DNA from: Faecalicatena orotica
GTDB lineage: Bacteria; Bacillota; Clostridia; Lachnospirales; Lachnospiraceae
Assembly (NCBI RefSeq): GCF_003149245.1
Contig: NZ_QGDL01000002.1
Location: 186,001-250,000 of the forward strand
DNA length: 64,000 nt
Direction of reading: 5' to 3'
Shown here: positions 1-64,000 of the stretch, piece by piece
Layout: each line of letters starts with the position of its first letter
How positions within the stretch are numbered: position 1 is the first letter of the stretch
The notes under the pieces: model-generated
Databases searched by the model: none
Told to the model about the DNA's origin: nothing
The model's input: the letters and a program-made list of their open reading frames with translations, nothing else
Translations under genes and position numbers: made by a program

Positions 1-1
1 G

Positions 2-781
2 CGCGGGGAGTCGGAGGAAGGGCTGACGGACCGCAGCCTTTTGACCGTGGAAGGAATCTGGGATTTCGTCCAGACCGTGGATGTGGAGGATATCAGGGAA
101 GTTCTCCAGCGCCAGATCGATTACAATACCGCAATTGCTGAGGAGGGTCTGCGCGGGAATTACGGGGCGAATATTGGAAACGTGATTCTGGAGGCGTATG
201 GGGACGACGTTAGAAACCGTGCGAAAGCGATGGCGGCTGCCGGTTCGGATGCGAGAATGAACGGCTGTGAGCTCCCGGTTATCATTAATTCCGGAAGCGG
301 CAATCAGGGGATGACCTGTTCCCTTCCGGTTCTGGAATATGCAAAGGAATTAAAAGCAGACAGAGAAAAAATGTTCCGTGCACTGGCATTATCGAATCTG
401 GTGGCGATCCATCAGAAGACGGGCATCGGACGCTTGTCCGCGTACTGCGGTGCGGTAAGCGCCGGAGCGGCAGCGGGCGCCGGGATTGCGTATCTGTGCG
501 GCGGAGGATATGAGGAGATCGCCCATACAGTCGTGAATGCGCTTGCGATTGTATCCGGTATGGTCTGCGACGGTGCAAAAGCATCCTGTGCCGCTAAGAT
601 TGCAGCGTCAGTTGATGCGGGAATCCTTGGATATAACATGTATATCCGCGGGCAGCAGTTCTACGGAGGCGACGGAATCATCACAAAGGGTGTGGAGAAG
701 ACAATCCAGAATGTCGGCCGGCTCGGCAAGGAAGGAATGCGCGAGACAAACGAAGAGATTATTAAGATCATGGTAGAGTAG
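2..781 (+). CDS. L-cysteine desulfidase / L-serine dehydratase-like protein (UPF0597, CyuA/YhaM type), 5' truncated
   Basis: The reading frame is already open at base 2, so the gene begins upstream of the window and only about the last 259 codons are seen; the TTG at 41 is internal. The glycine-rich stretch SGSGNQG near base 290, followed by alternating hydrophobic helices and Cys-containing segments (YCGAVSAG, CDGAKASCA), is typical of the UPF0597/CdsB family. Members are cytosolic Fe-S enzymes that break L-cysteine into pyruvate, ammonia and sulfide; related proteins act on serine. The Cys residues near the C-terminus fit cluster ligands, but I cannot tell which substrate is used. The protein ends in IKIMVE before a TAG. 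A mutarotase-like gene follows 48 bases later with its own ribosome site, and nothing links the two functionally. Confidence 0.85.
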   Translation, partial: RGESEEGLTDRSLLTVEGIWDFVQTVDVEDIREVLQRQIDYNTAIAEEGLRGNYGANIGNVILEAYGDDVRNRAKAMAAAGSDARMNGCELPVIINSGSGNQGMTCSLPVLEYAKELKADREKMFRALALSNLVAIHQKTGIGRLSAYCGAVSAGAAAGAGIAYLCGGGYEEIAHTVVNALAIVSGMVCDGAKASCAAKIAASVDAGILGYNMYIRGQQFYGGDGIITKGVEKTIQNVGRLGKEGMRETNEEIIKIMVE

Positions 782-829
782 TCAGGCAGAGTCGCCATGA
801 TGAAATGAATGAGAATGGAGGAACTGGAT

Positions 830-1699
830 ATGAAACTGGAAAATGAATATCTTTGTGTAGAGATTTCGGAGGAAGGCGCCGAACTCACAAGAATTTATGA
901 CAAACAAAAGGAGACGGACGTGCTGTGGGAGGGTAATCCCGTTTACTGGAAACGGCATTCACCTGTCTTATTTCCAAATGTAGGAAAGACTTACCATAAT
1001 ACCGTGCGTATCCAGGGAACCCAGTATCCGACTTCTCAGCACGGGTTCGCAAGAGATAATACTTTCACATGTACGGTCTGTAAGAAAGACAGGGCCGAAT
1101 TTCTCCTGCATTCGAATGAGGAGACGATGGAAGTGTACCCGTTTGACTTTGAACTTTATATTTCCTATACTCTGACGGAAAAGACAGTCGAAGTAAAATG
1201 GAAGGTAAGAAATCCTTCCGATGAGACGATCTATTTCACCATTGGCGGACACCCGGCATTTCGTTTTGCAGAACAGGAGGGGAAGAAGGACGATTACTGC
1301 CTGCATTTCCCGGGAAAAGAAAGCCTGCAGTATATTCTGATTGATCCTAATTCAGGCACGGCAAACGTGGATGAGACTTTCGAAATGGAGCTTCAGGATG
1401 CCAAATATCCGTTGTCTGAACAACTGTTTGAGAATGATGCACTGATCTTCGATGACGGGCAGATAGAGGAAGTATGGATCTGCAGAAAGGACGGAACGCC
1501 TTATGTAGGCATGAAGTGTGAGGGATTCCCGAATTTTGGAATCTGGTCTGTCAAAGATGCTCCTTTCGTATGCCTGGAACCTTGGGCCGGAAGATGCGAC
1601 AACCGTGGATTTGAGGGGGACATATCCGAAAAACCCGGAATTAACAAGTTAGAAGGAATGGGAACATTTACGAAAACGTATCAGATTGTAGTTGCATAG
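830..1699 (+). CDS. Aldose 1-epimerase family protein (LacX-like galactose mutarotase fold)
   Basis: A 289-residue cytosolic protein of the aldose-1-epimerase/LacX group, which interconverts alpha and beta anomers of free sugars. Visible family features are the N-terminal ENEYLCVEISEEGAEL strand pair, the substrate-loop histidine in QHGFARD (about residue 74), the IGGHPAF motif with its conserved histidine, and the C-terminal LEPWAGRCD segment. An upstream in-frame ATG at 809 is possible, but the GGAGG at 817-821 is correctly spaced only for the ATG at 830, so I chose that start. It is a single-gene unit ended by the terminator at 1745-1778. The exact sugar cannot be read from sequence; LacX-type members are often broad or uncharacterised. 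Confidence 0.85.
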   Translation: MKLENEYLCVEISEEGAELTRIYDKQKETDVLWEGNPVYWKRHSPVLFPNVGKTYHNTVRIQGTQYPTSQHGFARDNTFTCTVCKKDRAEFLLHSNEETMEVYPFDFELYISYTLTEKTVEVKWKVRNPSDETIYFTIGGHPAFRFAEQEGKKDDYCLHFPGKESLQYILIDPNSGTANVDETFEMELQDAKYPLSEQLFENDALIFDDGQIEEVWICRKDGTPYVGMKCEGFPNFGIWSVKDAPFVCLEPWAGRCDNRGFEGDISEKPGINKLEGMGTFTKTYQIVVA

Positions 1700-1744
1700 A
1701 TGATATCCGGCGATTAGCTGAAACAGTAGGACTGCCGGAGGGAA

Positions 1745-1778
1745 AGAAGCTGACACTGCGTGTGGAGGCTTCTTTTTT
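1745..1778 (+). terminator. Rho-independent terminator after the mutarotase-like gene
   Basis: AGAAGC (1745-1750) pairs with GCTTCT (1768-1773), with an inner CAC/GTG pairing, and a six-T run follows immediately. It separates the mutarotase gene from the ABC importer operon. Confidence 0.75.
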
Positions 1779-1815
1779 CTGGGGAATTGCACTTGCTTCT
1801 ATCCCCCACCGGGGG

Positions 1816-1844
1816 TTGTGTCATAAAAATCACAATGATATACT
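1816..1844 (+). promoter_or_regulatory. Sigma-A type promoter of the peptide/nickel ABC operon
   Basis: TTGTGT (1816-1821), a 17-base spacer, then TATACT (1839-1844), 28 bases before the binding-protein start. A short GC hairpin, CCCCC-acc-GGGGG (1803-1815), sits just upstream of the -35. I see no NikR-type palindrome. Confidence 0.6.
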
Positions 1845-1871
1845 GAAAAAAATGCGATACAGGGGGAAAAT

Positions 1872-3482
1872 ATGGGAAGAAAAGTGATCAGTATATTGTG
1901 TGCCGCCGGCCTTCTGGCGGGACTTTTGACGGGGTGTTCCGGAAAAAGCAGTGAAGAAAAACAGGCTGCGGATAAAGATAATAAAGATTCTGTCATTGTG
2001 ACTATGCCGACGACTTCGGAGCCGGAATCCGGCTTTGACCCTGCGTATGGGTGGGGAGCCGGGGAGCATGTGCATGAGCCTTTGATCCAGAGCACTCTGA
2101 CCACGACTACGAAAGATCTGAAGATAGAGAAAGATCTTGCAGTGGATTATTCTGTAAGCGAGGACGGCCTGACATGGACTGTCACCATACGGGATGATGT
2201 GAAGTTTACTGACGGAGAAAAGCTGACGGCAGAGGATGTTGCTTTTACATATAATAACTGTAAGGAGAAGAGTTCTGTGAACGACTTCACGATGCTGGAC
2301 CGGGCTGTGGCTGTGGACGATACTACGGTAGAGTTTAAAATGACAAAACCGTATTCCATCTGGCCCTATACAATGGCGATCGTGGGAATTGTGCCGGAAC
2401 ACGCCTATGATGAGAATTACGGACAGAATCCGGTTGGTTCCGGACGCTACATTATGAAGCAGTGGGACAAAGGGCAGCAGGTTATCTTTGAGGCAAACCC
2501 GGATTATTATGGGGAGGCCCCCGAGATGAAAAAGGTGACAGTCCTGTTCATGGAGGAGGATGCGGCACTTGCGGCAGCGATGGCGGGACAGGTGGATGTG
2601 GCCCACACGGCTGCTTCCTACAGTGACCAGTCAGTAGACGGCTATCATCTGCTTGCCGTGCAGACTGTGGATAACAGAGGTTTTAATCTTCCTGTTGCAG
2701 AACCACAGGAGAAAGACGGGATTGCTTATGGAAATGCATTTACGGCGGATGTAAATGTAAGGCGGGCAATTAATATTGGAATTGACCGCGATGAGATGAT
2801 TGAAAATGTTCTGAATGGATACGGAACGAAAGCTTACAGTGTGTGCGACAAGATGCCGTGGTACAATGGTGACAGCGAAGTAACATATGATTCTGACGAA
2901 GCAAAAAGGCTTCTGGATGAAGCCGGCTGGAAGGAAGGGCATGACGGTATCCGGGAAAAGGACGGTATAAAGGCGGCCTTTACACTGATGTTTAGTAACG
3001 GGGACTCTGTCCGTCAGGCGCTGGCGGAAGACGTATCCAATCAGCTGAAGGAAATCGGGATCGAAGTTACGACCGAAGGTGTGGGATGGGACACGGCCTA
3101 TGACCGTGCGCAGTCAGAACCTCTTGTATGGGGATGGGGCGCGCATACGCCGATGGAGCTTTACAATATTTACCACACACTCTCAGGTACAGGGATCGGT
3201 CAGGCGGAGTATTCCCCTTATGCAAACGAGACAGTTGACCGTTATATGGACGAGGCACTTGCGTCAGGGTCACTTGAGGAATCCTATGAGCTCTGGCAGA
3301 AGGCACAGTGGGACGGGACAACGGGGATTACACAGGACGGAGATATCCCGTGGATCTGGCTGTGCAATATCGACCACCTGTATTTCGTAAAGGACGGCCT
3401 TAAGGTGGCTGACCAGAAAATACATCCCCACGGGCACGGCTGGTCTATCGTGAATAATGTGGATCAGTGGTCATGGGAATAA
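1872..3482 (+). CDS. ABC transporter substrate-binding lipoprotein, peptide/nickel family (SBP family 5)
   Basis: A 536-residue lipoprotein. The N-terminus has a short basic region, a hydrophobic stretch and the lipobox LLTGC (Cys about 22), so it is anchored on the outer face of the membrane. The body matches cluster C (DppA/OppA/NikA) binding proteins: a YSVSEDGLTWTVTIRDDVKF segment, the DVAFTYN motif near residue 122, VGSGRYIMKQW and NPDYYGEAPE, and later VRRAINIGIDRDEM. It captures its ligand outside the cell and delivers it to the permeases encoded next. Family members bind oligopeptides, nickel or nickel-metallophore complexes, and the sequence does not decide between them. The start has GGGGGAAAAT before it. 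It is followed by a GC-rich intercistronic hairpin, as is common after the highly expressed binding-protein gene. Confidence 0.9.
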   Translation: MGRKVISILCAAGLLAGLLTGCSGKSSEEKQAADKDNKDSVIVTMPTTSEPESGFDPAYGWGAGEHVHEPLIQSTLTTTTKDLKIEKDLAVDYSVSEDGLTWTVTIRDDVKFTDGEKLTAEDVAFTYNNCKEKSSVNDFTMLDRAVAVDDTTVEFKMTKPYSIWPYTMAIVGIVPEHAYDENYGQNPVGSGRYIMKQWDKGQQVIFEANPDYYGEAPEMKKVTVLFMEEDAALAAAMAGQVDVAHTAASYSDQSVDGYHLLAVQTVDNRGFNLPVAEPQEKDGIAYGNAFTADVNVRRAINIGIDRDEMIENVLNGYGTKAYSVCDKMPWYNGDSEVTYDSDEAKRLLDEAGWKEGHDGIREKDGIKAAFTLMFSNGDSVRQALAEDVSNQLKEIGIEVTTEGVGWDTAYDRAQSEPLVWGWGAHTPMELYNIYHTLSGTGIGQAEYSPYANETVDRYMDEALASGSLEESYELWQKAQWDGTTGITQDGDIPWIWLCNIDHLYFVKDGLKVADQKIHPHGHGWSIVNNVDQWSWE

Positions 3483-3533
3483 GGGCGGACTATATAAGGC
3501 GCATTATCCGTAGGTGCAAAGATAAAACAGAAG

Positions 3534-3558
3534 GGACGCAGGCAGAAAAGCCGCGTCC
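3534..3558 (+). terminator. Intercistronic stem-loop between binding protein and permease genes
   Basis: GGACGC with GGC (3534-3543) pairs with GCC plus GCGTCC (3550-3558) with a single bulged A; no long T run follows. It probably stabilises or partly terminates the binding-protein message, so that less permease than binding protein is made. Confidence 0.5.
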
Positions 3559-3584
3559 TGTTTCTGGTTCATTAGGGGGAAAGA

Positions 3585-4577
3585 ATGGAGAAACGACTGG
3601 GAATACAAATCAGAAATAAGGTCATTCGTATGGTCCTTCTGGTTCTTACGACGAGCATGCTTACTTTTATATTGATGAAAGCGTCTCCCATTGACCCTCT
3701 GCAGGCAAATGTGGGACAGGCGGCGCTGGGAAGCATGAGCCACGAACAGGTAGAAAAGCTGGAAGAATACTGGGGTGTAGGGGAATCACCTGTGAAACAA
3801 TATGTTTCATGGGCAGCGGATTTCATCAGAGGAGACATGGGAACTTCCCTGCTGTACCGCCAGCCAGTGGCAGATGTGATTGCAGTAAAACTGGCGAATT
3901 CGCTGTTTCTTATGGTTACTGCTTGGATTCTGTCCGGGATTCTGGGCTTTTTCCTCGGAGTCATATCGGGGATGAACCGTGGAAGATGGATCGACAGGCT
4001 TGTGAAGGGATACTGCCTTCTCATATCCAGCACCCCCACGTTCTGGCTGGCACTGCTGCTTTTGATGGTGTTTGGTGTCTGGCTGAAAATCCTGCCAGTC
4101 GGTTTAAGTGTTCCGATCGGGGTGGAAGCCGCGGGAGTCACATTTTTCGACCGGGTGTACCATGCAGTCCTTCCCGCACTGACACTCAGTATCACCGGAG
4201 TGTCTAACATTGCCCTGCACACAAGAGAAAAAATGATCGGGATCATGGAAAGTGAATATGTACTCTTTGCACGGGCGAGAGGGGAAAAGGGCCTGGTTTT
4301 GTTTTGGCATCATGGATTGCGCAATGCACTGCTCCCCGCAATTACGCTTCATTTTGCAGCGGTCAGTGAAATCTTCGGGGGCTCGGTGCTGGTGGAACAG
4401 GTATTCTCCTATCCGGGACTGGGGCAGGCGGCGGTATCTGCGGGGCTCGGCAGTGATATGCCGCTTCTGATGGCGATCACGATCATCAGTGCACTGTTTG
4501 TATTCGGCGGAAATATGATTGCGGACATTCTTTACGGCATCGTTGACCCGAGGATCAGAAAAGGAGGGGCAGCATGA
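3585..4577 (+). CDS. ABC transporter permease, DppB/NikB type
   Basis: A 330-residue inner-membrane protein with about six hydrophobic segments (roughly residues 13-30, 100-130, 145-170, 185-205, 250-275 and 300-320). The signature of peptide/nickel permeases is visible: an EKMIGIMESEYVLFARARGEKG stretch starting near residue 213 is the cytoplasmic EAA-type loop that docks with the ATPase, and VEQVFSYPGLG is the conserved DppB motif. It forms half of the transmembrane channel with the next gene product. The ATG at 3585 follows AGGGGGA. Its stop overlaps the next start (ATGA at 4574), implying translational coupling. Confidence 0.92.
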   Translation: MEKRLGIQIRNKVIRMVLLVLTTSMLTFILMKASPIDPLQANVGQAALGSMSHEQVEKLEEYWGVGESPVKQYVSWAADFIRGDMGTSLLYRQPVADVIAVKLANSLFLMVTAWILSGILGFFLGVISGMNRGRWIDRLVKGYCLLISSTPTFWLALLLLMVFGVWLKILPVGLSVPIGVEAAGVTFFDRVYHAVLPALTLSITGVSNIALHTREKMIGIMESEYVLFARARGEKGLVLFWHHGLRNALLPAITLHFAAVSEIFGGSVLVEQVFSYPGLGQAAVSAGLGSDMPLLMAITIISALFVFGGNMIADILYGIVDPRIRKGGAA

Positions 4578-5401
4578 TGAGACATCTAAACGGGAGACAG
4601 AGAGTTCTGCTCGGCCTGATAGTCAGCGCGGTCATCCTTCTGACAGTATGCATTGGCGGGGCATTCTGCGGCGATGCGGCGAGAGTGACGGATTTTTCCA
4701 GAAAGAATCTGGAACCATGCCTTAGGTATCCTTTCGGGACAGACTGGCTCGGAAGAGATATGCTTGTGCGGACACTGAAGGGAATTTCCTTAAGCGTTTT
4801 GCTGGGGATGGCAGCGGCGGCAGTGAGCGCTTTTATCGCTCTGGCTCTGGGAATTGCGGCTGCAACGCTGGGGAAAACGGTGGATGCCGTAATCTCCTTT
4901 GTCATTGACCTGTTGATGGGGATTCCCCATATTTTACTTTTGATCCTGATTTCCGTGGCACTGGGAAAAGGCTTCCGCGGTGTGGCATGGGGCGTGGCAC
5001 TGACCCACTGGCCGTCTCTTGCGCGTCTGATCAGGGCGGAAGTGATGCAGTTAAAGGAAAGTCCTTACATCCAGATTGCAGGAAAACTGGGAAAGAGCCG
5101 GTGGTATATTGCAGGAAAGCATATGCTCCCGCACCTGATGCCCCAGTTCCTGACCGGTCTGGTGCTACTTTTTCCACATGCTATCCTGCATGAGTCGAGC
5201 GTCACTTTTCTGGGATTCGGGCTCTCCTCAGAACAGCCTGCAATCGGCATCATTTTATCAGAATCTATGAAATATCTTGTAACCGGGAAATGGTGGCTTG
5301 CTTTATTTCCTGGGACTGCGCTTGTTCTCGTCGTTGTACTGTTCTATGTGGCAGGGGAAAACCTGCGGAAACTGACAGACCCGGGCAGTGTACATAAATA
5401 A
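4574..5401 (+). CDS. ABC transporter permease, DppC/NikC type
   Basis: A 275-residue integral membrane protein, the second channel half of the importer. It has an N-terminal membrane helix (LIVSAVILLTVCIGG), the DppC landmark YPFGTDWLGRDMLVR near residue 50, five further hydrophobic segments, and the cytoplasmic loop with RAEVMQLKESPYIQIAGKLG. The HESSVTFLGFGLSSEQPAIG motif near residue 208 is characteristic of the C-type permease. The ATG at 4574 overlaps the previous stop; the ATG at 4577 is an equally possible start. The AAGGAGGGG at 4560 serves either. A repeated stem-loop follows the stop, then the ATPase genes. Confidence 0.92.
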   Translation: MMRHLNGRQRVLLGLIVSAVILLTVCIGGAFCGDAARVTDFSRKNLEPCLRYPFGTDWLGRDMLVRTLKGISLSVLLGMAAAAVSAFIALALGIAAATLGKTVDAVISFVIDLLMGIPHILLLILISVALGKGFRGVAWGVALTHWPSLARLIRAEVMQLKESPYIQIAGKLGKSRWYIAGKHMLPHLMPQFLTGLVLLFPHAILHESSVTFLGFGLSSEQPAIGIILSESMKYLVTGKWWLALFPGTALVLVVVLFYVAGENLRKLTDPGSVHK

Positions 5402-5438
5402 GTTACTGTGCACCCCCTCCGGGCGTGCACGGTAACTT
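5401..5438. repeat. Dispersed stem-loop repeat, copy 1 (GTTACTGTGCAC arms)
   Basis: GTTACTGTGCAC (5402-5413) pairs with GTGCACGGTAAC (5425-5436), with one G-T wobble and an 11-base GC-rich loop. The arms match those of the hairpin at 19317-19349 and, more loosely, those at 16208, 28394 and 49858. Here it lies inside an operon, between permease and ATPase genes, without a T run. Confidence 0.7.
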
Positions 5439-5489
5439 AAATTAAAGAAGAAAGGTGCAATCTTGTACCTAACGGAAGGAGGAAGGTTC

Positions 5490-6413
5490 ATGGAGGAGCC
5501 GGTCCTGAAAATTGAACACCTGAACATCTCTTTTTTACAGTATACTAACGGTATGCGCCAGTCGCAGCTCGATGTAATTCGTGATCTGGATGTGGAAGTC
5601 AACGCGGGGGAGATGGTGGCCGTGGTCGGTTCGAGCGGTTCGGGAAAAAGTCTGCTGGCCCATGCGGTACTCGGCATTCTTCCTTACAACGCAGCCAGAG
5701 GCGGAAGGATGACTTACAGGGGCAGTGAACTGACGCAGGAGCGCATTGAAAAACTGCGCGGCAGTGAGATTGTGATGGTACCACAGAGCCTGTCCTATCT
5801 GGACCCGCTTGTTAAAATAGGAAAGCAGATCCGAAAAGGAAGAAACGATCAGAAGACGGTTGAAAAATTGAAGAACATTTTCCGCAGATATGATTTGAAA
5901 GAAGAAGTGGAGGACCTTTACCCGTTTGAACTATCAGGAGGCATGAACCGGAGAATCCTGATTTCGACGGCGTTGATCGAGGAGCCGAAGCTTGTGATTG
6001 CAGACGAGCCGACGCCGGGACTGGATCTGAAAGTGGCAAAACGGGCGATGGGGCACTTCCGGGAACTTGCCGATTTGGGGGCGGGGGTTCTGGTGATTAC
6101 CCACGATCTGGAGCTGGCACTGGAAACTGCGGACCGGGTGGTCGTATTTTATGCGGGCTGTACCGTGGAAGAAGCCGCGAGTAAAGATTTTATCAGGGAA
6201 GAGACCCTGCGGCATCCGTATACAAAGGCACTCTGGCGGGCGCTGCCGCAGCATGGCTTTCAGTTTATAGAAGGCGTACAGCCGTATGTCAAGGAAATGC
6301 CGGAAGGATGTCCCTTCTCACCAAGGTGCGGTATGTGTACACAGGAGTGCCGGAGCGATATCCCGTACCGTAGTTTACGTGGCGGCCGGGTCAGATGTTT
6401 ATATGCGACATAG
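5490..6413 (+). CDS. ABC transporter ATP-binding protein, DppD/NikD type
   Basis: A 307-residue cytosolic ATPase that drives the importer. Walker A is GSSGSGKS (about residue 50), the signature is LSGGMNRR with the usual Q replaced by N, Walker B is LVIADEPT, and the H-loop is VITHDLE. The C-terminal extension PEGCPFSPRCGMCTQEC is the Cys-rich tail typical of oligopeptide/nickel ATPases. A TTG at 5463 is in frame, but GGAAGGAGGAAGG at 5474-5486 points to the ATG at 5490. It forms a heterodimer with the short ATPase encoded ten bases downstream. Confidence 0.9.
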   Translation: MEEPVLKIEHLNISFLQYTNGMRQSQLDVIRDLDVEVNAGEMVAVVGSSGSGKSLLAHAVLGILPYNAARGGRMTYRGSELTQERIEKLRGSEIVMVPQSLSYLDPLVKIGKQIRKGRNDQKTVEKLKNIFRRYDLKEEVEDLYPFELSGGMNRRILISTALIEEPKLVIADEPTPGLDLKVAKRAMGHFRELADLGAGVLVITHDLELALETADRVVVFYAGCTVEEAASKDFIREETLRHPYTKALWRALPQHGFQFIEGVQPYVKEMPEGCPFSPRCGMCTQECRSDIPYRSLRGGRVRCLYAT

Positions 6414-6422
6414 GAGTATAAG

Positions 6423-7028
6423 ATGAAATTAGAGCTAAAAAATGTATCTTATCAATATAAAAAAGATGGCAGAAAAATACTGGATAATTTCAGTATGACT
6501 GTGGAGGATTCGCAGAGAGTCGGGCTGATCGCCCCCAGCGGGTATGGAAAAACGACATTGTGCAAACTGCTTTCTGGGTATTTAACGCCCGATCAGGGAG
6601 AGATCCTGCTTGATGGCAGGCCTGTTTCTTCATATAAAGGATACTGCCCGGTACAGATGGTCTGGCAGCAGCCTGAGCTGGCGGTCAACCCGCGGCTTCG
6701 GATGAAGGAAGTAATCCGGGAGGGCGACGAGGTAGAGGAAAGAATCTTAGTGGAACTGGGGATAGAAGAGGACTGGATGAACCGCTTTCCGGCAGAGCTT
6801 TCCGGCGGGGAACTACAGCGGTTCTGTCTGGCGCGCGCGCTGGGGAGAAGGACAAAATTCCTGCTGGCAGATGAGATCAGCACGATGCTGGACCTGATTA
6901 CCCAGAGCCAGATCTGGAATTTCCTGCTCAGGGAAGTGACAGAGAGAAAGATTGGCCTGATAGCGGTCAGCCATAACCAGCCGCTGTTAGAGAAAGTGTG
7001 CAGCAGTGAGATCAGGCTGGATGGCTGA
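6423..7028 (+). CDS. ABC transporter ATP-binding protein, short DppF/NikE type
   Basis: A 201-residue ATPase forming the second nucleotide-binding subunit. Walker A is SGYGKTT (about residue 40), the signature is LSGGELQRFCLARAL, Walker B is FLLADEIS, and the switch histidine is in VSHNQP. The Walker B region reads ADEISTMLD rather than the common DEPTSALD. The protein stops straight after the nucleotide-binding core and lacks the oligopeptide C-terminal tail carried by most DppF proteins, as seen in compact nickel/metallophore systems; this favours, but does not prove, a metal-related ligand. The binding protein, two permeases and two ATPases make a complete importer. Confidence 0.88.
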   Translation: MKLELKNVSYQYKKDGRKILDNFSMTVEDSQRVGLIAPSGYGKTTLCKLLSGYLTPDQGEILLDGRPVSSYKGYCPVQMVWQQPELAVNPRLRMKEVIREGDEVEERILVELGIEEDWMNRFPAELSGGELQRFCLARALGRRTKFLLADEISTMLDLITQSQIWNFLLREVTERKIGLIAVSHNQPLLEKVCSSEIRLDG

Positions 7029-7141
7029 GAACCGGCCCTGCGAATCGTAATGGCACAGGAACCGGAGATTAAAAAAAGTCGTAGTAATAGCCCCGAAAAT
7101 TTGCTAAGATATAGTTAGTTGATTAGAGGAGGGCGCGGCGC

Positions 7142-8941
7142 ATGGCAGTGATTGGAATTGATCTGGGGACAACGAACAGTCTGGCGGCTGTCTGGAGGAA
7201 CGGGTGCAGTGAACTGATTCCAAATGCATTCGGGGAGGTGTTAACACCGAGTGTGGTGAGTGTCGATGTAGCAGGGACTGTGTTTGTCGGGAAGACTGCG
7301 AAGGAACGGCTGATCTCACATCCTGAGTGCACGGCCTGTGTATTTAAGCGGTTTATGGGGACGGAGAAGGTTTACAAGCTGGGGCAAAAGAGCTATACCC
7401 CGGAAGAGCTTTCTTCTTTTGTGCTCAGAAAGTTAAGGGAAGACGCGGAGAATTATCTTAAGGAAACAGTAACGGAGGCGGTAGTAAGTGTGCCGGCTTA
7501 TTTTAATAATGCCCAGAGGGATGCAACAAAGCGTGCAGGAGAACTGGCAGGTCTTGTCGTGAAGCGGATTATTAATGAACCGTCTGCCGCGGCGCTGGCC
7601 TGTCAGCATTTGTATCCAGAGGAAGAGACGGTCGAGCTTGTCTTCGATTTTGGCGGGGGGACTCTGGATGTATCTGTGGTAGACTGTTTTGACAATATTA
7701 TAAATGTCGTTTCTGTCAGCGGGGATAACCATCTGGGGGGCTGTGATTTTGACCGGGCTATGGCTGAGTATTTCTGCAGAGAGCAGGGAATGGAGTTAAA
7801 AAAACTTTCTCTTTCAGAGCAGGCCGCAGTCCTGAAGAGTGCAGAAGCCTGTAAGATCGCGCTGTCAGATGCGGAACAGGCGGAGATGACTGTTCATTAC
7901 GGCGGTGAGACACGTACATTATTTTTTGATACGGAGAAAATGATCCAGGCATCGGCGGGAATCTTCAAAAGGCTGATAGAACCCTTAAAACAGGCGGTTC
8001 TCGGGGCAGAACTGAAATGGGAAGACATAAACAGGATCATCCTTGTAGGCGGTTCCTGCAACATGCCGGCGGTAAGATTGTATCTGCAGCATTTCTTAAA
8101 GAAGGAGGCTGTTTTCTTAGGATCGCCGGACACCATTGTTGCACTGGGCACCGGTACATATGCAGGAATTAAGGAACGGAAAGCAGAGATCAGGGACATG
8201 CTTCTGACGGATGTGTGTCCGTTTACTCTGGGAGTGGAGATTAAGGACGGGGTGATGTCCCCGATTATTGAGCGGAATAGCGCACTGCCTGTCAGCAGGT
8301 CACGGAAGTATGTGACAATTTCGGATTTCCAGAAAATCCTGAGATTTGCGATTTATCAGGGAGAGGCGCCTGTCGCGGAAGATAACATCCTGTTAGGTGA
8401 AATCGAGGTCCCGGTGCCTCCTGCACTTGCGGAGAAAGAAGCCGCAGAGGTCCGTTTTACATATGATATCAACGGAATTCTGGAGGTAGATGCGAGAGTC
8501 CTCAGTACAAATGAAACGAGGCACCTTGTCATTATAGATAGGAAGAACAGGATGAGTCAGGCACAGATTCAGGAGACCTTGGAAGAAATGCAGAAATTAA
8601 AGATTCATCCGAGGGAACGGGAGGAGAATGCCTATCTGCTCTCAAGATGTGAGTCATTGTACGCGCAGGCAGGTCCGGGACTGCGGGAATTTCTGCTGGA
8701 CCAGATGCAGTATTTCCAGTTTCTTTTGGAAACCCAGAATGACCTGAAGATTAAGAAGGGCAGGGAATACTTTACCCGCGCTCTGGATGCGGCAGAGGAC
8801 AGTATGGCAATATTCCGTACGGAGGAAGAGTTCCGGTCATTTTCTGACAGATGGTACGAGGAGGCAAAACAGGAAGAAGCGGATGGCGAACTGGATGCGG
8901 ATCTGGATGCATGGCTGGGGAAAGGACATTTGACGAGTTAA
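7142..8941 (+). CDS. Hsp70-family chaperone, HscC-like
   Basis: A 599-residue Hsp70. The ATPase domain (about 1-360) shows the phosphate-1 motif IGIDLGTTNS, the connect/phosphate-2 motifs VFDFGGGTLDVSV and GGDNHLGG-like GDNHLGGCDFD, and the adenosine motif ILVGGSCNMPAV. A substrate-binding beta domain (about 370-490) and a short acidic lid follow. The ISHPECTACVFKRFMGT segment and the short C-terminus without an EEVD-like tail resemble HscC rather than housekeeping DnaK. The next gene, two bases downstream, encodes a membrane J-domain protein, mirroring the HscC/DjlB-DjlC pairing known in enterics. It probably works on a restricted set of membrane-proximal clients. GAGGAGGGCG precedes the start. 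Confidence 0.88.
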   Translation: MAVIGIDLGTTNSLAAVWRNGCSELIPNAFGEVLTPSVVSVDVAGTVFVGKTAKERLISHPECTACVFKRFMGTEKVYKLGQKSYTPEELSSFVLRKLREDAENYLKETVTEAVVSVPAYFNNAQRDATKRAGELAGLVVKRIINEPSAAALACQHLYPEEETVELVFDFGGGTLDVSVVDCFDNIINVVSVSGDNHLGGCDFDRAMAEYFCREQGMELKKLSLSEQAAVLKSAEACKIALSDAEQAEMTVHYGGETRTLFFDTEKMIQASAGIFKRLIEPLKQAVLGAELKWEDINRIILVGGSCNMPAVRLYLQHFLKKEAVFLGSPDTIVALGTGTYAGIKERKAEIRDMLLTDVCPFTLGVEIKDGVMSPIIERNSALPVSRSRKYVTISDFQKILRFAIYQGEAPVAEDNILLGEIEVPVPPALAEKEAAEVRFTYDINGILEVDARVLSTNETRHLVIIDRKNRMSQAQIQETLEEMQKLKIHPREREENAYLLSRCESLYAQAGPGLREFLLDQMQYFQFLLETQNDLKIKKGREYFTRALDAAEDSMAIFRTEEEFRSFSDRWYEEAKQEEADGELDADLDAWLGKGHLTS

Positions 8942-8942
8942 G

Positions 8943-10274
8943 ATGAGTGGACGATCAGGAATCTGGTCACGGCTGGAGATCGAACCAACCAGTGATACCA
9001 GAAAGATAAAAAGAGCTTACGCAAAGCAGGCGGCCAAATACCATCCGGAAGACTTCCCAGAGGAATTCCAGCAGATCCGCCAGGCATATGAGGCGGCATT
9101 ACAGATGGCGAAGTCTGAAAGCAGTGTGCAGGATGAGTTTGTGATGGCTGATTTTACCGGGGGCGCGGTGAAAGAGGAAGTGCCGGAGACAAACCATATT
9201 GTTCAGGAAGAAGATTCCGGCCATATATGGCAGGAGGCCGAAAGAATTGGCACATGGACGGAAAAGTATGCGAGGGAAGAAAAGCAAGAGAATATCCGCC
9301 GTGCTTTATACGATGCTTTTCTCGTCGAGATTGCTCTGGATAAACTGGATTCATTTCTTAAAACGAGTGGACTGCAGTCCCACAAAGCATGGTGCAGTTA
9401 TCTTCAGGAACCGGTATTTTTAGAAGCGGTCCATAATCCGTATTTCTTATTCAGACTGACAGACAGAATCGGGACGCTGAATTTCCAAAAGAGAACCAGA
9501 ATGCAGATCAGAGAAGTTCTGGAAAAAGAAGTGCCAGATGAACTTGCAGTCCAGAAAAGATTAAAACTGGTCCTTAACGGGCAAAAGCTGCTGAATGAAG
9601 AAGACAGGCGTAAACAAAGGGACAAGAAGATTGGACTGATTATATTTGTCTGCATATCGATTTTCGCGACTGCATACGGTTTCAGGGAGGATACAAAGCA
9701 AAGCCGCATAAATGAGGTTCGTGCGCCTGAGAAGATAGAAGAGTATATTGAAGAAAAATATCAGATATCATGCACCGTAAGTGAATCCCATGCATCAGCG
9801 TTCAGAGGAAATGTTTTACAGCCCGTGGAGGATAAGGATACAGAATATTTTCTTGCAGAAACGGATGGAGAGCGTGGTGTGCCAGAGAGCTTTTACCTGT
9901 CGTGGGCTGTTTCAAGTATGGAATATGACGACATTCTGGATGATCTGGAGTATGAGACTGTAAGTATGTGTGCAAAAGAATGTGGTTTGATACGGAAGCT
10001 TTCTTCTTTGGGAAATACGAATGTCATCCAGCTTAAGGATGTCCCATTGGAGGAATTTAGCCCTCTGTTTCTGGAGTTTCTTCAGGCGCTGAAAGACAGC
10101 CGGTTTGTGCAGAGCGGCAATGCGGTGGAGATAGAAGTGCAGGCAGGTATTGTTGATTATGGGAAGGCTGATTTTACTGTAAGTAAGGAAAGCAGTATGA
10201 GTGAGGACGAGGTCCGTGCGAAATTGGAAGAATATGCGGACCAAAGCGTTATTTATAATTCGGACAGACAGTAG
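8943..10274 (+). CDS. Membrane-anchored J-domain-like co-chaperone
   Basis: A 443-residue protein with a J domain at its N-terminus (residues 7-50): WSRLEIEPTSDTRKIKRAY, then AAKYHPEDFPEEF and QQIRQAYEAAL. The catalytic tripeptide HPD is HPE here (H34-P35-E36). A highly charged linker follows, then one membrane helix at about 231-247 (IGLIIFVCISIFATAYGF) and an extracytoplasmic C-terminal domain of about 190 residues that I do not recognise; it has a helix-strand pattern and an EEYIEEKYQISCTVSES segment. J domains stimulate Hsp70 ATPase activity, and the tight spacing to the upstream Hsp70 gene makes that the likely partner. The topology would place the J domain in the cytosol and the C-domain outside. 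Confidence 0.82.
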   Translation: MSGRSGIWSRLEIEPTSDTRKIKRAYAKQAAKYHPEDFPEEFQQIRQAYEAALQMAKSESSVQDEFVMADFTGGAVKEEVPETNHIVQEEDSGHIWQEAERIGTWTEKYAREEKQENIRRALYDAFLVEIALDKLDSFLKTSGLQSHKAWCSYLQEPVFLEAVHNPYFLFRLTDRIGTLNFQKRTRMQIREVLEKEVPDELAVQKRLKLVLNGQKLLNEEDRRKQRDKKIGLIIFVCISIFATAYGFREDTKQSRINEVRAPEKIEEYIEEKYQISCTVSESHASAFRGNVLQPVEDKDTEYFLAETDGERGVPESFYLSWAVSSMEYDDILDDLEYETVSMCAKECGLIRKLSSLGNTNVIQLKDVPLEEFSPLFLEFLQALKDSRFVQSGNAVEIEVQAGIVDYGKADFTVSKESSMSEDEVRAKLEEYADQSVIYNSDRQ

Positions 10275-10313
10275 GTCAGGGCCGCAGAAAACTTGGGATG
10301 GAGAATATACGGC

Positions 10314-11327
10314 ATGAAAGTGATAAAGAAAATATGCGGAGGGATATTGATTCTGGCAGGAGGCGCTGCAGCGCTGGCCGGGCTTTTAAGTGTGATTACG
10401 GAAGCCGTTGAGATCGCCAGCGTGGGGATGAGCTGGGTTGAATTGATCGTGATGCTTATATTTCTCCTTTTTACAACCGCCGGAGGCGGTATGGTGTTTG
10501 CAGGAATCCGGCTGATTAAGGGCAGACGGCTGGTTAGAGTCAGGCATAAGAAGGTAAAAAAGGAAAAGGAAACAATAAATACTGTCGAAGTCAGACAGGA
10601 ACCACCTGCCCGGAGGTACACACTGCTCGCGGAAGACATTTTTTCGGTCCACGGTGAGGGCTGCATCATCACAGGAATTGTAAAGGGCGATACTATGTCT
10701 GTGGGTGATAAAGTATGGATTCTCGGGGCAGACGGGTCACAGAAAGCGGTCAGGGCAGGGAAACTGAAAGTATTTTTGGGCGAAGAGGTCAAAAGGGCGT
10801 TTAGTGCAGTGCCGGGCACAAGGATCGGTTTCTGGACAAAGGATGCGTCTGAAGAAGATGTACTGCCGGGCAGCGTGATCAGCAGCGTGGCGCCGAATGT
10901 AACGGCCGGGAACGGGCCGGTGGAAAATCCGAGGCTAAAGGGACTTTTGGCCGGGCGGTTTGATACGGATGTTTTGGATATAGCAGAGCTGATTCGCAGG
11001 GAACTGGCGGGGAATGCCATGTTTTTAGTCATGGCAGAGTTTGAACTTACTGATGCTGAACGTGCCAGGGGAATAGTCCAACAGAACAGTGTCATGGAAT
11101 TCCCATACTTAAACACTCCTGATGGTGAGGGATACCAGCCGGTTTTCACGGACTGGAATGAGCTAAAGGCATGGGAAAGAGAAGAGGGGAATGTGCCGTC
11201 CGCTGTTTTGATGGGGGCAGAAGAAGTACTCTCCCTGATAAAGAAGAATCATGTTCTTCATGGGCTTGTAGTGAACCCCTTCACAGATAACCTGATTATG
11301 GACAGAGACGAGTTGGAGATGCTGTAG
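10314..11327 (+). CDS. Membrane protein with EF-Tu domain-2-like and SseB-like domains
   Basis: A 337-residue protein with two membrane helices at the N-terminus (about residues 8-28 and 40-65), a basic segment, then a beta-barrel segment (about 100-195) very like domain 2 of EF-Tu. Its landmarks are LAEDIFSVHGEGCIITGIV, GDTMSVGDKVWILG, and the GTRIGFWTK..SEEDVLPGSVIS ending. No GTPase domain is present. The last 115 residues (MFLVMAEFELTD, YQPVFTDWNELKAW, HGLVVNPFTDNLIMDRDEL) look like an SseB domain. A TTG at 10293 is in frame, but GGAG at 10300 favours the ATG at 10314. It lies 39 bases after the J-protein gene, making a three-gene unit. Its function is unknown. Confidence 0.75.
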   Translation: MKVIKKICGGILILAGGAAALAGLLSVITEAVEIASVGMSWVELIVMLIFLLFTTAGGGMVFAGIRLIKGRRLVRVRHKKVKKEKETINTVEVRQEPPARRYTLLAEDIFSVHGEGCIITGIVKGDTMSVGDKVWILGADGSQKAVRAGKLKVFLGEEVKRAFSAVPGTRIGFWTKDASEEDVLPGSVISSVAPNVTAGNGPVENPRLKGLLAGRFDTDVLDIAELIRRELAGNAMFLVMAEFELTDAERARGIVQQNSVMEFPYLNTPDGEGYQPVFTDWNELKAWEREEGNVPSAVLMGAEEVLSLIKKNHVLHGLVVNPFTDNLIMDRDELEML

Positions 11328-11396
11328 ACAGAAAATGTTACGGCATCTGGGGACAGAATGTGTTTTGCCCCCGGAATTATATAAAATATAGAAAGA

Positions 11397-11813
11397 ATGG
11401 GACAGATGGAAAAGAAAAACAACAAGGCAGAGCAGATCAAAGATGTGCACGTCCATACACATGATGGAACAGAACACAGCCATACTCATGACGGCACTGA
11501 GGCAGAACATGTGCACAGCCATGCGCATGGAACAGGGCACCACCATGTCCACAGCGCGTCTGAAAAAAAGGCTGTGATTAACAGGATTTCAAAGGCAATC
11601 GGACATATGGAAGCGGTAAAGAGGATGGTCGAGAAGGATGAGGACTGCAGCGAGGTGCTCATACAACTGGCGGCGGTGCGGTCCGCAATCAATAATACCG
11701 GAAAGGTTGTCCTGAAGAACCATATCAGTCACTGCATAGTGGAGGCTGTCGAAGAAAATGACGAAGAGGCAATCAGGATGCTGAACCAGGCGATCGATAA
11801 GTTTATGAAATAG
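11397..11813 (+). CDS. CsoR/RcnR-family metal-sensing repressor with a histidine-rich N-terminal tail
   Basis: A 138-residue regulator. Residues 55-138 form the all-helical DUF156 fold (INRISKAIGHMEAVKRMV, then LIQLAAVRSAINNTGKVVLKNHISHC). The metal-site residues at the family positions are Cys84, His109 and Cys113, the C-H-C set of copper-sensing CsoR proteins; RcnR has His at the last position. Residues 18-52 contain 14 histidines in HVHTHDGTEHSHTHDGTE-type repeats, a probable metal-binding tail (Ni, Zn or Cu). Such repressors release operator DNA when metal binds. No exporter gene adjoins it; the nearest candidate partner is the peptide/nickel importer about 4.4 kb upstream, which is only a guess. 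The lipoprotein gene starts 18 bases downstream. Confidence 0.88.
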   Translation: MGQMEKKNNKAEQIKDVHVHTHDGTEHSHTHDGTEAEHVHSHAHGTGHHHVHSASEKKAVINRISKAIGHMEAVKRMVEKDEDCSEVLIQLAAVRSAINNTGKVVLKNHISHCIVEAVEENDEEAIRMLNQAIDKFMK

Positions 11814-11831
11814 TATAAGGAGTGTATTCAG

Positions 11832-12755
11832 ATGAAAAAAAGAATCCAGATTTCATCCATGCTTATCGCTCTGGCGGCGATGCTTCTTGCATCCTGTGCC
11901 CCGGCCGGGCAGCAGGAGGCGAAAGGGGACTATGTGATCGGTGTGGTCACGAAGTCAAGAAACAGTGAATACTGGATGTCTGTGTGTGCCGGGATGGAAG
12001 AGGCTGCGGATGCGCTCGGAGCAAAAGTAGTCATTCTTTCACCTGATACGGAAACGGACAAGGACATCCAGAAAAAAATGATCCGTGATTTGATAAAAAT
12101 GGATGTGGATGCACTCGCTGTTTCCCCCATAGATTCCTATGACAACAGGGACTATGTGCAGACAGCTTCTGAGAAGAGGATTCCTGTTTTTTCTTATGAT
12201 ACGCCGATAGAGGATATGGCAGTCCCATATATAGGGATAGATAATAAGATGGTGGGATACGAACTGGCAAAGGTTCTTGCGGAAAAAATGGGGCATCAGG
12301 GGAATGTGGCAGTGATTGCAGGGAGCCAGGAACAGGCATCCCATAAACAGCGTGTTCTGGGATTCACGGATTATATGGAGACAGAGCCTGATATCCGGAT
12401 TGAGGTAGTCAGGAGCGGGTACAGTAATCTACGGGTATCGGAACAGGAGATGGAGGAGATTCTCGCGGAATATCCGGATTTGGACGGGATCATGACGACA
12501 AGTGCGGTGACTGCGCTGGGAATCACTGAGGCGACGAAAGGGACAGGAATTGTGATCGCGACAGTGGATGCCCAGGAGGATGCGCTGCGTGCCGTTGAGG
12601 ATGGCAGGATCGCCGTGCTCGGGGCACAGTCAGGCAGTGACATCGGATACGAGGCGGTTTCCTATATCATGAGAGAAAAGGACGGAAAAGAACAGGACAT
12701 GCAGGATATTCTGGATGTTAAGATACTGACGCGTAAAAATGTAAAAGAGTACTGA
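11832..12755 (+). CDS. Periplasmic-type sugar-binding lipoprotein (ribose/galactose SBP family)
   Basis: A 307-residue lipoprotein with a signal peptide and lipobox LLASC (Cys21). The rest matches the two-lobe ribose-binding type: VIGVVTKSRNSEYWMSVCAGMEEAADALG, DVDALAVSPIDSYD-type lobe 1, FSYDTPIEDMAVPYIGIDN, the VAVIAGSQEQASHKQRVLGF segment, and a DGIMTTSAVTALGITEA helix. No ABC permease or ATPase genes are adjacent, so it may serve a transporter elsewhere, or act as a sensor component. It sits in a possible operon with the His-rich CsoR-type repressor (18-base gap, AAGGAG ribosome site). A strong terminator overlaps its stop codon. Confidence 0.85.
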   Translation: MKKRIQISSMLIALAAMLLASCAPAGQQEAKGDYVIGVVTKSRNSEYWMSVCAGMEEAADALGAKVVILSPDTETDKDIQKKMIRDLIKMDVDALAVSPIDSYDNRDYVQTASEKRIPVFSYDTPIEDMAVPYIGIDNKMVGYELAKVLAEKMGHQGNVAVIAGSQEQASHKQRVLGFTDYMETEPDIRIEVVRSGYSNLRVSEQEMEEILAEYPDLDGIMTTSAVTALGITEATKGTGIVIATVDAQEDALRAVEDGRIAVLGAQSGSDIGYEAVSYIMREKDGKEQDMQDILDVKILTRKNVKEY

Positions 12756-12783
12756 CCGGAACCGGAGCAGTACTCTTTTTTTG
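12743..12783 (+). terminator. Rho-independent terminator overlapping the stop of the sugar-binding lipoprotein gene
   Basis: AAAAGAGTACTG pairs with CAGTACTCTTTT (12768-12779) around a GC-rich loop, followed by an uninterrupted T tract. The TGA stop (12753-12755) lies in the loop. The following 230 bases to 13012 are very AT-rich and hold the leader of the next operon; I see no gene in them. Confidence 0.85.
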
Positions 12784-13012
12784 AAAAATCTAAAAAAAAG
12801 AACCAAAATATAAAAAAATATCCATTTCTAAATCTGCCGGTTCAAAAAACTGTACCATGAATACAAAAAATATTTCCCCCTTCTAAAAAACAGCTTTAAA
12901 ATAAACTAAAAAACTAAAATTTGGATTACTAGGATTTTCCTGTCAAAAAGGTAGAATAAAATCATCAAAGAGATGTGAGAGATCAATTTAAGAAAGGCAG
13001 GGAAATATAGTA

Positions 13013-14404
13013 ATGGAAAATGGAACGGAACAAAAACTACCCGACGGAAAACTGTCAATGGGGATTAAGCTTTCTTATGCGAGCGGTGATGTGGCGTGCA
13101 ACGTGGTATTCGGAATGGTCGGCACACTGCTGACCCTGTTTTATACGGACTATGTAGGAATCAACCCGGCTACGGTCGGAATGGTCATGCTCTTGTCAAG
13201 ATTATTTGATGGTGTGTCTGACCTGATCATGGGTGTGATCGTGGAGCGGACAAATTCCAAATGGGGCAAATCCAGACCGTGGATTCTCTGGATGAGCGTA
13301 CCGTTTGCGTTGTCGGCAGTTCTGCTTTTTACGGTGCCGAACACAACAGGTGTTTTACAGTTTGTTTATCTTTTTGTTACATATAACTTCTGTACAACCG
13401 TCTGCTATACCGCAATCAACCTTCCTTATGGAAGTCTTTCAGCGATGATGACCCGTGTATCATCCGAAAGAGATATGTTAAGTGTTGTGAGAATGGGACT
13501 TTCCCCGATCGGGAAAATCATAGCAGCAACCTGTACATTACCAATCGTAAAACTTTTCGGGGATGATCAGGCTGCATGGATCAAAACGATGTCCATATGG
13601 GCGGTACTTGCGTTGATCCTGCTGCTTGTCTGCTTCTTCAGATGTGAGGAAACCGTAAAAATCGAGGCAAAACAGAAAGCGCCGAAGGTTCCGCTTGGGA
13701 AATCCTTCTCTGCATTATTTAAAAACCAGTACTTCTGGGCAGTCCTTGTTTTGTGGATGGTACAGAGCGTATCATTCGGTATCTCAGGAACAATCCTGCC
13801 ATATTACTGTAAATACATATTCGGCAATGACACATGGATGTACAGCGCATTGTTCCTGACAGAGACACTTACTCTGGTAGCCGGTATCTTTGCCTGCACA
13901 CCGCTGATCAAAAAGTTCGGAAAACGAAATATTGCATTGGCAGGTTCCTTAATTGCCCTGGCAGGCCAGCTTATATTCTTCTTCAATCCATACAGTTTTG
14001 CATGGATGGTAATGAGCTGCCTGACACGTGCTATCGGGCTGGCACCACTGAATGCCGTTGTGTTCGGAATGGTTGGCGATGTTGTTGAATTCGGACAGTG
14101 GAAGACACACATCAGACAGGAAAGCCTTGTATTTGCAGGCGGTTCCATCGGAACAAAGGTTGGGGCAGGACTCGCATCGGCAACGATGACCGGACTGTTA
14201 TCCGCGGCAGGTTATATCAGCACATCCGCAGGAAGTGCGGCCCAGCCGGATTCCGCGCTGAATATGATCGTCAATATTTACAAATTCGGGCCTGTATTGA
14301 TTGCGCTGGTTGCATTTATTACACTTGCTCTCTACAAGCTGGATAAAGCATACCCGTCAATCATGAAAGAGTTAATTGAACGTGAATCAAGAGGGGAGCT
14401 GTAA
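13013..14404 (+). CDS. GPH-family sugar:cation symporter (MelB-like MFS)
   Basis: A 463-residue membrane protein with about 12 hydrophobic segments. The GPH (glycoside-pentoside-hexuronide) signature is seen at residues 65-92: RLFDGVSDLIMGVIVERTNS, then KWGKSRPWILW. It imports a sugar, glycoside or uronate with Na+ or H+. The substrate cannot be read directly. The operon partner is an inositol-dehydrogenase-like enzyme, so a cyclitol or a related polyol or glycoside is possible. The ATG follows AAGAAAGGCAGGG. Only two bases separate its stop from the next gene, showing a tight transcription unit with the kinase-like protein and the dehydrogenase. Confidence 0.9.
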   Translation: MENGTEQKLPDGKLSMGIKLSYASGDVACNVVFGMVGTLLTLFYTDYVGINPATVGMVMLLSRLFDGVSDLIMGVIVERTNSKWGKSRPWILWMSVPFALSAVLLFTVPNTTGVLQFVYLFVTYNFCTTVCYTAINLPYGSLSAMMTRVSSERDMLSVVRMGLSPIGKIIAATCTLPIVKLFGDDQAAWIKTMSIWAVLALILLLVCFFRCEETVKIEAKQKAPKVPLGKSFSALFKNQYFWAVLVLWMVQSVSFGISGTILPYYCKYIFGNDTWMYSALFLTETLTLVAGIFACTPLIKKFGKRNIALAGSLIALAGQLIFFFNPYSFAWMVMSCLTRAIGLAPLNAVVFGMVGDVVEFGQWKTHIRQESLVFAGGSIGTKVGAGLASATMTGLLSAAGYISTSAGSAAQPDSALNMIVNIYKFGPVLIALVAFITLALYKLDKAYPSIMKELIERESRGEL

Positions 14405-14406
14405 AG

Positions 14407-15006
14407 ATGAAAGATCATACATTGATTACGATCAGCCGCCAGTATGGAAGCGGCGGCAGGGAAGTGGCTGAACTGCTTGCAAAGAGAATGCAGGTCCGCT
14501 GTTATGACAGACAGATTCTGTATCTGGCGGCTGAGAAGATGGACGCAGGGGAAATGGACATAAGCGCCATACTGGATATGTCTTATAAGATGCCAGAGAG
14601 AACATTTATGGACGGTGTCACTTCACTCGGATATGAGACGATACCTCCATACAATAAAATGTACCGTGAACAGGCTAAAGCTATCCGAAACATTGCCGAA
14701 AAAGAAAGCGCGGTATTTCTCGGGAGATGTGCCGATGTAGTGCTGAAAGATTTCCCGGAATGCTATAACTTCTTCATCTATGCAGACGAGGAATACCGGA
14801 AAAACAGAGCAAAAGAGCTGTACGGGAACAAGACTTTTAAGGAACTGGAAAAAGAGAACCGCACCCGTGAACGTTATTACAATTACTATACAGGCCAGAA
14901 GTGGGGGGACCCGCAGAACTATCATCTAATGATCAATACGAGCCAGATCGGTCCTGAGAAGGCTGTGGATCTTATTATAAATTATGTGGAAAACTGCCGG
15001 AAATAA
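14407..15006 (+). CDS. Cytidylate kinase-like family protein
   Basis: A 199-residue protein of the cytidylate-kinase-like (AAK-type P-loop) family. The N-terminus ITISRQYGSGGREVAELLAK is the family's modified P-loop, with Arg where classic kinases have Lys. VFLGRCADVVL (about residue 102) and RELY/RTRERYYNYYTGQKWGDPQNYHLMINT match the lid and C-terminal parts. It lacks the NMP-binding insert of true CMP kinase, so it is unlikely to be the essential enzyme. It lies between a sugar symporter and a dehydrogenase, which suggests phosphorylation of a small metabolite in that pathway; this is inference only. It starts two bases after the symporter stop. Confidence 0.8.
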   Translation: MKDHTLITISRQYGSGGREVAELLAKRMQVRCYDRQILYLAAEKMDAGEMDISAILDMSYKMPERTFMDGVTSLGYETIPPYNKMYREQAKAIRNIAEKESAVFLGRCADVVLKDFPECYNFFIYADEEYRKNRAKELYGNKTFKELEKENRTRERYYNYYTGQKWGDPQNYHLMINTSQIGPEKAVDLIINYVENCRK

Positions 15007-15046
15007 GAACTTTATAATTATATTTAAAAGAAAGAGGTAAAAAATC

Positions 15047-16066
15047 ATGGAAAAAATAAAAGTAGGAATTGCAGGTTTAGGAAGACTGGGAAAAGTACAT
15101 GCCAACAATATTGCATTTAAGATTCCAAATGCGGAACTGACAGCAGCATGTTCTATCGTTCCGGCGGAGCTTGAATATGCAAAAAGCGAGCTTGGTGTAA
15201 CAGATGTATATACAGATTACCGGGAAATGCTGGAGAAAGCTGACATTGACGCGGTTGCAATCGTAACAACCAGCGGGGAACACTGCTGGCAGATCGCTGC
15301 AGCGCTTGATGCAGGAAAGCACGTATTTTCCGACAAGCCGCTTGGTGTAACGGTAGAAGAATGTAAACTGGCAGAGGCAGCAGTAGAGCGCCATCCGGAA
15401 CTTTCGTTCTTCCTTGGCTTCATGCGCCGTTTTGACCCTTCCTATGCTTACGCAAAGAAGAAAATTGAAGAAGGTGCAATCGGCACACCTTATATGGTAA
15501 AAGCAACCGGAATCGATCCGGAGGCACTGGTAGAGGGGGCAATTAAGTTTGCGGCTACAAGCGGCGGAATCTTTATTGATATGGCGATCCACGATATTGA
15601 CCTGATGAGATGGTTCTTAGGCTCTGACCCGGTTGAAGTTTACGCTGCAGGTGCGACATTCAAGCATCCTGAATTTAAAGAGGCAGGGGATGACGAGACC
15701 GGCGTTGCAATGTACCGCTGTGAAAACGGTGCGCTGGGATTCGTACATGTAGGCCGCACCGCGGCACATGGTTACCATGTAGAAACAGAAATTATTGGTA
15801 CAGAAGGCTCCTTAAGAATCAGCCCGGTTCCGGAGAAGAACCTCTGTATGATCTATGACAAGAACGGGGCAGTTGTAGAATGCGTCAGCGGATTCCCGGA
15901 AAGATTTGCCGAGTCCTACCAGCTGGAGATGCAGGAGTTTATCGACTGCGTAGGAGAAGGAAGAAAACCGGAAGTAACCGTATATGATGGAACAAAATCT
16001 ACACAAATCGGATTTGCAACAACAGAAGCCTGGAAAAACGGCGGAATTGTAAAGATTAACTATTAA
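15047..16066 (+). CDS. Gfo/Idh/MocA-family dehydrogenase, inositol 2-dehydrogenase-like
   Basis: A 339-residue NAD(P)-dependent oxidoreductase. The Rossmann motif is VGIAGLGRLGKVH (residues 5-17). The catalytic lysine lies in SDKPLG (about residue 97; the usual EKP is DKP), and the Asp/His pair in FIDMAIHDID (about 178-187). The closest named functions are myo- or scyllo-inositol dehydrogenases, which oxidise the ring alcohol to inosose. The gene is third in the operon with the GPH symporter and kinase-like gene (gap 40 bases, GAAAGAGGTAAAA ribosome site). It differs from the IolG-like protein at 27365, so the two probably act on different isomers or sugars. Confidence 0.85.
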   Translation: MEKIKVGIAGLGRLGKVHANNIAFKIPNAELTAACSIVPAELEYAKSELGVTDVYTDYREMLEKADIDAVAIVTTSGEHCWQIAAALDAGKHVFSDKPLGVTVEECKLAEAAVERHPELSFFLGFMRRFDPSYAYAKKKIEEGAIGTPYMVKATGIDPEALVEGAIKFAATSGGIFIDMAIHDIDLMRWFLGSDPVEVYAAGATFKHPEFKEAGDDETGVAMYRCENGALGFVHVGRTAAHGYHVETEIIGTEGSLRISPVPEKNLCMIYDKNGAVVECVSGFPERFAESYQLEMQEFIDCVGEGRKPEVTVYDGTKSTQIGFATTEAWKNGGIVKINY

Positions 16067-16113
16067 AAGGCATCAAAAAGAATCAAGGGAAGAAATAGTG
16101 TTACTGAACACTC

Positions 16114-16143
16114 CCCAGCCTATCACTACGCTGATAGGCTGGG
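16114..16143. repeat. Perfect 11-bp inverted repeat downstream of the dehydrogenase gene
   Basis: CCCAGCCTATC (16114-16124) pairs perfectly with GATAGGCTGGG (16133-16143) around an 8-base loop; no T run follows. Just upstream, AGTGTT-actg-AACACT forms a smaller hairpin. The 320-base gap 16067-16386 holds only these hairpins, a dispersed repeat, a terminator and a promoter; I see no gene in it. Confidence 0.65.
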
Positions 16144-16207
16144 AGGAAGAACGTAAAGTAGCCAATAAGCCTGCTCCTCGCCGCAGGCGATTTTAAATGA
16201 GCAGGCG

Positions 16208-16243
16208 CGTTACTGTTTACAGGCTTGCCTGTGAACAGTAACG
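16208..16243. repeat. Dispersed stem-loop repeat, copy 2 (CGTTACTGTT arms)
   Basis: CGTTACTGTTTACAGG pairs with CCTGTGAACAGTAACG around a CTTG tetraloop: 16 bp with one G-T wobble. This is the longest member of the family found also at 5401, 19317, 28394 and 49858. Confidence 0.75.
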
Positions 16244-16252
16244 AAATAGTGG

Positions 16253-16284
16253 AGGTGTACCGCTTTGGCGGTACATCTTTTTAT
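16253..16284 (+). terminator. Rho-independent terminator of the symporter/kinase-like/dehydrogenase operon
   Basis: AGGTGTACCGC (16253-16263) pairs with GCGGTACATCT (16268-16278), with one G-T pair, then TTTTTATTTT follows. A TATAAT at 16306-16311 just downstream is the likely -10 of the sensor kinase gene. Confidence 0.85.
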
Positions 16285-16386
16285 TTTACTTTATCGTATT
16301 TATGATATAATTAGTGTTAACGAAATGAAAACAGTGTACCTCTCTTGGGACGTACCTGAATTTATAATCCTGAAAAAGGAGATCTT

Positions 16387-18114
16387 ATGCGGAAAAGTAT
16401 TAAAACCAAAGTATTACTTGCAATTCTCGCTGTCACGATGGTAACGGCCATCCTCCTGACTCTTGTGTTCTATTTCCGGTCGGCGAAAATGATCGAGGAA
16501 AATTACGCCGAGACCCTTTATGGGCGGGTGGAGCAGACTGTAGCCTCAATGGATCATTCCATGCAGGAGGTATACTATGTAAGCGTTAAGGCGGCCAGAA
16601 ATGAAGATCTGACTGCTGCCATACGCCGGTATAGGAAGGACAGGAATGCAGACACACTGGAGGAGATTGCGGAAATTCTAAGAAACTACCGTACCCAGTA
16701 TAAGGATTTGAGTTCTCTGTATTACATTTTCCCGGAAGAAAATATGGCAGTCACATCGGAAGATTATCCGATTATAAAAAGGGATATTCCGTCCGCAGAA
16801 ATTCAGAAAATAAAGGAAATTCAGGAAGAAGAGGCGGCTCCGCTCATGATGGAAGATCTGGTGCATGATTCCGGAAAACAGCTGACCGTCGTGCAGGATG
16901 TACCGGATGATGATGGCACGGTTCTGGGATATCTGCTTGCCAATACGGATGAGAGGAACCTTTACTATGCCTATCTGGAGCCGGTTTATGATAAAAAAGT
17001 CTCCGGTGCTGTCATTGTAGATAAATACAATACGATCGTGAGCAGCAAAGATTACGGGGAGGCAGGGACAACATATGAGCAGGCAGACCAGTTTCCGGTG
17101 CAGAATGGGATAGCGTCTGCAGGTTCGGACAAAGAAATCCGTATTTTTTATCGTGCCCCTTTTTCAAACTGTAGTTTTTATCTTGCGGTACAGAAGAGTG
17201 AAGTATTGAAGGACCTGCGCCAGATGCAGATTTTCCTTGCCGGGGTATGCCTTCTCTTTCTGGCAGTCGCATGTGTACTTGCCTCTTACATTACAAGAGT
17301 TGTGTACAGGCCTATTAAAAAGGTGACAGACGCCGTGGAAAAAGTAGGCAGGGGGGACTTAAGCCTCCGGGTAGACGTGGAGACTGAGGATGAGATCGGT
17401 AAATTTTCGGAAGAATTTAACCATATGCTGGATTACATAGAAGACCTGATCGCCCAGGTGATCAAGGAAGAACAGTTGAAAAAGGATGCTGAACTGGAGG
17501 CACTTCAATACCAGATTACTCCGCATTTCATGTATAACACACTGAATTCCATCAAGTATGCGGCCCTCCTTAAGGGGGAAACAGAGCTCGGGGATCTGAT
17601 CGGGGACTTTGTGGAGCTTTTGCAGGCGAGTATTAATAAAAAGGGGACATTCATTACTGTCGCCGATGAACTGCACATTTTAAATAACTATATCCATCTT
17701 CAGGAATTCCGCTATCAGGGAAGCTTTGACGTAACCTATGATGTAGAACAGGAGGCATTCGGCTGTTACCTGCCGCGCCTGATCCTCCAGCCCCTTGTGG
17801 AAAATGCGATTCTGCACGGTATGGATACGAAAGAGAAAAAAGGTGACCTCCGCATTCAGGGCAGGATTAATGGGGAAACGCTGACCCTTTCTGTGATTGA
17901 TAACGGAAGGGGAATGACACAGAAACAGATCGATACCCTCCTTAAGAGCAGGGCGAAGAAAACAAACGGGCTGAGTGCGATCGGGGTCCCGAATATCAAA
18001 GAACGTCTGGAATTATACTATGGGGATAAAGGCGGTATCCGTTATGAAAGCGGGCCGGAAGGGACAACCGCTGCTATTTTTCTGCCGGTCAGCAGAGAAG
18101 GCGGCTGTTTATAG
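16387..18114 (+). CDS. YesM-type sensor histidine kinase (no adjacent response regulator)
   Basis: A 575-residue membrane kinase. A membrane helix at about 9-28, an extracytoplasmic sensor domain to about 275, a second helix (LAGVCLLFLAVACVLASYI, about 280-300), a HAMP domain (about 300-355), and a His-kinase domain with YQITPHFMYNTLNSIK (His380). The ATPase part has LVENAILHG and DNGRGM. YesM kinases sense sugars or polymers and phosphorylate AraC-type YesN regulators. No receiver-domain gene lies next to it; the LacI regulator follows 158 bases later. The YesN-like regulator at 36110 already has its own kinase, so the partner is probably outside the window. Confidence 0.9.
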   Translation: MRKSIKTKVLLAILAVTMVTAILLTLVFYFRSAKMIEENYAETLYGRVEQTVASMDHSMQEVYYVSVKAARNEDLTAAIRRYRKDRNADTLEEIAEILRNYRTQYKDLSSLYYIFPEENMAVTSEDYPIIKRDIPSAEIQKIKEIQEEEAAPLMMEDLVHDSGKQLTVVQDVPDDDGTVLGYLLANTDERNLYYAYLEPVYDKKVSGAVIVDKYNTIVSSKDYGEAGTTYEQADQFPVQNGIASAGSDKEIRIFYRAPFSNCSFYLAVQKSEVLKDLRQMQIFLAGVCLLFLAVACVLASYITRVVYRPIKKVTDAVEKVGRGDLSLRVDVETEDEIGKFSEEFNHMLDYIEDLIAQVIKEEQLKKDAELEALQYQITPHFMYNTLNSIKYAALLKGETELGDLIGDFVELLQASINKKGTFITVADELHILNNYIHLQEFRYQGSFDVTYDVEQEAFGCYLPRLILQPLVENAILHGMDTKEKKGDLRIQGRINGETLTLSVIDNGRGMTQKQIDTLLKSRAKKTNGLSAIGVPNIKERLELYYGDKGGIRYESGPEGTTAAIFLPVSREGGCL

Positions 18115-18272
18115 GAGAGCCTGTAAAAAGAATAGGACAGCCGTCATACGGGTGTTATATCTTGCATATTTTCCCGGTTAATTATATAATGGGAGAAATA
18201 TGGCGTGTTTTGTATCATGGGGCATGACAGATGCTGCAGGGAGTACCGGGCACATAGAAAAAAGGTGAGAGT

Positions 18273-19307
18273 ATGGGAGTTACAATCCGGCAGATTGCGG
18301 AGGCCGCAGGCGTATCGAGGGGGACTGTGGACCGTGCGCTTAACAACCGGGGGCGTATTAAACCGGAAGTGGCGGAAGAGATAAAGAGAATCGCGAAGGA
18401 AATGGGCTATCGGCCGAATCAGTTTGGCCGGGCTCTTTCTATGAGTAAACAGAATCTCAAGATTGGTGTGATCCTTCAGGGGGCGGAGACACCATTTATG
18501 CAGACCGTTCTACAGGGAATTGAACAGGCAAAGGCAGAGGTCGATAATCTGGGAGGGACCGTGCTGTTGACGAAGATCCCGCACATTAGCGCAAGAGGTG
18601 TTCTTGAGGCGATGGAGCAGATGCGTGAAGAAGGGGTGAGCGCCATCGCTCTTGCACCTGTGGAAGATGCAGACGTAAAGTCGAAGATCGATGAATATGT
18701 GGAGGAATACCAGATCCCCATTGTGACATTCAATTCCGATGTAAAGGATACGAAGCGGCTCTGTTTCGTGGGACAGAATGCGTTCCAGTGTGGACGTGCC
18801 GCGGCCGGACTGATGGGAGAGCTGGTGTCGGGGGAAGGAAAGGTTGCCATGATTTCAGGATACAGTTCGAACCCGTCACTGAGCGACAGAGTCCGGGGAT
18901 TTCAGTCGGAGATGGAAAAGAAGTATCCAAAAGTAGAGCTTCTGGGGCCGGAATACTGCTTTGAAGATAATACGATTGCCGGCCAGCTTACAGAAAAAGT
19001 CCTGACGGAGAATCCAGATTTAAAAGGAATCTTTATGAACTCCCACGGTGAAGAAGGCATGTGCAAGGTACTGGAGGATCTCGGAAAAGCCGGAGAAATC
19101 AAGGTTGTAGCCAATGATTTCATGGGCCGGAACTATGAATTCCTGAGGGACGGTGCCATCAGCCTGCTGATCGGGCAGGACGCCTATGTACAGGGCTACG
19201 AGCCTGTTATGATACTTTTCCGCCTGTTGTTTCATGGGGAGGAGCCGCAGGGAGAATTTAAGTATACAGAAATTATGATTCGTAACGCATATACGATACC
19301 CCAATAA
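18273..19307 (+). CDS. LacI-family transcriptional regulator
   Basis: A 344-residue regulator. The N-terminal helix-turn-helix is VTIRQIAEAAGVSRGTVDRA followed by the hinge GYRPNQFGRALS. The effector domain (about 60-344) is of the ribose-binding type: IGVILQGAETPFMQTVLQGI, SAIALAPVEDADVKSKID, VAMISGYSSNPSLSDRVRGF and GIFMNSHGEEG. The RGTVDRA recognition helix (rather than SxxTVSRAL) is a known subgroup that often binds sugars or cyclitols such as ribose, xylose or inositol. It probably controls the neighbouring symporter/dehydrogenase operon or another sugar operon. GTG and ATG candidates were considered; the ATG at 18273 follows AAAAAGGTGAGAGT. Confidence 0.88.
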   Translation: MGVTIRQIAEAAGVSRGTVDRALNNRGRIKPEVAEEIKRIAKEMGYRPNQFGRALSMSKQNLKIGVILQGAETPFMQTVLQGIEQAKAEVDNLGGTVLLTKIPHISARGVLEAMEQMREEGVSAIALAPVEDADVKSKIDEYVEEYQIPIVTFNSDVKDTKRLCFVGQNAFQCGRAAAGLMGELVSGEGKVAMISGYSSNPSLSDRVRGFQSEMEKKYPKVELLGPEYCFEDNTIAGQLTEKVLTENPDLKGIFMNSHGEEGMCKVLEDLGKAGEIKVVANDFMGRNYEFLRDGAISLLIGQDAYVQGYEPVMILFRLLFHGEEPQGEFKYTEIMIRNAYTIPQ

Positions 19308-19316
19308 AAGATACCA

Positions 19317-19349
19317 TTACTGTGCACGCCTTTCCAGCGTGCACAGTAA
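19317..19349. repeat. Dispersed stem-loop repeat, copy 3 (TTACTGTGCACGC arms), between convergent genes
   Basis: TTACTGTGCACGC (19317-19329) and GCGTGCACAGTAA (19337-19349) are perfect complements with a 7-base loop. It fills the 46-base gap between the convergent LacI and amylosucrase genes, so it may also serve as their terminator, though there is no T run. Confidence 0.75.
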
Positions 19350-19353
19350 CCAG

Positions 19354-21189
19354 TTAATGGCAGATTGCCCAAAGGAATCCACGTTCCAGAAGAGAGACTT
19401 CCCTCATATTGATCTCATCACCTGTGAGTAGGCTGACGAAGGTTCCTGTCTCCTGTATCCATACTGTTTTGGGGTGGTCGCTGAAGTTGAAAATGCCAAA
19501 AAAACGTTCTCCATCCATCTCTCTTGATATACAGAGCACCCCGTCGTCCTTTACATCGTAGGTGCAGACATCCGCTTCAGGTGAAAATACTTTCTCTGTT
19601 TTACGAATCTGTTCCAGCTTTTTCAGCATTTGGAAGATCCTTCCCGCTACTGTAGTCTTATTTTCCCGCAGAGCAGCCAGCTCCCAATGAAATGTTCCTC
19701 TGTGCAGATATCTGGAATCCTGACATTTCTCGGGATCCCTTTTATAACTGTAGTCATTTACCTGACCGATTTCGTCCCCACTGTAAAGCATAGGGATACC
19801 GGTCAGGGTAAGTACAAATGCATGCAGGGTGACATCCATTCGGATTGCAGCTGTAAGCTTCTTCTGGTTCTGTTCAAAACCTGCGCTCTCAATCCCGCAC
19901 ATGGAGGCTGTCGTTCCACAGAACCGGGCATCCCGGGTCACTGGATCATCGTTGTAAAGTTCTCCCCTGCTGACACTTCCTGGAACCCTGCCTGTATAAT
20001 AGTCATTTAAGAACTTTTTATGGCTGGTCTCCTTCATTCCCCAACCCTCTAAGGTTTCATAATCAAGTCCCCATCCAATGTCGTCATGGCAGCGAAGATA
20101 ATTTAAGTAAGTATATTGCTTTGGGAGTTGGCTGATAATATCCAATTGCTGCCGTAAAAGTCGTATATCCCCGGTTGCTGCGCTGTTCCAGATAGTTGCC
20201 ATAGTTGTCACATTGTAAAGCATATGGCATTCCGGTTTTTCCACGGTGCCAAAATAAGGTACGACTTTCTCCGGTTCCATAACTACTTCCCCCAGCAGAA
20301 TCACACCCGGGCATACAATCTCACATATCATACGCATCATGCGCACAAGGGTATGTACCTGAGGAAGGTTCCTGCACTTGGTACCCAGCTCTTTCCAGAT
20401 ATAGGGAACTGCATCAATGCGTACAATGTCGATTCCCTGATTAGCCAGATAAAGAAAATTATACATCATCTCATTAAATACCCGGGGGTTTTGATAATTC
20501 AGATCCCACTGATAAGGGTAAAAGGTAGTCAGAACATGGTGATTCATCTCTGGAAGATAGGTGAAATTACCCGGTGCAGTAGTGGGGAATACCTGGGGCA
20601 TTGTTTTCTCATACTCTTTGGGGATGTCATAGCTGTTATAGAAAAAATAGCGGCTCATATATTCCCCGTCTCCACTCCTTGCTCTTCTGGCCCACTCATG
20701 CTCATCGGAAGTATGATTCATGACAAAGTCCATGCAAACATTAATTTCATTGCAGTGGCATGCATCCGTAAGTTTTGCGAGGTCCTCCATAGTTCCCAGA
20801 TCCGGGCGTACCTTCCGAAAATCAGCTACGGCATACCCACCGTCAGAGCGTCCCTTTGGAGTATCCAAAAGTGGCATCAGGTGAATACAGTTTATATTTC
20901 CGGATTTCAAATATGGCAGCTTTTGCTGGACGCCCCTTAGATTTCCCGCAAAATTATCTATGTACAGCATCATTCCAAGCATTTTATTGCTTTTAAACCA
21001 CTGGGGATTTCTTATCCGCTTTTCATCCCGGCTGCGCAGCGTCTGACTGCGCTCTGTGTAATACCTGTGCATTTGAGTACACAGCTCCGCAAACATATCT
21101 CCATTTCCGTAAAGCTCCATATAAAGCCATCTCAGCTCATCGTGGTGTTTTTCTAATCTTTTCTGAAAAATTCCTGTCCTCTTACCCAT
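19354..21189 (-). CDS. Amylosucrase-type GH13 enzyme (GH13_4)
   Basis: A 611-residue cytosolic enzyme without a signal peptide. An N-terminal helical region (about 1-80) precedes a (beta/alpha)8 barrel with the catalytic triad in order: nucleophile Asp259 in IVRIDAV, acid/base Glu301 in LLGEVV, and His368-Asp369 in RCHDDIG. The spacing between the nucleophile and acid (42 residues) fits characterised amylosucrases. GDEIGQVNDYSY and the DSRYLHRGTFHW segment are also amylosucrase-like. The reaction is transfer of glucose from sucrose to an alpha-glucan, releasing fructose; hydrolysis of sucrose is an alternative. It is the last gene of a minus-strand sucrose operon, 10 bases after the GH32 gene. 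GGAGAATAGC precedes the start. Confidence 0.88.
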   Translation of the reverse strand: MGKRTGIFQKRLEKHHDELRWLYMELYGNGDMFAELCTQMHRYYTERSQTLRSRDEKRIRNPQWFKSNKMLGMMLYIDNFAGNLRGVQQKLPYLKSGNINCIHLMPLLDTPKGRSDGGYAVADFRKVRPDLGTMEDLAKLTDACHCNEINVCMDFVMNHTSDEHEWARRARSGDGEYMSRYFFYNSYDIPKEYEKTMPQVFPTTAPGNFTYLPEMNHHVLTTFYPYQWDLNYQNPRVFNEMMYNFLYLANQGIDIVRIDAVPYIWKELGTKCRNLPQVHTLVRMMRMICEIVCPGVILLGEVVMEPEKVVPYFGTVEKPECHMLYNVTTMATIWNSAATGDIRLLRQQLDIISQLPKQYTYLNYLRCHDDIGWGLDYETLEGWGMKETSHKKFLNDYYTGRVPGSVSRGELYNDDPVTRDARFCGTTASMCGIESAGFEQNQKKLTAAIRMDVTLHAFVLTLTGIPMLYSGDEIGQVNDYSYKRDPEKCQDSRYLHRGTFHWELAALRENKTTVAGRIFQMLKKLEQIRKTEKVFSPEADVCTYDVKDDGVLCISREMDGERFFGIFNFSDHPKTVWIQETGTFVSLLTGDEINMREVSLLERGFLWAICH

Positions 21190-21199
21190 GCTATTCTCC

Positions 21200-22528
21200 T
21201 CAACTATTAATTCCAGTCAGTATTTGATCCACATGACCTGAGATCACATTCTTCAGTCCATATACCACATGGCTAATTACATATGCCCCATTGTTTACAA
21301 AAATTTCAATCAGATTAGGGGAAACAAAGATATCCAATTCGTACCTGCCATTCAACGCCGGGGTCTGGGACTGGGTATGATAACCTTCCAATCCCTGAAA
21401 CACCTGACTGCGGTCTGTACATATGTGGTCCTTCTCTATCCAGATTATGTAACCTCCGATATTCAGTTCTTGTTTTTGTAAAGTGGTTGCTTTCAGACGG
21501 AATGGTTTACTCCAGTCTAATTCTTCTATATTCTTTACTTTTCTGCTCATGTACCGATCTATCTCAGGATAAATAGGAAAGCAGATATGCCCATCCTGAA
21601 CTTCCACTATTCTTGGAAGGCACATAAGTCCATTCCACGGAGCTTCCCCCTCCGCTTCTACTGCCTTGGGCATTCTCATCCAGGCGATCATTACACGTCT
21701 GCCATCCCGGTCCAGATTTGTCTGAGGTGCGTACAGGTCTGTCCCATAGTCCACAGGCTGTAAGTTGGTTGAAAGGCTAAGTTCGCAGTTCTTATCATTA
21801 AAATCTGCCAGAGTGCAGAAGGGCCGGTCAGCATATTTCAGGCCATCGCCTTTGCCCCCTATTGACGACCCGATCAACACATACCCATTGTCAGTCAAAA
21901 AGAGATCCGGGCACTCCAATATTTTTCCAAATGCTTCACTTTGGTATTGACTGGCATACTCCCAGTCAATACCATCTCTGCTCTTGTAAAACAGTGCACG
22001 TCCAATCTTCCCCCGATATGTGCTCCCCAGAAGCATATAGAAAGTATCCTGACTCATCCATACTTTAGGGTCCCTTGTGTGCATAGGGTCTGCCAGTTCC
22101 TCATCCCTGCACACAGGAATGAGCTGCCTTTTTTGATTCCAGTTGTCAAAGTGAATACCATCGTCTGATATTACCAGAGCCTGGCTGGTCTCAAACCCCT
22201 CATCTCCTGCCTGATGAATGTTATCCGCCCTCTCACCCAGATATTTGACAGCTGAGTAGTAGAGATAGAGCTTATCATCCTTCTCCAGTGCACTGCCTGA
22301 AAAGACTCCGTTTCTGTCATAGTCCTTTGTAGGAAACAGTGCGACTCCCAGATGTTCCCAGTGTACCAGATCTTCACTGACCGCATGCCCCCAGTGCATG
22401 GTTCCCCAAACAGGGGCATAGGGGAAATACTGATAAAAGAGATGGTATCTGCCCTGATAATAGATAAAACCATTAGGGTCATTCAACCAGTTTCCCGGAG
22501 CTTTCAAGTGCAATATATCCTTTGTCAT
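21200..22528 (-). CDS. GH32 beta-fructofuranosidase / sucrose hydrolase
   Basis: A 442-residue cytosolic glycosidase, somewhat shorter than most sucrose-6-phosphate hydrolases. The GH32 five-blade propeller motifs are in order: WLNDPNG with nucleophile Asp17, the second-blade FSGSALE, RDPKVW with transition-state Asp153, and ECPDLF with acid/base Glu205; a beta-sandwich C-domain follows from about residue 310. It releases fructose from sucrose or short fructans. Because the operon imports sugar by an ABC system rather than a PTS, the substrate is probably unphosphorylated. It sits between the permease genes and amylosucrase. Its start follows AGAGAGGATAG on the minus strand. Confidence 0.9.
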   Translation of the reverse strand: MTKDILHLKAPGNWLNDPNGFIYYQGRYHLFYQYFPYAPVWGTMHWGHAVSEDLVHWEHLGVALFPTKDYDRNGVFSGSALEKDDKLYLYYSAVKYLGERADNIHQAGDEGFETSQALVISDDGIHFDNWNQKRQLIPVCRDEELADPMHTRDPKVWMSQDTFYMLLGSTYRGKIGRALFYKSRDGIDWEYASQYQSEAFGKILECPDLFLTDNGYVLIGSSIGGKGDGLKYADRPFCTLADFNDKNCELSLSTNLQPVDYGTDLYAPQTNLDRDGRRVMIAWMRMPKAVEAEGEAPWNGLMCLPRIVEVQDGHICFPIYPEIDRYMSRKVKNIEELDWSKPFRLKATTLQKQELNIGGYIIWIEKDHICTDRSQVFQGLEGYHTQSQTPALNGRYELDIFVSPNLIEIFVNNGAYVISHVVYGLKNVISGHVDQILTGINS

Positions 22529-22551
22529 ACAAAACTATCCTCTCTTATTTT

Positions 22552-23412
22552 TTATTTTACCGCACCTGCTACAACACCGCTGATAATCTGCTTTTGCAGT
22601 ACAATATACAGAATCATGATCGGAATAACGCACAGCAGAAGTCCTGCCATAATTGTTCCATAATCTGCAGAATAGGTTCCGTAGAAGCTGTAAGTGGACA
22701 GGGGAAGAGTGAGCAGCTTCTTGTCAGACAGTACCAGCGACGGAAGCAGGAAGTCGTTCCAGAATGCAAGCGCATTCAGAATGACCATTGTGGAGATAAT
22801 GGGCTTTAGAAGTGGAAACACGATCTTGAAGAAAGTTTGTGACCGTGTGCATCCGTCTATATAGGCGGCCTCTTCAAGTGCAATGGGTACGCTTCCTTTG
22901 ATAAATCCATGAAACATAAACACTGACATTGCCATGGAAAATCCTGTGTGCATAAAAATCAGTGTAAGCCTGTGATTTAACAGATTCAGCATCCCGCCGT
23001 AGATGCTCACGAGTGGAATCATGATTGCCTGAAATGGAATAATCATGGACGCCACCATCAGCGCAAAAGTAAGCTTGGAAATAACATTATTGTGGCGCAC
23101 TATGTAATATGCCAGCATTGCTGCCAGCAGAGTTACAAGCAAAGTGGCAGAAACGGTTACAAATACTGAGTTTTTAAAAGCATTCAGAAAATCCATCTGT
23201 GTAAACGCCTTGGCAAAGTTGTCAAAGGACAGACCCTTGATGGTAAACAGCCAGGAAAACGGACTCTTGATAATGTCCCTCTTCTGCTTCAGAGAATTGA
23301 TTACTACCATAAGAAATGGAAACATATAGGCTGCAAAGATAACTATCAGACCTACTGTGGTTAACATACTTATTGTTTTTTTCTTAATGCTGCCTTTTGT
23401 ATTTTGCTTCAT
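22552..23412 (-). CDS. ABC sugar transporter permease, MalG type
   Basis: A 286-residue membrane protein with six hydrophobic segments (first VGLIVIFAAYMFPFLMVVI). The EAA loop is EEAAYIDGCTRSQTFFKIVFPLLKP near residues 187-211, the docking site for the ATPase, and the C-terminal tail is GVVAGAVK, usual for MalG-type proteins. With the partner permease it forms the channel for the sucrose/fructoside importer. Its ATG shares one base with the upstream stop (TAATG at 23412), so translation is coupled. No ATPase gene is present in the operon; a shared MsiK-like ATPase elsewhere probably energises it. Confidence 0.92.
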   Translation of the reverse strand: MKQNTKGSIKKKTISMLTTVGLIVIFAAYMFPFLMVVINSLKQKRDIIKSPFSWLFTIKGLSFDNFAKAFTQMDFLNAFKNSVFVTVSATLLVTLLAAMLAYYIVRHNNVISKLTFALMVASMIIPFQAIMIPLVSIYGGMLNLLNHRLTLIFMHTGFSMAMSVFMFHGFIKGSVPIALEEAAYIDGCTRSQTFFKIVFPLLKPIISTMVILNALAFWNDFLLPSLVLSDKKLLTLPLSTYSFYGTYSADYGTIMAGLLLCVIPIMILYIVLQKQIISGVVAGAVK

Positions 23413-24284
23413 TACGCTTCAACCTCCTTTTTCTTCGTCAGATATACCTGTATACCGCTGACACACGCTACAATGAGGAACAAAATAAGCGCCTCTGCCT
23501 GGCCAACACCAAACTGTCTGGAGGTAAAGGCCTTCTCATATACATGCATAGCTGCCATCGCTGTTGTTCCGTAGGGTGCTCCTGCTGTCAAAGACAGATT
23601 GACATCGTATACCATAAATGCCCGGGATAATGTCAGAAACAGGCAGATGGTTACGGAAGACATCATAAGCGGCATCACAATACTTCTCATTTTTCTCCAT
23701 CCGGTAGCGCCATCAATACCTGCGGCTTCCATAACATCCTCGCTCAATCCCATGAATCCAGCCACATAGATTAAAATCATATATCCGGAGAGCTGCCATA
23801 CGGACACCACCACCAGAGCAATAAATGCCTTTGTAGGATCGGAAAGCCAGGAGACTCCGAACAAATTCCATCCTGTTGCCTCACCGAGGTTCACAAATAC
23901 TCTGGAAAATACAAATTGCCAGATATATCCCAGAACAATGCCTCCGATTAGGTTGGGGGTAAAAAAACCTGCCCGGAAGAAGTTCTGTCCTTTTATTCCC
24001 CTTGTTAGTAGATAGGCCAGGAAAAATGCCAGAATATTTACCAGAAGAACTACCAAAATAACATACTTAAAAGTCAGCAGCAGGGAAGTCCAGAACTGTC
24101 CGTCCTTAATTACTCCCAGAAAGTTCGTAAGCCCTATGAAATTCTTCGTTCTGGCAACTCCGTTCCAGTCTGTCAAGGTCAGATAAACTCCATAGAGAAA
24201 CGGTACCATTACAACTGCAAAAAAGCAGAACATGCCCGGTAAGGCAAACATACAGAAATCTTTTCCATTATTTTTTCTTTTCAT
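23412..24284 (-). CDS. ABC sugar transporter permease, MalF type
   Basis: A 290-residue membrane protein with six hydrophobic segments (first about residues 9-30, MFALPGMFCFFAVVMVPFLYG). The EAA-type loop is EAAGIDGATGWRKMRSIVMPLM. The frame extends 15 codons upstream to 24329, overlapping the binding-protein gene, but GAAGGGGAATTA on the minus strand points to the ATG at 24284, leaving a 16-base gap. It pairs with the MalG-type permease. The operon order (binding protein, MalF-like, MalG-like, GH32, GH13) is that of carbohydrate uptake type-1 clusters. Confidence 0.92.
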   Translation of the reverse strand: MKRKNNGKDFCMFALPGMFCFFAVVMVPFLYGVYLTLTDWNGVARTKNFIGLTNFLGVIKDGQFWTSLLLTFKYVILVVLLVNILAFFLAYLLTRGIKGQNFFRAGFFTPNLIGGIVLGYIWQFVFSRVFVNLGEATGWNLFGVSWLSDPTKAFIALVVVSVWQLSGYMILIYVAGFMGLSEDVMEAAGIDGATGWRKMRSIVMPLMMSSVTICLFLTLSRAFMVYDVNLSLTAGAPYGTTAMAAMHVYEKAFTSRQFGVGQAEALILFLIVACVSGIQVYLTKKKEVEA

Positions 24285-24300
24285 TAATTCCCCTTCTTTC

Positions 24301-25677
24301 CTATTTCTGTTCTTCCCAGTAACTATCAATGGACTGGATTAGTTCGGTCCGGTCACTTCGGTTTGCCAGGTACTTCTGCATAGCGGCTCCTAAAACGGAC
24401 CAGTGGTCATTTGGAACAATTGCCGATGCGTTGAACGCCTCATCTGACTGCACCCTTTCATAAATATCCCTGCTGAGCGGATCTGCCGGTTCGTAAGGAT
24501 TGTTGGTAAAGGGAGGTATTAAATTGCAGGTTTTTACCAACATCTGCTGGCCGATTTCAGAAAAGACAATCCAGTTCATAAACTCCTTTGCTGCCCGTTG
24601 TTCCTTTTCAGAGGCCATCTGGCCGTCTAATATAACCTGTTTAGATGGAGATGCCTGAATCCTGCTGTTGGCAAAATCATCCGGATTATTGTTCATAAAG
24701 TATGGAAGGAAACCGTAATCATCCTCATTTCCGGCTCCGGCCTCTGACAGGTTGGGCCACGCCCAGTTTCCATTAAACCAAAATGCAGTCTTCCCGTCTG
24801 CAAGATCGATCGCCATCTCATCATAATCAGCGCCCAGCGGATCACTTTTAGCCACGTTGTATTCCTTGAGTACGTCAAACATATCTAAAAACTGCTGTAC
24901 CCGGCCATAGGATTCCAAATTCAACGTTTTGTCCTTTATCTTTTCAATCGCCTCTTGTGCGCCCTCAGAGGTGCCGTCAAAAGTCTCATATATGTATTGT
25001 AGATGATGTGCCCCAAGAGACCAGTCTTCTTTTGCCATGGATACCGGGTTTTCCATACCGGCTTTTCTGAGTTTTTCCAGCAGTCCTTTAAAATCATCCA
25101 GCGTGGCAACAGATTTGGGATCAAAGTTACTTCCCAGTGTCTTTTCAATGACGGATTTATTGTATATGATTCCCCTGCCTTCAATGCAGAGCGGAAAACT
25201 GTAAACGTTTCCGTTCACTTCGGTAAGATAGCCTTCCGCCTCTGAAATCCACGCTTCACTGCTCAGATCAGCGGCCTTTTCTTCTGCCAGTGCAATGACG
25301 TCAGTTGTATCCAGAATTGCCATTGTAGGAGGTGTCCCTGAATTGTACATACTAACTACCTTGGTGTAAGGGGAATCTCCTTCAGTTACAGGCATTACCT
25401 CAACATGCACGCCAGACTTTTTTTCAAAGACCTCTGCCATCTTTTCCAAAGCGACCTGAATCTCCGCCTTAGAGTTTAATAATGTGATTTCTGCACCGGC
25501 CAATTGTGTGTCATACTCAAACGTATCCACTGAGGTGTCAATAGGTACTTCTTTTTTTTCTTCGTTGGGGTCATCCGGATCGCTCGCAAACCCAAAGCGG
25601 CATCCGGTCAGCGTTGCAGCTGTCAGTACCATAGCCAACCCTAGCACAGCAGCTCTTTTTACAGCATGTTTTCTCAT
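24301..25677 (-). CDS. ABC sugar transporter substrate-binding lipoprotein (SBP family 1)
   Basis: A 458-residue lipoprotein with signal peptide and lipobox TLTGC (Cys26), followed by an acidic linker. The body is of the maltose/oligosaccharide type: ITLLNSKAEIQVALEKMAEV, DVIALAEEKAADLSSEAW, FPLCIEGRGIIYNKSVIEK, AFWFNGNWAWPNLSEAG, and the EFMNWIVFSEIGQQML helix. It is first in the operon and directly downstream of the operator-controlled promoter at 25774-25802, consistent with its need in excess. Context (GH32 and amylosucrase) suggests sucrose or short fructo-oligosaccharides as ligand. Start supported by TTAGGAGGATTGATGGA on the minus strand. Confidence 0.9.
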   Translation of the reverse strand: MRKHAVKRAAVLGLAMVLTAATLTGCRFGFASDPDDPNEEKKEVPIDTSVDTFEYDTQLAGAEITLLNSKAEIQVALEKMAEVFEKKSGVHVEVMPVTEGDSPYTKVVSMYNSGTPPTMAILDTTDVIALAEEKAADLSSEAWISEAEGYLTEVNGNVYSFPLCIEGRGIIYNKSVIEKTLGSNFDPKSVATLDDFKGLLEKLRKAGMENPVSMAKEDWSLGAHHLQYIYETFDGTSEGAQEAIEKIKDKTLNLESYGRVQQFLDMFDVLKEYNVAKSDPLGADYDEMAIDLADGKTAFWFNGNWAWPNLSEAGAGNEDDYGFLPYFMNNNPDDFANSRIQASPSKQVILDGQMASEKEQRAAKEFMNWIVFSEIGQQMLVKTCNLIPPFTNNPYEPADPLSRDIYERVQSDEAFNASAIVPNDHWSVLGAAMQKYLANRSDRTELIQSIDSYWEEQK

Positions 25678-25748
25678 TCCATCAATCCTCCTAATCTGGG
25701 AAATTACATTCCCTGTCGCCTGTTCGTGTAACAGATGAATAACCGGTA

Positions 25749-25764
25749 AAGTAACCGGTTACTT
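25749..25764. promoter_or_regulatory. LacI-type operator O1 of the sucrose operon
   Basis: AAGTAACCGGTTACTT is a perfect 16-bp palindrome with the central CG typical of LacI-family operators. It covers roughly +3 to +18 of the minus-strand promoter (25774-25802), so a bound repressor would block transcription. A half-like ATAACCGGTAAA lies next to it at 25739-25750. Confidence 0.8.
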
Positions 25765-25773
25765 TATAGTGAC

Positions 25774-25802
25774 ATCATAGCATACGAATTACGAAACGTC
25801 AA
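25774..25802 (-). promoter_or_regulatory. Promoter of the sucrose ABC/GH32/amylosucrase operon
   Basis: On the minus strand, TTGACG (25802-25797), a 17-base spacer and TATGAT (25779-25774). This is close to consensus and is placed just upstream of O1. Confidence 0.7.
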
Positions 25803-25804
25803 TT

Positions 25805-25847
25805 AGGAATGGGATTTTCGTTAATAATAAACGAAAATCCCATTCCT
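25805..25847. repeat. Perfect 18-bp inverted repeat between the divergent sucrose promoters
   Basis: AGGAATGGGATTTTCGTT (25805-25822) and AACGAAAATCCCATTCCT (25830-25847) are perfect complements around a 7-base AT loop. It starts three bases upstream of the sucrose-operon -35 and about 45 bases upstream of the regulator's -35. No T run suits a terminator for either direction. It may be a second regulator's site or a structural element. Confidence 0.75.
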
Positions 25848-25863
25848 GCTTTGTTCACCTTTT

Positions 25864-25884
25864 ACAAAACCGGTTACTTAACCG
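25864..25884. promoter_or_regulatory. LacI-type operator O2 near the regulator promoter
   Basis: Bases 25864-25879 match O1 in 13 of 16 positions, keeping AACCGGTTACTT. CGGTTA-ct-TAACCG overlaps it (25871-25884). It lies just upstream of the -35 at 25892. Its centre is 115 bp from that of O1, near a whole number of helical turns, so DNA looping is possible. Confidence 0.7.
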
Positions 25885-25891
25885 ATTCTCA

Positions 25892-25920
25892 TTGCCCTTC
25901 TCCTTAATTTTTGTTATACT
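25892..25920 (+). promoter_or_regulatory. Promoter of the sucrose-locus LacI regulator
   Basis: TTGCCC (25892-25897), 17-base spacer, TATACT (25915-25920). Transcription would begin near 25927, which disfavours the GTG at 25929 as the start codon. Confidence 0.6.
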
Positions 25921-25964
25921 GCCATTAAGTGACTATTGATTTTAACAGAAAGCAGCGTGATTTC

Positions 25965-27014
25965 ATGAGAAAAAAAAATGTAACCTTTGACGATATCGCA
26001 AAATATACAAATTTTTCAAAGACCACTATTTCCCGATATTTTAATAATCCGGACTCCCTGACGCTGGAAAATCAGCAAATTATCTCAGATGCTCTGGTCA
26101 AACTGAATTACAAAGAAAACAAAGTGGCGCGTATTCTTGCGAATGGCAAAACAGAGTTTATCGGCATCATTATCCCCACCCTCTATCTGGGGTATTATTC
26201 TGCAATGCTGGATCAAATTTTATCTACGTATGAGACTTTTGGCTACAAGTTTCTGGTTTTTATTGGAAATGGAAATGAAGAGAATGAGCGGAAATATATC
26301 AGGGAACTGATGTCTTATAAGATTGAGGGCATGATTATTCTGAGTCATACCATTCCGTCCCGGGAACTGTCTGACCTTCAGATTCCCATTGTGACAATCG
26401 AGCGGGAGGACAAATATGTATGCAGCGTCAATACGGACAATTATATGGGAGCCGTACAGGCAGCCAGTCTGCTGGCCAGGCACGGATGTGATATACTGAT
26501 ACACATTAACACTCCTACGGCAGAGGACACGCCTACTTATGGGCGTATCCGTGGATTTAGAGATTTCTGCGGGGAAAATCATTTGAAGCACGAAATTATT
26601 ATTCAAGCGCTGGGGAATACCCATGCATCCAGCCAAAGCCATCTGGAAGAGATTCTGAAGGACTTGGAACAGCGCTATAAGGGCTGCAAAAAAGGAATAT
26701 TTGTCTCTAGTGATACATATGCAAATGTGCTTCTCAACCTGATTGTGCGTAAATATGGTACTTTGCCGGAAGATTACCGAATCATTGGTTTTGACAACTC
26801 CCCGGTATCTGGCGAGGCAATCCTTCCCATCAGTACTATTGGGCAGCAGATTGATAAACTGGCCTATGAGGCAGTGGAACTACTGGTAGAGCAGATGAAT
26901 GAACGCAAGAAAAGAAAGCCCATTCCTTTGAAAGAGCCTATACACCGTACAGTCCCCCCAATTCTGATACGCAGAGAGACAACAGAGGGGACCTCTGAAA
27001 TTAGTCTCCCCTAG
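25965..27014 (+). CDS. LacI-family regulator of the sucrose locus
   Basis: A 349-residue regulator divergent from the sucrose operon. HTH: VTFDDIAKYTNFSKTTISRY, with FNNPDSLT and the hinge RILANGKT. Effector domain: IGIIIPTLYLGYYSAMLDQI, YKIEGMIILSHTIPSRELS, IPIVTIERED, YGRIRGFRDFCGENHL and IIGFDNSPVSGEAILPISTI, the typical LacI C-half. An in-frame GTG at 25929 would sit on the transcription start, so the ATG at 25965 is preferred, although its ribosome site is weak. It most likely represses both itself (O2) and the transport/hydrolase operon (O1), relieved by sucrose, fructose or a derivative. It ends before a strong terminator. Confidence 0.88.
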   Translation: MRKKNVTFDDIAKYTNFSKTTISRYFNNPDSLTLENQQIISDALVKLNYKENKVARILANGKTEFIGIIIPTLYLGYYSAMLDQILSTYETFGYKFLVFIGNGNEENERKYIRELMSYKIEGMIILSHTIPSRELSDLQIPIVTIEREDKYVCSVNTDNYMGAVQAASLLARHGCDILIHINTPTAEDTPTYGRIRGFRDFCGENHLKHEIIIQALGNTHASSQSHLEEILKDLEQRYKGCKKGIFVSSDTYANVLLNLIVRKYGTLPEDYRIIGFDNSPVSGEAILPISTIGQQIDKLAYEAVELLVEQMNERKKRKPIPLKEPIHRTVPPILIRRETTEGTSEISLP

Positions 27015-27063
27015 AATGTGTTTGATCATTCAAAGCTATTCTGTGTATATTTACTATGATGGA

Positions 27064-27127
27064 TATATCTTCTTTTGTCAGTTACCATCCTAAATTGATT
27101 AACTAACAAAAGAAGATATATTTTTTT
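27064..27127 (+). terminator. Strong rho-independent terminator after the LacI regulator
   Basis: A 21-bp stem (27064-27084 with 27100-27120, one mismatch; core TATATCTTCTTTTGT with ACAAAAGAAGATATA) and a seven-T run. In the 350-base gap 27015-27364 this terminator is followed by about 120 bases without features, and then by the twin-operator promoter of the iolG-like gene. Confidence 0.85.
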
Positions 27128-27256
27128 GATACCGATTCCCAAGAAAGAAGAATTCTTATAAGAAGTGGATGCTTGCTATTCAGGCATGATTGCATTCAGA
27201 GGAGGAAATGGTAAAAATCAACAAAATTCATCTGCAATTATTGTGTATTATCCCAT

Positions 27257-27286
27257 ATTGCGTTTCCGGGCACGCAATGGTATTAT
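27257..27286 (+). promoter_or_regulatory. iolG-like promoter with overlapping operator A
   Basis: TTGCGT (27258-27263), 17-base spacer, TATTAT (27281-27286). The imperfect palindrome 27257-27278 (ATTGCGT and ACGCAAT arms around TTCCGGGC) covers the -35 and most of the spacer. It shares the GCGT..CCGG..ACGC plan of operator B. Confidence 0.65.
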
Positions 27287-27300
27287 AAACACATAGAGGA

Positions 27301-27318
27301 GGCGTGTCCGGACACGCC
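27301..27318. promoter_or_regulatory. Operator B of the iolG-like operon
   Basis: GGCGTGTCCGGACACGCC is a perfect 18-bp palindrome located just after the predicted transcription start. Its centre is 42 bp from that of operator A, four helical turns, so one dimeric or tetrameric repressor could bind both on one DNA face. The CG-centred form suits a LacI-family protein; candidates in the window are those at 18273 and 25965. Confidence 0.7.
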
Positions 27319-27364
27319 AAGGCACATAAATCGAATAATCAGAAAAGAAAAAGGAGAAAAGATT

Positions 27365-28375
27365 ATGTTAAAGGTCGGTATTATTGGAGCAGGAAGAATT
27401 GGAAGAGTACATATTACAAGCATCAGCACAAGAGTAAAGGATGCACAGATCAAGACGGTTGCAGACCCGTTTCTGAACGATGAGACAGCAGAGTGGGCAA
27501 AGAGCATGGGTGTTGAGCACACAACAAAAGATTACATGGAGATTATCAACGATCCTGAGATTGATGCAGTTCTGATCTGCTCATCTACAGATACACATTC
27601 ACCGATTTCACTGGAAGCTATCAAAGCAGGAAAGCATGTTTTCTGTGAAAAACCAATCGACCATGATGTCGATAAGATCAAAGAAGTCATCGAAGCACTG
27701 GAAGGAACCAACCTGAAATACCAGGTAGGATTCAACCGCAGATTCGACCACAACTTCGAGGCAGTCCAGAGGGCAGTTGCAGCAGGAAAGGTTGGAAAAC
27801 CAGAGATCATCAAGATCACATCCCGCGATCCTGAGCCGCCGAGCATCGACTATGTAAAAGTATCTGGTGGAATGTTCCTTGATATGACAATCCATGATTT
27901 TGACATGGTACGTTTCCTTGCTGGATGCGATGCAACAGAAGTATACGTACAGGGTGCGAACCTGGTTGATCCGGCAATCGGAGAAGCAGGAGATGTCGAC
28001 ACGGCAGTCATCACACTGCAGATGGAAAACGGTGCGATTGCAGTTATCGATAACTGCAGAAAAGCAGTTTACGGATACGATCAGAGAGCGGAAGTATTCG
28101 GTTCAGAAGGAATGGTTGCATTAAGCAATGACAGCCAGTCCAGCGCGGTGATCAGCAATGCAGAAGGCGTAACAGGCGAGAAGCCGATGTTCTTCTTCCT
28201 CGAGAGATACATGGAAGCATACGGAAAAGAAATCTCAGATTTTATCGATGCAATTGTAAACGACAAAGAGACTCCGCTGAATGTAATAGATGGCCTGAAG
28301 CCGGTATTAATGGGACTCGCAGCTCAGAAGTCACTGGAAGAGCACAGACCAGTTAAGATTTCTGAAATTATGTAA
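27365..28375 (+). CDS. Inositol 2-dehydrogenase-like protein (Gfo/Idh/MocA family, IolG-like)
   Basis: A 336-residue NAD-dependent dehydrogenase. Rossmann motif VGIIGAGRIGRVH (residues 4-16), catalytic lysine in CEKPID (about residue 97), substrate-loop FNRRFD, and the catalytic Asp/His in GGMFLDMTIHDFD (about 166-178). This set is the one seen in myo-inositol dehydrogenase, which makes 2-keto-myo-inositol; the next gene encodes an IolE-like enzyme acting on that product. A function on another cyclitol or sugar cannot be excluded because the other iol genes are not in the window. The gene is expressed from the operator-flanked promoter at 27257. AAAAGGAGAAAAG precedes the ATG. Confidence 0.85.
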   Translation: MLKVGIIGAGRIGRVHITSISTRVKDAQIKTVADPFLNDETAEWAKSMGVEHTTKDYMEIINDPEIDAVLICSSTDTHSPISLEAIKAGKHVFCEKPIDHDVDKIKEVIEALEGTNLKYQVGFNRRFDHNFEAVQRAVAAGKVGKPEIIKITSRDPEPPSIDYVKVSGGMFLDMTIHDFDMVRFLAGCDATEVYVQGANLVDPAIGEAGDVDTAVITLQMENGAIAVIDNCRKAVYGYDQRAEVFGSEGMVALSNDSQSSAVISNAEGVTGEKPMFFFLERYMEAYGKEISDFIDAIVNDKETPLNVIDGLKPVLMGLAAQKSLEEHRPVKISEIM

Positions 28376-28393
28376 TCCAAAGTAATAAAATTT

Positions 28394-28421
28394 GTAACTG
28401 TTCATGGTCCTGAACAGTTAC
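28394..28421. repeat. Dispersed stem-loop repeat, copy 4 (GTAACTGTTCA arms)
   Basis: GTAACTGTTCA and TGAACAGTTAC are perfect complements around a 6-base loop. It lies in the 88-base gap between the iolG-like and iolE-like genes, so it is inside a probable operon. Confidence 0.7.
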
Positions 28422-28463
28422 TAAAATTTACTAAATATATGATGGAATAAAGGAGAATATAAA

Positions 28464-29363
28464 ATGTTTGATAAGAATAAAGTAAAATTAGGAATCGCAC
28501 CAATCGCATGGACAAATGATGATCTTCCGGATCTGGGAAAAGAGAATACATTCGAGCAGTGTGTCAGCGAGATGGCACTGGCTGGCTTTACAGGTTCAGA
28601 AGTAGGAAATAAATATCCAAAAGACCCAGAGGTGCTCAGAAAAGCTCTGGAACTCCGTGGAATCGAAATCTGCAACCAGTGGTTTTCTTCATTCCTGATC
28701 ACAAAGCCATTCGAAGAGGTAGAAAAAGACTTCCGCGCACAGCTTACCTTCCTTAAGGCTATGGGAGCAAAGGTAATCGGCGCTTCCGAGCAGAGCCACA
28801 GTGTACAGGGAATGCAGGATACTCCGATATTTGGACATAAATATGTAATGAATGACGAAGAGTGGGAAACTTTCTGTACAGGCATGAACAAACTTGGAAA
28901 GATCGCGAAAGAGGAATACGGCATTGCCCTTACGTTCCATCACCACATGGGAACTGTTGTACAGAACCCGGATGAGGTAGAACGCATGATGGCTAATACA
29001 GATCCCGAATATGTAAGCCTGCTGTTTGATACAGGACATTTCACATACTGCGGGGCTGATCCTCTGGAGATGGTAACGAAATATGTAGACCGCATTAAAC
29101 ATGTACATCTGAAGGATATCCGTCCGGAAGTTGTAGAAAAGGTAAAGAACGAGAACTTAAGTTTTCTGGAAGGTGTACGCCTTGGCGCATTTACCGTTCC
29201 CGGAGACGGATGCATCGACTTCGATCCTATCTTCAAGGTGCTGGAGGATGCAGGATATGAAGGGTATATGCTGGTAGAGGCAGAGCAGGACCCGGCTAAG
29301 GCAAATCCGCTTGAATATGCTATGAAAGCAAGAAAGTTTATTGCGGAGAAGACAGGGTTATAA
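28464..29363 (+). CDS. IolE-like myo-inosose-2 dehydratase (sugar phosphate isomerase/epimerase family)
   Basis: A 299-residue TIM-barrel protein. VKLGIAPIAWTNDDLPDLG at the N-terminus is the IolE signature; metal-binding residues typical of the AP-endonuclease-2 superfamily are seen in GFTGSEVGNKYP, LTFHHHMGT, LLFDTGHFTYCGAD, KHVHLKDIRP and the C-terminal MLVEAEQDP. It would dehydrate 2-keto-myo-inositol to a diketone, the second step of inositol catabolism, directly after the dehydrogenase upstream. The ATG follows AAAGGAGAATATAAA. The remaining pathway genes (iolB, C, D, J) are absent from this window, so the pathway is split or the pair serves another route. Confidence 0.85.
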   Translation: MFDKNKVKLGIAPIAWTNDDLPDLGKENTFEQCVSEMALAGFTGSEVGNKYPKDPEVLRKALELRGIEICNQWFSSFLITKPFEEVEKDFRAQLTFLKAMGAKVIGASEQSHSVQGMQDTPIFGHKYVMNDEEWETFCTGMNKLGKIAKEEYGIALTFHHHMGTVVQNPDEVERMMANTDPEYVSLLFDTGHFTYCGADPLEMVTKYVDRIKHVHLKDIRPEVVEKVKNENLSFLEGVRLGAFTVPGDGCIDFDPIFKVLEDAGYEGYMLVEAEQDPAKANPLEYAMKARKFIAEKTGL

Positions 29364-29389
29364 TAAATGAGGATATTGAAATGAAACTG

Positions 29390-29432
29390 GCAGCCGTGAA
29401 ATCGGAGGAATCTGATTTTGCGGCTGCTTTTT
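29390..29432 (+). terminator. Rho-independent terminator of the iolG/iolE-like pair
   Basis: GCAGCCG (29390-29396) and CGGCTGC (29421-29427), with an inner AAATC/GATTT pairing, followed by TTTTT. It marks the border between metabolic genes and the AT-rich accessory block. Confidence 0.8.
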
Positions 29433-29530
29433 ATGTTCAATTGGATATGGAGATGGTATACTTATAGCATGAAAGGGAAATATGAAGATTTACGATTTAG
29501 CACAAAATCGCGACGGAGGGATGGAATATT

Positions 29531-30139
29531 ATGACGCTGAAAAATAAACTAGGTATCACCGATGCAGTAGAATTGGCACGAACGGAAGAAAAGATAAGTA
29601 AAAAGAAAGCTCTCGAGATGTTTGAAAACGGTTATCTGGAAAAAATGGAAAGCGGGAAGTTTTCGTCGCTTGCCCAGATTCATCAATATTTATTTGGAGA
29701 AATATATGATTTTGCCGGTGCAGTAAGGGACGTTAATCTTGCAAAAGGGAATTTTAGATTTGCTCCGGTGATGTATCTAAATGCGGCTTTGGATAATATC
29801 GATGCTATGCCCCAGTCAACTTATGATGAAATTATAGAAAAATATGTTGAAATGAATATTGCCCATCCTTTTAGAGAAGGGAATGGGCGCAGCACCAGAA
29901 TATGGCTTGACTTGATTTTAAAGAAAGAGTTGAAAAAGTGCATTGATTGGAGCAAAGTTGACAAAAATGATTACCTTCTTGCTATGGAGCGAAGTCCAAT
30001 AAAGGATGTAGAAATAAAATATCTTTTGAAGGATGCACTGACAGATCAGGTGGATGACCGAGAGATTTATATGAAAGGCATTGATACGAGTTACTACTAC
30101 GAAGGATACACGGTCTATAGGACGGAAGAATTACGGTGA
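29531..30139 (+). CDS. fic: Class III Fic protein, predicted AMP-transferase
   Basis: A 202-residue cytosolic Fic enzyme that would transfer AMP from ATP onto a protein hydroxyl. The core motif is [12 protein letters not shown] with catalytic His112. The inhibitory glutamate motif [ST]xxxE[GN] is at the C-terminus as SYYYEG (Ser187, Glu191), which is the class III arrangement. The whole sequence resembles Neisseria meningitidis Fic, and both the histidine and the inhibitory pair are offset by five from the numbers I recall there. Such proteins are kept inactive by the C-terminal helix and are switched on by tetramer dissociation and self-modification; DNA gyrase is the known target of relatives. 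GGAGGG lies 11 bases upstream. The 40-codon gene following overlaps the stop. Confidence 0.9.
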
Positions 30140-30261
30140 TGGATATGAAAAGAGAAAAGAAGAATAAAGCGTACCAATTAAAGGCAGCATTAAAAAATAT
30201 GAAACCGGCAACATGGTGGGCCAAGGCCAGAGTCATTGGAGAAATTGGAGGAGATGTATGA
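30139..30261 (+). CDS. Small basic protein overlapping the fic stop
   Basis: A 40-codon reading frame whose ATG overlaps the fic stop (TGATG at 30137-30141), suggesting coupled translation. The product is strongly basic at the start ([15 protein letters not shown]) and ends in KPATWWAKARVIGEIGGDV. It carries no SxxxEG inhibitory motif, so it is not a FicA-type antitoxin. Its end overlaps the start region of the SEC-C gene. It may be real, or only a bridge that couples the two larger genes. I do not recognise a family. Confidence 0.4.
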   Translation: MDMKREKKNKAYQLKAALKNMKPATWWAKARVIGEIGGDV

Positions 30262-31216
30262 TTTAGATTATATCATTATTTATGCAGACAATTCGGTTAC
30301 AGTGCCAGAAGAAGTAATTGACGCTTATAAGAAAATAAATACTCCTCAATTCCGTAATCTGAGAAAGCAGATTGTATGGATGCAGGCATGTCTGGAAATG
30401 CATGCTATGATTTATGGAATTGCACCGGTTGAAATCGTGTACCGGATGTATAGGAAACGTCCGGGGTACAAGGTAAAAAAGGAAGAATTCCTGCAAATAT
30501 TCCGGGCTGTTCCCGAAGAATGTAATCTTTGCGTGATAAAAGACGGGAAGATTATCATAAAGGAGATATTGAAAAACAATCTTTATCTGGAAATTGAGAA
30601 GAGCCAGGGAGCCATAGAGTTCTATATACCGGGATACGAGGAGGTATTGGATTGTATGGATCATAAATATCCGTCCAAAGATCCGGTTTATCAGGAATTG
30701 AAGAAATTTCTGAGCACAGAAATGCATCTGGAGGAGACAGAAGTGACAGAAATTGTCTGCACGATATGGAGCCGGGTATCATTAGGATGTGATTTTCATG
30801 ATGTTATGGATATGCTGAATGAAATGAACATTTGCTTTTCAGGTGACCAGAGGTTTATGAAGTTTGCCGATATAATGATGAGGGTTAATAACCATACGAG
30901 AATGCTGTCAAATCGAGGGTACACACCGCAGGAATTAGTAGCGGAAATGGGGGTGGGGGCGCTGCAATCAGAAGGGCTCATTCCGACACTTGTGCCTATG
31001 AGCAGCGTGACGGCTGATATGCTGAGTTCATCGAAGAAGGAATTGGAAGAAAGAGGCTTTGGTATTGATTTAGATTCTAATGCACAGGTTATTCAGACAG
31101 GATTTATGCGGGATGGCAGTGTAGAAAGAGGACAGAAAAAGATATATCCGAATGATCCCTGCCCTTGTGGAAGCGGCAGGAAATACAAGAAGTGCTGTGG
31201 GAAGAAGTGGGGATAG
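30236..31216 (+). CDS. SEC-C zinc-motif protein of unknown function
   Basis: A protein of up to 326 residues ending in a SEC-C motif: NDPCPCGSGRKYKKCCGKK, with the CxC...CC zinc ligands found at the end of SecA and in many stand-alone proteins. The rest is mostly helical with no domain I can name; an LSTEMHLEETEVTEIVCTI region and a MRVNNHTRMLSNRGYTPQEL region are typical of unnamed Firmicute SEC-C proteins linked to accessory genes. The start is uncertain: TTG at 30236 has a weak AAGG, while the ATG at 30254 has GGAGGAG only two bases away. It overlaps the small gene before it and is probably in the fic transcript. Confidence 0.7.
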   Translation: MEKLEEMYDLDYIIIYADNSVTVPEEVIDAYKKINTPQFRNLRKQIVWMQACLEMHAMIYGIAPVEIVYRMYRKRPGYKVKKEEFLQIFRAVPEECNLCVIKDGKIIIKEILKNNLYLEIEKSQGAIEFYIPGYEEVLDCMDHKYPSKDPVYQELKKFLSTEMHLEETEVTEIVCTIWSRVSLGCDFHDVMDMLNEMNICFSGDQRFMKFADIMMRVNNHTRMLSNRGYTPQELVAEMGVGALQSEGLIPTLVPMSSVTADMLSSSKKELEERGFGIDLDSNAQVIQTGFMRDGSVERGQKKIYPNDPCPCGSGRKYKKCCGKKWG

Positions 31217-31292
31217 AAGGGCTATTCAATTTGGGGCATTGGTGGTATACTAATCATGTTACAAAATGATAGATATATAGGAGCAAAATACT

Positions 31293-31730
31293 ATGCTGAA
31301 CATATTTTATGGAGAGATGCCGGAGGCTATTTTCAATACTTCAGTTTATTTTAAAAATATATATGAAGATGAATGGATTATGGATTCTATGGCAAAGAGA
31401 ATGATTCTAGATATTGATAAGTCAACAGTGCTGGATAGTGGAGTGATAGACAGCCCTGTCATGGGAAAGATTCCACCAACCAGTTTATCAGGGGGCGTGA
31501 AAACTTTGATACTAATGAAAAATGAACCCGAGAAGATATTTAATGCCTCTGCCTGTGGAGATAATTGTGCAAAATGGATACTGCAGTTGGCAGAACAACA
31601 GGATTTCACAATTAACCTCCGGCATTTGATGGATTTTGGCAGGGATGCATTTTCCATTAGAATTTTAAATACGAATCAGATTGTTCATAATATGAAAGAG
31701 TTGATTCCGGTTGCCGGGAAGCTTGTATAG
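31293..31730 (+). CDS. DUF4869-like protein
   Basis: A 145-residue cytosolic protein. The MLNIFYGEMPEAIFNTS beginning with DEWIMDSMAKRMILDIDKS and a LSGGVKTLILM segment fits the DUF4869 family as I remember it from Lachnospiraceae. No catalytic motif is visible. It is followed immediately (9 bases) by a P-loop protein, and the pair recurs together in my recollection of related genomes; I cannot verify this here. TATAGGAGCAAA is the ribosome site. Function unknown. Confidence 0.6.
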   Translation: MLNIFYGEMPEAIFNTSVYFKNIYEDEWIMDSMAKRMILDIDKSTVLDSGVIDSPVMGKIPPTSLSGGVKTLILMKNEPEKIFNASACGDNCAKWILQLAEQQDFTINLRHLMDFGRDAFSIRILNTNQIVHNMKELIPVAGKLV

Positions 31731-31739
31731 GTGATATTC

Positions 31740-32726
31740 ATGAAAGGGAAGTATAGAATTACGGTTCAAAATAAAAGAATCCGATATGATTTTGAGATTA
31801 AAAGAAATATTACAATAATTCGCGGTGATAGTGCTACAGGCAAGACAGTATTAGTTGATATGGTACGTGAATATTATGAGAATGAAACAAAAAGCGGTGT
31901 TGCGCTGCAGTGCAGTAAAAGGTGTGTTGTATTGGAAGGGAAGGGTTGGCAGACCCAGTTGGCTTCTTTCAAAGATAGTATTGTGTTTATTGATGAAATA
32001 AGTGAATTTGTATCATCAAAAGAATTTGCAGCAGATATTCAAAAGACCGACAATTATTATATTATTGTGACAAGAGAAAGTCTTTCTGCATTGCCATATA
32101 GTGTGAATGAAGTTTATGGAATTAAGAATTCTGGTAAATATGGCTCTTTAAAGCAGACATATAACGAACTTTATCAACTGTATGGCCAAGATGACTTTAC
32201 ATGCGTAGTTAAGCCTGAATTATTGCTTACTGAGGATTCTAATTCAGGTTTTCAGTTTTTTAATACTGTTTGTAAAGAGCGGCGGATAGATTGTGCTTCT
32301 GCGAAAGGAAAGTCAAACATCTTTTCGTATCTGACCAAGCATAAGAAAGGGAAAGTTCTGGTTATAGCAGACGGTGGAGCATTTGGCTCGGAAATGGATA
32401 AGCTGATGAAGCTGTTGGATATTCGAGAAGATATTGTGCTGTATCTGCCGGAATCTTTTGAGTGGTTGATTTTAAATTCAGGAATTATACAAGATAGCGA
32501 GATTCCTTTGATTTTGGAGGCACCGTATGATTATTTGGAAAGTAGTGAGTATTTAAGCTGGGAGAGATATTTTACAGCATTGATAGTAAAGAAAACACAA
32601 GGTACTTATCTACAGTATAATAAGCGTGTGCTAAATAAAGTATATTTGCAAACGGAAGTATCAGATAAAATTTTAAAGAGTATGGAAAATATAAGTCTCT
32701 CTTGGAAAGATTCCAGTGATTCGTAG
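31740..32726 (+). CDS. P-loop NTPase-like protein of unknown function
   Basis: A 328-residue protein. A Walker A motif RGDSATGKTVL lies near residue 27-37, and a Walker B-like SIVFIDEIS near residue 82; a sensor-like YYIIVTRESLSALPYSV follows, which together resemble a small AAA/ATPase core. The C-terminal half (KGKVLVIADGGAFGSEM, VLYLPESFEWLIL) is a second alpha/beta region without a motif I recognise. A GTG at 31731 is in frame, but AGGTGAT is properly spaced for the ATG at 31740. It is coupled to the DUF4869-like gene. The ATPase could act on a protein or nucleic-acid partner of that gene. Confidence 0.6.
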   Translation: MKGKYRITVQNKRIRYDFEIKRNITIIRGDSATGKTVLVDMVREYYENETKSGVALQCSKRCVVLEGKGWQTQLASFKDSIVFIDEISEFVSSKEFAADIQKTDNYYIIVTRESLSALPYSVNEVYGIKNSGKYGSLKQTYNELYQLYGQDDFTCVVKPELLLTEDSNSGFQFFNTVCKERRIDCASAKGKSNIFSYLTKHKKGKVLVIADGGAFGSEMDKLMKLLDIREDIVLYLPESFEWLILNSGIIQDSEIPLILEAPYDYLESSEYLSWERYFTALIVKKTQGTYLQYNKRVLNKVYLQTEVSDKILKSMENISLSWKDSSDS

Positions 32727-32733
32727 ATATAAG

Positions 32734-32762
32734 TCATACACTCCTTTCCCCCGGCATACATT
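32734..32762 (+). promoter_or_regulatory. Possible sigma-E promoter of spoIIID
   Basis: TCATACA (32734-32740), 14-base spacer, CATACATT (32755-32762). The -10 matches the sigma-E pattern CATACANT fully, and the -35 in five of seven positions of KMATATT. spoIIID is a known sigma-E gene in Bacillus, so this fits. Confidence 0.55.
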
Positions 32763-32793
32763 GTAAAAACAATGATTGCAGGGGGATTTTTTT
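32747..32793 (+). terminator. Terminator hairpin that also encloses the spoIIID ribosome site
   Basis: TCCCCC (32747-32752) pairs with GGGGGA (32781-32786), with an inner ATTGT/ACAAT stem, followed by seven T. The 3' arm is the only ribosome-site candidate for the spoIIID TTG at 32792. A sigma-E transcript starting near 32769 would lack the 5' arm. Confidence 0.65.
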
Positions 32794-33043
32794 GAAAGAT
32801 TATATTGAGGAGAGAGCCGTGGAAATCGCCAATTATATCATAGAAAACAGTGCTACGGTACGGCAGACGGCAAAAAGTTTCGGGATCAGCAAGAGTACCG
32901 TACATAAAGATGTAACAGAGCGGCTTCTTCAGATTAATCCTGCATTAGCGGGAGAGGCGCGCAAGATATTGGACATGAATAAGTCCGAACGGCATATACG
33001 CGGCGGACTTGCCACCAGAGAAAAGTATCTCCATCAGCATTAG
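32792..33043 (+). CDS. spoIIID: Sporulation transcriptional regulator SpoIIID
   Basis: An 83-residue DNA-binding protein of the mother cell. MKDYIEERAVEIANYIIENS, a helix-turn-helix with TVRQTAKSFGISKSTVHKDV, and the C-terminal KSERHIRGGLATREKY match SpoIIID closely in order and length. It switches sigma-E genes on or off and leads to sigma-K expression. The start is a TTG, chosen because SpoIIID proteins begin at this point and the only ribosome-site candidate, GGGGGA, is just upstream. Its presence shows that the organism is, or descends from, a spore former. The gene is monocistronic as far as I can see, and the next gene has its own upstream region. Confidence 0.95.
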   Translation: MKDYIEERAVEIANYIIENSATVRQTAKSFGISKSTVHKDVTERLLQINPALAGEARKILDMNKSERHIRGGLATREKYLHQH

Positions 33044-33144
33044 GGAACTGCCGGTTTTGTGAGGTTGATGTTTATGCTATAATGATTATATGCATTAAAA
33101 TCAACTTTCTGCAAAGAACAGTTTTTATGACAGGAGAGAGACTT

Positions 33145-34380
33145 GTGAAAAAATACAGAAGAATCTGCGCCGTCCTGATGGCAATTTTACTGACGGCAGG
33201 ACTTGCCGCGGGGTGCACGAAGGAAGAAAGGCCTGTAGAAGTAAAGAGGGAAAAGGTGACGCTCTGGTATTACTGGAGCCAGAGCTATAGTAAAAAGGAG
33301 CTGGCATATCTGGTGGACAGCTTTAACCGGTCCCAGGACCGGATTGAAGTGACCACCCAGTATGTGCCGGATGAGGATTTTAAGAAACGGCTTGCACTCA
33401 GTATGGCGGACGGGAATATGCCGGACCTTGCGCTTGTAGATTCGTCCGATTTCAAATATTTTCACGCAATGGAGCCGTTTGTGGACCTGACGGATGAAAT
33501 AGACGGGATTGAGGAATACCTGCCCGCAGTGAAGGAGGCATGCACGATAGACGGCCGGATGATGGGGCTGCCTTATGGAATGAACTGTACCGCCCTGTTT
33601 TATAACAAGGAGATTCTCAAGAACAGCGGGGAAGAGGTGCCAGAGACGTGGGATGAACTTTATGAGACTGCCGTCAGGCTTTCGACGGATACCCATTGTG
33701 GATTCGCCATGCCGGCTTTGCAGAGTGAAGAGAGTGTATACAGTTTCCTGCCCCTGCTGTGGTCTATGGGGGGATCGGTGGATCAGCTGGATTCGCCGCA
33801 AAGCAGGGAAGCGTTTCATTTTCTCAGAAAACTGACGCAGGCAGATGCGATGAGCAGACAGACGATCAACCTGACGTCGGGGGACCTGATCCGTCAGTTT
33901 GTGGAGGGCAATATTGCAATGATGGTCAACTCCACGACGATGATTGATTCTGTAAGGGCGATTAACCCGGCTCTGGAGTATGGCGTGACGGCTCTGCCGG
34001 CAGCAGGAGACGGCACAAGAATCTCGGTGCTGGGAGGAGAAGTGTTTGGGGTTACAAAAGGCGGACATCAGGAGGAAGCAATTGAATTTTTAAAATATAT
34101 CAGTGATAAGGACAGAATGGAGGAATACATGGAACGGTCTTCCTATATGGCCCCTCGCGCCGATGTACTGGAAAACCAGTATAAGGAGGACTCCCTGAAG
34201 CGAAGTATGATAGAACTTACCAAATCTGCCAGAACGAGAGAATTTTCGGTGGAATGGCCTTACATTTCTATTGTCATTACAGATACAATGGAGGCAGAGA
34301 TTATCGGTGAAAAGGACGAAGATGAAATCTTCCTTGATGCAGCAGAACGGATGAAGGACATCAGGGAGGGAGAACGATGA
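33145..34380 (+). CDS. Extracellular sugar-binding lipoprotein linked to a two-component system
   Basis: A 411-residue lipoprotein with a signal peptide and lipobox LAAGC (Cys about 19). The fold is SBP family 1: VTLWYYWSQSYSKKELAYLV, QYVPDEDFKKRLALSMADGNMPDLALVDSS, GLPYGMNCTALFYNKEIL and a PEYGVTALPAAGDG-like region ending in VLGGEVFGVTKGGHQEEAIEF. An in-frame ATG exists at 33127, but AGGAGAG is better spaced for GTG 33145. Its stop overlaps the sensor kinase start (ATGA at 34377) and no permease genes follow, so it probably presents a sugar to the kinase, as in binding-protein/LytS/YesN triads, rather than to an importer. Confidence 0.85.
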   Translation: MKKYRRICAVLMAILLTAGLAAGCTKEERPVEVKREKVTLWYYWSQSYSKKELAYLVDSFNRSQDRIEVTTQYVPDEDFKKRLALSMADGNMPDLALVDSSDFKYFHAMEPFVDLTDEIDGIEEYLPAVKEACTIDGRMMGLPYGMNCTALFYNKEILKNSGEEVPETWDELYETAVRLSTDTHCGFAMPALQSEESVYSFLPLLWSMGGSVDQLDSPQSREAFHFLRKLTQADAMSRQTINLTSGDLIRQFVEGNIAMMVNSTTMIDSVRAINPALEYGVTALPAAGDGTRISVLGGEVFGVTKGGHQEEAIEFLKYISDKDRMEEYMERSSYMAPRADVLENQYKEDSLKRSMIELTKSARTREFSVEWPYISIVITDTMEAEIIGEKDEDEIFLDAAERMKDIREGER

Positions 34381-36086
34381 AGCGAGAAAGAACACTCAGG
34401 AAAAGACTGGCATTCGGGTTCCTGATGGCGGCGCTGATACCGGTGAGCATCTTTGCAGTCATATCACAGGTCCGTTTGAGGAGCAGTCTGGAAGACAATA
34501 TGAACGGGCGTATTAGCAGCAATATTAATAATGCCGGACAGTGTCTGGATATGGTATTGGACAAGTATGCCACCATCCTGTATGATATGTGTACAGATGA
34601 CACGATTATTGATACGGTGGAAGAGATCATACAGGACCAGGATGATCTGGATGTCAATACGAGTACTCTCAGACATGAACTCAGCCATATCTGCAACCGT
34701 AATGACGGAATAGAAGGGATTACCATTTTTCTGCGGAATGGGAATGTGATCTTCTATGACCGCCTGAATTCTTCGTCGACGAACAGTATCTGGGCGGATG
34801 AGATTGTATTTCCGGAAATCGAAAAAGGGGAAGTCTATCAGGGCGTAACGACGCCTGTTACGGCAAATGAAAAGAAGAACTATCTGTTTCAGATTGGAAG
34901 AAAACTGGTTGATTATAAAAATATCCATGAGCAGCTGGGTACTGTAGTCATAAGTATTAACGAGGAGCAGATCAGGGAGGCACTTGTGACGGGAATGGAT
35001 AATGCAACGTATCTTCTGGACGGCGATACAGTCATCAGTTCTCCCAATTCATCTGATATCGGCAGAAAATTTTCCGCCATACAGGACACGGCGTCAAATA
35101 AATACACAGAAGCGTCAAATACAAAGAGCGGCTTTACCCTGTGCAATGAGCAGCCGTTAGAAGACTATCATATGGCGATATGGGAGCAGGTCCTTTTTCT
35201 GTGCGTGATTGCGGTGGTTTCAGCGGTCACGATGCTGTTTCTGATTTACCGGTTTACTAAGCCGTATCTCTTTGCAGTGGATTCTCTGGTAGAGGCGATG
35301 AACGAGGCGGAAGAAGGGAACTTTGCTGTAAGCGTGGAGGTTCCTGATAACATGCCTGTAGAGATCAGGCGGATCAGCGGCGGATTTAATGAGATGGTGG
35401 TACATATAGACAGTCTGATCGGGCAGGTGAAGGAAGCTGTTGTAGAGCAGAAGAATGCCGAGCTGTCAGCACTGGAGGCGCAGATCGACCCACATTTCCT
35501 GTATAATACACTGGATACGATCAACTGGAAGGCGATTGAAAATGAACAGTATGATATCAGTGAAATGGTCGGGTCGCTGGCAGATATCCTGCGCTACACC
35601 GTAAAAAACGCCGGGGGGACGACGACAATTCGTCAGGAAATGGGGTGGCTGAGAGAGTATACAATGCTGCAGGCAGCGAAACTGGGGAAGAAGCTGCATA
35701 TTGATGAGCAGGTACCGGAAGAAATCATGGGCTACCAGATACACAAGCTTATACTCCAGCCATTCGTGGAAAATGCAATCAAGCATGGTTTTCCGGAAAA
35801 AGAAGGGGAATGCTGTCTTCGAATTATAATCAGGGCTGCTGGGGAACAGCTCCACATTATTATAGAAGATAATGGACGGGGAATTGCACCTGAGATACTG
35901 AAAAAGCTGAATGATGATTCGGAAGAAATGGACGGGCATGTGGGAATCACGAATGTCCGGAAACGGCTGAAACTATACTATGGAGAGGAAGCGGACATTT
36001 ACTTCGAGAGCCTTCAGGGCAGCTATACGAAGGCACACCTATTCATACCCCACCAAACAGCACGGGGGAACGCTGTGCGTGAATGA
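34377..36086 (+). CDS. YesM-type sensor histidine kinase of the triad
   Basis: A 569-residue membrane kinase: helix at about 12-30, extracytoplasmic sensor domain to about 265, second helix (VLFLCVIAVVSAVTMLFLIYR, 270-290), HAMP linker (to about 345), His_kinase domain with AQIDPHFLYNTLDTIN (His373), and HATPase with FVENAIKHG and EDNGRGI. It phosphorylates the AraC-type regulator encoded 23 bases downstream. The ATGA overlap with the upstream binding-protein gene implies equal production, supporting a sensory complex of the two. Confidence 0.92.
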   Translation: MKRERTLRKRLAFGFLMAALIPVSIFAVISQVRLRSSLEDNMNGRISSNINNAGQCLDMVLDKYATILYDMCTDDTIIDTVEEIIQDQDDLDVNTSTLRHELSHICNRNDGIEGITIFLRNGNVIFYDRLNSSSTNSIWADEIVFPEIEKGEVYQGVTTPVTANEKKNYLFQIGRKLVDYKNIHEQLGTVVISINEEQIREALVTGMDNATYLLDGDTVISSPNSSDIGRKFSAIQDTASNKYTEASNTKSGFTLCNEQPLEDYHMAIWEQVLFLCVIAVVSAVTMLFLIYRFTKPYLFAVDSLVEAMNEAEEGNFAVSVEVPDNMPVEIRRISGGFNEMVVHIDSLIGQVKEAVVEQKNAELSALEAQIDPHFLYNTLDTINWKAIENEQYDISEMVGSLADILRYTVKNAGGTTTIRQEMGWLREYTMLQAAKLGKKLHIDEQVPEEIMGYQIHKLILQPFVENAIKHGFPEKEGECCLRIIIRAAGEQLHIIIEDNGRGIAPEILKKLNDDSEEMDGHVGITNVRKRLKLYYGEEADIYFESLQGSYTKAHLFIPHQTARGNAVRE

Positions 36087-36109
36087 TGTCAGAGAAGGAG
36101 GTTCTATAA

Positions 36110-37639
36110 ATGCGGATCGTGATAGTAGAAGATGAAGCGCCAATCCGGGAAGGGATTGCGAAAATACTTCATAAGATAAATCCCGATTATGAGCTGGCGG
36201 GGACAGCGGCGGACGGAAAGGAGGGGTATGAGCTAATCAACAGTACAGAGCCGGATCTGGTAATTATGGATATTGAGATGCCCAAAATGGACGGGCTTAA
36301 GATGCTTGGGAAACTGCGGGGCGAGGGGAACCAGTGTAAGGTACTGATTTTATCCGCATATTCTGATTTTAATTATGCGAAACAGGCCATTGAGCTGAAC
36401 ATCGAGAATTATCTGCTGAAACCAATAAAGATACCAGAACTGAAAAGGGCGCTCCAGCAGATCGAAAATGCACTTGAAAAGGAACAAAGCCGTGATATGG
36501 CATTTTCTGTGGAAGGGATTTTTCTCGCATGTTTAAACGGGCAGATCAAGCCGGATGCCCAGTTTCACAGCCTGACAAAAGAACGGTACGGGTTTACGGT
36601 GGAAGAACCGGCGGAGGTGTTTGTGCTCTGGCTTGGGAGCGGGTACGAGGAGCAGAAAAAGTCGGCAAGAGAACTGTTGGAGGATGTTGGTGACCATACC
36701 GTAAAGTTTGCCTCCTGTGTGATAGAGTCAGACGTATGGCAGATGCTGATCATGATCCTTTACCGCCTGCCCCGGGAGGCCACACAATACCAGTATTTCC
36801 GGACATCGGTCGTACCCATGCTGTGCAGTAATCTGAAAAGTCCTGCTGTCTGCCTCTGGAGAAGTGTGGACAGCCTGCTGGAGCTTCCAAAAGTAATGGA
36901 GGAAATGCTTAAGGAACGGGAATGGAACCTTCTTCTGGAAAAAGGCAGCCTGATTCGGCAGGAGGATATCGAAGCCATAAAAACGGTTCCGTTAAAACAC
37001 CCGACAGAACTGGAGGACAAGGCCTGTCAGGCGGCAAAACGCGGAGATAAAGAGAAGGTAATCGAATATTTTAAATTATTATTTGAGTATTACAAAAAGG
37101 CACTGCATACGCCGGATGAAATAAAGAAGTCTGTTATACGTTTCAGCTGGTCGGTATTCAATGCATACAAAGAAACGCAGGGGATAGAAGCCGATCTGAA
37201 GATCCAGAATATCCTGCAGGCCATTTCTGAAGCAGTCAGCTGGGACCAGATAGGCAGCAGCCTGAAAGAACTGTTTGAGATCATTGACCTGGAAATCCCG
37301 GAAGAGGAAGCGATGCCGGTCAGCGTACTCGTACAGAAAGCGCAGCAGCAGATCCGCAAATATTACGATCAGGGAATCACGCTTGAAGAAGTCGCGAACA
37401 AGCTGTTCGTGTCAGAGGAATACCTCAGTGCCCTGTTCAAAAAGGAGACCGGGACAACCTTCTCGGAGACAATCAGGAAGTACCGGATAGAGAAGGTAAA
37501 AGAGCTTCTGCTTGATACACACCTGAAGCTAAACCAGATTGCCGAACTTGCCGGTTATTCAGACCCGAAATACATGAGCAAAGTCTTCAAAGAAGAAATG
37601 GGAATGCTTCCAAACGAATTTCGCAAGTCAGTCCATTAA
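36110..37639 (+). CDS. AraC-family response regulator (YesN type)
   Basis: A 509-residue cytosolic regulator. Receiver domain (1-125) with acidic pocket E7-D8, phosphorylated Asp54 in LVIMDIEMPKMDG, and the conserved Lys in NYLLKPIK. A 250-residue middle region with no named domain follows. The AraC double helix-turn-helix is at the end: ITLEEVANKLFVSEEYLSAL, KKETGTTFSETIRKYRIEK, and LNQIAELAGYSDPKYMSKVF. It is the partner of the kinase at 34377. Its targets are not evident here; the next gene has its own promoter and is not a transport gene. AAGGAGG precedes the ATG. Confidence 0.92.
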   Translation: MRIVIVEDEAPIREGIAKILHKINPDYELAGTAADGKEGYELINSTEPDLVIMDIEMPKMDGLKMLGKLRGEGNQCKVLILSAYSDFNYAKQAIELNIENYLLKPIKIPELKRALQQIENALEKEQSRDMAFSVEGIFLACLNGQIKPDAQFHSLTKERYGFTVEEPAEVFVLWLGSGYEEQKKSARELLEDVGDHTVKFASCVIESDVWQMLIMILYRLPREATQYQYFRTSVVPMLCSNLKSPAVCLWRSVDSLLELPKVMEEMLKEREWNLLLEKGSLIRQEDIEAIKTVPLKHPTELEDKACQAAKRGDKEKVIEYFKLLFEYYKKALHTPDEIKKSVIRFSWSVFNAYKETQGIEADLKIQNILQAISEAVSWDQIGSSLKELFEIIDLEIPEEEAMPVSVLVQKAQQQIRKYYDQGITLEEVANKLFVSEEYLSALFKKETGTTFSETIRKYRIEKVKELLLDTHLKLNQIAELAGYSDPKYMSKVFKEEMGMLPNEFRKSVH

Positions 37640-37669
37640 ATATTTCTACCTTTTTCAAATATTTTTACC

Positions 37670-37697
37670 TTGTGATTGGAAAAAATTGTGATATGAT
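37670..37697 (+). promoter_or_regulatory. Promoter of the HPr-like gene
   Basis: TTGTGA (37670-37675), 16-base spacer, TATGAT (37692-37697), in an AT-rich gap between the response regulator and the HPr-like gene. Confidence 0.5.
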
Positions 37698-37763
37698 GTC
37701 GATAACAAAAAAGCAGAGGCTAATCGAAGGTAAAATAGATATTCTGAAAAAGGAGAGAAAACA

Positions 37764-37994
37764 ATGAGTGAAATGATGATTAAATTCAGCAACCCTGAAG
37801 AAGTATTAGAGTTTGTAAACAAAGTGGCAAAATATCCGTATGATATGGACATGAAGAGAGGCAGATTCGTGGTTGACGCGAAGTCAATCCTCGGAATTAT
37901 GAACCTTGGATTCAACAATCCGATCGAGCTGAAAATTTATGACGAGAACTGCTCAGAGCTTGAAGAAGAACTCTCTAAATATAAAGCTGCTTAA
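37764..37994 (+). CDS. HPr-like protein lacking the active-site histidine
   Basis: A 76-residue protein with the HPr fold order. VVDAKSILGIMNLG corresponds to the Ser46 helix of HPr (Ser41 here), while the phosphoryl-accepting His15 position holds Asn10 in FSNPEEV. It therefore cannot carry PTS phosphate, but might be phosphorylated by HPr kinase on Ser41 and act in carbon regulation like Crh. It has its own promoter and terminator, and AAAAAGGAGAGAAA as ribosome site. The role is inferred; many Lachnospiraceae carry similar short proteins. Confidence 0.75.
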   Translation: MSEMMIKFSNPEEVLEFVNKVAKYPYDMDMKRGRFVVDAKSILGIMNLGFNNPIELKIYDENCSELEEELSKYKAA

Positions 37995-38103
37995 AAACGG
38001 GGTGTTCCACGTACATGCTTTTTAACATTAGTACTAAAGCAGATATGGAATTTAACCTAATATTTACATTTATTACTGAAAAAATTGTTATTGCTTGTCT
38101 GTG

Positions 38104-38144
38104 AAAACTTCTCGGCGTATAATAAAATGCGTTGAGGAGTTTTT
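38104..38144 (+). terminator. Terminator of the HPr-like gene
   Basis: AAAACTTCTC (38104-38113) pairs with GAGGAGTTTT (38134-38143) with one G-T wobble, and an inner GGCG/CGTT pairing. GAGGAG in the 3' arm is also the likely ribosome site of the MATE gene at 38148. Confidence 0.65.
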
Positions 38145-38147
38145 ATC

Positions 38148-39557
38148 TTGTTTCATAGGAATGAAGGAAGAAAGTTACTGAAAGAGGAAATAAGAAAACG
38201 TATGAAAGCAAAAGTAGACAGGAGTGCCTATTTATTCGATAATAAGGCACTGAGGGCATTGATTATCCCGCTGATCATCGAGCAGCTTCTGGCTGTCCTG
38301 GTCGGCATGGCAGATTCTATTATGATAGCGAGCGTAGGAGAGGCGGCAGTATCTGGTGTTTCACTGGTAGATAACATCATGGTACTGTTTATTAATGCAT
38401 TTGCGGCTCTCGCCACAGGAGGCGCCGTTGTGTCCGGGCAGTACCTCGGACAGAGGAACGAAAAGTCCGCCTGCGAGGCATCCACACAGATTGTCTGGTT
38501 TATCACGATTATTGCAATCGGAATCATGGCAGTCATCTATTGCGGCAAATGGTTTATTCTGCATGTAGTATTCGGTGCAATCGATGCAGATGTCATGGGA
38601 CACGCAAACACTTATCTGATGATCGTAACCGCATCCATCCCGTTTATGGCACTGTATAACGCAGGAGCGGCGACATTCCGCGCAATGGGGAACTCCAAGG
38701 TTTCCATGCAGGTTTCCATCATTATGAACATTATCAACATCGGAGGAAACGCAATCCTGATATACGGTTTCCACCGCGGAACAGAAGGCGTGGCGATCCC
38801 CACACTCGTATCCAGAATGGCGGCTGCAATCATGATCATGGCACTGCTGTGCGACCAGAAGCGCCAGCTGCACGTGAAGCGGACACTAAAATATCATCCC
38901 GACTGGCGGATGATCAAAAGAATCCTGACGATCGGCGTCCCGAACGGTCTTGAAAACAGCATGTTCCAGCTCGGCAAGATACTGGTACTAAGCCTTGTAT
39001 CTACATTCGGTACATACGCAATCGCGGCAAATGCAGTCAGCAACGCCGTGGCACTCTTCCAGATCCTCCCCGGAATGGCCCTCAATCTGGCAATCACATC
39101 CGTCATCGCACAGTGCGTCGGTGCGGGAGACTATGAACAGGTACACTACTATACAAAAAAACTGGTCGGGATCGTGTATGTACTCATCTGGGTCATGAAC
39201 GCAGCAATCTTCATGCTGCTTCCTTTGATATTAAGAGCATATAACCTGTCAGACCTGACAGCCGAGACAACAAAACAAATCTTATACTTCCACAGCATCA
39301 GCTGCATGATCATCTGGCCGCTGTCCTTCTCCGTGCCTTCGACACTCCGCGCGGCAGGAGATGCACAAGTCACAATGGTCATATCAATATTCTCCATGTG
39401 GGTATTCAGGATCGTGTTCAGCTATATACTTGGACGGTATATGGGCATGGGCGTATTTGGGATATGGGTGGCAATGGTCATTGACTGGTGCTTCAGGGCA
39501 GTATGTATGTGCGTTAGGTATGTTAGAGGAAAGTGGAAGTTGAAGAGAACCATATAG
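38148..39557 (+). CDS. MATE-family efflux transporter
   Basis: A 469-residue membrane protein with about 12 hydrophobic helices in two related halves. MATE features are LIIPLIIEQLLAVLVGMADSIMIA near residue 40, GGAVVSGQYLGQRN, AGAATFRAMGNS, the second-half NGLENSMFQLGKI, and FSVPSTLRAAGDAQ. It exports cationic drugs or metabolites in exchange for Na+ or H+. The start is a TTG at 38148, preceded by GAGGAG; the in-frame ATG at 38202 is possible but has a poorly spaced ribosome site. No regulator is adjacent. A hairpin follows the stop. Confidence 0.88.
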   Translation: MFHRNEGRKLLKEEIRKRMKAKVDRSAYLFDNKALRALIIPLIIEQLLAVLVGMADSIMIASVGEAAVSGVSLVDNIMVLFINAFAALATGGAVVSGQYLGQRNEKSACEASTQIVWFITIIAIGIMAVIYCGKWFILHVVFGAIDADVMGHANTYLMIVTASIPFMALYNAGAATFRAMGNSKVSMQVSIIMNIINIGGNAILIYGFHRGTEGVAIPTLVSRMAAAIMIMALLCDQKRQLHVKRTLKYHPDWRMIKRILTIGVPNGLENSMFQLGKILVLSLVSTFGTYAIAANAVSNAVALFQILPGMALNLAITSVIAQCVGAGDYEQVHYYTKKLVGIVYVLIWVMNAAIFMLLPLILRAYNLSDLTAETTKQILYFHSISCMIIWPLSFSVPSTLRAAGDAQVTMVISIFSMWVFRIVFSYILGRYMGMGVFGIWVAMVIDWCFRAVCMCVRYVRGKWKLKRTI

Positions 39558-39559
39558 TG

Positions 39560-39598
39560 TTGGGGACGTAATCTTTCTTAGGAAGGCTACGTCCCCAA
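39560..39598 (+). terminator. Stem-loop after the MATE gene
   Basis: TTGGGGACGTA (39560-39570) pairs perfectly with TACGTCCCCAA (39588-39598); the loop holds a smaller TTTC/GAAG pairing. No T run follows, so it is a weak terminator or a message-stabilising end. Confidence 0.6.
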
Positions 39599-39728
39599 TT
39601 GAGTTTTGTGGTGTCACTTTTTGAAGTTTGCCCTGTACCAAAGTGAAGTTATTCACAAGTATTCTTGTATTATTGTGGAAAACTACGGGAAAATCGAGGT
39701 ATAAGGTGAATTTTTCACAAAGAGAGTC

Positions 39729-39757
39729 TTGTAAAACGGGAAGTGCTACTTTATAAT
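39729..39757 (+). promoter_or_regulatory. guaA promoter
   Basis: TTGTAA (39729-39734), 17-base spacer, consensus TATAAT (39752-39757). Transcription should begin near 39764, giving a leader of about 54 bases. Confidence 0.75.
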
Positions 39758-39776
39758 AGGTAAGTAAATCAAAAAT

Positions 39777-39796
39777 AGCTGTTTCACAGCTTTTTT
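39777..39796 (+). terminator. Terminator-like hairpin in the guaA leader
   Basis: AGCTGT (39777-39782), loop TTC, ACAGCT (39786-39791), then a T run, between the promoter and the guaA start. Flanking AAAAATA/TTTTTATTT could extend the stem. It is too short for a known purine riboswitch aptamer; it may be a simple attenuator. Confidence 0.55.
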
Positions 39797-39817
39797 ATTT
39801 TGAGCAGGAGGAAGACT

Positions 39818-41365
39818 TTGAAGAACGAATTAGTGATTGTCCTCGATTTCGGCGGACAGTATAACCAGTTAGTCGCAAGGCGTGTCAGAGAATGTAACGT
39901 GTATTGCGAAATCTATTCTTATAAGACCGATATAGAAAAAATCAAAGAAATGAAACCGAAAGGGATTATCCTGACGGGGGGGCCGAACAGTTGTTATGAG
40001 GAGGATTCCCCGACTTATTCTAGAGAACTTTTTGAACTGGGAATTCCTGTGCTGGGACTGTGTTATGGCGCCCAGCTGATGATGCATGTCTTAGGTGGTA
40101 ATGTGGGACGTGCCGAAGTGCGGGAATATGGTAAGACGGAAGTGCTGATTGACAAGCAGGATTCGAAGGTATTTGAAAATGTATCTACACCTACGATATG
40201 CTGGATGAGCCACTTTGACGCTATTTCACAGGAGGCTCCGGGATTTGAGATTACAGCTCATACGGCTGATTGTCCTGTAGCGGCAGCTGAGAATGAGGCA
40301 GAAGGACTGTATGCGATTCAGTTCCATCCGGAGGTGCTTCATACAGTGGAAGGCACAAAGATGATCAATAATTTTGTGAAAAATGTTTGTGGCTGTGCCG
40401 GAGACTGGAAGATGGATGCTTTTGTTGAGGAAACGATTGCGGCTATCAGGGAGAAGGTTGGTAACGGAAAAGTACTTTGTGCTTTGTCCGGTGGTGTAGA
40501 TTCATCTGTGGCAGCTGTTATGCTTTCTAAGGCTATCGGATCACAGCTGACTTGTGTATTTGTGGATCATGGCCTGCTTAGAAAAAATGAAGGCGATGAA
40601 GTGGAGGCGGTTTTCGGACCGGAAGGTCATTATGATCTGAACTTTATCAGGGTCAATGCCCAGGAGCGGTTCTATGAAAAACTTGCCGGTGTGACGGAGC
40701 CGGAAGAGAAGAGAAAGATCATTGGTGAAGAGTTTATCCGTGTTTTCGAGGAAGAAGCGAAGAAGATCGGAACAGTAGATTTCCTTGTACAGGGGACTAT
40801 TTATCCAGACGTCGTAGAGAGTGGTCTGGGCGGAGAATCAGCAGTCATTAAGTCACATCATAATGTAGGCGGGCTGCCGGATTATGTTGATTTTAAAGAA
40901 ATTATTGAGCCGCTGAGAGATCTGTTTAAGGACGAGGTGCGCAAAGCTGGATTGGAACTGGGGATACCGGAGAGGCTGGTGTTCAGACAGCCATTCCCGG
41001 GGCCGGGACTTGGAATCAGGATCATCGGGGAAATAACCGAAGAGAAAGTAAAGATTGTTCAGGATGCCGACGCTATTTACCGCGAAGAAATGGATGCGGC
41101 AGGAATGAACAAGATTGTCGGCCAGTATTTTGCAGCGCTTACGAATATGCGGTCTGTAGGAGTTATGGGAGATGAACGCACCTATGATTATGCAGTGGCA
41201 TTAAGGGCTGTGAATACGATAGACTTTATGACAGCAGAATCCGCAGAAGTGCCTTGGGAGGTGCTGCACCGGGTTACCAGCAGGATTGTAAATGAAGTAA
41301 ATCATGTAAATAGAGTATTCTATGATCTGACGGGGAAACCGCCGGGGACGATAGAGTTCGAATAA
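39818..41365 (+). CDS. guaA: GMP synthase (glutamine-hydrolysing)
   Basis: A 515-residue two-domain enzyme that aminates XMP to GMP with ATP and glutamine. The N-terminal class I amidotransferase domain (to about 195) has [15 protein letters not shown], nucleophile Cys82 in GLCYGAQ, and the His-Glu pair in IQFHPEV. The ATP-pyrophosphatase domain has the P-loop LSGGVDSS (about residue 224) and HHNVGGLP; the C-terminal dimer domain ends with [14 protein letters not shown] 39818 follows GCAGGAGGA at the right distance; a TTG at 39800 is less likely. It stands alone with its own promoter, leader hairpin and terminator. Confidence 0.97.
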
Positions 41366-41374
41366 CGGACAGAA

Positions 41375-41415
41375 CCCCGGAAATGTTGATAAAATGGGCA
41401 TTTCCGGGGGTGTTT
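41375..41415 (+). terminator. guaA terminator
   Basis: CCCCGGAAATG (41375-41385) pairs perfectly with CATTTCCGGGG (41399-41409), then GTGTTTTATG. It marks the end of the housekeeping stretch. Confidence 0.85.
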
Positions 41416-41451
41416 TATGTCGTTTGGCTCTATTTAGAAAAATTGACTTTC

Positions 41452-41556
41452 TTATATGAGTATGGCGGAGGGGAATGAGCCCCTCTTTACAATCGCCCAC
41501 GCATGGTTATAGGTTACGCCATCTGTCCACTCTTGCTGCTTTACAGCCACGCACAT
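41452..41556 (-). other. Possible small gene or fragment of mobile origin
   Basis: A 34-codon minus-strand frame, MCVAVKQQEWTDGVTYNH and on to SAILI, with good codon use. No start-proximal ribosome site is clear. It sits in an accessory region with XRE and ribbon-helix-helix regulators, so it may be the tail of a lost conjugative-element gene. A GAGGGG/CCCCTC hairpin lies inside it. I do not recognise it. Confidence 0.25.
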
Positions 41557-41586
41557 ACCACAAGAAGGATTTTATTATATTTTGAT

Positions 41587-41823
41587 TTACTTTAAGAGTT
41601 CATCATAGGTGGTTTCCAGACAATCACGGATACCACGAAGCTGTGTGCCAGTAATATGCTGAATACCACGCTCAATCTTAACTAAGGCTTCTAGGGTCAT
41701 TCCGATTTCTTTTAAATCCAGCATACCAATCAATTCAGTCTGCCCAATTCCTTTTTCTAATCGTATTCTACGAATATTTCCCCCAATATCAATTCCGTCT
41801 TGCTTTATTTTTTGTTCCATCAT
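41587..41823 (-). CDS. XRE-family (Cro/C1-type) transcriptional regulator
   Basis: A 78-residue helix-turn-helix protein: IGGNIRRIRLEKGIGQTELI, then MTLEALVKIERGIQHITGTQLRGI, and an acidic end. This is the compact SinR/Cro size, with the four-helix HTH_3 fold filling the protein. The start may be the ATG at 41823 or 41820 behind AAAGGAAT. Upstream lie a perfect palindrome (41840-41855) and a second copy (41894-41909), which look like its autoregulatory sites. It may have come with a mobile element now lost. Confidence 0.8.
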   Translation of the reverse strand: MMEQKIKQDGIDIGGNIRRIRLEKGIGQTELIGMLDLKEIGMTLEALVKIERGIQHITGTQLRGIRDCLETTYDELLK

Positions 41824-41839
41824 TTATTCCTTTACGAGT

Positions 41840-41909
41840 GGACTAAAATTAGTCCGTTTTCTCTTTATCTTATAAAGAAAAAATGATAGAATGGGACTAG
41901 GATGAGTCC
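41840..41909. promoter_or_regulatory. Pair of operators GGACT-N6-AGTCC upstream of the XRE gene
   Basis: GGACTAAAATTAGTCC (41840-41855) is a perfect palindrome; GGACTAGGATGAGTCC (41894-41909) keeps both arms. Centres are 54 bp apart. The first site abuts the XRE gene; both are in the gap to the ribbon-helix-helix gene, which is transcribed towards them. Confidence 0.7.
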
Positions 41910-41955
41910 ACTTGAAGGGCGAAATGATAACAGCAGAAAAAATATGGATGAAATC

Positions 41956-42117
41956 CTATTTTAAAGACCCATGTTTATGCTCATGCTGTGCGATTGCCTG
42001 CCGAATTAGATATAACACTTCTCCATTTATGGAACGCCCGTCAAATTCAGCAAGACTTTTTAATTTCTTATGAGTTTCGGAATCAATGCGTAATCCCAGA
42101 TGTTTAACTTTTTCCAT
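41956..42117 (-). CDS. Ribbon-helix-helix (Arc-type) DNA-binding protein
   Basis: A 53-residue protein. MEKVKHLGLRIDSETHKKLK supplies the DNA-contacting beta strand (HLGLRID) and first helix, followed by SLAEFDGRSINGEVLYLIRQ for the second helix, and a His-rich tail AQHEHKHG. This is the classic Arc/MetJ pattern found in antitoxins and plasmid or ICE regulators. No toxin gene adjoins it. AGAAAGGAAATAT precedes the ATG on the minus strand, and a repeated heptamer array lies directly upstream, a probable operator. Confidence 0.75.
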   Translation of the reverse strand: MEKVKHLGLRIDSETHKKLKSLAEFDGRSINGEVLYLIRQAIAQHEHKHGSLK

Positions 42118-42140
42118 AATATTTCCTTTCTGCCTAAGTT

Positions 42141-42182
42141 AAGTACAAAACAAGTACAGTTAGTAAGTACATTTTAAGTACA
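42141..42182. repeat. Four direct repeats of AAGTACA upstream of the ribbon-helix-helix gene
   Basis: AAGTACA at 42141, 42152, 42165 and 42176 (start spacing 11, 13, 11), plus AAGTACG at 42203. About one helical turn apart, so one face of DNA is presented; ribbon-helix-helix repressors bind arrays like this. On the minus strand the unit reads TGTACTT. Confidence 0.7.
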
Positions 42183-42238
42183 CGGGGCAAAGTAATGTAT
42201 GGAAGTACGAAGATAAAAAAGCTATTTCGCTATGTTTA

Positions 42239-42376
42239 GTGGACTTTCAGACATTGGAGATTTACTCATTACAGGACTGGTATCTGGCATGTTCTACAAG
42301 AGATTATTGGGTTGAAATGGACATTGAAGGAGAAAAGGTTGGCGTTAATGCGTTTTACCTTCCGACAAGGGATTAG
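42239..42376 (+). pseudogene. Possible gene remnant
   Basis: An open stretch (GTG at 42239 to TAG at 42376) reading LEIYSLQDWYLACSTRDYWV and then GEKVGVNAFYLPTRD. It has normal amino-acid composition, but no ribosome site or ATG, so it may be the end of a decayed gene. The 686-base gap 42118-42803 otherwise holds the heptamer array, an AGAAGTAG/CTACTTCT inverted repeat at 42512-42533, and no other gene I can support. Confidence 0.25.
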
Positions 42377-42803
42377 AGTTGTATGACACTTTGTTTGGGA
42401 TTTATTTCATAAGACTCATTGATGCTTAGGAAACATGAACTTTACAGATGAATTATCCAGTAGTATTATAAACATAAATTAAGAAAACATCCATACCAAA
42501 GTAAATGCTCCAGAAGTAGTATTATCTACTTCTCAAGGCAATTCGCCCATACCATTGATAGACGGGGTATTATTTTTTTCTCTTAATCTTCCAAATGCTT
42601 CCCCTTCCTATCTATTCCATCAATACGGATAAAGGGATTCAGGAGTATTCTTCTCTGTCATAGGTACTTTCCATCTGGATGTTCTAGCATACAGGGGAGT
42701 AGTGTTCCATTAAAATTCAAATCTTTTCCCTCCCCGGCAGAATTCCAGTATAATTGGATGGTTTTTTGGTGTATCTATCATATTTGAAACTAGGAGGTCT
42801 TTT

Positions 42804-43178
42804 ATGAAACGTGAATTAGGAATTGCAAGATGTGGGCTTGCGTGCTGTTTGTGTTCTGAAAACACAAGCTGTCAGGGGTGTAATTCAGGAAAATGTCCGG
42901 GTAAAGAATGGTGCGAAAATAGGAAATGCTCAATAGAAAAACATAACTCCCACTGTTATAGTTGTAGAGAAGATTGTAGGAAAGGTCTGCTGTCAAAAAT
43001 AAAGCCGTATGGTTTTACTCTATTTGTTAAAAGATATGGAGAAGAAATGCTGCTAGATTGTTTGGAACATAACGAGAAAAATGGCGTTGTATATCATCGT
43101 GATGGTATTGTTGGGGATTATGATGAATTTGACGATGTTGAAAAATTAATTGCGTTTATTAAAGAGGGAAAGTGTTAA
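42804..43178 (+). CDS. DUF3795 cysteine-rich protein
   Basis: A 124-residue protein with about 14 cysteines, most in the first 60 residues: RCGLACCLCSENTSCQGCNS, CPGKEWCENRKCS and HCYSCREDCRKG. This is the pattern of DUF3795 proteins, which probably bind zinc or an iron-sulfur cluster; no function is established. The C-terminal half (FTLFVKRYGEEMLLDCLEHN) is helical. Strong ribosome site AGGAGG. The Nudix gene follows after 24 bases, likely in the same transcript. Confidence 0.75.
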   Translation: MKRELGIARCGLACCLCSENTSCQGCNSGKCPGKEWCENRKCSIEKHNSHCYSCREDCRKGLLSKIKPYGFTLFVKRYGEEMLLDCLEHNEKNGVVYHRDGIVGDYDEFDDVEKLIAFIKEGKC

Positions 43179-43202
43179 TTTGCATATCAGAGGAGTTAGC
43201 AA

Positions 43203-43634
43203 ATGGTTGAAGTAAAGTTTTATGATAACATTGCAGACGAACTGCTAAAATTTGCAGTTATCATTACAAAACATAATGGGAAATGGGTTTTTTGTAAGCA
43301 CAAAGAACGAGAAACATATGAAGTACCCGGCGGACACAGAGAAGATGGTGAAACAATTCTGGAAGCCGCGGAGCGAGAGTTGAAGGAGGAGACCGGTGCC
43401 ATTGATTATGTAATCAAACAGGTATGCATATATTCCGTTAAAAAAACGGGAATTAACGAAACTGTCAATGAAGAATCGTTTGGTATGTTGTTTTTTGCGG
43501 AAGTTTATTCTTTCGGGGATATACACAGTGAAATTGAAAACATTATAATTTGTGATAACCTGATTGACAACTGGACATACCCACAGATTCAGCCAAAACT
43601 ACTGCAGGAGGCAGAAAGACGCAAATTTATATAA
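43203..43634 (+). CDS. NUDIX hydrolase
   Basis: A 143-residue cytosolic phosphohydrolase. The Nudix box GX5EX7REUXEEXGU is intact: GGHREDGETILEAAERELKE and then ETGA (residues about 44-67), the site that binds Mg2+ and cleaves nucleoside-diphosphate-linked compounds. FAVIITKHNGKWVFCKHKER precedes it, as in MutT-like members. The substrate cannot be read. It is preceded by a DUF3795 gene and followed by a terminator at 43733. Confidence 0.9.
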   Translation: MVEVKFYDNIADELLKFAVIITKHNGKWVFCKHKERETYEVPGGHREDGETILEAAERELKEETGAIDYVIKQVCIYSVKKTGINETVNEESFGMLFFAEVYSFGDIHSEIENIIICDNLIDNWTYPQIQPKLLQEAERRKFI

Positions 43635-43732
43635 CTTGAGTTTATCAAGATGTTATGTTTTAGATACCTTGAAATCTTATTGTTAATAAATTTCTGATTC
43701 TGCTTTCATTTGTCAGAAGCCTGAAAAGATAA

Positions 43733-43771
43733 GGACAGTTCAGAATATAATTGCTGAGCTGTTCTTTTTTT
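43733..43771 (+). terminator. Rho-independent terminator after the Nudix gene
   Basis: GGACAGTTCAG (43733-43743) pairs with CTGAGCTGTTC (43754-43764) with two G-T wobbles, then seven or more T. Confidence 0.8.
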
Positions 43772-43893
43772 AGGAACAGCGGTTGTATTCATACATTTCC
43801 CAATTCAGGGATTTCCTTATACCCCCATATAAAGTATAATAAACATTAATACCAAACAATTTACGCTGCGAGTAAGTACTAGGAGGCATTCCC

Positions 43894-43971
43894 ATGAATG
43901 ACCAAGATCTCAAAATAAAAGTCCAGTCCTCCCTAAACCACCACGGCGGATATTTGTTGAACACACTCTAA
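43894..43971 (+). other. Short reading frame with a strong ribosome site
   Basis: ATG at 43894 follows AGGAGG at the right distance and opens 25 codons (MNDQDLKIKVQSSLNHHGGY, LLNTL). It may be the start of a truncated gene or a leader peptide of the HNH operon 50 bases further on. The 387-base gap 43635-44021 holds only this and the terminator. Confidence 0.3.
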
Positions 43972-44021
43972 TCTATAAACCAGAGTTCCTTATATAAAAG
44001 AAGCTTAGAAAGAGGCAAGGC

Positions 44022-45140
44022 ATGACTGAAATACAATACTCCCTCCCACAGGATGACAATCTTGAAATCTCATATTTGTCGCATTTATTCGACAACATGA
44101 GTGAATGTTATAAACTTTTCTGGTTTCAGGCCATAGTGCGTCTTGTGAGTCAGGATAAAACAGTCATTAGTTATGATGAGTTAGTCAATGAAATGATTGC
44201 AGACGCATGGTACATGGTTTCAGAATATCGTCTGAATCTTGGTCCGGCCGATACGTTGGAATCCCTTGTACACTATATATACCAAAGCAGCGGGATGAAA
44301 ACAAATGAGAAGAAGGAAAATATTCTTGCTTATCTAAAAAATAGTAATGATTCGGAATTAAAAAAGCGAAAGCGTACTTTGACTTACAATGTCCCGTACC
44401 GTCTTCAGGCTCCGTTCATGAAGTATCTGAAAGGGAACGGGTGGAAAGTTTCTGAGAAAAAGGTTGCGGAGAAGATTAATAAGGAAAGTCGTCTGATCTA
44501 TTATTTTGTAAGATTATCGGGTCTGGATTCACAGATAGAAATTACTCCGCAGTGGAAGCCCTATATTATAAAAAATCAGGAGATCCTGCAGGGATGGCTT
44601 CAGTATAACATGATTACATACCTCCAGAGGAGAAATCCAAATATCCCCGGAATTGTAAACAAGCTCAATCCACCGCAGGAGCGGAAGCTTGCGCGGGTAA
44701 ATAAGTACTGGAGACTGATATGCGAAACAGCTCCGATCAGGGATATTTATACGGGTAGGGAACTGGAACCGAAAGACATTTCTATCGACCATTTTGTACC
44801 CTGGTCTTATGTGACCCATGATGAATTGTGGAATTTGAATCCAACTACAAAAAGTGCAAACAGCAGCAAGAGCAACCATTTACCGGTATGGGATATTTAT
44901 TTCCCAAAACTATGTGAAATCGAATACCGGGCATACCAGACGACGTGGGCACATGGGAGAATCCTTGATGAATTTGAACGCTGCCGCAAAGAACACGTTA
45001 ACAGCGACGAGGCATGGATGCAGTTATACCGGGAAGGTCTGACAAAAGAAGAGTACTACCGCAATCTAGAGGGGATACTTCTACCGGTTTACCAGTCTGC
45101 ACACAACATGGGCTTTAAGGAATGGGAATATGGAAGATAA
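44022..45140 (+). CDS. HNH endonuclease-domain protein
   Basis: A 372-residue protein. The HNH motif is in IDHFVPWSYVTHDELWNLNP (about residues 256-275), then SSKSNHLP supplies the last histidine, in the form shared with HNH modules of defence nucleases. The N-terminal 230 residues are helical, beginning with ISYLSHLFDNMSECYKLFW, without a domain I can name. The stop overlaps the methyltransferase start by 11 bases, so the two are co-translated. Nuclease/methyltransferase pairs of this sort suggest restriction or another phage-defence activity; DNA specificity is not visible. AGAAAGAGGCAAGGC is the ribosome site. Confidence 0.75.
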   Translation: MTEIQYSLPQDDNLEISYLSHLFDNMSECYKLFWFQAIVRLVSQDKTVISYDELVNEMIADAWYMVSEYRLNLGPADTLESLVHYIYQSSGMKTNEKKENILAYLKNSNDSELKKRKRTLTYNVPYRLQAPFMKYLKGNGWKVSEKKVAEKINKESRLIYYFVRLSGLDSQIEITPQWKPYIIKNQEILQGWLQYNMITYLQRRNPNIPGIVNKLNPPQERKLARVNKYWRLICETAPIRDIYTGRELEPKDISIDHFVPWSYVTHDELWNLNPTTKSANSSKSNHLPVWDIYFPKLCEIEYRAYQTTWAHGRILDEFERCRKEHVNSDEAWMQLYREGLTKEEYYRNLEGILLPVYQSAHNMGFKEWEYGR

Positions 45141-45720
45141 GACATTAGAATATTATGAGAAATATGCGGAAGATTTTTATCGCGGCACAGTATATGCAGA
45201 TGTTACGCAACTGTATCAAATGTTTCTGGACAGGCTGCCTTTAAAGGCAAGGATACTGGATCTCGGCTGCGGAAGTGGGAGAGACAGTAAGTATTTTAAA
45301 GAGCTGGGCTATGAAGTAACGGCAATCGACGGATCGCCGGAACTTTGCAGACTGGCATCATTAAATATAGGGCAGCAGGTGATTTGTACTCGTTTTACAG
45401 AAATTAACTATCAAAATGCTTTTGACGGCATATGGGCATGTGCCTCGCTTTTGCACGTCCCGGCGGGGGAAATAAATGCTGTTTTGGAAAAAATTAATAA
45501 GGCATTGGTACCGAAGGGAATCTTATATGCTTCTTTCAAGTATGGAAACGGTGAACGAACTAAAGACGGGCGTTATTTTAATGACTGCACGGAGGAAAAG
45601 GCAGCGGCATTATTGGCTGATTCAGGAGGCTGGAGCAGCTGGAGTTATTATATTACGAAAGATGTACGTACCGGACGTGGGGAAGAGGTATGGCTGAATA
45701 TTATAGCCGTAAAAGAATAA
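45130..45720 (+). CDS. Class I SAM-dependent methyltransferase
   Basis: A 196-residue methyltransferase. Motif I is ILDLGCGSGRDSKYF (about residues 41-55), motif II VTAIDGSPELC, and motif IV-like AFDGIWACASLLHVP near residue 100. It is the Tehb-like small-molecule type rather than a DNA methylase: no NPPY or PC motif is visible. Related genes are often attached to helicase or HNH modules in defence clusters. It overlaps the HNH gene. I cannot say which substrate it has. Confidence 0.82.
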   Translation: MEDKTLEYYEKYAEDFYRGTVYADVTQLYQMFLDRLPLKARILDLGCGSGRDSKYFKELGYEVTAIDGSPELCRLASLNIGQQVICTRFTEINYQNAFDGIWACASLLHVPAGEINAVLEKINKALVPKGILYASFKYGNGERTKDGRYFNDCTEEKAAALLADSGGWSSWSYYITKDVRTGRGEEVWLNIIAVKE

Positions 45721-45739
45721 GCCGGAAGTATGTGACTTT

Positions 45740-45904
45740 ATGTCTAACAGAGAGAAACCGATGGGTGATATCCACAGATGTAACCGATGTCGAAAAGGTT
45801 ATATGATTGTTAAACCAAATCGAAAAACAGGGCAGTATTTCTTCGGTTGTACAAACTATGATACAGAAGGAATACGATGCAAAAATTCAGAAACTATCGG
45901 GTAG
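45740..45904 (+). CDS. Topoisomerase-type zinc-ribbon fragment
   Basis: A 54-codon frame, with CNRCRKGYMIVKPNRKTGQY, then FFGCTNYDTEGIRC. This Cx2C...FFGC.NY...C pattern is the C-terminal zinc finger found on topoisomerase I and on several helicases. As no larger protein precedes it, it is either a stand-alone ribbon or the tail of a helicase deleted here. It lies directly downstream of the methyltransferase and before a hairpin. Confidence 0.5.
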   Translation: MSNREKPMGDIHRCNRCRKGYMIVKPNRKTGQYFFGCTNYDTEGIRCKNSETIG

Positions 45905-45907
45905 AAA

Positions 45908-45940
45908 GGAAGCTGCTTTGGCAATGTCCAAGCAGCTTCC
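45908..45940. terminator. Shared stem-loop between convergent HNH-operon and hydrogenase genes
   Basis: GGAAGCTGCTT (45908-45918) pairs perfectly with AAGCAGCTTCC (45930-45940). Short T stretches lie on both sides (CTTTT on plus, TTTC on minus), so it can stop both directions, though weakly. Confidence 0.65.
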
Positions 45941-45948
45941 TCCAGCTT

Positions 45949-47670
45949 TTAGTGCTCCGTATGCAGCAGCATATGTGCCCTGTGTGACAGTGGTTTATCG
46001 AAGAATTCCTCATATATCACCGCGATATCTTCATTTTCATGAGAAAATCTCACCTCTGCATCGCTGTCCAGCCCATAGAGTTTCTTCCCTCTTTCGTGCG
46101 CCAGTTCTTCGCCATCGTGGATTGGCTGTCCGCCGCCGCCCACGCAGCCGCCGGGGCAGGCCATGACTTCTACGAAATCGTACTGGACCTCGCCTCTCTG
46201 CATTCGTTCTAACAGGTTCCTTGTATTTCCAAGTCCGCTGACTGCAGCGATTCGGAGTGTTGTTCCGTTTATTGTGAAATCGGCCTCCTGTACGCCGGAA
46301 TTTGCATCAAATCCTTTGCTTCTTACCGGTTTGAAGATATCAGCATGTGGATTCTCTCCTGTCAGGGTATGGTAAGCGGTACGAAGTGCCGCCTCCATGA
46401 CGCCTCCGGTTACCCCAAAGATCAGTCCCGCGCCGGAGCCGCTTTGCATAGGCCGGTCGCTTTCAATATCCTGTAAGGTGTCGGGGCAGATATGTGCAGA
46501 ACGGATCATCTTAACAAGCTCTCTTGTGGTAATTACCGCATCAATATCATGTCCCGCGTATTCCCCGTAAAAAAGTTCTTTCTCGCGTTCCCCTTTTTTG
46601 GCAACACACGGCATGACGGATACGGTATAAATGTCATCGGGAGAAACGCCTATTTTCTCCGCAAAATACGTTTTCATGACGGCACCGAACATTTGCTGCG
46701 GGGATTTTGCCGTAGACAGCTGCCTTACCAGATGCGGGTACTGGGATTTTACAAACCGCACCCATCCCGGGCAGCAGGACGTAAACATAGGCCTGCTTTT
46801 CAGCTCCCCGTTCGTAAACCTGCTGATGAATTCCCCCGCCTCCTCCATGATGGTCAAATCGGCCGAAAATGCGGTATCAAAAACATAGTCCACGCCCATC
46901 CGCTTCAGGGAATCCATGATTTTGCCAACAGTTGCATCCTCAGGCTCCATTTCCAGTTCTTCACCCCATGCCGCACGCACGGCCGGAGCTACCTGCGCGA
47001 CTACGATCTTTTTCTGATCCGCGATGGCTTCCCAGACTTTCTCTGTATCATCCCGTTCTCTTAAGGCACCTACCGGACAATGGGTAATACACTGGCCGCA
47101 CAGGGAACAGTCTGCATCTTCAATACGTCTGTGTCCGGTTACACCGATGGTTGTCCTGGAACCCGTGCCTTCCACATGCCAGATTCCCAGCCCCTGTACT
47201 TTTTCACATATCTGCACGCACCGCATACATTTGATGCACTTGGCAGAATTCCGGATCAGAGGAAACTTCTGGTTCCACGGTCTTTTATCGATTTCTATTT
47301 TGAAGGGAATGTCAATGATGTTTAAATCATTGGCGATTTTCTGGAGGCTGCAGTTTCCGCTGCGTGCACATGTCACGCACTGGCAGTCGTGCTGGGACAG
47401 GATAAGCTGTACATTTCTTCTGCGGTCCATTCGTACCTTCGGGCTGTTTGTATAGATGACCATCCCTTCTTCTGCCACATTATTGCAGGAAGTAATCAGC
47501 CGGTCAGAGCCTTCTAACTCAACCACACAGACACGGCATGCCGCGATCTCATTGATCCCTTTCAGGTAGCAGAGTTTGGGGATCGGTATACCATTCTGGC
47601 GGGCAGCCTCCATGATAGTAGTATTTTCTTCTGCCTGTATTTTTTGATTGTCTATCATAAACGTTACCAT
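45949..47670 (-). CDS. [FeFe]-hydrogenase (ferredoxin-domain-bearing HydA)
   Basis: A 573-residue cytosolic hydrogenase. Modules in order: a [2Fe-2S] ferredoxin domain (about 1-75, with AACRVCVVELEG), a His-Cys3 cluster region (HDCQCVTCARSGNCSLQ), two [4Fe-4S] sites (CIKCMRCVQICE and CSLCGQCITHCPVG), and the H-cluster domain with all three motifs: TSCCPGW, MPCVAKKGE and MACPGGCVGGGGQP. The small-subunit region ends the protein (DIAVIYEEFF). It interconverts H2 with protons and electrons. The upstream gene overlaps by seven bases and encodes a GltD-like flavoprotein, so electrons are probably exchanged with NAD(P)H. This suits group A2 (GltD-linked) in genetic context, by inference. Confidence 0.93.
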   Translation of the reverse strand: MVTFMIDNQKIQAEENTTIMEAARQNGIPIPKLCYLKGINEIAACRVCVVELEGSDRLITSCNNVAEEGMVIYTNSPKVRMDRRRNVQLILSQHDCQCVTCARSGNCSLQKIANDLNIIDIPFKIEIDKRPWNQKFPLIRNSAKCIKCMRCVQICEKVQGLGIWHVEGTGSRTTIGVTGHRRIEDADCSLCGQCITHCPVGALRERDDTEKVWEAIADQKKIVVAQVAPAVRAAWGEELEMEPEDATVGKIMDSLKRMGVDYVFDTAFSADLTIMEEAGEFISRFTNGELKSRPMFTSCCPGWVRFVKSQYPHLVRQLSTAKSPQQMFGAVMKTYFAEKIGVSPDDIYTVSVMPCVAKKGEREKELFYGEYAGHDIDAVITTRELVKMIRSAHICPDTLQDIESDRPMQSGSGAGLIFGVTGGVMEAALRTAYHTLTGENPHADIFKPVRSKGFDANSGVQEADFTINGTTLRIAAVSGLGNTRNLLERMQRGEVQYDFVEVMACPGGCVGGGGQPIHDGEELAHERGKKLYGLDSDAEVRFSHENEDIAVIYEEFFDKPLSHRAHMLLHTEH

Positions 47671-49496
47671 AATCGTTCCCGACCTCCTTTAAATATTCCG
47701 TAACCAAAATGATCGCACCGCAGACATCTGGATGCCTCCTGTCTTGCCTCATTTTCCGTCATGCAGTTTTCCACACCGTCAAAATCGAGGACCCTCTCGC
47801 ATGCCTCACGCTCGGTTAAGTTGATTCTTCCGCACGGAGTGCGTTCAAACAGATTGGCCTCCGGTATTTCCACGTCACAGGATATTTCATGACGGTATCC
47901 GAGGTACTCGTCTATGTTGGCAGCTACAACCTTGGCCGCGGCTATCGCTTTTATGACAGAGGCCGGACCACTTGCACAGTCGCCTCCTGCAAATACTCCC
48001 GGGATATTTTCAAAAGTACCGGAACTTTCGGTTACAATTTTACCTCTTACGACCGGTATGCCGGCCTCTTCAAAATGTGCCGTCTCAATGTTCTGCCCGA
48101 TTGCAACAATCAATACATCACATGGTATGTAAATGTCCTCTTCCCCGGTAGGTCTGATACTGGCACGCCCGTCCCGGATGGTGCTGATCATCTGGGGCGT
48201 GACAGAGATTCCCCTGACATGTCCGTTTTCATCCACATCAATGGCTGACGGAGCCTTTAATGTCTGTAATTCGATTCCCTCGGCAACGGCCCCGTCGATC
48301 TCACCCGGAAGGGCTGTCATATCAGCCACCCTGCGCCGGTATACAATGCTTACCTTCTCGGCACCAAGCCGTTTAGCGGTCCGCACGGCATCCATAGATA
48401 CATTGCCGCCCCCGATAACCGCAACATGCTTGCCAGACAAATCCATGATCTCATTCCTGCCTACGTTGCGCAGGAACTGCACAGCTGACAGGACGCCGTC
48501 GGCATCTTCTCCGGGGAGTCCCAGTTTCTTGTCCGTGCTGGCCCCGATCGTAATCAGCACGGCGTCGTACTGTTTCCTTAGCTCCTGGATGGTGATATCC
48601 TGACCGATCTTCAGGCCGTGTTTTACTTCTACGCCCGTCTTTAAAATGCTGTTGATGTCCTCCTCTAAACGTTCCTTTGGAAGCCTGTAGTTCGGAATTC
48701 CGTAGCGCAGCATTCCTCCGAGTTTCGGAAGCATCTCATACACGGTCGTCTGGTGCCCCATGAGCTGTAAATAATAAGCCGCACTTAAACCGCCCGGTCC
48801 TCCGCCGAGAACTGCTACACGTTTCCCAGTGCTGGGCGCGCACTCCGGCGGGTTAACCTCTCCGGCAAAATCAGCGGCCGCCCGTTTCAGCCCCCGGATA
48901 TTGATAGAATCATCCATCATGTTCCTTCTGCACCGCGCCTCACAAGGATGCTCGCAGATAAACCCGCATGTGGTCGGAAAAGGATTGTCTTTTCGGATCA
49001 GGCGGATTGCATCGGCATATCTTCCCTCCAGAATGAGGGCCACATATCCCGGGATATCTACCCGGGCAGGGCATAGTGAAACACACGGTACAGCCTGATG
49101 GAAGGTGCAGGTGCACCGCCCGTTCTGGATGTGTTCTATATAATCATCCCGGTATCCGATCAGCCCTTTATAAACCATCCTTGCGGCTTCATAGCCAATC
49201 GCACAGTCCGCAGAGTCCATGATGGACAAAGCAGTTTCTTCCATAATATCTAAAGTTTCCATAGTCGCATTTCCATCAAGGACATCCTTGATAAAATGAT
49301 TCAGCTGCCCGAGCCCGATCCGGCATGGCACACATTTCCCGCAAGTCTGCGCATGACATAATTCTAAAAACGCGCGTGACATATCCACAGGACATAATCC
49401 CGGAGGGCTGGACTCAATTCTCCGCTCCAGATCTTTATAGAGCCCTTCCATGACGATCCGGGCCCTGTTTGGCGAAGCAATTTCTAATCTGCTCAT
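47664..49496 (-). CDS. NuoF 4Fe-4S domain/GltD-like flavoprotein, hydrogenase partner
   Basis: A 610-residue protein. The first 100 residues match only the iron-sulfur end of NuoF (CHAQTCGKCVPCRIG, DCAIGYEAA), lacking the FMN/NADH domain. A GltD-like region follows: Fe-S ligands in CVSLCPARVDIPGY, CGFICEHPCEARCRR, an FAD site VAVLGGGPGGLSAAYYL (about residue 230), and an NADPH-type Rossmann site VAVIGGGNVSMDA. The ending GDCASGPASVIKAIAAAK is also GltD-like, followed by CLRCDHFG. It most likely links hydrogenase electrons with pyridine nucleotide. The stop overlaps the hydrogenase start, so a 1:1 complex is likely. Confidence 0.88.
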   Translation of the reverse strand: MSRLEIASPNRARIVMEGLYKDLERRIESSPPGLCPVDMSRAFLELCHAQTCGKCVPCRIGLGQLNHFIKDVLDGNATMETLDIMEETALSIMDSADCAIGYEAARMVYKGLIGYRDDYIEHIQNGRCTCTFHQAVPCVSLCPARVDIPGYVALILEGRYADAIRLIRKDNPFPTTCGFICEHPCEARCRRNMMDDSINIRGLKRAAADFAGEVNPPECAPSTGKRVAVLGGGPGGLSAAYYLQLMGHQTTVYEMLPKLGGMLRYGIPNYRLPKERLEEDINSILKTGVEVKHGLKIGQDITIQELRKQYDAVLITIGASTDKKLGLPGEDADGVLSAVQFLRNVGRNEIMDLSGKHVAVIGGGNVSMDAVRTAKRLGAEKVSIVYRRRVADMTALPGEIDGAVAEGIELQTLKAPSAIDVDENGHVRGISVTPQMISTIRDGRASIRPTGEEDIYIPCDVLIVAIGQNIETAHFEEAGIPVVRGKIVTESSGTFENIPGVFAGGDCASGPASVIKAIAAAKVVAANIDEYLGYRHEISCDVEIPEANLFERTPCGRINLTEREACERVLDFDGVENCMTENEARQEASRCLRCDHFGYGIFKGGRERLW

Positions 49497-49732
49497 TGAT
49501 TTAATCCCCTTTTTACATAATGCTATTCTGCTTTACCCCGCAGTGTTTCATATTATATCATCGAACAGGGCGGGTTGTAATTACCTGGGACATAAGTAGT
49601 TTATTTAACATGGTTGACAGAAAATTGACAGGGGAATCAGGCAGGAATGCCCGGTTATTTCAGGGGAAATTCGCATCTTTTTGTATAATTTCGAAAATTA
49701 TGATGTCAAGTGTTGTTTGTCACACTATAGTT

Positions 49733-49762
49733 ACAGTTCATTTTTTTCTTAATACCGTTTGT
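49733..49762 (+). promoter_or_regulatory. LytTR response-regulator binding site (two direct repeats)
   Basis: ACAGTTCAT (49733-49741) and ACCGTTTGT (49754-49762) each match the LytTR consensus [TA][AC][CA]GTTN[AG][TG] at every position, with the standard 12-bp spacer. It lies 30 bp upstream of the -35 for the following operon, an activating position. The 424-base gap 49497-49920 otherwise contains the promoter and one dispersed hairpin. Confidence 0.8.
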
Positions 49763-49792
49763 CATATATAAAAAGCGTTATACCCCAAATTA

Positions 49793-49821
49793 TTGTAAAC
49801 ATATCCCCCAGATTCTACAAT
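49793..49821 (+). promoter_or_regulatory. Promoter of the lipoprotein/membrane protein/GH3 operon
   Basis: TTGTAA (49793-49798), 17-base spacer, TACAAT (49816-49821), downstream of the LytTR box. The start of transcription would be near 49828, leaving a leader of about 90 bases that holds the dispersed repeat at 49858. Confidence 0.65.
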
Positions 49822-49857
49822 AGAAAGCAGGTAGAAGAACGTTCGGATATCAATTAA

Positions 49858-49885
49858 TTACTGTTTGCAGGCCAGTGGGCAGTAA
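49858..49885. repeat. Dispersed stem-loop repeat, copy 5 (degenerate)
   Basis: TTACTGTTT pairs with GGGCAGTAA through three G-U wobbles; the loop is 10 bases. It is the most diverged family member and lies in the leader of the GH3 operon. Confidence 0.5.
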
Positions 49886-49920
49886 CATCATATGAAAGAG
49901 GTATTGAGAAGGAGGAACTT

Positions 49921-51228
49921 ATGAAAAGAGGAAGAGTTATAGCATTGCTATTAGCGGCAGGTATATCTTCCGCAGCTTTTATGACTGGATGTGCAAATCA
50001 AAGTAATGGTACATCAAAAGTAACAGAACAGAAAGAGTCAAATTATGTACTGTCTTTTGTAGCGGCAGATAAAACAAACTGGGACCAGGAGGTAACAATA
50101 GGAAATCATACCTATACCATTGCAGTGAACCTTTCGGATGATAATTCATTTGAATTGAAGGGAACATGTGTAGGAATTGCAGAGGAAACGGGTCAGCAGG
50201 AGGGAATGGCAGCTCCGGGAACCGGTGCGCCGGATATGCAGGAAACGGAACCAGTCAGTCCAGGCACAGAGGATTCAAGAGCAGCAGATTCGGATACTGA
50301 CAATTCAGGAGAAAAATCTGCCCAGACAGAGGATGCAGGTTCAAAAAGTACGGAAGACCTAACGGCTTATGATTTTACAATAAATGGAACTTGGTCTTAT
50401 GAGGATGGCTGGGGATATACGTTGACGTTTGATGACGGGCAGGATACATCCGTCACTGCGAACTTTGATAAAGCAAGCAGCAGGCAATATTTTTATTATG
50501 ATTTGGCACCGACAGTGGACGGGGAGGCACAGGAAGCGGTTCAGGTACAGTTTCAGGCAAAAGATGTGGAATTCAGAAACGAAATGGCAGATGACTATGT
50601 AATAGCGGAAGAGCGGAATGCGACCTACATTTTTGAAGGAAATGGAAACAGCCAGACAGGTAATGCCATTAATATTAAGATTTACTGTGAAGAGGATGGC
50701 ACAGTTGCCGTATTAAGTCAAAACGGAAGCACTATGACCTATAGCGGGGGGACATGGACCGAAGATACATCAACACATGAGTTTACAATTGATGCAGGGG
50801 GACCAATAACCGCAGACTACTGTGATATATCTGGTAAAGAAGGATATCGTCTGAATTACACCTCTACTGGGGGGATGGGACCTTCCACAACGCTTACATG
50901 CTATCTGCCTCTGGCTGAAGGAATAACTTCAGATGATTATACGGACGAAGACTTTGAGGGAACTGTTGTTAAAAACCTTACCTGTACAGAAGCCGATTAT
51001 ACCATTGAACTTACCGAAAAAGGGTTTTTAAAAGTGTGCTCTGAGGGAACTGTTAATGAGACTTCAACCTATACATATAATGAAGGGGCAGATACATACT
51101 CACTTATAATCGGCGGACAGACTTACAATACGACGAAAAACGGTGACACTTATACAGCGGATGTGAAGATAACAGTCACCAGTATGTTTGGGACGGAAGA
51201 ATATGAGCGCACATTTACGTTTCAGTAA
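49921..51228 (+). CDS. Lipoprotein with three beta-rich repeats, unknown function
   Basis: A 435-residue secreted lipoprotein: MKRGRVIALLLAAGISSAAF then lipobox MTGC (Cys24). About residues 90-148 form a low-complexity acidic linker rich in Ser, Glu, Asp, Thr and Gly. The remainder shows three similar beta-strand blocks (about 150-235, 240-330, 335-435) with patterns such as NGTWSYEDGWGYTLTF, GGTWTEDTSTHEFTI and TYTYNEGADTYSLII, reminiscent of lipocalin-like repeats. No catalytic residues are seen. It is first in an operon with a membrane protein and a membrane-anchored GH3 enzyme, so it may hold substrate or stabilise the enzyme. AGAAGGAGGAACTT precedes the ATG. Confidence 0.72.
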   Translation: MKRGRVIALLLAAGISSAAFMTGCANQSNGTSKVTEQKESNYVLSFVAADKTNWDQEVTIGNHTYTIAVNLSDDNSFELKGTCVGIAEETGQQEGMAAPGTGAPDMQETEPVSPGTEDSRAADSDTDNSGEKSAQTEDAGSKSTEDLTAYDFTINGTWSYEDGWGYTLTFDDGQDTSVTANFDKASSRQYFYYDLAPTVDGEAQEAVQVQFQAKDVEFRNEMADDYVIAEERNATYIFEGNGNSQTGNAINIKIYCEEDGTVAVLSQNGSTMTYSGGTWTEDTSTHEFTIDAGGPITADYCDISGKEGYRLNYTSTGGMGPSTTLTCYLPLAEGITSDDYTDEDFEGTVVKNLTCTEADYTIELTEKGFLKVCSEGTVNETSTYTYNEGADTYSLIIGGQTYNTTKNGDTYTADVKITVTSMFGTEEYERTFTFQ

Positions 51229-51270
51229 AGTCTGAAATGAACATACATTTGATAAGTAAGGAGAAAGAAT

Positions 51271-51903
51271 ATGTCTAATCTGAAAGTTCAGGAAAAATTA
51301 GATAAAATGAAAAAATTGCGTAAAGTCTTGTTTGTATTCAGTATTATTGCTGCCGTCGGAAGTCTGGTGATGCTTATCATGTTTAATTTTGCACCAGTAT
51401 TCAACCTCACAGTAGAAGGCACAGATAAGTTTGGAAATGGTGTGGATTATCCAGGCTGGCAGGCAATCTACTATGGCATCGGGATTCAATATATTCCGGG
51501 GTATTATGAGTTTGGGTTTAATATATGGACCTGTCTTGGCATGTATGTACCTATATTATCATTGATAATCTGTACAGTTATGTACAGGAAAGGGAAAAAC
51601 AAAAGAAAGGCAGTGCTGGAATATGTTATGGCAGCTGCACTGACTTTTGGTGGAATTACACTTGTAAACTGTACAAGGCTGGCTGTATTGACAGCATCCA
51701 GTGAAGGTCTGAATAATTTTAAGGATACATACCTGTTACCCGCAGTTGAAGCGGGAACATTCAGACTTCTGGCGTTTCCGAAAGCGCTTTGTGCGGTATG
51801 TCTGACAGCAGCTGCTATAAAAATTATAAATGGAAGTTTTCTTTTATATCAGAAAGCATATGCAAGAAAGATTCCTGTTATAACAAAGATGCCACAGCAG
51901 TAG
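51271..51903 (+). CDS. Small integral membrane protein of the GH3 operon
   Basis: A 210-residue protein with four predicted membrane helices: about 18-38 (VLFVFSIIAAVGSLVMLIMF), 85-108, 118-140 (AVLEYVMAAALTFGGITLV) and 160-185. Between the first two is an extracytoplasmic loop with VEGTDKFGNGVDYPGWQAIY and several Tyr and Trp residues. No family is recognised. It sits between the lipoprotein and the GH3 gene and is probably needed for placing or regulating that enzyme. A TAAGTAAGGAGAAAGA ribosome site precedes the start. Confidence 0.7.
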   Translation: MSNLKVQEKLDKMKKLRKVLFVFSIIAAVGSLVMLIMFNFAPVFNLTVEGTDKFGNGVDYPGWQAIYYGIGIQYIPGYYEFGFNIWTCLGMYVPILSLIICTVMYRKGKNKRKAVLEYVMAAALTFGGITLVNCTRLAVLTASSEGLNNFKDTYLLPAVEAGTFRLLAFPKALCAVCLTAAAIKIINGSFLLYQKAYARKIPVITKMPQQ

Positions 51904-51923
51904 AAATTAAAGGAGAAAAAACT

Positions 51924-54900
51924 ATGACGAAACGTGCGAAAAAAAGAATCATCTCTCTTTCGGCAATCATCGCTGTTGTATTGATTCTAATGACTGTAAT
52001 CACAAATGTTATGTATTATTATAAAGAATATATGGACCAGTTCCTTGGGGCAGGTACTATCAAAACAGAAACGAGCAGTGATGGTTTAAGCGGTGATTAT
52101 ATTGAGTATACAGCTACATCTGATACAGAATCCAGAGACAATGCAGCGGCCATTACACAGGAGACTGCCGAAGAGGGAATTGTGCTTCTGCGCAATGATG
52201 AAAAAGCGGATGGTGTTAATGGGAAGGCACTTCCACTGGTAAGCAGTTCCGATGAGGCCGCGTCCAAAAAAGTTACCATTTTAGGTTATAAATCCTGGCA
52301 TAATAACATGTCAGGCGGAGAAGATCCAGCGACTACAGAGAATGCAGTGTCTATAGGTGTCGGACTATCCAATTATTTTGATACGAACCAGGCTGTAACT
52401 GATTTATATGCGACGGCATCCGATGATTTTGCAGATCCAGAGTCAGCACTTGCAAGTGCAGTAAGTACTTATGCGGAATACGACACAGCAATTATTACGG
52501 TTTCCCGTAATTCAGGCGAGGGTAATGATCAGGAAAGAGACCTTGGTACTGCAGAGTATAACCGCACCGGACTATCCCTTAAGAATGCAGAGCTTGCTTT
52601 AATTGATTATGCATGTAAAAATTTCTCGGAAGTCATTATCGTGGTTAATGCAGCAAATACGATGGAATTAGGATTCCTTGACCCTAATGATGAAAACTAT
52701 AAAACATCCGGTATGTACACGGATCCATACAGCGGAAACACTTATGATTTTAGTAAAATTACAGGCGCATACTGGGCTGGCTGCTGCGGATCTCAGGGCG
52801 GCACTGCTTTGGCAAGAATTGTTTCAGGGGATGTTAACCCATCTGGACATCTGTCAGATATTTATGCCCGCAATTTGAGAGAAGATCCAACTTATTATAA
52901 TTTTGGAAATTTTGAATATCAGAATTCCAGTGATTTCGATACATATCAGGATTCCTCTGTTTATTTTGTGGAATATGAAGAGGGAATTTATACTGGATAC
53001 CGTTATTATGAGACCGCGGCATATGAGGCAATGCAGGGAAATTATGAAGGCTATGATTATGGACAGAGCGTTGTATATCCATTCGGGTATGGGCTTTCCT
53101 ACACAGATTTCTCTATGGAATATGCAAGTGACCCTTTGTTTGATGAGGAGACAGAGGAATATACTTTTGCTGTAAAGGTTACCAATACGGGTGAAACTGC
53201 GGGAAAAGCTGTAGCGCAGATTTATGTAAGTGCCCCGTGGGAGGCAGGTCAGGTGGAAAAGTCTCATGTTCAGCTGATTGGCTTTGCAAAAACGCAGGAA
53301 TTGGAGCCTGGTGCCAGTGAAACTTTAACAATAACGGCAAGCAGGGACTATTTCAGTTCTTATGATTATGTAAATGAAAAAGCATATATTCTAGATGAAG
53401 GAGAATATACATTCTATCTTTCCGAAAACAGCCATAGTTGGACAGAGATTGATAAAGAGGACACCTCGCATGTATGGTCACAGGAGATTGATTCTAAAAT
53501 TGTTTATAATGAAGATGGGGCAGGTAAGAGGACAACTGATGAAGTTGTTGCTACAAATGTATTGGATGATTCCACAAATTATAGATTTACAGATTATACA
53601 GAAGGTAAGACTGGCGATGGTTACATCCATAACTTCAGCCGTAAAGACTTTGCAGCATCTTTCCCAACGGCACCGGAAGGTAATGACCTTTTATTGACAG
53701 ATGAACGGGCCATTAAAGAGATCGAAATATATGACGTGTGGGATGAGGAGCAGAATGAGATCAGCGAGATGCCAGAGACAGATATAGATAAGACAGACTA
53801 TACGCTTGCAGATATGCGCGGTGTCGATATCGATGATGAGAAATGGGATGACTATATTAATCAGTTTACCGTAGACTCTATGGCATATATGTTCATGAAC
53901 GGCGGCTGGAATGAAATGGGAGATAGTGAGAACGGCGTTCCGAAGAGTTATGATGCAGATTCGCCATACGGGTTCTATGCAGCGCAGCTAAAAATTTCGG
54001 AATATGACATTAATGTATGGTATTGTGGGGCACCAATGGTTGCGGCCACATTCAATACAGAACTTTCAGAACGTCTGGGCTCTGCATTTGCTGAGGAGGC
54101 ATATCAGTTAAAACAAGAAGACGGGCAGGGAATAACCGGCTTGTATGGCTATGGAATTAATACGCACCGCTCTGCTTTTGCAGGACGCAATTATGAGTAC
54201 TATTCAGAAGACAGCCTGCTTTCGGGAAAAATGGCGGCAGCAGAGGCTTCAGGGGCGTCGGAAAAAGGTCTGATTACATTTATGAAGCACTACGCACTGA
54301 ATGAGCAGGAACTGAACCGGCAGAAAAATGGATACTGTGCATGGTGCAATGAGCAGACATTCCGTGAAATTTACAACAGATCTTTTGAAATTTATATAAA
54401 AGAAGCCACCATGACTATAAATTATTATGATGTTGACGATGACGGCGAATATGCAATGACCAGTAAAGAGATGTCTGCAGCTACAGGTCTGATGAGCGCT
54501 TACAACAGAATTGGAGCGACCTACGCGGGAGCATCTGTGGTTATCAACAGTATTTTAAGGGATGAGTGTGGATTTACCGGAACGATAGTATCTGATGCAG
54601 GCGGTGAACCAAACACATACATGACTACAGATTACTCTTTACGGAGAGGACAGAATCTGACGTTGACGAATAATGGTACAAATGGGCTTTATGATACAAC
54701 AAGTGCCACAGCAGTATACTGGCTGAAGCAGTCCACCCGATACCTGCTTTATAACAAGGCAAATTCAAATGCAGTAATGGGAATGGCTCCTGGCGACAAT
54801 GTAAGTTATACGATGTCCCCGTGGCAGAAGATATTGATAGCAGTCTGGAGTGTAGTGGTTATACTTTCTCTTGCTGGGATTGCATACTGCATTATGCTGG

Positions 54901-54971
54901 GAAGGGGTAAAATAAAATTAAAAGAAATTATCGTTCAGGAAAAGACACCAGAAGATGAAGAAGAATACTAA
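51924..54971 (+). CDS. Circularly permuted GH3 glycosidase with membrane helices at both ends
   Basis: A 1015-residue protein. An N-terminal membrane helix (residues 8-28, IISLSAIIAVVLILMTVITN) precedes the normally C-terminal alpha/beta sandwich of GH3 (about 65-380; ETAEEGIVLLRND is its start, and YPFGYGLSYTDFSM its end). An FnIII-like domain (about 395-510, VTNTGETAGKAVAQIYV) comes next, then the TIM-barrel (about 640-940) with MKHYALNEQELN and nucleophile Asp891 in TIVSDAGG. A second helix lies near 970-990 (ILIAVWSVVVILSLAGIAYC), then a charged tail. The barrel is thus last, opposite to usual order. The substrate is unknown, presumably a beta-glycoside or wall glycan outside the cell. 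An in-frame ATG at 51789 lies in the previous gene; AAAGGAGAAA supports 51924. Confidence 0.85.
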   Translation: MTKRAKKRIISLSAIIAVVLILMTVITNVMYYYKEYMDQFLGAGTIKTETSSDGLSGDYIEYTATSDTESRDNAAAITQETAEEGIVLLRNDEKADGVNGKALPLVSSSDEAASKKVTILGYKSWHNNMSGGEDPATTENAVSIGVGLSNYFDTNQAVTDLYATASDDFADPESALASAVSTYAEYDTAIITVSRNSGEGNDQERDLGTAEYNRTGLSLKNAELALIDYACKNFSEVIIVVNAANTMELGFLDPNDENYKTSGMYTDPYSGNTYDFSKITGAYWAGCCGSQGGTALARIVSGDVNPSGHLSDIYARNLREDPTYYNFGNFEYQNSSDFDTYQDSSVYFVEYEEGIYTGYRYYETAAYEAMQGNYEGYDYGQSVVYPFGYGLSYTDFSMEYASDPLFDEETEEYTFAVKVTNTGETAGKAVAQIYVSAPWEAGQVEKSHVQLIGFAKTQELEPGASETLTITASRDYFSSYDYVNEKAYILDEGEYTFYLSENSHSWTEIDKEDTSHVWSQEIDSKIVYNEDGAGKRTTDEVVATNVLDDSTNYRFTDYTEGKTGDGYIHNFSRKDFAASFPTAPEGNDLLLTDERAIKEIEIYDVWDEEQNEISEMPETDIDKTDYTLADMRGVDIDDEKWDDYINQFTVDSMAYMFMNGGWNEMGDSENGVPKSYDADSPYGFYAAQLKISEYDINVWYCGAPMVAATFNTELSERLGSAFAEEAYQLKQEDGQGITGLYGYGINTHRSAFAGRNYEYYSEDSLLSGKMAAAEASGASEKGLITFMKHYALNEQELNRQKNGYCAWCNEQTFREIYNRSFEIYIKEATMTINYYDVDDDGEYAMTSKEMSAATGLMSAYNRIGATYAGASVVINSILRDECGFTGTIVSDAGGEPNTYMTTDYSLRRGQNLTLTNNGTNGLYDTTSATAVYWLKQSTRYLLYNKANSNAVMGMAPGDNVSYTMSPWQKILIAVWSVVVILSLAGIAYCIMLGRGKIKLKEIIVQEKTPEDEEEY

Positions 54972-54997
54972 AGGCATTTAACTCATAACAAAAAAGC

Positions 54998-55054
54998 ATC
55001 CCCGTTGGAGCAGAACAATAAAAATTCTTGTTGGACAGCTCTTTCGGGGATCTT
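54998..55054 (+). terminator. Terminator of the GH3 operon
   Basis: ATCCCCG (54998-55004) pairs with CGGGGAT (55045-55051), with an inner GAGC/GCTC stem, then CTTTG. It is 27 bases after the GH3 stop. It lies before the kinase gene, which therefore has its own promoter region (55055-55206). Confidence 0.65.
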
Positions 55055-55206
55055 TGACTATTAAATGGAACTTGGGCTGCTTTATTGACAAGGCAAAAAA
55101 AGCATAATAATATTAAAGATAGAGATTAGCTGCATATATGAGAATTGTAAGTATAGCAGATATCGTACTGTATGAAAGTATGAATTAAGAGGGGATAAAG
55201 GAAACC

Positions 55207-56583
55207 ATGAAGGTTCTGACAGAGTATATTAATATTTGGGCCGATCACGCATTTTGGTTTCAAATGTTCTGTGTGGCGGTGCTGACGGTCATGTCATTAG
55301 AATCCATTTCTAAAAAACACAGAGCGCTATTAAAAGCGGCACTTGAGGTTTTGTTGTTAATTTTAATTTTTTTTACTACTAATTTTTTGATATACCTGCT
55401 TTCAATTAAGCATATTTATTTCACGGGAGTGGGTTCTTGGATGTCTTATTTATTCGGTGTTGTTCTGTTCGCAGCATTTTTTTGTAAATATCCTGTACCA
55501 GCAAAGATTGTGACAGCATCCGCGGTCTGTTCTATGTCAGTAATCGTAATTGAACTGGGAACTTCTATTGGAAATGTAATAGAAGGATATGTTAACGGTT
55601 TTGACAGTTTGTGGACTAAGATCATAGCCGATTTCCTGATTTTGTTTGCAGCATGGACGATTAAAAAAAGACCAGTATCTGAATACGAAGTCAGCACATA
55701 TGCTGCAAGGCTAAATGTTACCTGTTGTACGATTTCCACGGCTTTTGTGATTATATATGATTTTTTAGCAATTTACTTTTTGACGCCCCAAAAAACGGAT
55801 GTTACGTCTGTTAGAATACTGATATCATTGATTTTAATTGCGTTGTATGTGATTAACGCGATTAATTATCTGATGACTTATTCCTTGTGCAGAGAACAGA
55901 AGCATGTGCTGGAACTGATGTCAGAAGCTCAGTTTACTCAGAGTGCAGCACAGCTTCTGACAATATCTGACCATAATCTTAATGAACTGAGAAAAATAAG
56001 CCATAATATCAATAATCAGTATTCTTATATGAGGGTACTTTTGCAGAATCAGGATTATGATGGACTGAAGGGATACTTTGATGAGGTTCTGGGAACTTTT
56101 TCAAAACCATTTATTTCGTATATAGATTGTGGTAACAGAATTCTGAACGCAATATTTAATTTGGAAAAAGCAAAGGCAGATGAAGCTGGAGTGAAAATGG
56201 ATTTTATGATTCTTGTGCCATCCGAACTGTCAGTCAGTGAATTGGATTTATGTAATTTAATTACCAATATCGTGGATAATGCCATCGAAAATTGTCTTGC
56301 AGAGCGAATTGAATCTCCGGTCGTCTCCATTACTATGAGTGTACAGGGAGATTATCTGTTTGCCAGGTTTACGAATCAGACAAAGAAAAAAAAGAGTTTT
56401 CTGGAAAAACCTATTGTTTCTACAAAGAAGGACCATGTATATCATGGAAAAGGAATTGGCATAGCAAAGCACATTGTCCATAAATATAACGGTCATTATA
56501 GTAACAAAATTGAGGATGGGGTTTTTATTGCAGAATTTCTTCTGGATCTCTGCATAGGAAAAAACAAGGAGGGGAATTCATGA
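55207..56583 (+). CDS. GHKL sensor histidine kinase (AgrC/VirS-like), first system
   Basis: A 458-residue kinase. The N-terminal 230 residues contain six or so membrane helices without a large external domain, as in peptide-pheromone sensors. The phosphoacceptor region has KISHNINNQYSYM (His266), then the GHKL ATPase with LITNIVDNAIENC and GKGIGIAKHIV. It belongs to the agr-type group that pairs with LytTR regulators. Its stop overlaps the next gene start (ATGA at 56580). Located directly after the GH3 operon, it is the best candidate to act through the LytTR box at 49733. AGGGGATAAAGGAAACC precedes the ATG. Confidence 0.88.
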   Translation: MKVLTEYINIWADHAFWFQMFCVAVLTVMSLESISKKHRALLKAALEVLLLILIFFTTNFLIYLLSIKHIYFTGVGSWMSYLFGVVLFAAFFCKYPVPAKIVTASAVCSMSVIVIELGTSIGNVIEGYVNGFDSLWTKIIADFLILFAAWTIKKRPVSEYEVSTYAARLNVTCCTISTAFVIIYDFLAIYFLTPQKTDVTSVRILISLILIALYVINAINYLMTYSLCREQKHVLELMSEAQFTQSAAQLLTISDHNLNELRKISHNINNQYSYMRVLLQNQDYDGLKGYFDEVLGTFSKPFISYIDCGNRILNAIFNLEKAKADEAGVKMDFMILVPSELSVSELDLCNLITNIVDNAIENCLAERIESPVVSITMSVQGDYLFARFTNQTKKKKSFLEKPIVSTKKDHVYHGKGIGIAKHIVHKYNGHYSNKIEDGVFIAEFLLDLCIGKNKEGNS

Positions 56584-57320
56584 AAACAGTTCATGTAGCT
56601 GTCTGCGATGATGAGAAAAAAGCTCTTTCCATCATTTCCGCCTCTGTGGAGGCAGTATTTAGTGAGGAAGGGGTGGAGACAGAGATTGCGACTTGTTTAT
56701 CGCCGATGCAGCTTCTAGAGCATATGAACCATACAGATTATGATTTGATTTTTCTTGATATCTGTATGTCAGAAATGGACGGTATAGAGCTTGGCAGGAA
56801 AATTACAGCAGCTGGTGGCAGCAGTTCTATTGTATTCGTTTCAAGCAGAATGGACAGGATGTATGATACATTTGCAATCCAGCCATTTGGATTTGTGAGA
56901 AAAGGGAATTTCATGGATGATATTAATGAGGTAATCCATCGTTATATTGAACAGGAGAAAAAGCCCAAAGAAGCTCAGACAGTACATTTCAGGGACCGGC
57001 AGGGAGAGATTATTACAGTCAATATAGACAAACTAAGATATATTGAATGTTATAAGAATGTTCAAGAGATACATATATGTGGTAATGAGATAAAGAAGAT
57101 ATATTCCAGAATGGAAATACTGGAGGAAACACTGAAGAAATATGGGTTCATTAGGACCCATAAAGGTTATCTCGTAAATTGCAAATATATTAAGCGGTTT
57201 GACAGCAAAAAGGTAACCCTTTTAACAGGAGAAGAGCTCCCAATAGGGAGAAGCAGGTATCATGAGGCAATGGACGGATATATGTCCTATATTGGGACGC
57301 ATGGTATCTTATTAGGTTAA
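56580..57320 (+). CDS. LytTR-family response regulator, first system
   Basis: A 246-residue regulator. Receiver domain (1-120) with acidic pocket D10-D11, phosphorylated Asp60 in IFLDICMSEMDG, and a LytTR DNA-binding domain (about 140-240) with DKLRYIECYKNVQEIHICGN and GFIRTHKGYLVNCKYIK. LytTR proteins bind paired 9-bp repeats such as those at 49733-49762. It is coupled to the kinase before it (overlap of four bases). The next regulator begins 43 bases later. Confidence 0.9.
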   Translation: MKTVHVAVCDDEKKALSIISASVEAVFSEEGVETEIATCLSPMQLLEHMNHTDYDLIFLDICMSEMDGIELGRKITAAGGSSSIVFVSSRMDRMYDTFAIQPFGFVRKGNFMDDINEVIHRYIEQEKKPKEAQTVHFRDRQGEIITVNIDKLRYIECYKNVQEIHICGNEIKKIYSRMEILEETLKKYGFIRTHKGYLVNCKYIKRFDSKKVTLLTGEELPIGRSRYHEAMDGYMSYIGTHGILLG

Positions 57321-57363
57321 TGGAGGCGGATAAGAAATAAGATATCAGGAGGAAACAGCCCAC

Positions 57364-58077
57364 ATGCTTCAGATTGCTATTTGTGATGACGAAAAATTTT
57401 ACAGAGATAAGATGAAAATGTATCTGGAATCTTATCTGACCGACCATAACTTAGAAGCCACAATTCATCTTTTCCTTTCCGGCGAGGATTTCCTCTCCCG
57501 GAAGGAAAACGTCGTTAAATACGATATTGTTTTCATGGACATCAATATGAATGAAATGGATGGAATCCAGACGGCCATGCAGATACGCGCGTTTCAGTCG
57601 GAGACATTTATCGTGCTCGTGACAGCGTTTATCAATTATGTTCTGGACGGTTATAAGGTAAATGCGGTGCGCTATATCATGAAGGACTCTCTGGAGGAGG
57701 CGCTGCCTGAGTGTATGGATGCAATACTGCAGAAGATGCGCCTGCAGCAGGTCAGTTTTTCTTTTTCAGAAGGGGAGAAGAGGCTGTATACGGACAATAT
57801 CCTGTACATTGAGAGCCAGAGGCATAAGTCTGTTTTCCATTATCTGGAGTCCGGGGTTGTGACTTACCAGATTTATGAAAAACTCGATCAAATTGAGGCG
57901 GCCCTCGACGGGTATGGTTTTTTACGCATTCATAAAAGCTATCTGGTAAACATGAAGCACATCCGCAGGATCAGTAATTATACGGTACTTCTGGATCTTG
58001 GGGAGGAGCTTCCTGTTCCGCGTCTGCGGTACAGGGCGGTGAAGGAAGCATTCGTAGCATTTAAAGGAGTAGTGTAA
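57364..58077 (+). CDS. LytTR-family response regulator, second system
   Basis: A 237-residue regulator. Receiver with D8-D9 pocket and Asp59 in VFMDINMNEMDG; LytTR domain (about 140-235) with YTDNILYIESQRHKSVFHYL and GFLRIHKSYLVNMKHIR. It differs from the previous regulator enough to be an independent or duplicated system. Its stop shares a base with the kinase start (TAATG at 58077). The target site is not obvious; no perfect LytTR repeat is seen at its own or the following lipoprotein's promoter. Confidence 0.9.
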   Translation: MLQIAICDDEKFYRDKMKMYLESYLTDHNLEATIHLFLSGEDFLSRKENVVKYDIVFMDINMNEMDGIQTAMQIRAFQSETFIVLVTAFINYVLDGYKVNAVRYIMKDSLEEALPECMDAILQKMRLQQVSFSFSEGEKRLYTDNILYIESQRHKSVFHYLESGVVTYQIYEKLDQIEAALDGYGFLRIHKSYLVNMKHIRRISNYTVLLDLGEELPVPRLRYRAVKEAFVAFKGVV

Positions 58078-59348
58078 TGGAAATTTTTCTAAAGAGTCTT
58101 GCATTATCTTTGGTGATGAGTATAAGCTGCAAAGTATTTTTTGACACTCTCCTTGAAAAGAGGCGGTGGAGGCGCGGCTGGATCGAAAATACGGAATTGC
58201 TGGCATTTACACTGGGCATTATAATAATTTCTATGTCAGAAATACCTCCGTATGCCATACAGCCCATTCGTTTTACGGCAGTAATCTGCATAGCAGTGCA
58301 GATCTATTACCGTGTCAGGTTTGTTCAAAACGTGTTTCTGTCGATACTTTTCTGTGGAATCTTCTGGATTGTAGAGATACTGACGATTTCCTTCATTTAC
58401 CTGCTGCCGATCACTGGCATCAGTATACAGATTGTGGAGGAGTCTGTATCAGACATCCTTCTGCTTTGCCTGATGCTTTTGTTCCATTTCAAATATAAGG
58501 GGAAAACGAATGTAATGTCAGGGACGAAGTGGACCCGTTTTTTATTTTTCCCAGTCTTTTGCATGGTGATTATCATAGCCGCAACGATGTACCCCTGGAA
58601 TGGGCAGGAGGGTAATGAGTATGTCAGGGTACTTGTTCTGGCGGGATTCGGACTGGTGAATATGGCTGCATTTTATTTTCTGTGGGATATTCTGGTCAGA
58701 GAGGCGGAGATGCAGAATCTCAGGCAGGGCAGAGAGCGCACGCAGAACCAGATGAATATGTATCAGAGCATGCAGGAAAATTATGAGCGGCAGAGACGGT
58801 TTCTGCATGACTATAAGAACCAGCTGAACTGCATACAGGGGATGCTTGCGGAGGGAAAGACGGAAGAAACGATGGAGTATCTCACTGCGCTGAACGGAAG
58901 TATCCGTATGAATGCGGACCATGTGAATACAAATCATACGGCTGTAAATGTGGTGCTGAACCAGAAGTACAGTTATGCACGGGAGAAGGGGATTACCATG
59001 ACGATTTCAGTCAATGACCTTTCTTCCCTGACAATGGGTGAGGAGGACATCGTTACGATTCTGGTCAACCTCCTTGACAATGCAATCGAGGCCTGTGAAA
59101 AGCTGGAATCGAATAAAGTGATACAATTTAAAATGACAGTGGAGGATGGAGAACTCATTTTGTCGATAAGAAATCCGGTTAAGGAGCCTGTAAAAATCAG
59201 AGATAACAGGATCGCTACGACGAAACCGGAAGAGGGACATGGTATCGGCCTTATAAATGTCCAGTCTGTGGTTCAGAAAAATTGTGGGACCAGCATCCTC
59301 AGATGTGAGGACGGATGGTTTTTCTTTTCGGCTATGATACCTGTATAG
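58077..59348 (+). CDS. GHKL sensor histidine kinase, second system
   Basis: A 423-residue kinase with about six membrane helices in the first 205 residues, a dimer/phosphoacceptor region RRFLHDYKNQLNCIQGML (His244), and a GHKL ATPase with LVNLLDNAIEACE and GHGIGLINVQSVV. It belongs with the regulator upstream in inverted gene order compared with the first system. The phosphoacceptor HDYKNQ motif is the AgrC-like form. What it senses cannot be read; the small external loops suggest a peptide or membrane stress. Confidence 0.88.
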   Translation: MEIFLKSLALSLVMSISCKVFFDTLLEKRRWRRGWIENTELLAFTLGIIIISMSEIPPYAIQPIRFTAVICIAVQIYYRVRFVQNVFLSILFCGIFWIVEILTISFIYLLPITGISIQIVEESVSDILLLCLMLLFHFKYKGKTNVMSGTKWTRFLFFPVFCMVIIIAATMYPWNGQEGNEYVRVLVLAGFGLVNMAAFYFLWDILVREAEMQNLRQGRERTQNQMNMYQSMQENYERQRRFLHDYKNQLNCIQGMLAEGKTEETMEYLTALNGSIRMNADHVNTNHTAVNVVLNQKYSYAREKGITMTISVNDLSSLTMGEEDIVTILVNLLDNAIEACEKLESNKVIQFKMTVEDGELILSIRNPVKEPVKIRDNRIATTKPEEGHGIGLINVQSVVQKNCGTSILRCEDGWFFFSAMIPV

Positions 59349-59462
59349 GGTGGAGCGTCTTTTTTTGCTGTCTGACCGTCTTTTCGTGCTGCGGGGATTG
59401 ATGCCTAAGTGCCGCCGCAATAAAATATAGAAAACTGCAGGTACGAAAAAGGAGATGGGAAT

Positions 59463-60215
59463 ATGAACATGAAAAAAAAGAAATGGCTGATACCGTCATT
59501 TGCAATACTGATATTTTTTGTCTTTGGGCTGACAGCATGTGGAGCAGGAACGGCAGAAGCAAAGACTGATACGCCGGAAGAAGTGTTGCTTGATTCGATG
59601 GAAGCGCTGAAAGAACTGGATCTGGATGCATTTAATGCAAGGACAGATAATTATGTAAGAACACACAGAAACTGGATTGGTATTCCCACACAAAAGGAAT
59701 ACCGGATATTCAATGAATTACAGCAGCCGGGGCTGAAGGGAAAGCGGTACCGGTCAAATAAGAAGTTTGCCGATAAGATTGTACAGAATCTTTCATGGGA
59801 AATAAAAGATGTGCGGGTGTCCGGGAAGGAAGCACAGATTGATATGACCGTCACGAATATTGATATGTCAGATGTGATGGGGAAATATGAGATCAGTATC
59901 ATGGAGGATATGATAAGCAGTGATGGAACGGGCCTGATATCCATGATCCGGGATATCCATCAAATAGATTACGGTGATAACAGCGTGGTCAGTATCATGG
60001 AAGAGGAAGAGGGGCTCTCTGTTTTGGATATTACGGTGGGAGCATATAAAGAGGACGGCATCTGGAAAATTCATGTCAGTGACTCTTTTATCAATGCCGT
60101 AATGGGCAATATGGATTCAGAGCATTATTCAGATGAAATCCAGAACCGTCTGGATGAACTGGAAAAGGAATATGAATACAAACTGGACCAGTGGGGGGAT
60201 GACTTTTTTGAATAA
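59463..60215 (+). CDS. Lipoprotein with DUF5105-like character
   Basis: A 250-residue lipoprotein with signal peptide and lipobox GLTAC (Cys about 22). The mature part resembles secreted DUF5105-type proteins: PEEVLLDSMEALKELDLDAF, a conserved-looking NLSWEIKDVRVSGKEAQIDM strand pair, and VGAYKEDGIWKIHVSDSF. Such proteins are often found near two-component or ABC genes and have no proven role. The gene follows the second kinase after 114 bases with its own ribosome site (AAAAAGGAGATGGGA). I would not link it to the kinase without expression data. Confidence 0.65.
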   Translation: MNMKKKKWLIPSFAILIFFVFGLTACGAGTAEAKTDTPEEVLLDSMEALKELDLDAFNARTDNYVRTHRNWIGIPTQKEYRIFNELQQPGLKGKRYRSNKKFADKIVQNLSWEIKDVRVSGKEAQIDMTVTNIDMSDVMGKYEISIMEDMISSDGTGLISMIRDIHQIDYGDNSVVSIMEEEEGLSVLDITVGAYKEDGIWKIHVSDSFINAVMGNMDSEHYSDEIQNRLDELEKEYEYKLDQWGDDFFE

Positions 60216-60238
60216 ATCTAAATATATGTCAAAATTGT

Positions 60239-60287
60239 TTGACAAACATACTGGCAGTATGTATAATAAACATACCGTTAGTATGTT
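60239..60287 (+). promoter_or_regulatory. Consensus promoter with two TetR operators
   Basis: TTGACA (60239-60244), 17-base spacer, TATAAT (60262-60267): exact consensus. ACATACTGGCAGTATGT (60246-60262) is a perfect palindrome filling the spacer, and AACATACCGTTAGTATGTT (60269-60287) has 7-bp arms at the transcription start. Their centres are 24 bp apart. Strong autorepression by the TetR protein is expected. Confidence 0.8.
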
Positions 60288-60349
60288 AAAAGACATAGTA
60301 TTATAATTCCGGATCTTAAATGGAACCGGATATTCACAGGAGGCAGATT

Positions 60350-61021
60350 ATGGCTAGAAACAAACATCCTGAGGAGACTAGGAATCTGATCATTGATACT
60401 GCAGCCCAGCTTTTCATAGAGCGCGGATACGATCATACTTCAATTCAGGATATCATCGATTATTTAGGAGGTTTGAGCAAGGGGGCTATTTACCACCATT
60501 TCAAATCAAAAGAAGAGATCATGACTGCTGTAGCTGAAATGCTTTATTCAAGTTCGGAGGCTGCGATGTACCGGATCTGCAGCAGAACAGATCTGAACGG
60601 GAAGGAGAAGCTGCAGGAACTTTTTGTTTTATCCCTGTCGAATCCGGCCCAGAAGGATATATTTCAGGCTGCGCCTGATATGCTGAAGAATCCGCAGCTG
60701 CTGATCACGTATTTCCGCGATACCGTCCAGCAGGATGCTGCCAATATGGTCTATAAGGTGATAGAGGAAGGGATGAAGGACGGGTCTATTCATACGGAGT
60801 ATCCCCGTCAGCTGGCCGAAGTGATGATGCTGCTCGGAGACATATGGCTGAATCCTATGGTTTATCACTGCGGGCCGGAAGAGATGGTAGAGAAGGTGAA
60901 GTTCTACGGTCATTTATTAAAGCTTCTGGATCTGGATATTATTACAGAAGATATGATCCGGAACATCGAAGAATATGCGAGAATTTATAATAATAATGAG
61001 AATCAGAAAAATAAAAAATAA
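60350..61021 (+). CDS. TetR-family transcriptional regulator
   Basis: A 223-residue regulator. HTH domain (about 10-55): RNLIIDTAAQLFIERGYDHT, SIQDIIDYLGGLSKGAIYHH and FKSKEEI. The C-terminal ligand domain is helical with no assigned ligand. An in-frame ATG at 60320 exists, but AGGAGGCAG points to 60350. It represses itself through the operators in its promoter and probably also the ABC exporter genes next to it, through the palindrome at 61107-61123. When drug or stress ligands bind, both would be induced. Confidence 0.9.
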   Translation: MARNKHPEETRNLIIDTAAQLFIERGYDHTSIQDIIDYLGGLSKGAIYHHFKSKEEIMTAVAEMLYSSSEAAMYRICSRTDLNGKEKLQELFVLSLSNPAQKDIFQAAPDMLKNPQLLITYFRDTVQQDAANMVYKVIEEGMKDGSIHTEYPRQLAEVMMLLGDIWLNPMVYHCGPEEMVEKVKFYGHLLKLLDLDIITEDMIRNIEEYARIYNNNENQKNKK

Positions 61022-61076
61022 TAGCTGTTTACCAGTGTAAAAGAGGAACGCCGCTATGCTGCCGGAGGTACGGTTT

Positions 61077-61123
61077 TTGCAGGCGGCACACTTTTTACCT
61101 AAATACATACCAACGGTCGGTAT
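61077..61123 (+). promoter_or_regulatory. ABC exporter promoter with possible TetR operator
   Basis: TTGCAG (61077-61082), 17-base spacer, TAAATA (61100-61105). ATACC-N7-GGTAT (61107-61123) is a palindrome at the transcription start and shares the ACATACC half with the TetR autoregulatory site. Confidence 0.55.
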
Positions 61124-61138
61124 TAAAAGGAGGCATAT

Positions 61139-61846
61139 ATGATAGAAGTAAAGAGAATTACAAAGCAATATGGAAACACCACTGTTCTGGAGGAGTGCTC
61201 ACTGACAGTAGAAAAGGGAGAAATCTATGCGCTTGTGGGCGTGAACGGGGCAGGGAAGACAACGCTGCAAAAGCTGGCGGCAGGGTTTCTGGAGCCGACT
61301 TCGGGCCGTGTATATGTGCATGGGATGCCGGCGTGGGAGAATAAGGAAGAGATTCAGAGATATCTGGGCAGTCTGATTGAGGTACCGGTCTTTTATGAGC
61401 ATTTGACGGCAGAGGAGAATTTAAACCTGCATCTGGAATACATGGGAGTGCAGGCAGATGTGGGGAAAATACTTGGGACAGTAGGCCTTGAGGGGATCGG
61501 TTCAAAGCCTGTATCTGCATTTTCCCTTGGAATGCGCCAGCGTCTGGCCATAGCGAGGGCCTTGCTGCATAGACCGGAAATATTAATACTCGACGAGCCG
61601 TTCAATGGTCTCGATCCGGTTGCCGCAGATGAGATGAAAAGGGTGCTGATGAAGTCCGCCGGGGACGGCATGACCATCCTGATATCCAGCCATATCTTAG
61701 GGGATATTGCACAGATGGCGGATACAGTGGGAATCATAGCAGGCGGGAAGATACAAAAGGAGTTCAGTATGAAGGAATACAGAGAGAAAGAAGCCGGAGA
61801 ATTCGAGCGGGAAGTTCTGCAGATCATGAAAGGAGGAACAATATGA
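61139..61846 (+). CDS. ABC exporter ATP-binding protein
   Basis: A 235-residue ATPase of the CcmA/drug-export type. Walker A GVNGAGKTT (about residue 35), Q-loop in YLGSLIEVPVFYEHLT, signature FSLGMRQRLAIARAL, Walker B ILILDEPFNGLDP and H-loop ISSHILG. It energises the membrane partner encoded next, with which it overlaps by four bases (ATGA at 61843). Substrate unknown; lipids, bacteriocins or antibiotics are common in this family. AAAAGGAGGCATAT is the ribosome site. Confidence 0.9.
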   Translation: MIEVKRITKQYGNTTVLEECSLTVEKGEIYALVGVNGAGKTTLQKLAAGFLEPTSGRVYVHGMPAWENKEEIQRYLGSLIEVPVFYEHLTAEENLNLHLEYMGVQADVGKILGTVGLEGIGSKPVSAFSLGMRQRLAIARALLHRPEILILDEPFNGLDPVAADEMKRVLMKSAGDGMTILISSHILGDIAQMADTVGIIAGGKIQKEFSMKEYREKEAGEFEREVLQIMKGGTI

Positions 61847-62559
61847 GATTATTTCATCTGGAATGGAAAAAGATAAATAAAAGGCCATACCTGTATGCGG
61901 CACTGGGAATGGCGGCATTCAGCCTGTTTGTAGCAATGCTGTTTATGCTGATGCCAAAAGAAGAGATGGAACTCAGCCAGATAGACCCGGTCTGGGGGAA
62001 CATAACTACGCTGGTATCCTGTGTGACGTTTGCTGAATTTGCAGTCTTCGGGGCGGTTCTCAATGCGAGGACAGTTCTGGAAGATTATATCGGGAAACAG
62101 GTTCTGCTGCTCTTTTCATATCCGATCAGGCGGGAAGAACTGATCCGGACCAAAATGGCAATTACATGGGGGCTTACGGCCGGAGGAGCATTGGTCACCA
62201 ATCTGGCCGCGATGCTGGCAGCTGCAGTTGTATCCTTCATTTTCAGGCCTCTGGAGACCGGATTTGGGGTAAATGAGGCTCTGGCAGTGCTTCTTTACAG
62301 CGCCGGGATGGCGGTCATGGCGGGGAATATAGCCCTGATTTCCTTATGGTTTGGATTCTGGAAATCATCCGTTGTGACAGAAATTGTTTCTTCACTGATT
62401 ATCATAATTCCGCTTGCAAATATGCTGTCGGCAAGCCTGTTTTCCTCAGGGTTACAGGGATATTTGTTCCTGCTTGCAGCCGTGGGGGCCACACTTGCGG
62501 TTAGTGCAGTGATTACGATGAAGATTATACACAGAGTAAAGAATATGGAGGTAAAATAG
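61843..62559 (+). CDS. ABC exporter permease (ABC-2 type)
   Basis: A 238-residue membrane protein with about six hydrophobic helices (first about 18-38, LYAALGMAAFSLFVAMLFML). It matches the general ABC-2 pattern, with a cytoplasmic N-terminus MRLFHLEWKKINKRPYLY, and an IGKQVLLLFSYPIRREELIRTK loop near residue 85. It forms the channel for the adjacent ATPase, and is coupled to it through the overlapping start. It is followed directly by the MFS gene (TAG then ATG), so all three may be one transcript. Confidence 0.85.
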   Translation: MRLFHLEWKKINKRPYLYAALGMAAFSLFVAMLFMLMPKEEMELSQIDPVWGNITTLVSCVTFAEFAVFGAVLNARTVLEDYIGKQVLLLFSYPIRREELIRTKMAITWGLTAGGALVTNLAAMLAAAVVSFIFRPLETGFGVNEALAVLLYSAGMAVMAGNIALISLWFGFWKSSVVTEIVSSLIIIIPLANMLSASLFSSGLQGYLFLLAAVGATLAVSAVITMKIIHRVKNMEVK

Positions 62560-63825
62560 ATGAGCAGCAGGGAAAAGAGTGTAATGACGGCAGGACAGAG
62601 TACCGGGTTTACGAAAGATTTCTGGCTTGTGGTGGCTGGACAGATCATCTCTCTGTTTGGAAATGCGGTGATGCGGTTTGCACTGCCCATCCATCTTTTG
62701 AATGTTACAGGGTCGGCGGCTTTGCTTGGAATCGTATCCGGGTTTGCGTTCCTACCACTGGCAGTCATGTCGCCGGTCGGCGGAATCATTGCAGACAGGG
62801 TGAATAAGAGAAACATCATGGTATTTCTGGATTTCTTTACATCCGGACTGACGGTACTATTCCTCATATTGTATGGAAGAGTGAATCTGACAGGGCTCGT
62901 GCTGGTTATGCTTTTTATGCTTTATGGAATCAGCGGGGCGTATCAGCCGTCCGTGCAGGCGAGTATTCCTGCCCTGGTAGAAACGGATCGTGTCATGACT
63001 GCGAATGCGGTTATTAACATGATTTCCTCCCTTTCCGGCCTTCTTGGTCCGGCTTTGGGCGGGATTGCATACAGCCTGTGGGGGATCTACCCGATTCTTT
63101 ATACAGCGGCACTGTGCTTTTTCATATCGGCTGTCATGGAAATTTTTATCCGCATGCCCCTTGTAAAAAGGGAACGAAGCGAATCCATACTGCGTGAAAC
63201 CGGCGAAGATCTGAAAGAAAGTCTTTCCTTTATAACAAAGAAAAAGCCGGAGATCGGCAGACTGACTCTCTGCTGTGCGGGGGTAAATCTCGTTCTCTCT
63301 TCGCTGATGATCATCGGGCTTCCGGTTATCGTCCTGCAGCTACTGGATTTCAGTGAGAGTCAGGCATCAAGGTTGTATGGATTTATGCAGGGGATTCTGG
63401 CAGTCGGGGGGTTACTGGGCGGCATCGGTGCCGGTATTTTAGGAGAAAAACTGAAGATCAGCAAGAGCTGGAAGCTTCTGGCATCCTGCGGAATACTCAT
63501 GCTGCCAATGGGAATCGTCCTGATGCTGGATTGTTCACCCTGGACGTCATATGCAGTCCTTGCCGCGGCCGGGCTGGTCATCATGGCCATTGCATCCATA
63601 TACACAATACAGATCATGTCCTTCATCCAGATAACGGTACCGCAGGAAATGGTAGGAAAAGTCATTGCATGGGTAATTGCGGTTTCTACCTGTGCACAGC
63701 CGGTCGGACAGACGATCTACGGTCTGGTGTTCGAGCAGCTCGGAAAGGGAGCATGGGCAGTCTTCTATTCGGCGGCGGTACTGAGTATAATCATCGCATT
63801 CTATAATAAGAAAGTGGCAGAGTAA
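62560..63825 (+). CDS. MFS exporter (enterobactin-exporter/MFS_3-like)
   Basis: A 421-residue membrane protein with 12 helices. FWLVVAGQIISLFGNAVMRF at the start, the GGIIADRVNKRNIMV motif A in loop 2-3 (about residues 77-91), and SGAYQPSVQASIPALVE are as in MFS_3 proteins, which export macrolides or siderophores. A second motif-A-like GGIGAGILGEKLKISKSW is seen halfway. It begins immediately after the permease stop with no gap and probably shares the TetR-controlled transcript. Its substrate is not visible. Confidence 0.88.
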   Translation: MSSREKSVMTAGQSTGFTKDFWLVVAGQIISLFGNAVMRFALPIHLLNVTGSAALLGIVSGFAFLPLAVMSPVGGIIADRVNKRNIMVFLDFFTSGLTVLFLILYGRVNLTGLVLVMLFMLYGISGAYQPSVQASIPALVETDRVMTANAVINMISSLSGLLGPALGGIAYSLWGIYPILYTAALCFFISAVMEIFIRMPLVKRERSESILRETGEDLKESLSFITKKKPEIGRLTLCCAGVNLVLSSLMIIGLPVIVLQLLDFSESQASRLYGFMQGILAVGGLLGGIGAGILGEKLKISKSWKLLASCGILMLPMGIVLMLDCSPWTSYAVLAAAGLVIMAIASIYTIQIMSFIQITVPQEMVGKVIAWVIAVSTCAQPVGQTIYGLVFEQLGKGAWAVFYSAAVLSIIIAFYNKKVAE

Positions 63826-63914
63826 ATATTGAATACCTGATATCGCTATAATTTCCAGTGGAGAGAAACGGCTTCTTAAGGTATAATGAGTACAGAATCT
63901 GGAGGTAAAGCGAT

Positions 63915-64000
63915 ATGACAAAAGAAGAATTAGCATTAGAAGTAATAGAGAGACTGAGAAAAGAATACCCGGATGCAGGCTGCACCCTCGATTATGACCA
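63915..64000 (+). CDS. nth: Endonuclease III, N-terminal fragment (runs off the window)
   Basis: Only the first 28 codons are seen: MTKEELALEVIERLRKEYPD, AGCTLDYD. This start is the usual N-terminal helix and loop of endonuclease III, a DNA glycosylase/AP lyase that removes oxidised pyrimidines. GGAGGTAAAGCGAT precedes the ATG. The catalytic Lys/Asp and the Fe-S cysteines lie beyond the window, so the assignment rests on the N-terminal pattern alone. Confidence 0.75.
   Translation, partial: MTKEELALEVIERLRKEYPDAGCTLDYD

Follow-up and report, generated by a model that had tools for sequence, protein, structure and literature searches.

To our knowledge, little has been established about what LytTR/GHKL systems sense in gut clostridia. 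In the stretch of Faecalicatena orotica DNA analyzed here (64,000 nucleotides of contig NZ_QGDL01000002.1; "the window"), repeats of the LytTR-box type lie upstream of genes for a lipoprotein, a four-helix (4-TM) membrane protein and a GH3 protein, followed by genes for a GHKL kinase and a LytTR regulator. This arrangement raises the question of whether the five genes work as one device and what such a device would be for. We consider it likely that they form a self-contained sensor-enzyme module, in which the kinase-regulator pair (55207/56580) would switch on the lipoprotein/4-TM/GH3 operon through three boxes (Table 1). The case is computational and is built on gene order, conservation, the boxes, the order of the GH3 domains and the catalytic residues; regulator binding, activation and constitutive expression of the two-component system (TCS) are predictions from sequence.

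Table 1 Features of the proposed sensor-enzyme module (window coordinates)
Feature	Position	Strand	Remarks
LytTR box 1, GTTGTTTGT	49712..49720	+	In exact 21-bp register with boxes 2 and 3
LytTR box 2, ACAGTTCAT	49733..49741	+	
LytTR box 3, ACCGTTTGT	49754..49762	+	
Proposed -10, TATTGT	49791..49796	+	28 bp past box 3; predicted, partly by eye
Alternative promoter, TTGTAA-17-TACAAT	49793..49821	+	Choice of the initial annotation
Lipoprotein, 435 aa	49921..51228	+	MTGC, which we take to be a lipobox-like motif
Four-helix membrane protein, 210 aa	51271..51903	+	Four hydrophobic segments
Permuted GH3	51924..54971	+	C domain, Fn3-like, N barrel; hydrophobic segments at both ends
Promoter-like site for kinase/regulator pair, TTGACA-17-TAATAT	55085..55113	+	
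GHKL sensor kinase, polytopic membrane half	55207..56583	+	PF14501; six hydrophobic segments
LytTR response regulator, proposed binder of the three boxes	56580..57320	+	PF00072 and PF04397

The initial annotation had described two boxes, and the pair ACAGTTCAT-N12-ACCGTTTGT is present as described (0/100 shuffles of the window); what it missed was GTTGTTTGT, which starts exactly 21 bp before the second box, just as the second starts 21 bp before the third. The textbook match itself, offered as evidence, proves little because the degenerate pattern occurs at chance level genome-wide: WMMGTTNRK-N12/13-WMMGTTNRK matched 4 times on the forward strand of the 5.7-Mb genome and 0 times on the reverse (both whole-genome pattern searches gave 0 reverse-strand sites, which seems low), versus 8 sites (2 forward, 6 reverse) for a reversed control pattern. 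Consensus counting was thus rejected as sole evidence. Within the 400 bp upstream, the GTTYRT triple is above chance, having been matched by 0/20000 dinucleotide shuffles, and the pair was matched by 32/20000. When phased 9-mers were sought without a motif, the site did not stand out (the window score of 17 was matched by 60/60 shuffles), and the case for the boxes rests on the GTT-centred motif together with conservation.

The same order of lipoprotein, 4-TM, GH3, GHKL kinase and LytTR regulator genes was found, with different flanks, in a Clostridiales MAG (locus L012), whose promoter carries three boxes that recur exactly every 21 bp (0/20000 shuffles). The check proposed earlier, that the box, the genes and the TCS be kept together in relatives, was therefore borne out in L012, and direct repeats about 21 bp apart, as expected in the target promoter of a LytTR two-component system, are found at both loci, three at each. 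We built a matrix from the six boxes (three from the window and three from L012) and applied it to held-out loci with the nearest-kin regulators. At L025, L032, L033 and L034, the pair and triple scores were reached by 0/300 shuffles, and at L008, which has a detached lipoprotein operon, by 3/300 (pair) and 1/300 (triple). In whole-locus scans, L032, L033 and L034 had the expected promoter as the top hit. It came second in L025, where the best site preceded the regulator gene, on the opposite strand, and not GH3, and in L008, where the best site lay within a gene. Degenerate boxes, with lags of 20 to 22, are seen in L025, L033 and L034. Among GTT-type pairs in 19 GH3-operon promoters, lag 21 gave a peak of 6 (4 of them contributed by the window and L012), and any other lag gave at most 2. 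Five further loci (L009, L010, L011, L046 and L047) served for background scans only, and L024 was left out. Within the window, the box site ranked first among 127904 positions, as scored by a matrix trained partly on that very site; a second high-scoring site, at 60234, was discounted because of an overlap with palindromes resembling a TetR operator.

The box is not general to GH3 modules, since the locus of a kinase paralogue in the same genome (L035) scored weakly (17/300 for the pair, 6/300 for the triple) and 8 of the 11 other GH3 promoters tested in this genome gave no signal. The kinase subfamily, for its part, adjoined GH3 genes at 7/7 places where it was found, among them 4/4 finds made from kinase sequence only. 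In genome G298, lipoprotein-4TM-GH3 is kept about 15 kb from its TCS. Neither the lipoprotein nor a 55207-type kinase was matched, at the thresholds used, in the other genome of the genus (G148); a draw of 391 genomes of the class yielded no further member of the kinase subfamily, and with the 4-TM profile, matches in a draw of 392 genomes of the order were confined to its own genome. These absences are soft because few candidates were scored per genome in the profile searches and the contig scan was pattern based.

The regulator combines receiver and LytTR DNA-binding domains, both above cut-off, and, as in LytTR two-component systems, its gene adjoins that of the GHKL kinase, the two overlapping by 4 bp. 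Of the two adjoining LytTR systems named in the initial annotation, the 55207/56580 pair gained support as the controller, from L012 and from kin regulators that lie beside GH3 genes with similar phased boxes. The second pair (57364-59348) was rejected as a member of the unit because L012 lacks it and its regulator is not placed in the box group. The box regulators need 2 changes in the regulator tree, since the long-branched L036 regulator (15952) sits in their midst; a strict single clade is not established (33% of bootstrap trees contain it), and 1/500 label shuffles was as clustered. Regulator ORFs outside 200 to 330 aa were dropped before counts (the second regulator ORF of L042 has 176 aa), as were L038 copies identical to L037 in the GH3/regulator sequence set, from which the L035 regulator was also left out.

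The TTGTAA-17-TACAAT site chosen earlier does lie 30 bp downstream of the box, but it may differ from the conserved promoter: hexamers similar to TATTGT lie 29 bp (L012) and 31 bp (L025) past the last box, which was picked partly with the -10 in view at three loci. The region scanned around TTGTAA-17-TACAAT held 5 promoter-like sites on both strands (shuffle mean, 1.7), and that upstream of the kinase/regulator pair held 2 overlapping ones (shuffle mean, 1.0). Service of the boxes to the divergent hydrogenase-type genes (45949-49496; named by eye) is unlikely because L012 has boxes without those genes alongside.

The three target genes follow in the order first claimed, separated by 42 and 20 bp and accompanied by ribosome-site-like sequences. 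The GH3 protein, for which we took the ATG at 51924 over a longer ORF start, has its GH3_C (PF01915, 88-361) and Fn3-like (PF14310, 432-505) domains ahead of the GH3_N barrel (PF00933, 709-895), the order of GlyA1-type permuted GH3s. Acid/base E, nucleophile D and the D/R/KH pocket residues were all found, with SDAG and SGEG at the aligned columns; their roles are assigned by analogy to GlyA1 (PMC5104943), and glycosidase activity and membrane topology are predicted. One stretch of the lipoprotein weakly resembles GH43_C, a lipocalin-like domain (profile match of 2.9e-5, inside GH43_C of another protein); direct pairwise comparison gave no match. The structure model of the lipoprotein was poor (pLDDT 52), its profile had a single match among solved structures (E, 0.58), and a search of plasmids had none. 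The 4-TM protein matched PF06687 at an E of 2.4e-4, below cut-off, a weak SUR7/claudin-like resemblance. Its model was of low confidence (pLDDT 62), with claudin/TARP/GARLH fold matches only at an E of ≥0.054, and no match was found in viral contigs.

In the proposed mechanism, the polytopic kinase would sense a cue at the membrane and phosphorylate the regulator, which would bind the three direct repeats just upstream of a weak promoter; being 21 bp apart, the repeats would lie on one helix face. The bound regulator would turn on the operon, and because a promoter-like site precedes the kinase-regulator pair itself, the pair could be expressed continuously. The GH3 would act as an exo-acting beta-glycosidase held by both ends at the external face of the membrane, with the lipoprotein and 4-TM protein as probable accessory surface parts.

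As to purpose, we rate nutrient harvest as slightly short of an even chance: these would be small glycan-use loci in which the kinase senses an external beta-glycoside or its products and induces the anchored GH3, which would free sugars for transporters encoded elsewhere, in line with a suggestion made for Butyrivibrio in the relevant section of PMC2914790. The GH3 relatives are named beta-glucosidases and xylosidases, permuted GH3s have been tied to gut microbes that feed on plant material (PMC5104943, in the text available), and the lipoprotein stretch weakly recalls a GH43 accessory domain. However, reading the ORFs of the five genes by eye, in the window and in L012, showed no transporter or sugar-catabolic gene, and other surface-type genes (MBOAT, LRR/repeat proteins, GtrA-like) are found in L034 and G298. 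The MBOAT acyltransferase and GtrA-type membrane protein of L034 would suit envelope remodelling, which we regard as a tentative possibility and in which the GH3 would trim the cell's own surface glycans while the kinase signals the state of the envelope or the presence of an attacking peptide; the hydrophobic segments at both GH3 ends and a polytopic sensor half without a recognised extracellular domain point the same way, but none of the genes in the window unit is recognisable as a resistance or cell-wall gene.

A role in Agr-type peptide quorum sensing, in which the GH3 operon would be the output, seems quite unlikely. The polytopic GHKL kinase and LytTR regulator are of the right types, and the regulator does match the AgrA model, although at 36.1 bits against a cut-off of 400; for the 55207 kinase no AgrC model match was listed (the second kinase, 58077, matched far below cut-off), so the pair falls outside the AgrA/AgrC equivalog models of the AgrCA system, and no AgrB- or AgrD-like gene was noticed by eye among ORFs near the unit or in L012. 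That the boxes match merely by chance, in intergenic DNA that is AT-rich, is very improbable: the chance-level consensus and the empty motif-free search would suit it, but the three-fold 21-bp phasing is kept in L012 and, more loosely, at related loci.

The initial annotation knew of no named system with this composition. This holds in part, since LytTR regulators in Butyrivibrio proteoclasticus B316, three cases in all, were each noted in 2010, in one sentence, near a secreted GH3 with a C-terminal membrane helix, and a common function was inferred (PMC2914790). The section concerned is without boxes, permutation, lipoprotein/4-TM partners or a kinase subfamily, whereas here there are about 13 modules in one genome, with phased boxes conserved for one branch. 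GlyA1 (PMC5104943; PDB 5k6l) shares the C domain and Fn3 before the barrel and the Glu/Asp equivalents, but the residue after the nucleophile is Trp there and Ala here, and the word "transmembrane" is absent from the available text of that paper, in contrast to the hydrophobic segments at both ends here. LytTR direct-repeat promoters (PMC6193735, as far as its text is accessible) likewise have 9-bp repeats, in most cases with 12-bp spacers, immediately ahead of the core promoter; those LytTR Regulatory Systems pair a regulator with a membrane inhibitor replacing the kinase, whereas here there are three repeats, a receiver-domain regulator with a GHKL kinase and a GH3 operon as target. Gram-positive polysaccharide utilisation loci of Roseburia/E. 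rectale also place GH genes beside regulators (PMC5320581, in the part at hand), and Ros-7 has a LytTR regulator, transporters, GH25, GH43 and GH51, with no GH3 listed there; unlike these loci, the five-gene unit has no transporter that we could see, in the window or L012. An ABC transporter is encoded further downstream in the window, from 61139 on. The portion of PMC6344614 available makes no mention of LytTR.

Across the F. orotica genome, 14 of the 21 GH3_C genes have a LytTR gene within 8 kb (null mean, 1.76; 0/20000), making up about 13 LytTR/GHKL and GH3 modules whose GH3s are mostly domain permuted with terminal hydrophobic segments. It is conceivable, if rather unlikely, that each tethered exo-glycosidase produces or removes the ligand to which its own kinase responds, in a paralogous array of some 13 closed glycoside-sensing loops, each with its own promoter code; on that speculative footing, the 21-bp triple box would be the code of one branch, in some Lachnospiraceae-type bacteria. 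A passing remark of 2010 becomes a defined, testable architecture comprising a kinase/regulator subfamily, a three-repeat operator and tethered permuted GH3s. The presence of about 13 modules in one genome suggests dedicated kinases for many distinct glycosides or envelope states, and the enzyme paired with each kinase would be a direct clue to what that kinase senses.

The two consensus LytTR-type repeats, the gene order and the promoter described in the initial annotation were all found in the window, and that observation is confirmed. A third repeat precedes them and maintains the 21-bp period. Because a degenerate LytTR pattern occurs at 4 sites in the genome versus 8 for its reversed control, the consensus match is weak on its own. 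When the 400 bp upstream were dinucleotide-shuffled 20,000 times, the GTTYRT triple never arose. A motif-free repeat search did not recover the window repeats. Elsewhere in the window, the near-identical palindromes ACATACTGGCAGTATGT and ACATACCGTTAGTATGT are probably TetR operators.

Features of the window and of related loci
Feature	Coordinates	Observation
Repeats of the lipoprotein operon	49712, 49733, 49754 (starts)	Direct repeats
Four-helix protein	51271-51903	Sequence and a low-confidence fold model both weakly SUR7/claudin-superfamily-like
Second LytTR regulator/GHKL kinase pair	57364-59348	Immediately downstream of the unit, of different ancestry; followed by putative lipoprotein, TetR-type gene and ABC transporter
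Further consensus LytTR pair	42135-42164	TAAGTTAAG-N12-ACAGTTAGT, among short ORFs past the gene ending at 41365; target not obvious
Palindromes	60246-60286	Immediately 5' of TetR-type gene at 60320; also score as phased LytTR-like triple
Three-box site, G298 regulator locus	L025:1970-2019	Strong; divergent region 5' of regulator gene, opposite strand; may reflect autoregulation or a divergent target
GH3 module	L034:1141-5755	With MBOAT acyltransferase
GH3 module, detached lipoprotein operon	L008:1975-5945, 11290-13059	With LRR/repeat proteins; SGNH-like motifs (by eye)

The initial annotation also proposed that the kinase and regulator genes at 55207 and 56580 control the operon, and this predicted role is well supported by conservation. 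Searched by pattern with the lipoprotein, the genome_contigs collection (84,980 species at one genome apiece, possibly omitting relatives of the window's own genome) yielded a single confirmed relative locus, L012, in a Clostridiales MAG. There, the five genes keep the order of the window between different flanking genes, and the promoter likewise carries three repeats 21 bp apart. Identities to the window were 54% for the lipoprotein (aligned part), 66% for the 4-TM protein, 77% for the GH3, 48% for the GHKL kinase and 53% for the LytTR regulator. In G298, a genome of the same family, the lipoprotein, 4-TM and GH3 genes are also present, and a regulator-kinase pair akin to that of the window (40% and 26% identical to it, respectively) heads a GH3-rich stretch ca. 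15 kb upstream of them. The lipoprotein is rare: of 397 family genomes, 2 (its own included) have a full-length match and 2 others a partial one, and it is present in one of the two genomes of the genus examined.

A profile built from the three kinases of these loci, searched at an E value of ≤1e-45, found six places in five of the 397 family genomes, or seven counting L012. GH3 genes adjoin the kinase at all seven, four of which (L032 to L035, the last an own-genome paralogue) were retrieved without gene context. The L033 GH3 and the first gene past the L034 regulator have the ordinary domain order, with PF01915 slightly under its cutoff. In a class-wide draw of 391 genomes, this subfamily was not found outside the own genome. 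The MBOAT or LRR/SGNH-like genes in some GH3 modules hint at surface polysaccharide acylation.

The own genome has 31 LytTR and 21 GH3_C places, and 14 of the latter have a LytTR no more than 8 kb away, a count reached in 0 of 20,000 draws (mean, 1.76) under a crude null of uniform random positions that ignores contig borders. All 12 GH3 open frames of at least 940 aa were near a LytTR, versus 2 of 9 shorter ones. By our own reading of the loci, there are about 13 regulator-kinase-GH3 modules, window included. Across eight other family genomes, hand-picked from listings irrespective of kinase matches (G013 without a GH3_C match; G207 and G551 from one genus), the proportions near a LytTR were 4/8 for long and 2/34 for short GH3s (Fisher P = 0.008). 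Full-text searches of open-access papers other than preprints found neither the boxes nor the module expansion described; LytTR and GH3 occur together in four papers. One of them, PMC2914790, notes for Butyrivibrio proteoclasticus B316 three LytTR response regulators that each lie close to a secreted, C-terminally membrane-anchored GH3, from which its authors infer a common function. PMC5320581 presents one locus with a LytTR regulator and without GH3.

The window GH3 has the order GH3_C, Fn3-like, GH3_N and is therefore domain permuted, as is GlyA1 (PMC5104943). It has the Glu (SGEG), Asp (SDAG), Lys-His, Arg and pocket Asp residues. Directly after the nucleophile, it has Ala where GlyA1 has Trp. 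One hydrophobic segment begins at residue 5 and another at residue 966. Outside the window, 11 of 13 distinct GH3 proteins of own-genome module loci share the permuted order, 10 of these 11 with hydrophobic segments towards both ends, and small multihelix proteins follow the GH3 in L035, L037/L038, L039 and L041.

The -10-like hexamers of the window (TATTGT), L012 (TATTGT) and L025 (TACTGT) lie 28, 29 and 31 bp downstream of the last repeat. Assuming a 17-bp spacer, the -35 would fall ca. 5 to 8 bp past the repeats, compared with 4 to 11 bp in Streptococcus mutans LRS promoters (PMC6193735). Since L032 to L034 gave a like geometry only when the last repeat was picked with the -10 in view, a common promoter geometry is suggestive. 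A matrix trained on the six window and L012 repeats was applied, with 300 shuffles each, to 17 other promoters, comprising six subfamily loci and eleven other own-genome GH3 promoters. No shuffle reached the triple score in L025, L032, L033 or L034, while one did in L008 and six in L035; among the other eleven, the counts were 1 (L036a), 6 (L038), 8 (L043) and at least 33 for the remaining eight. When whole loci were scanned on both strands, the expected promoter was the top-ranked site in L032, L033 and L034. It came second in L025, behind an opposite-strand site upstream of the regulator gene, and in L008, behind a site inside the GH3 gene. The regulators of the window, L012, L025, L032, L033 and L034 separated from the rest in profile score (≤7.5e-88; next, 1.7e-47), a score biased by the inclusion of three of the six in the profile. 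The predicted operator thus seems to belong to a single regulator branch and not to every module.
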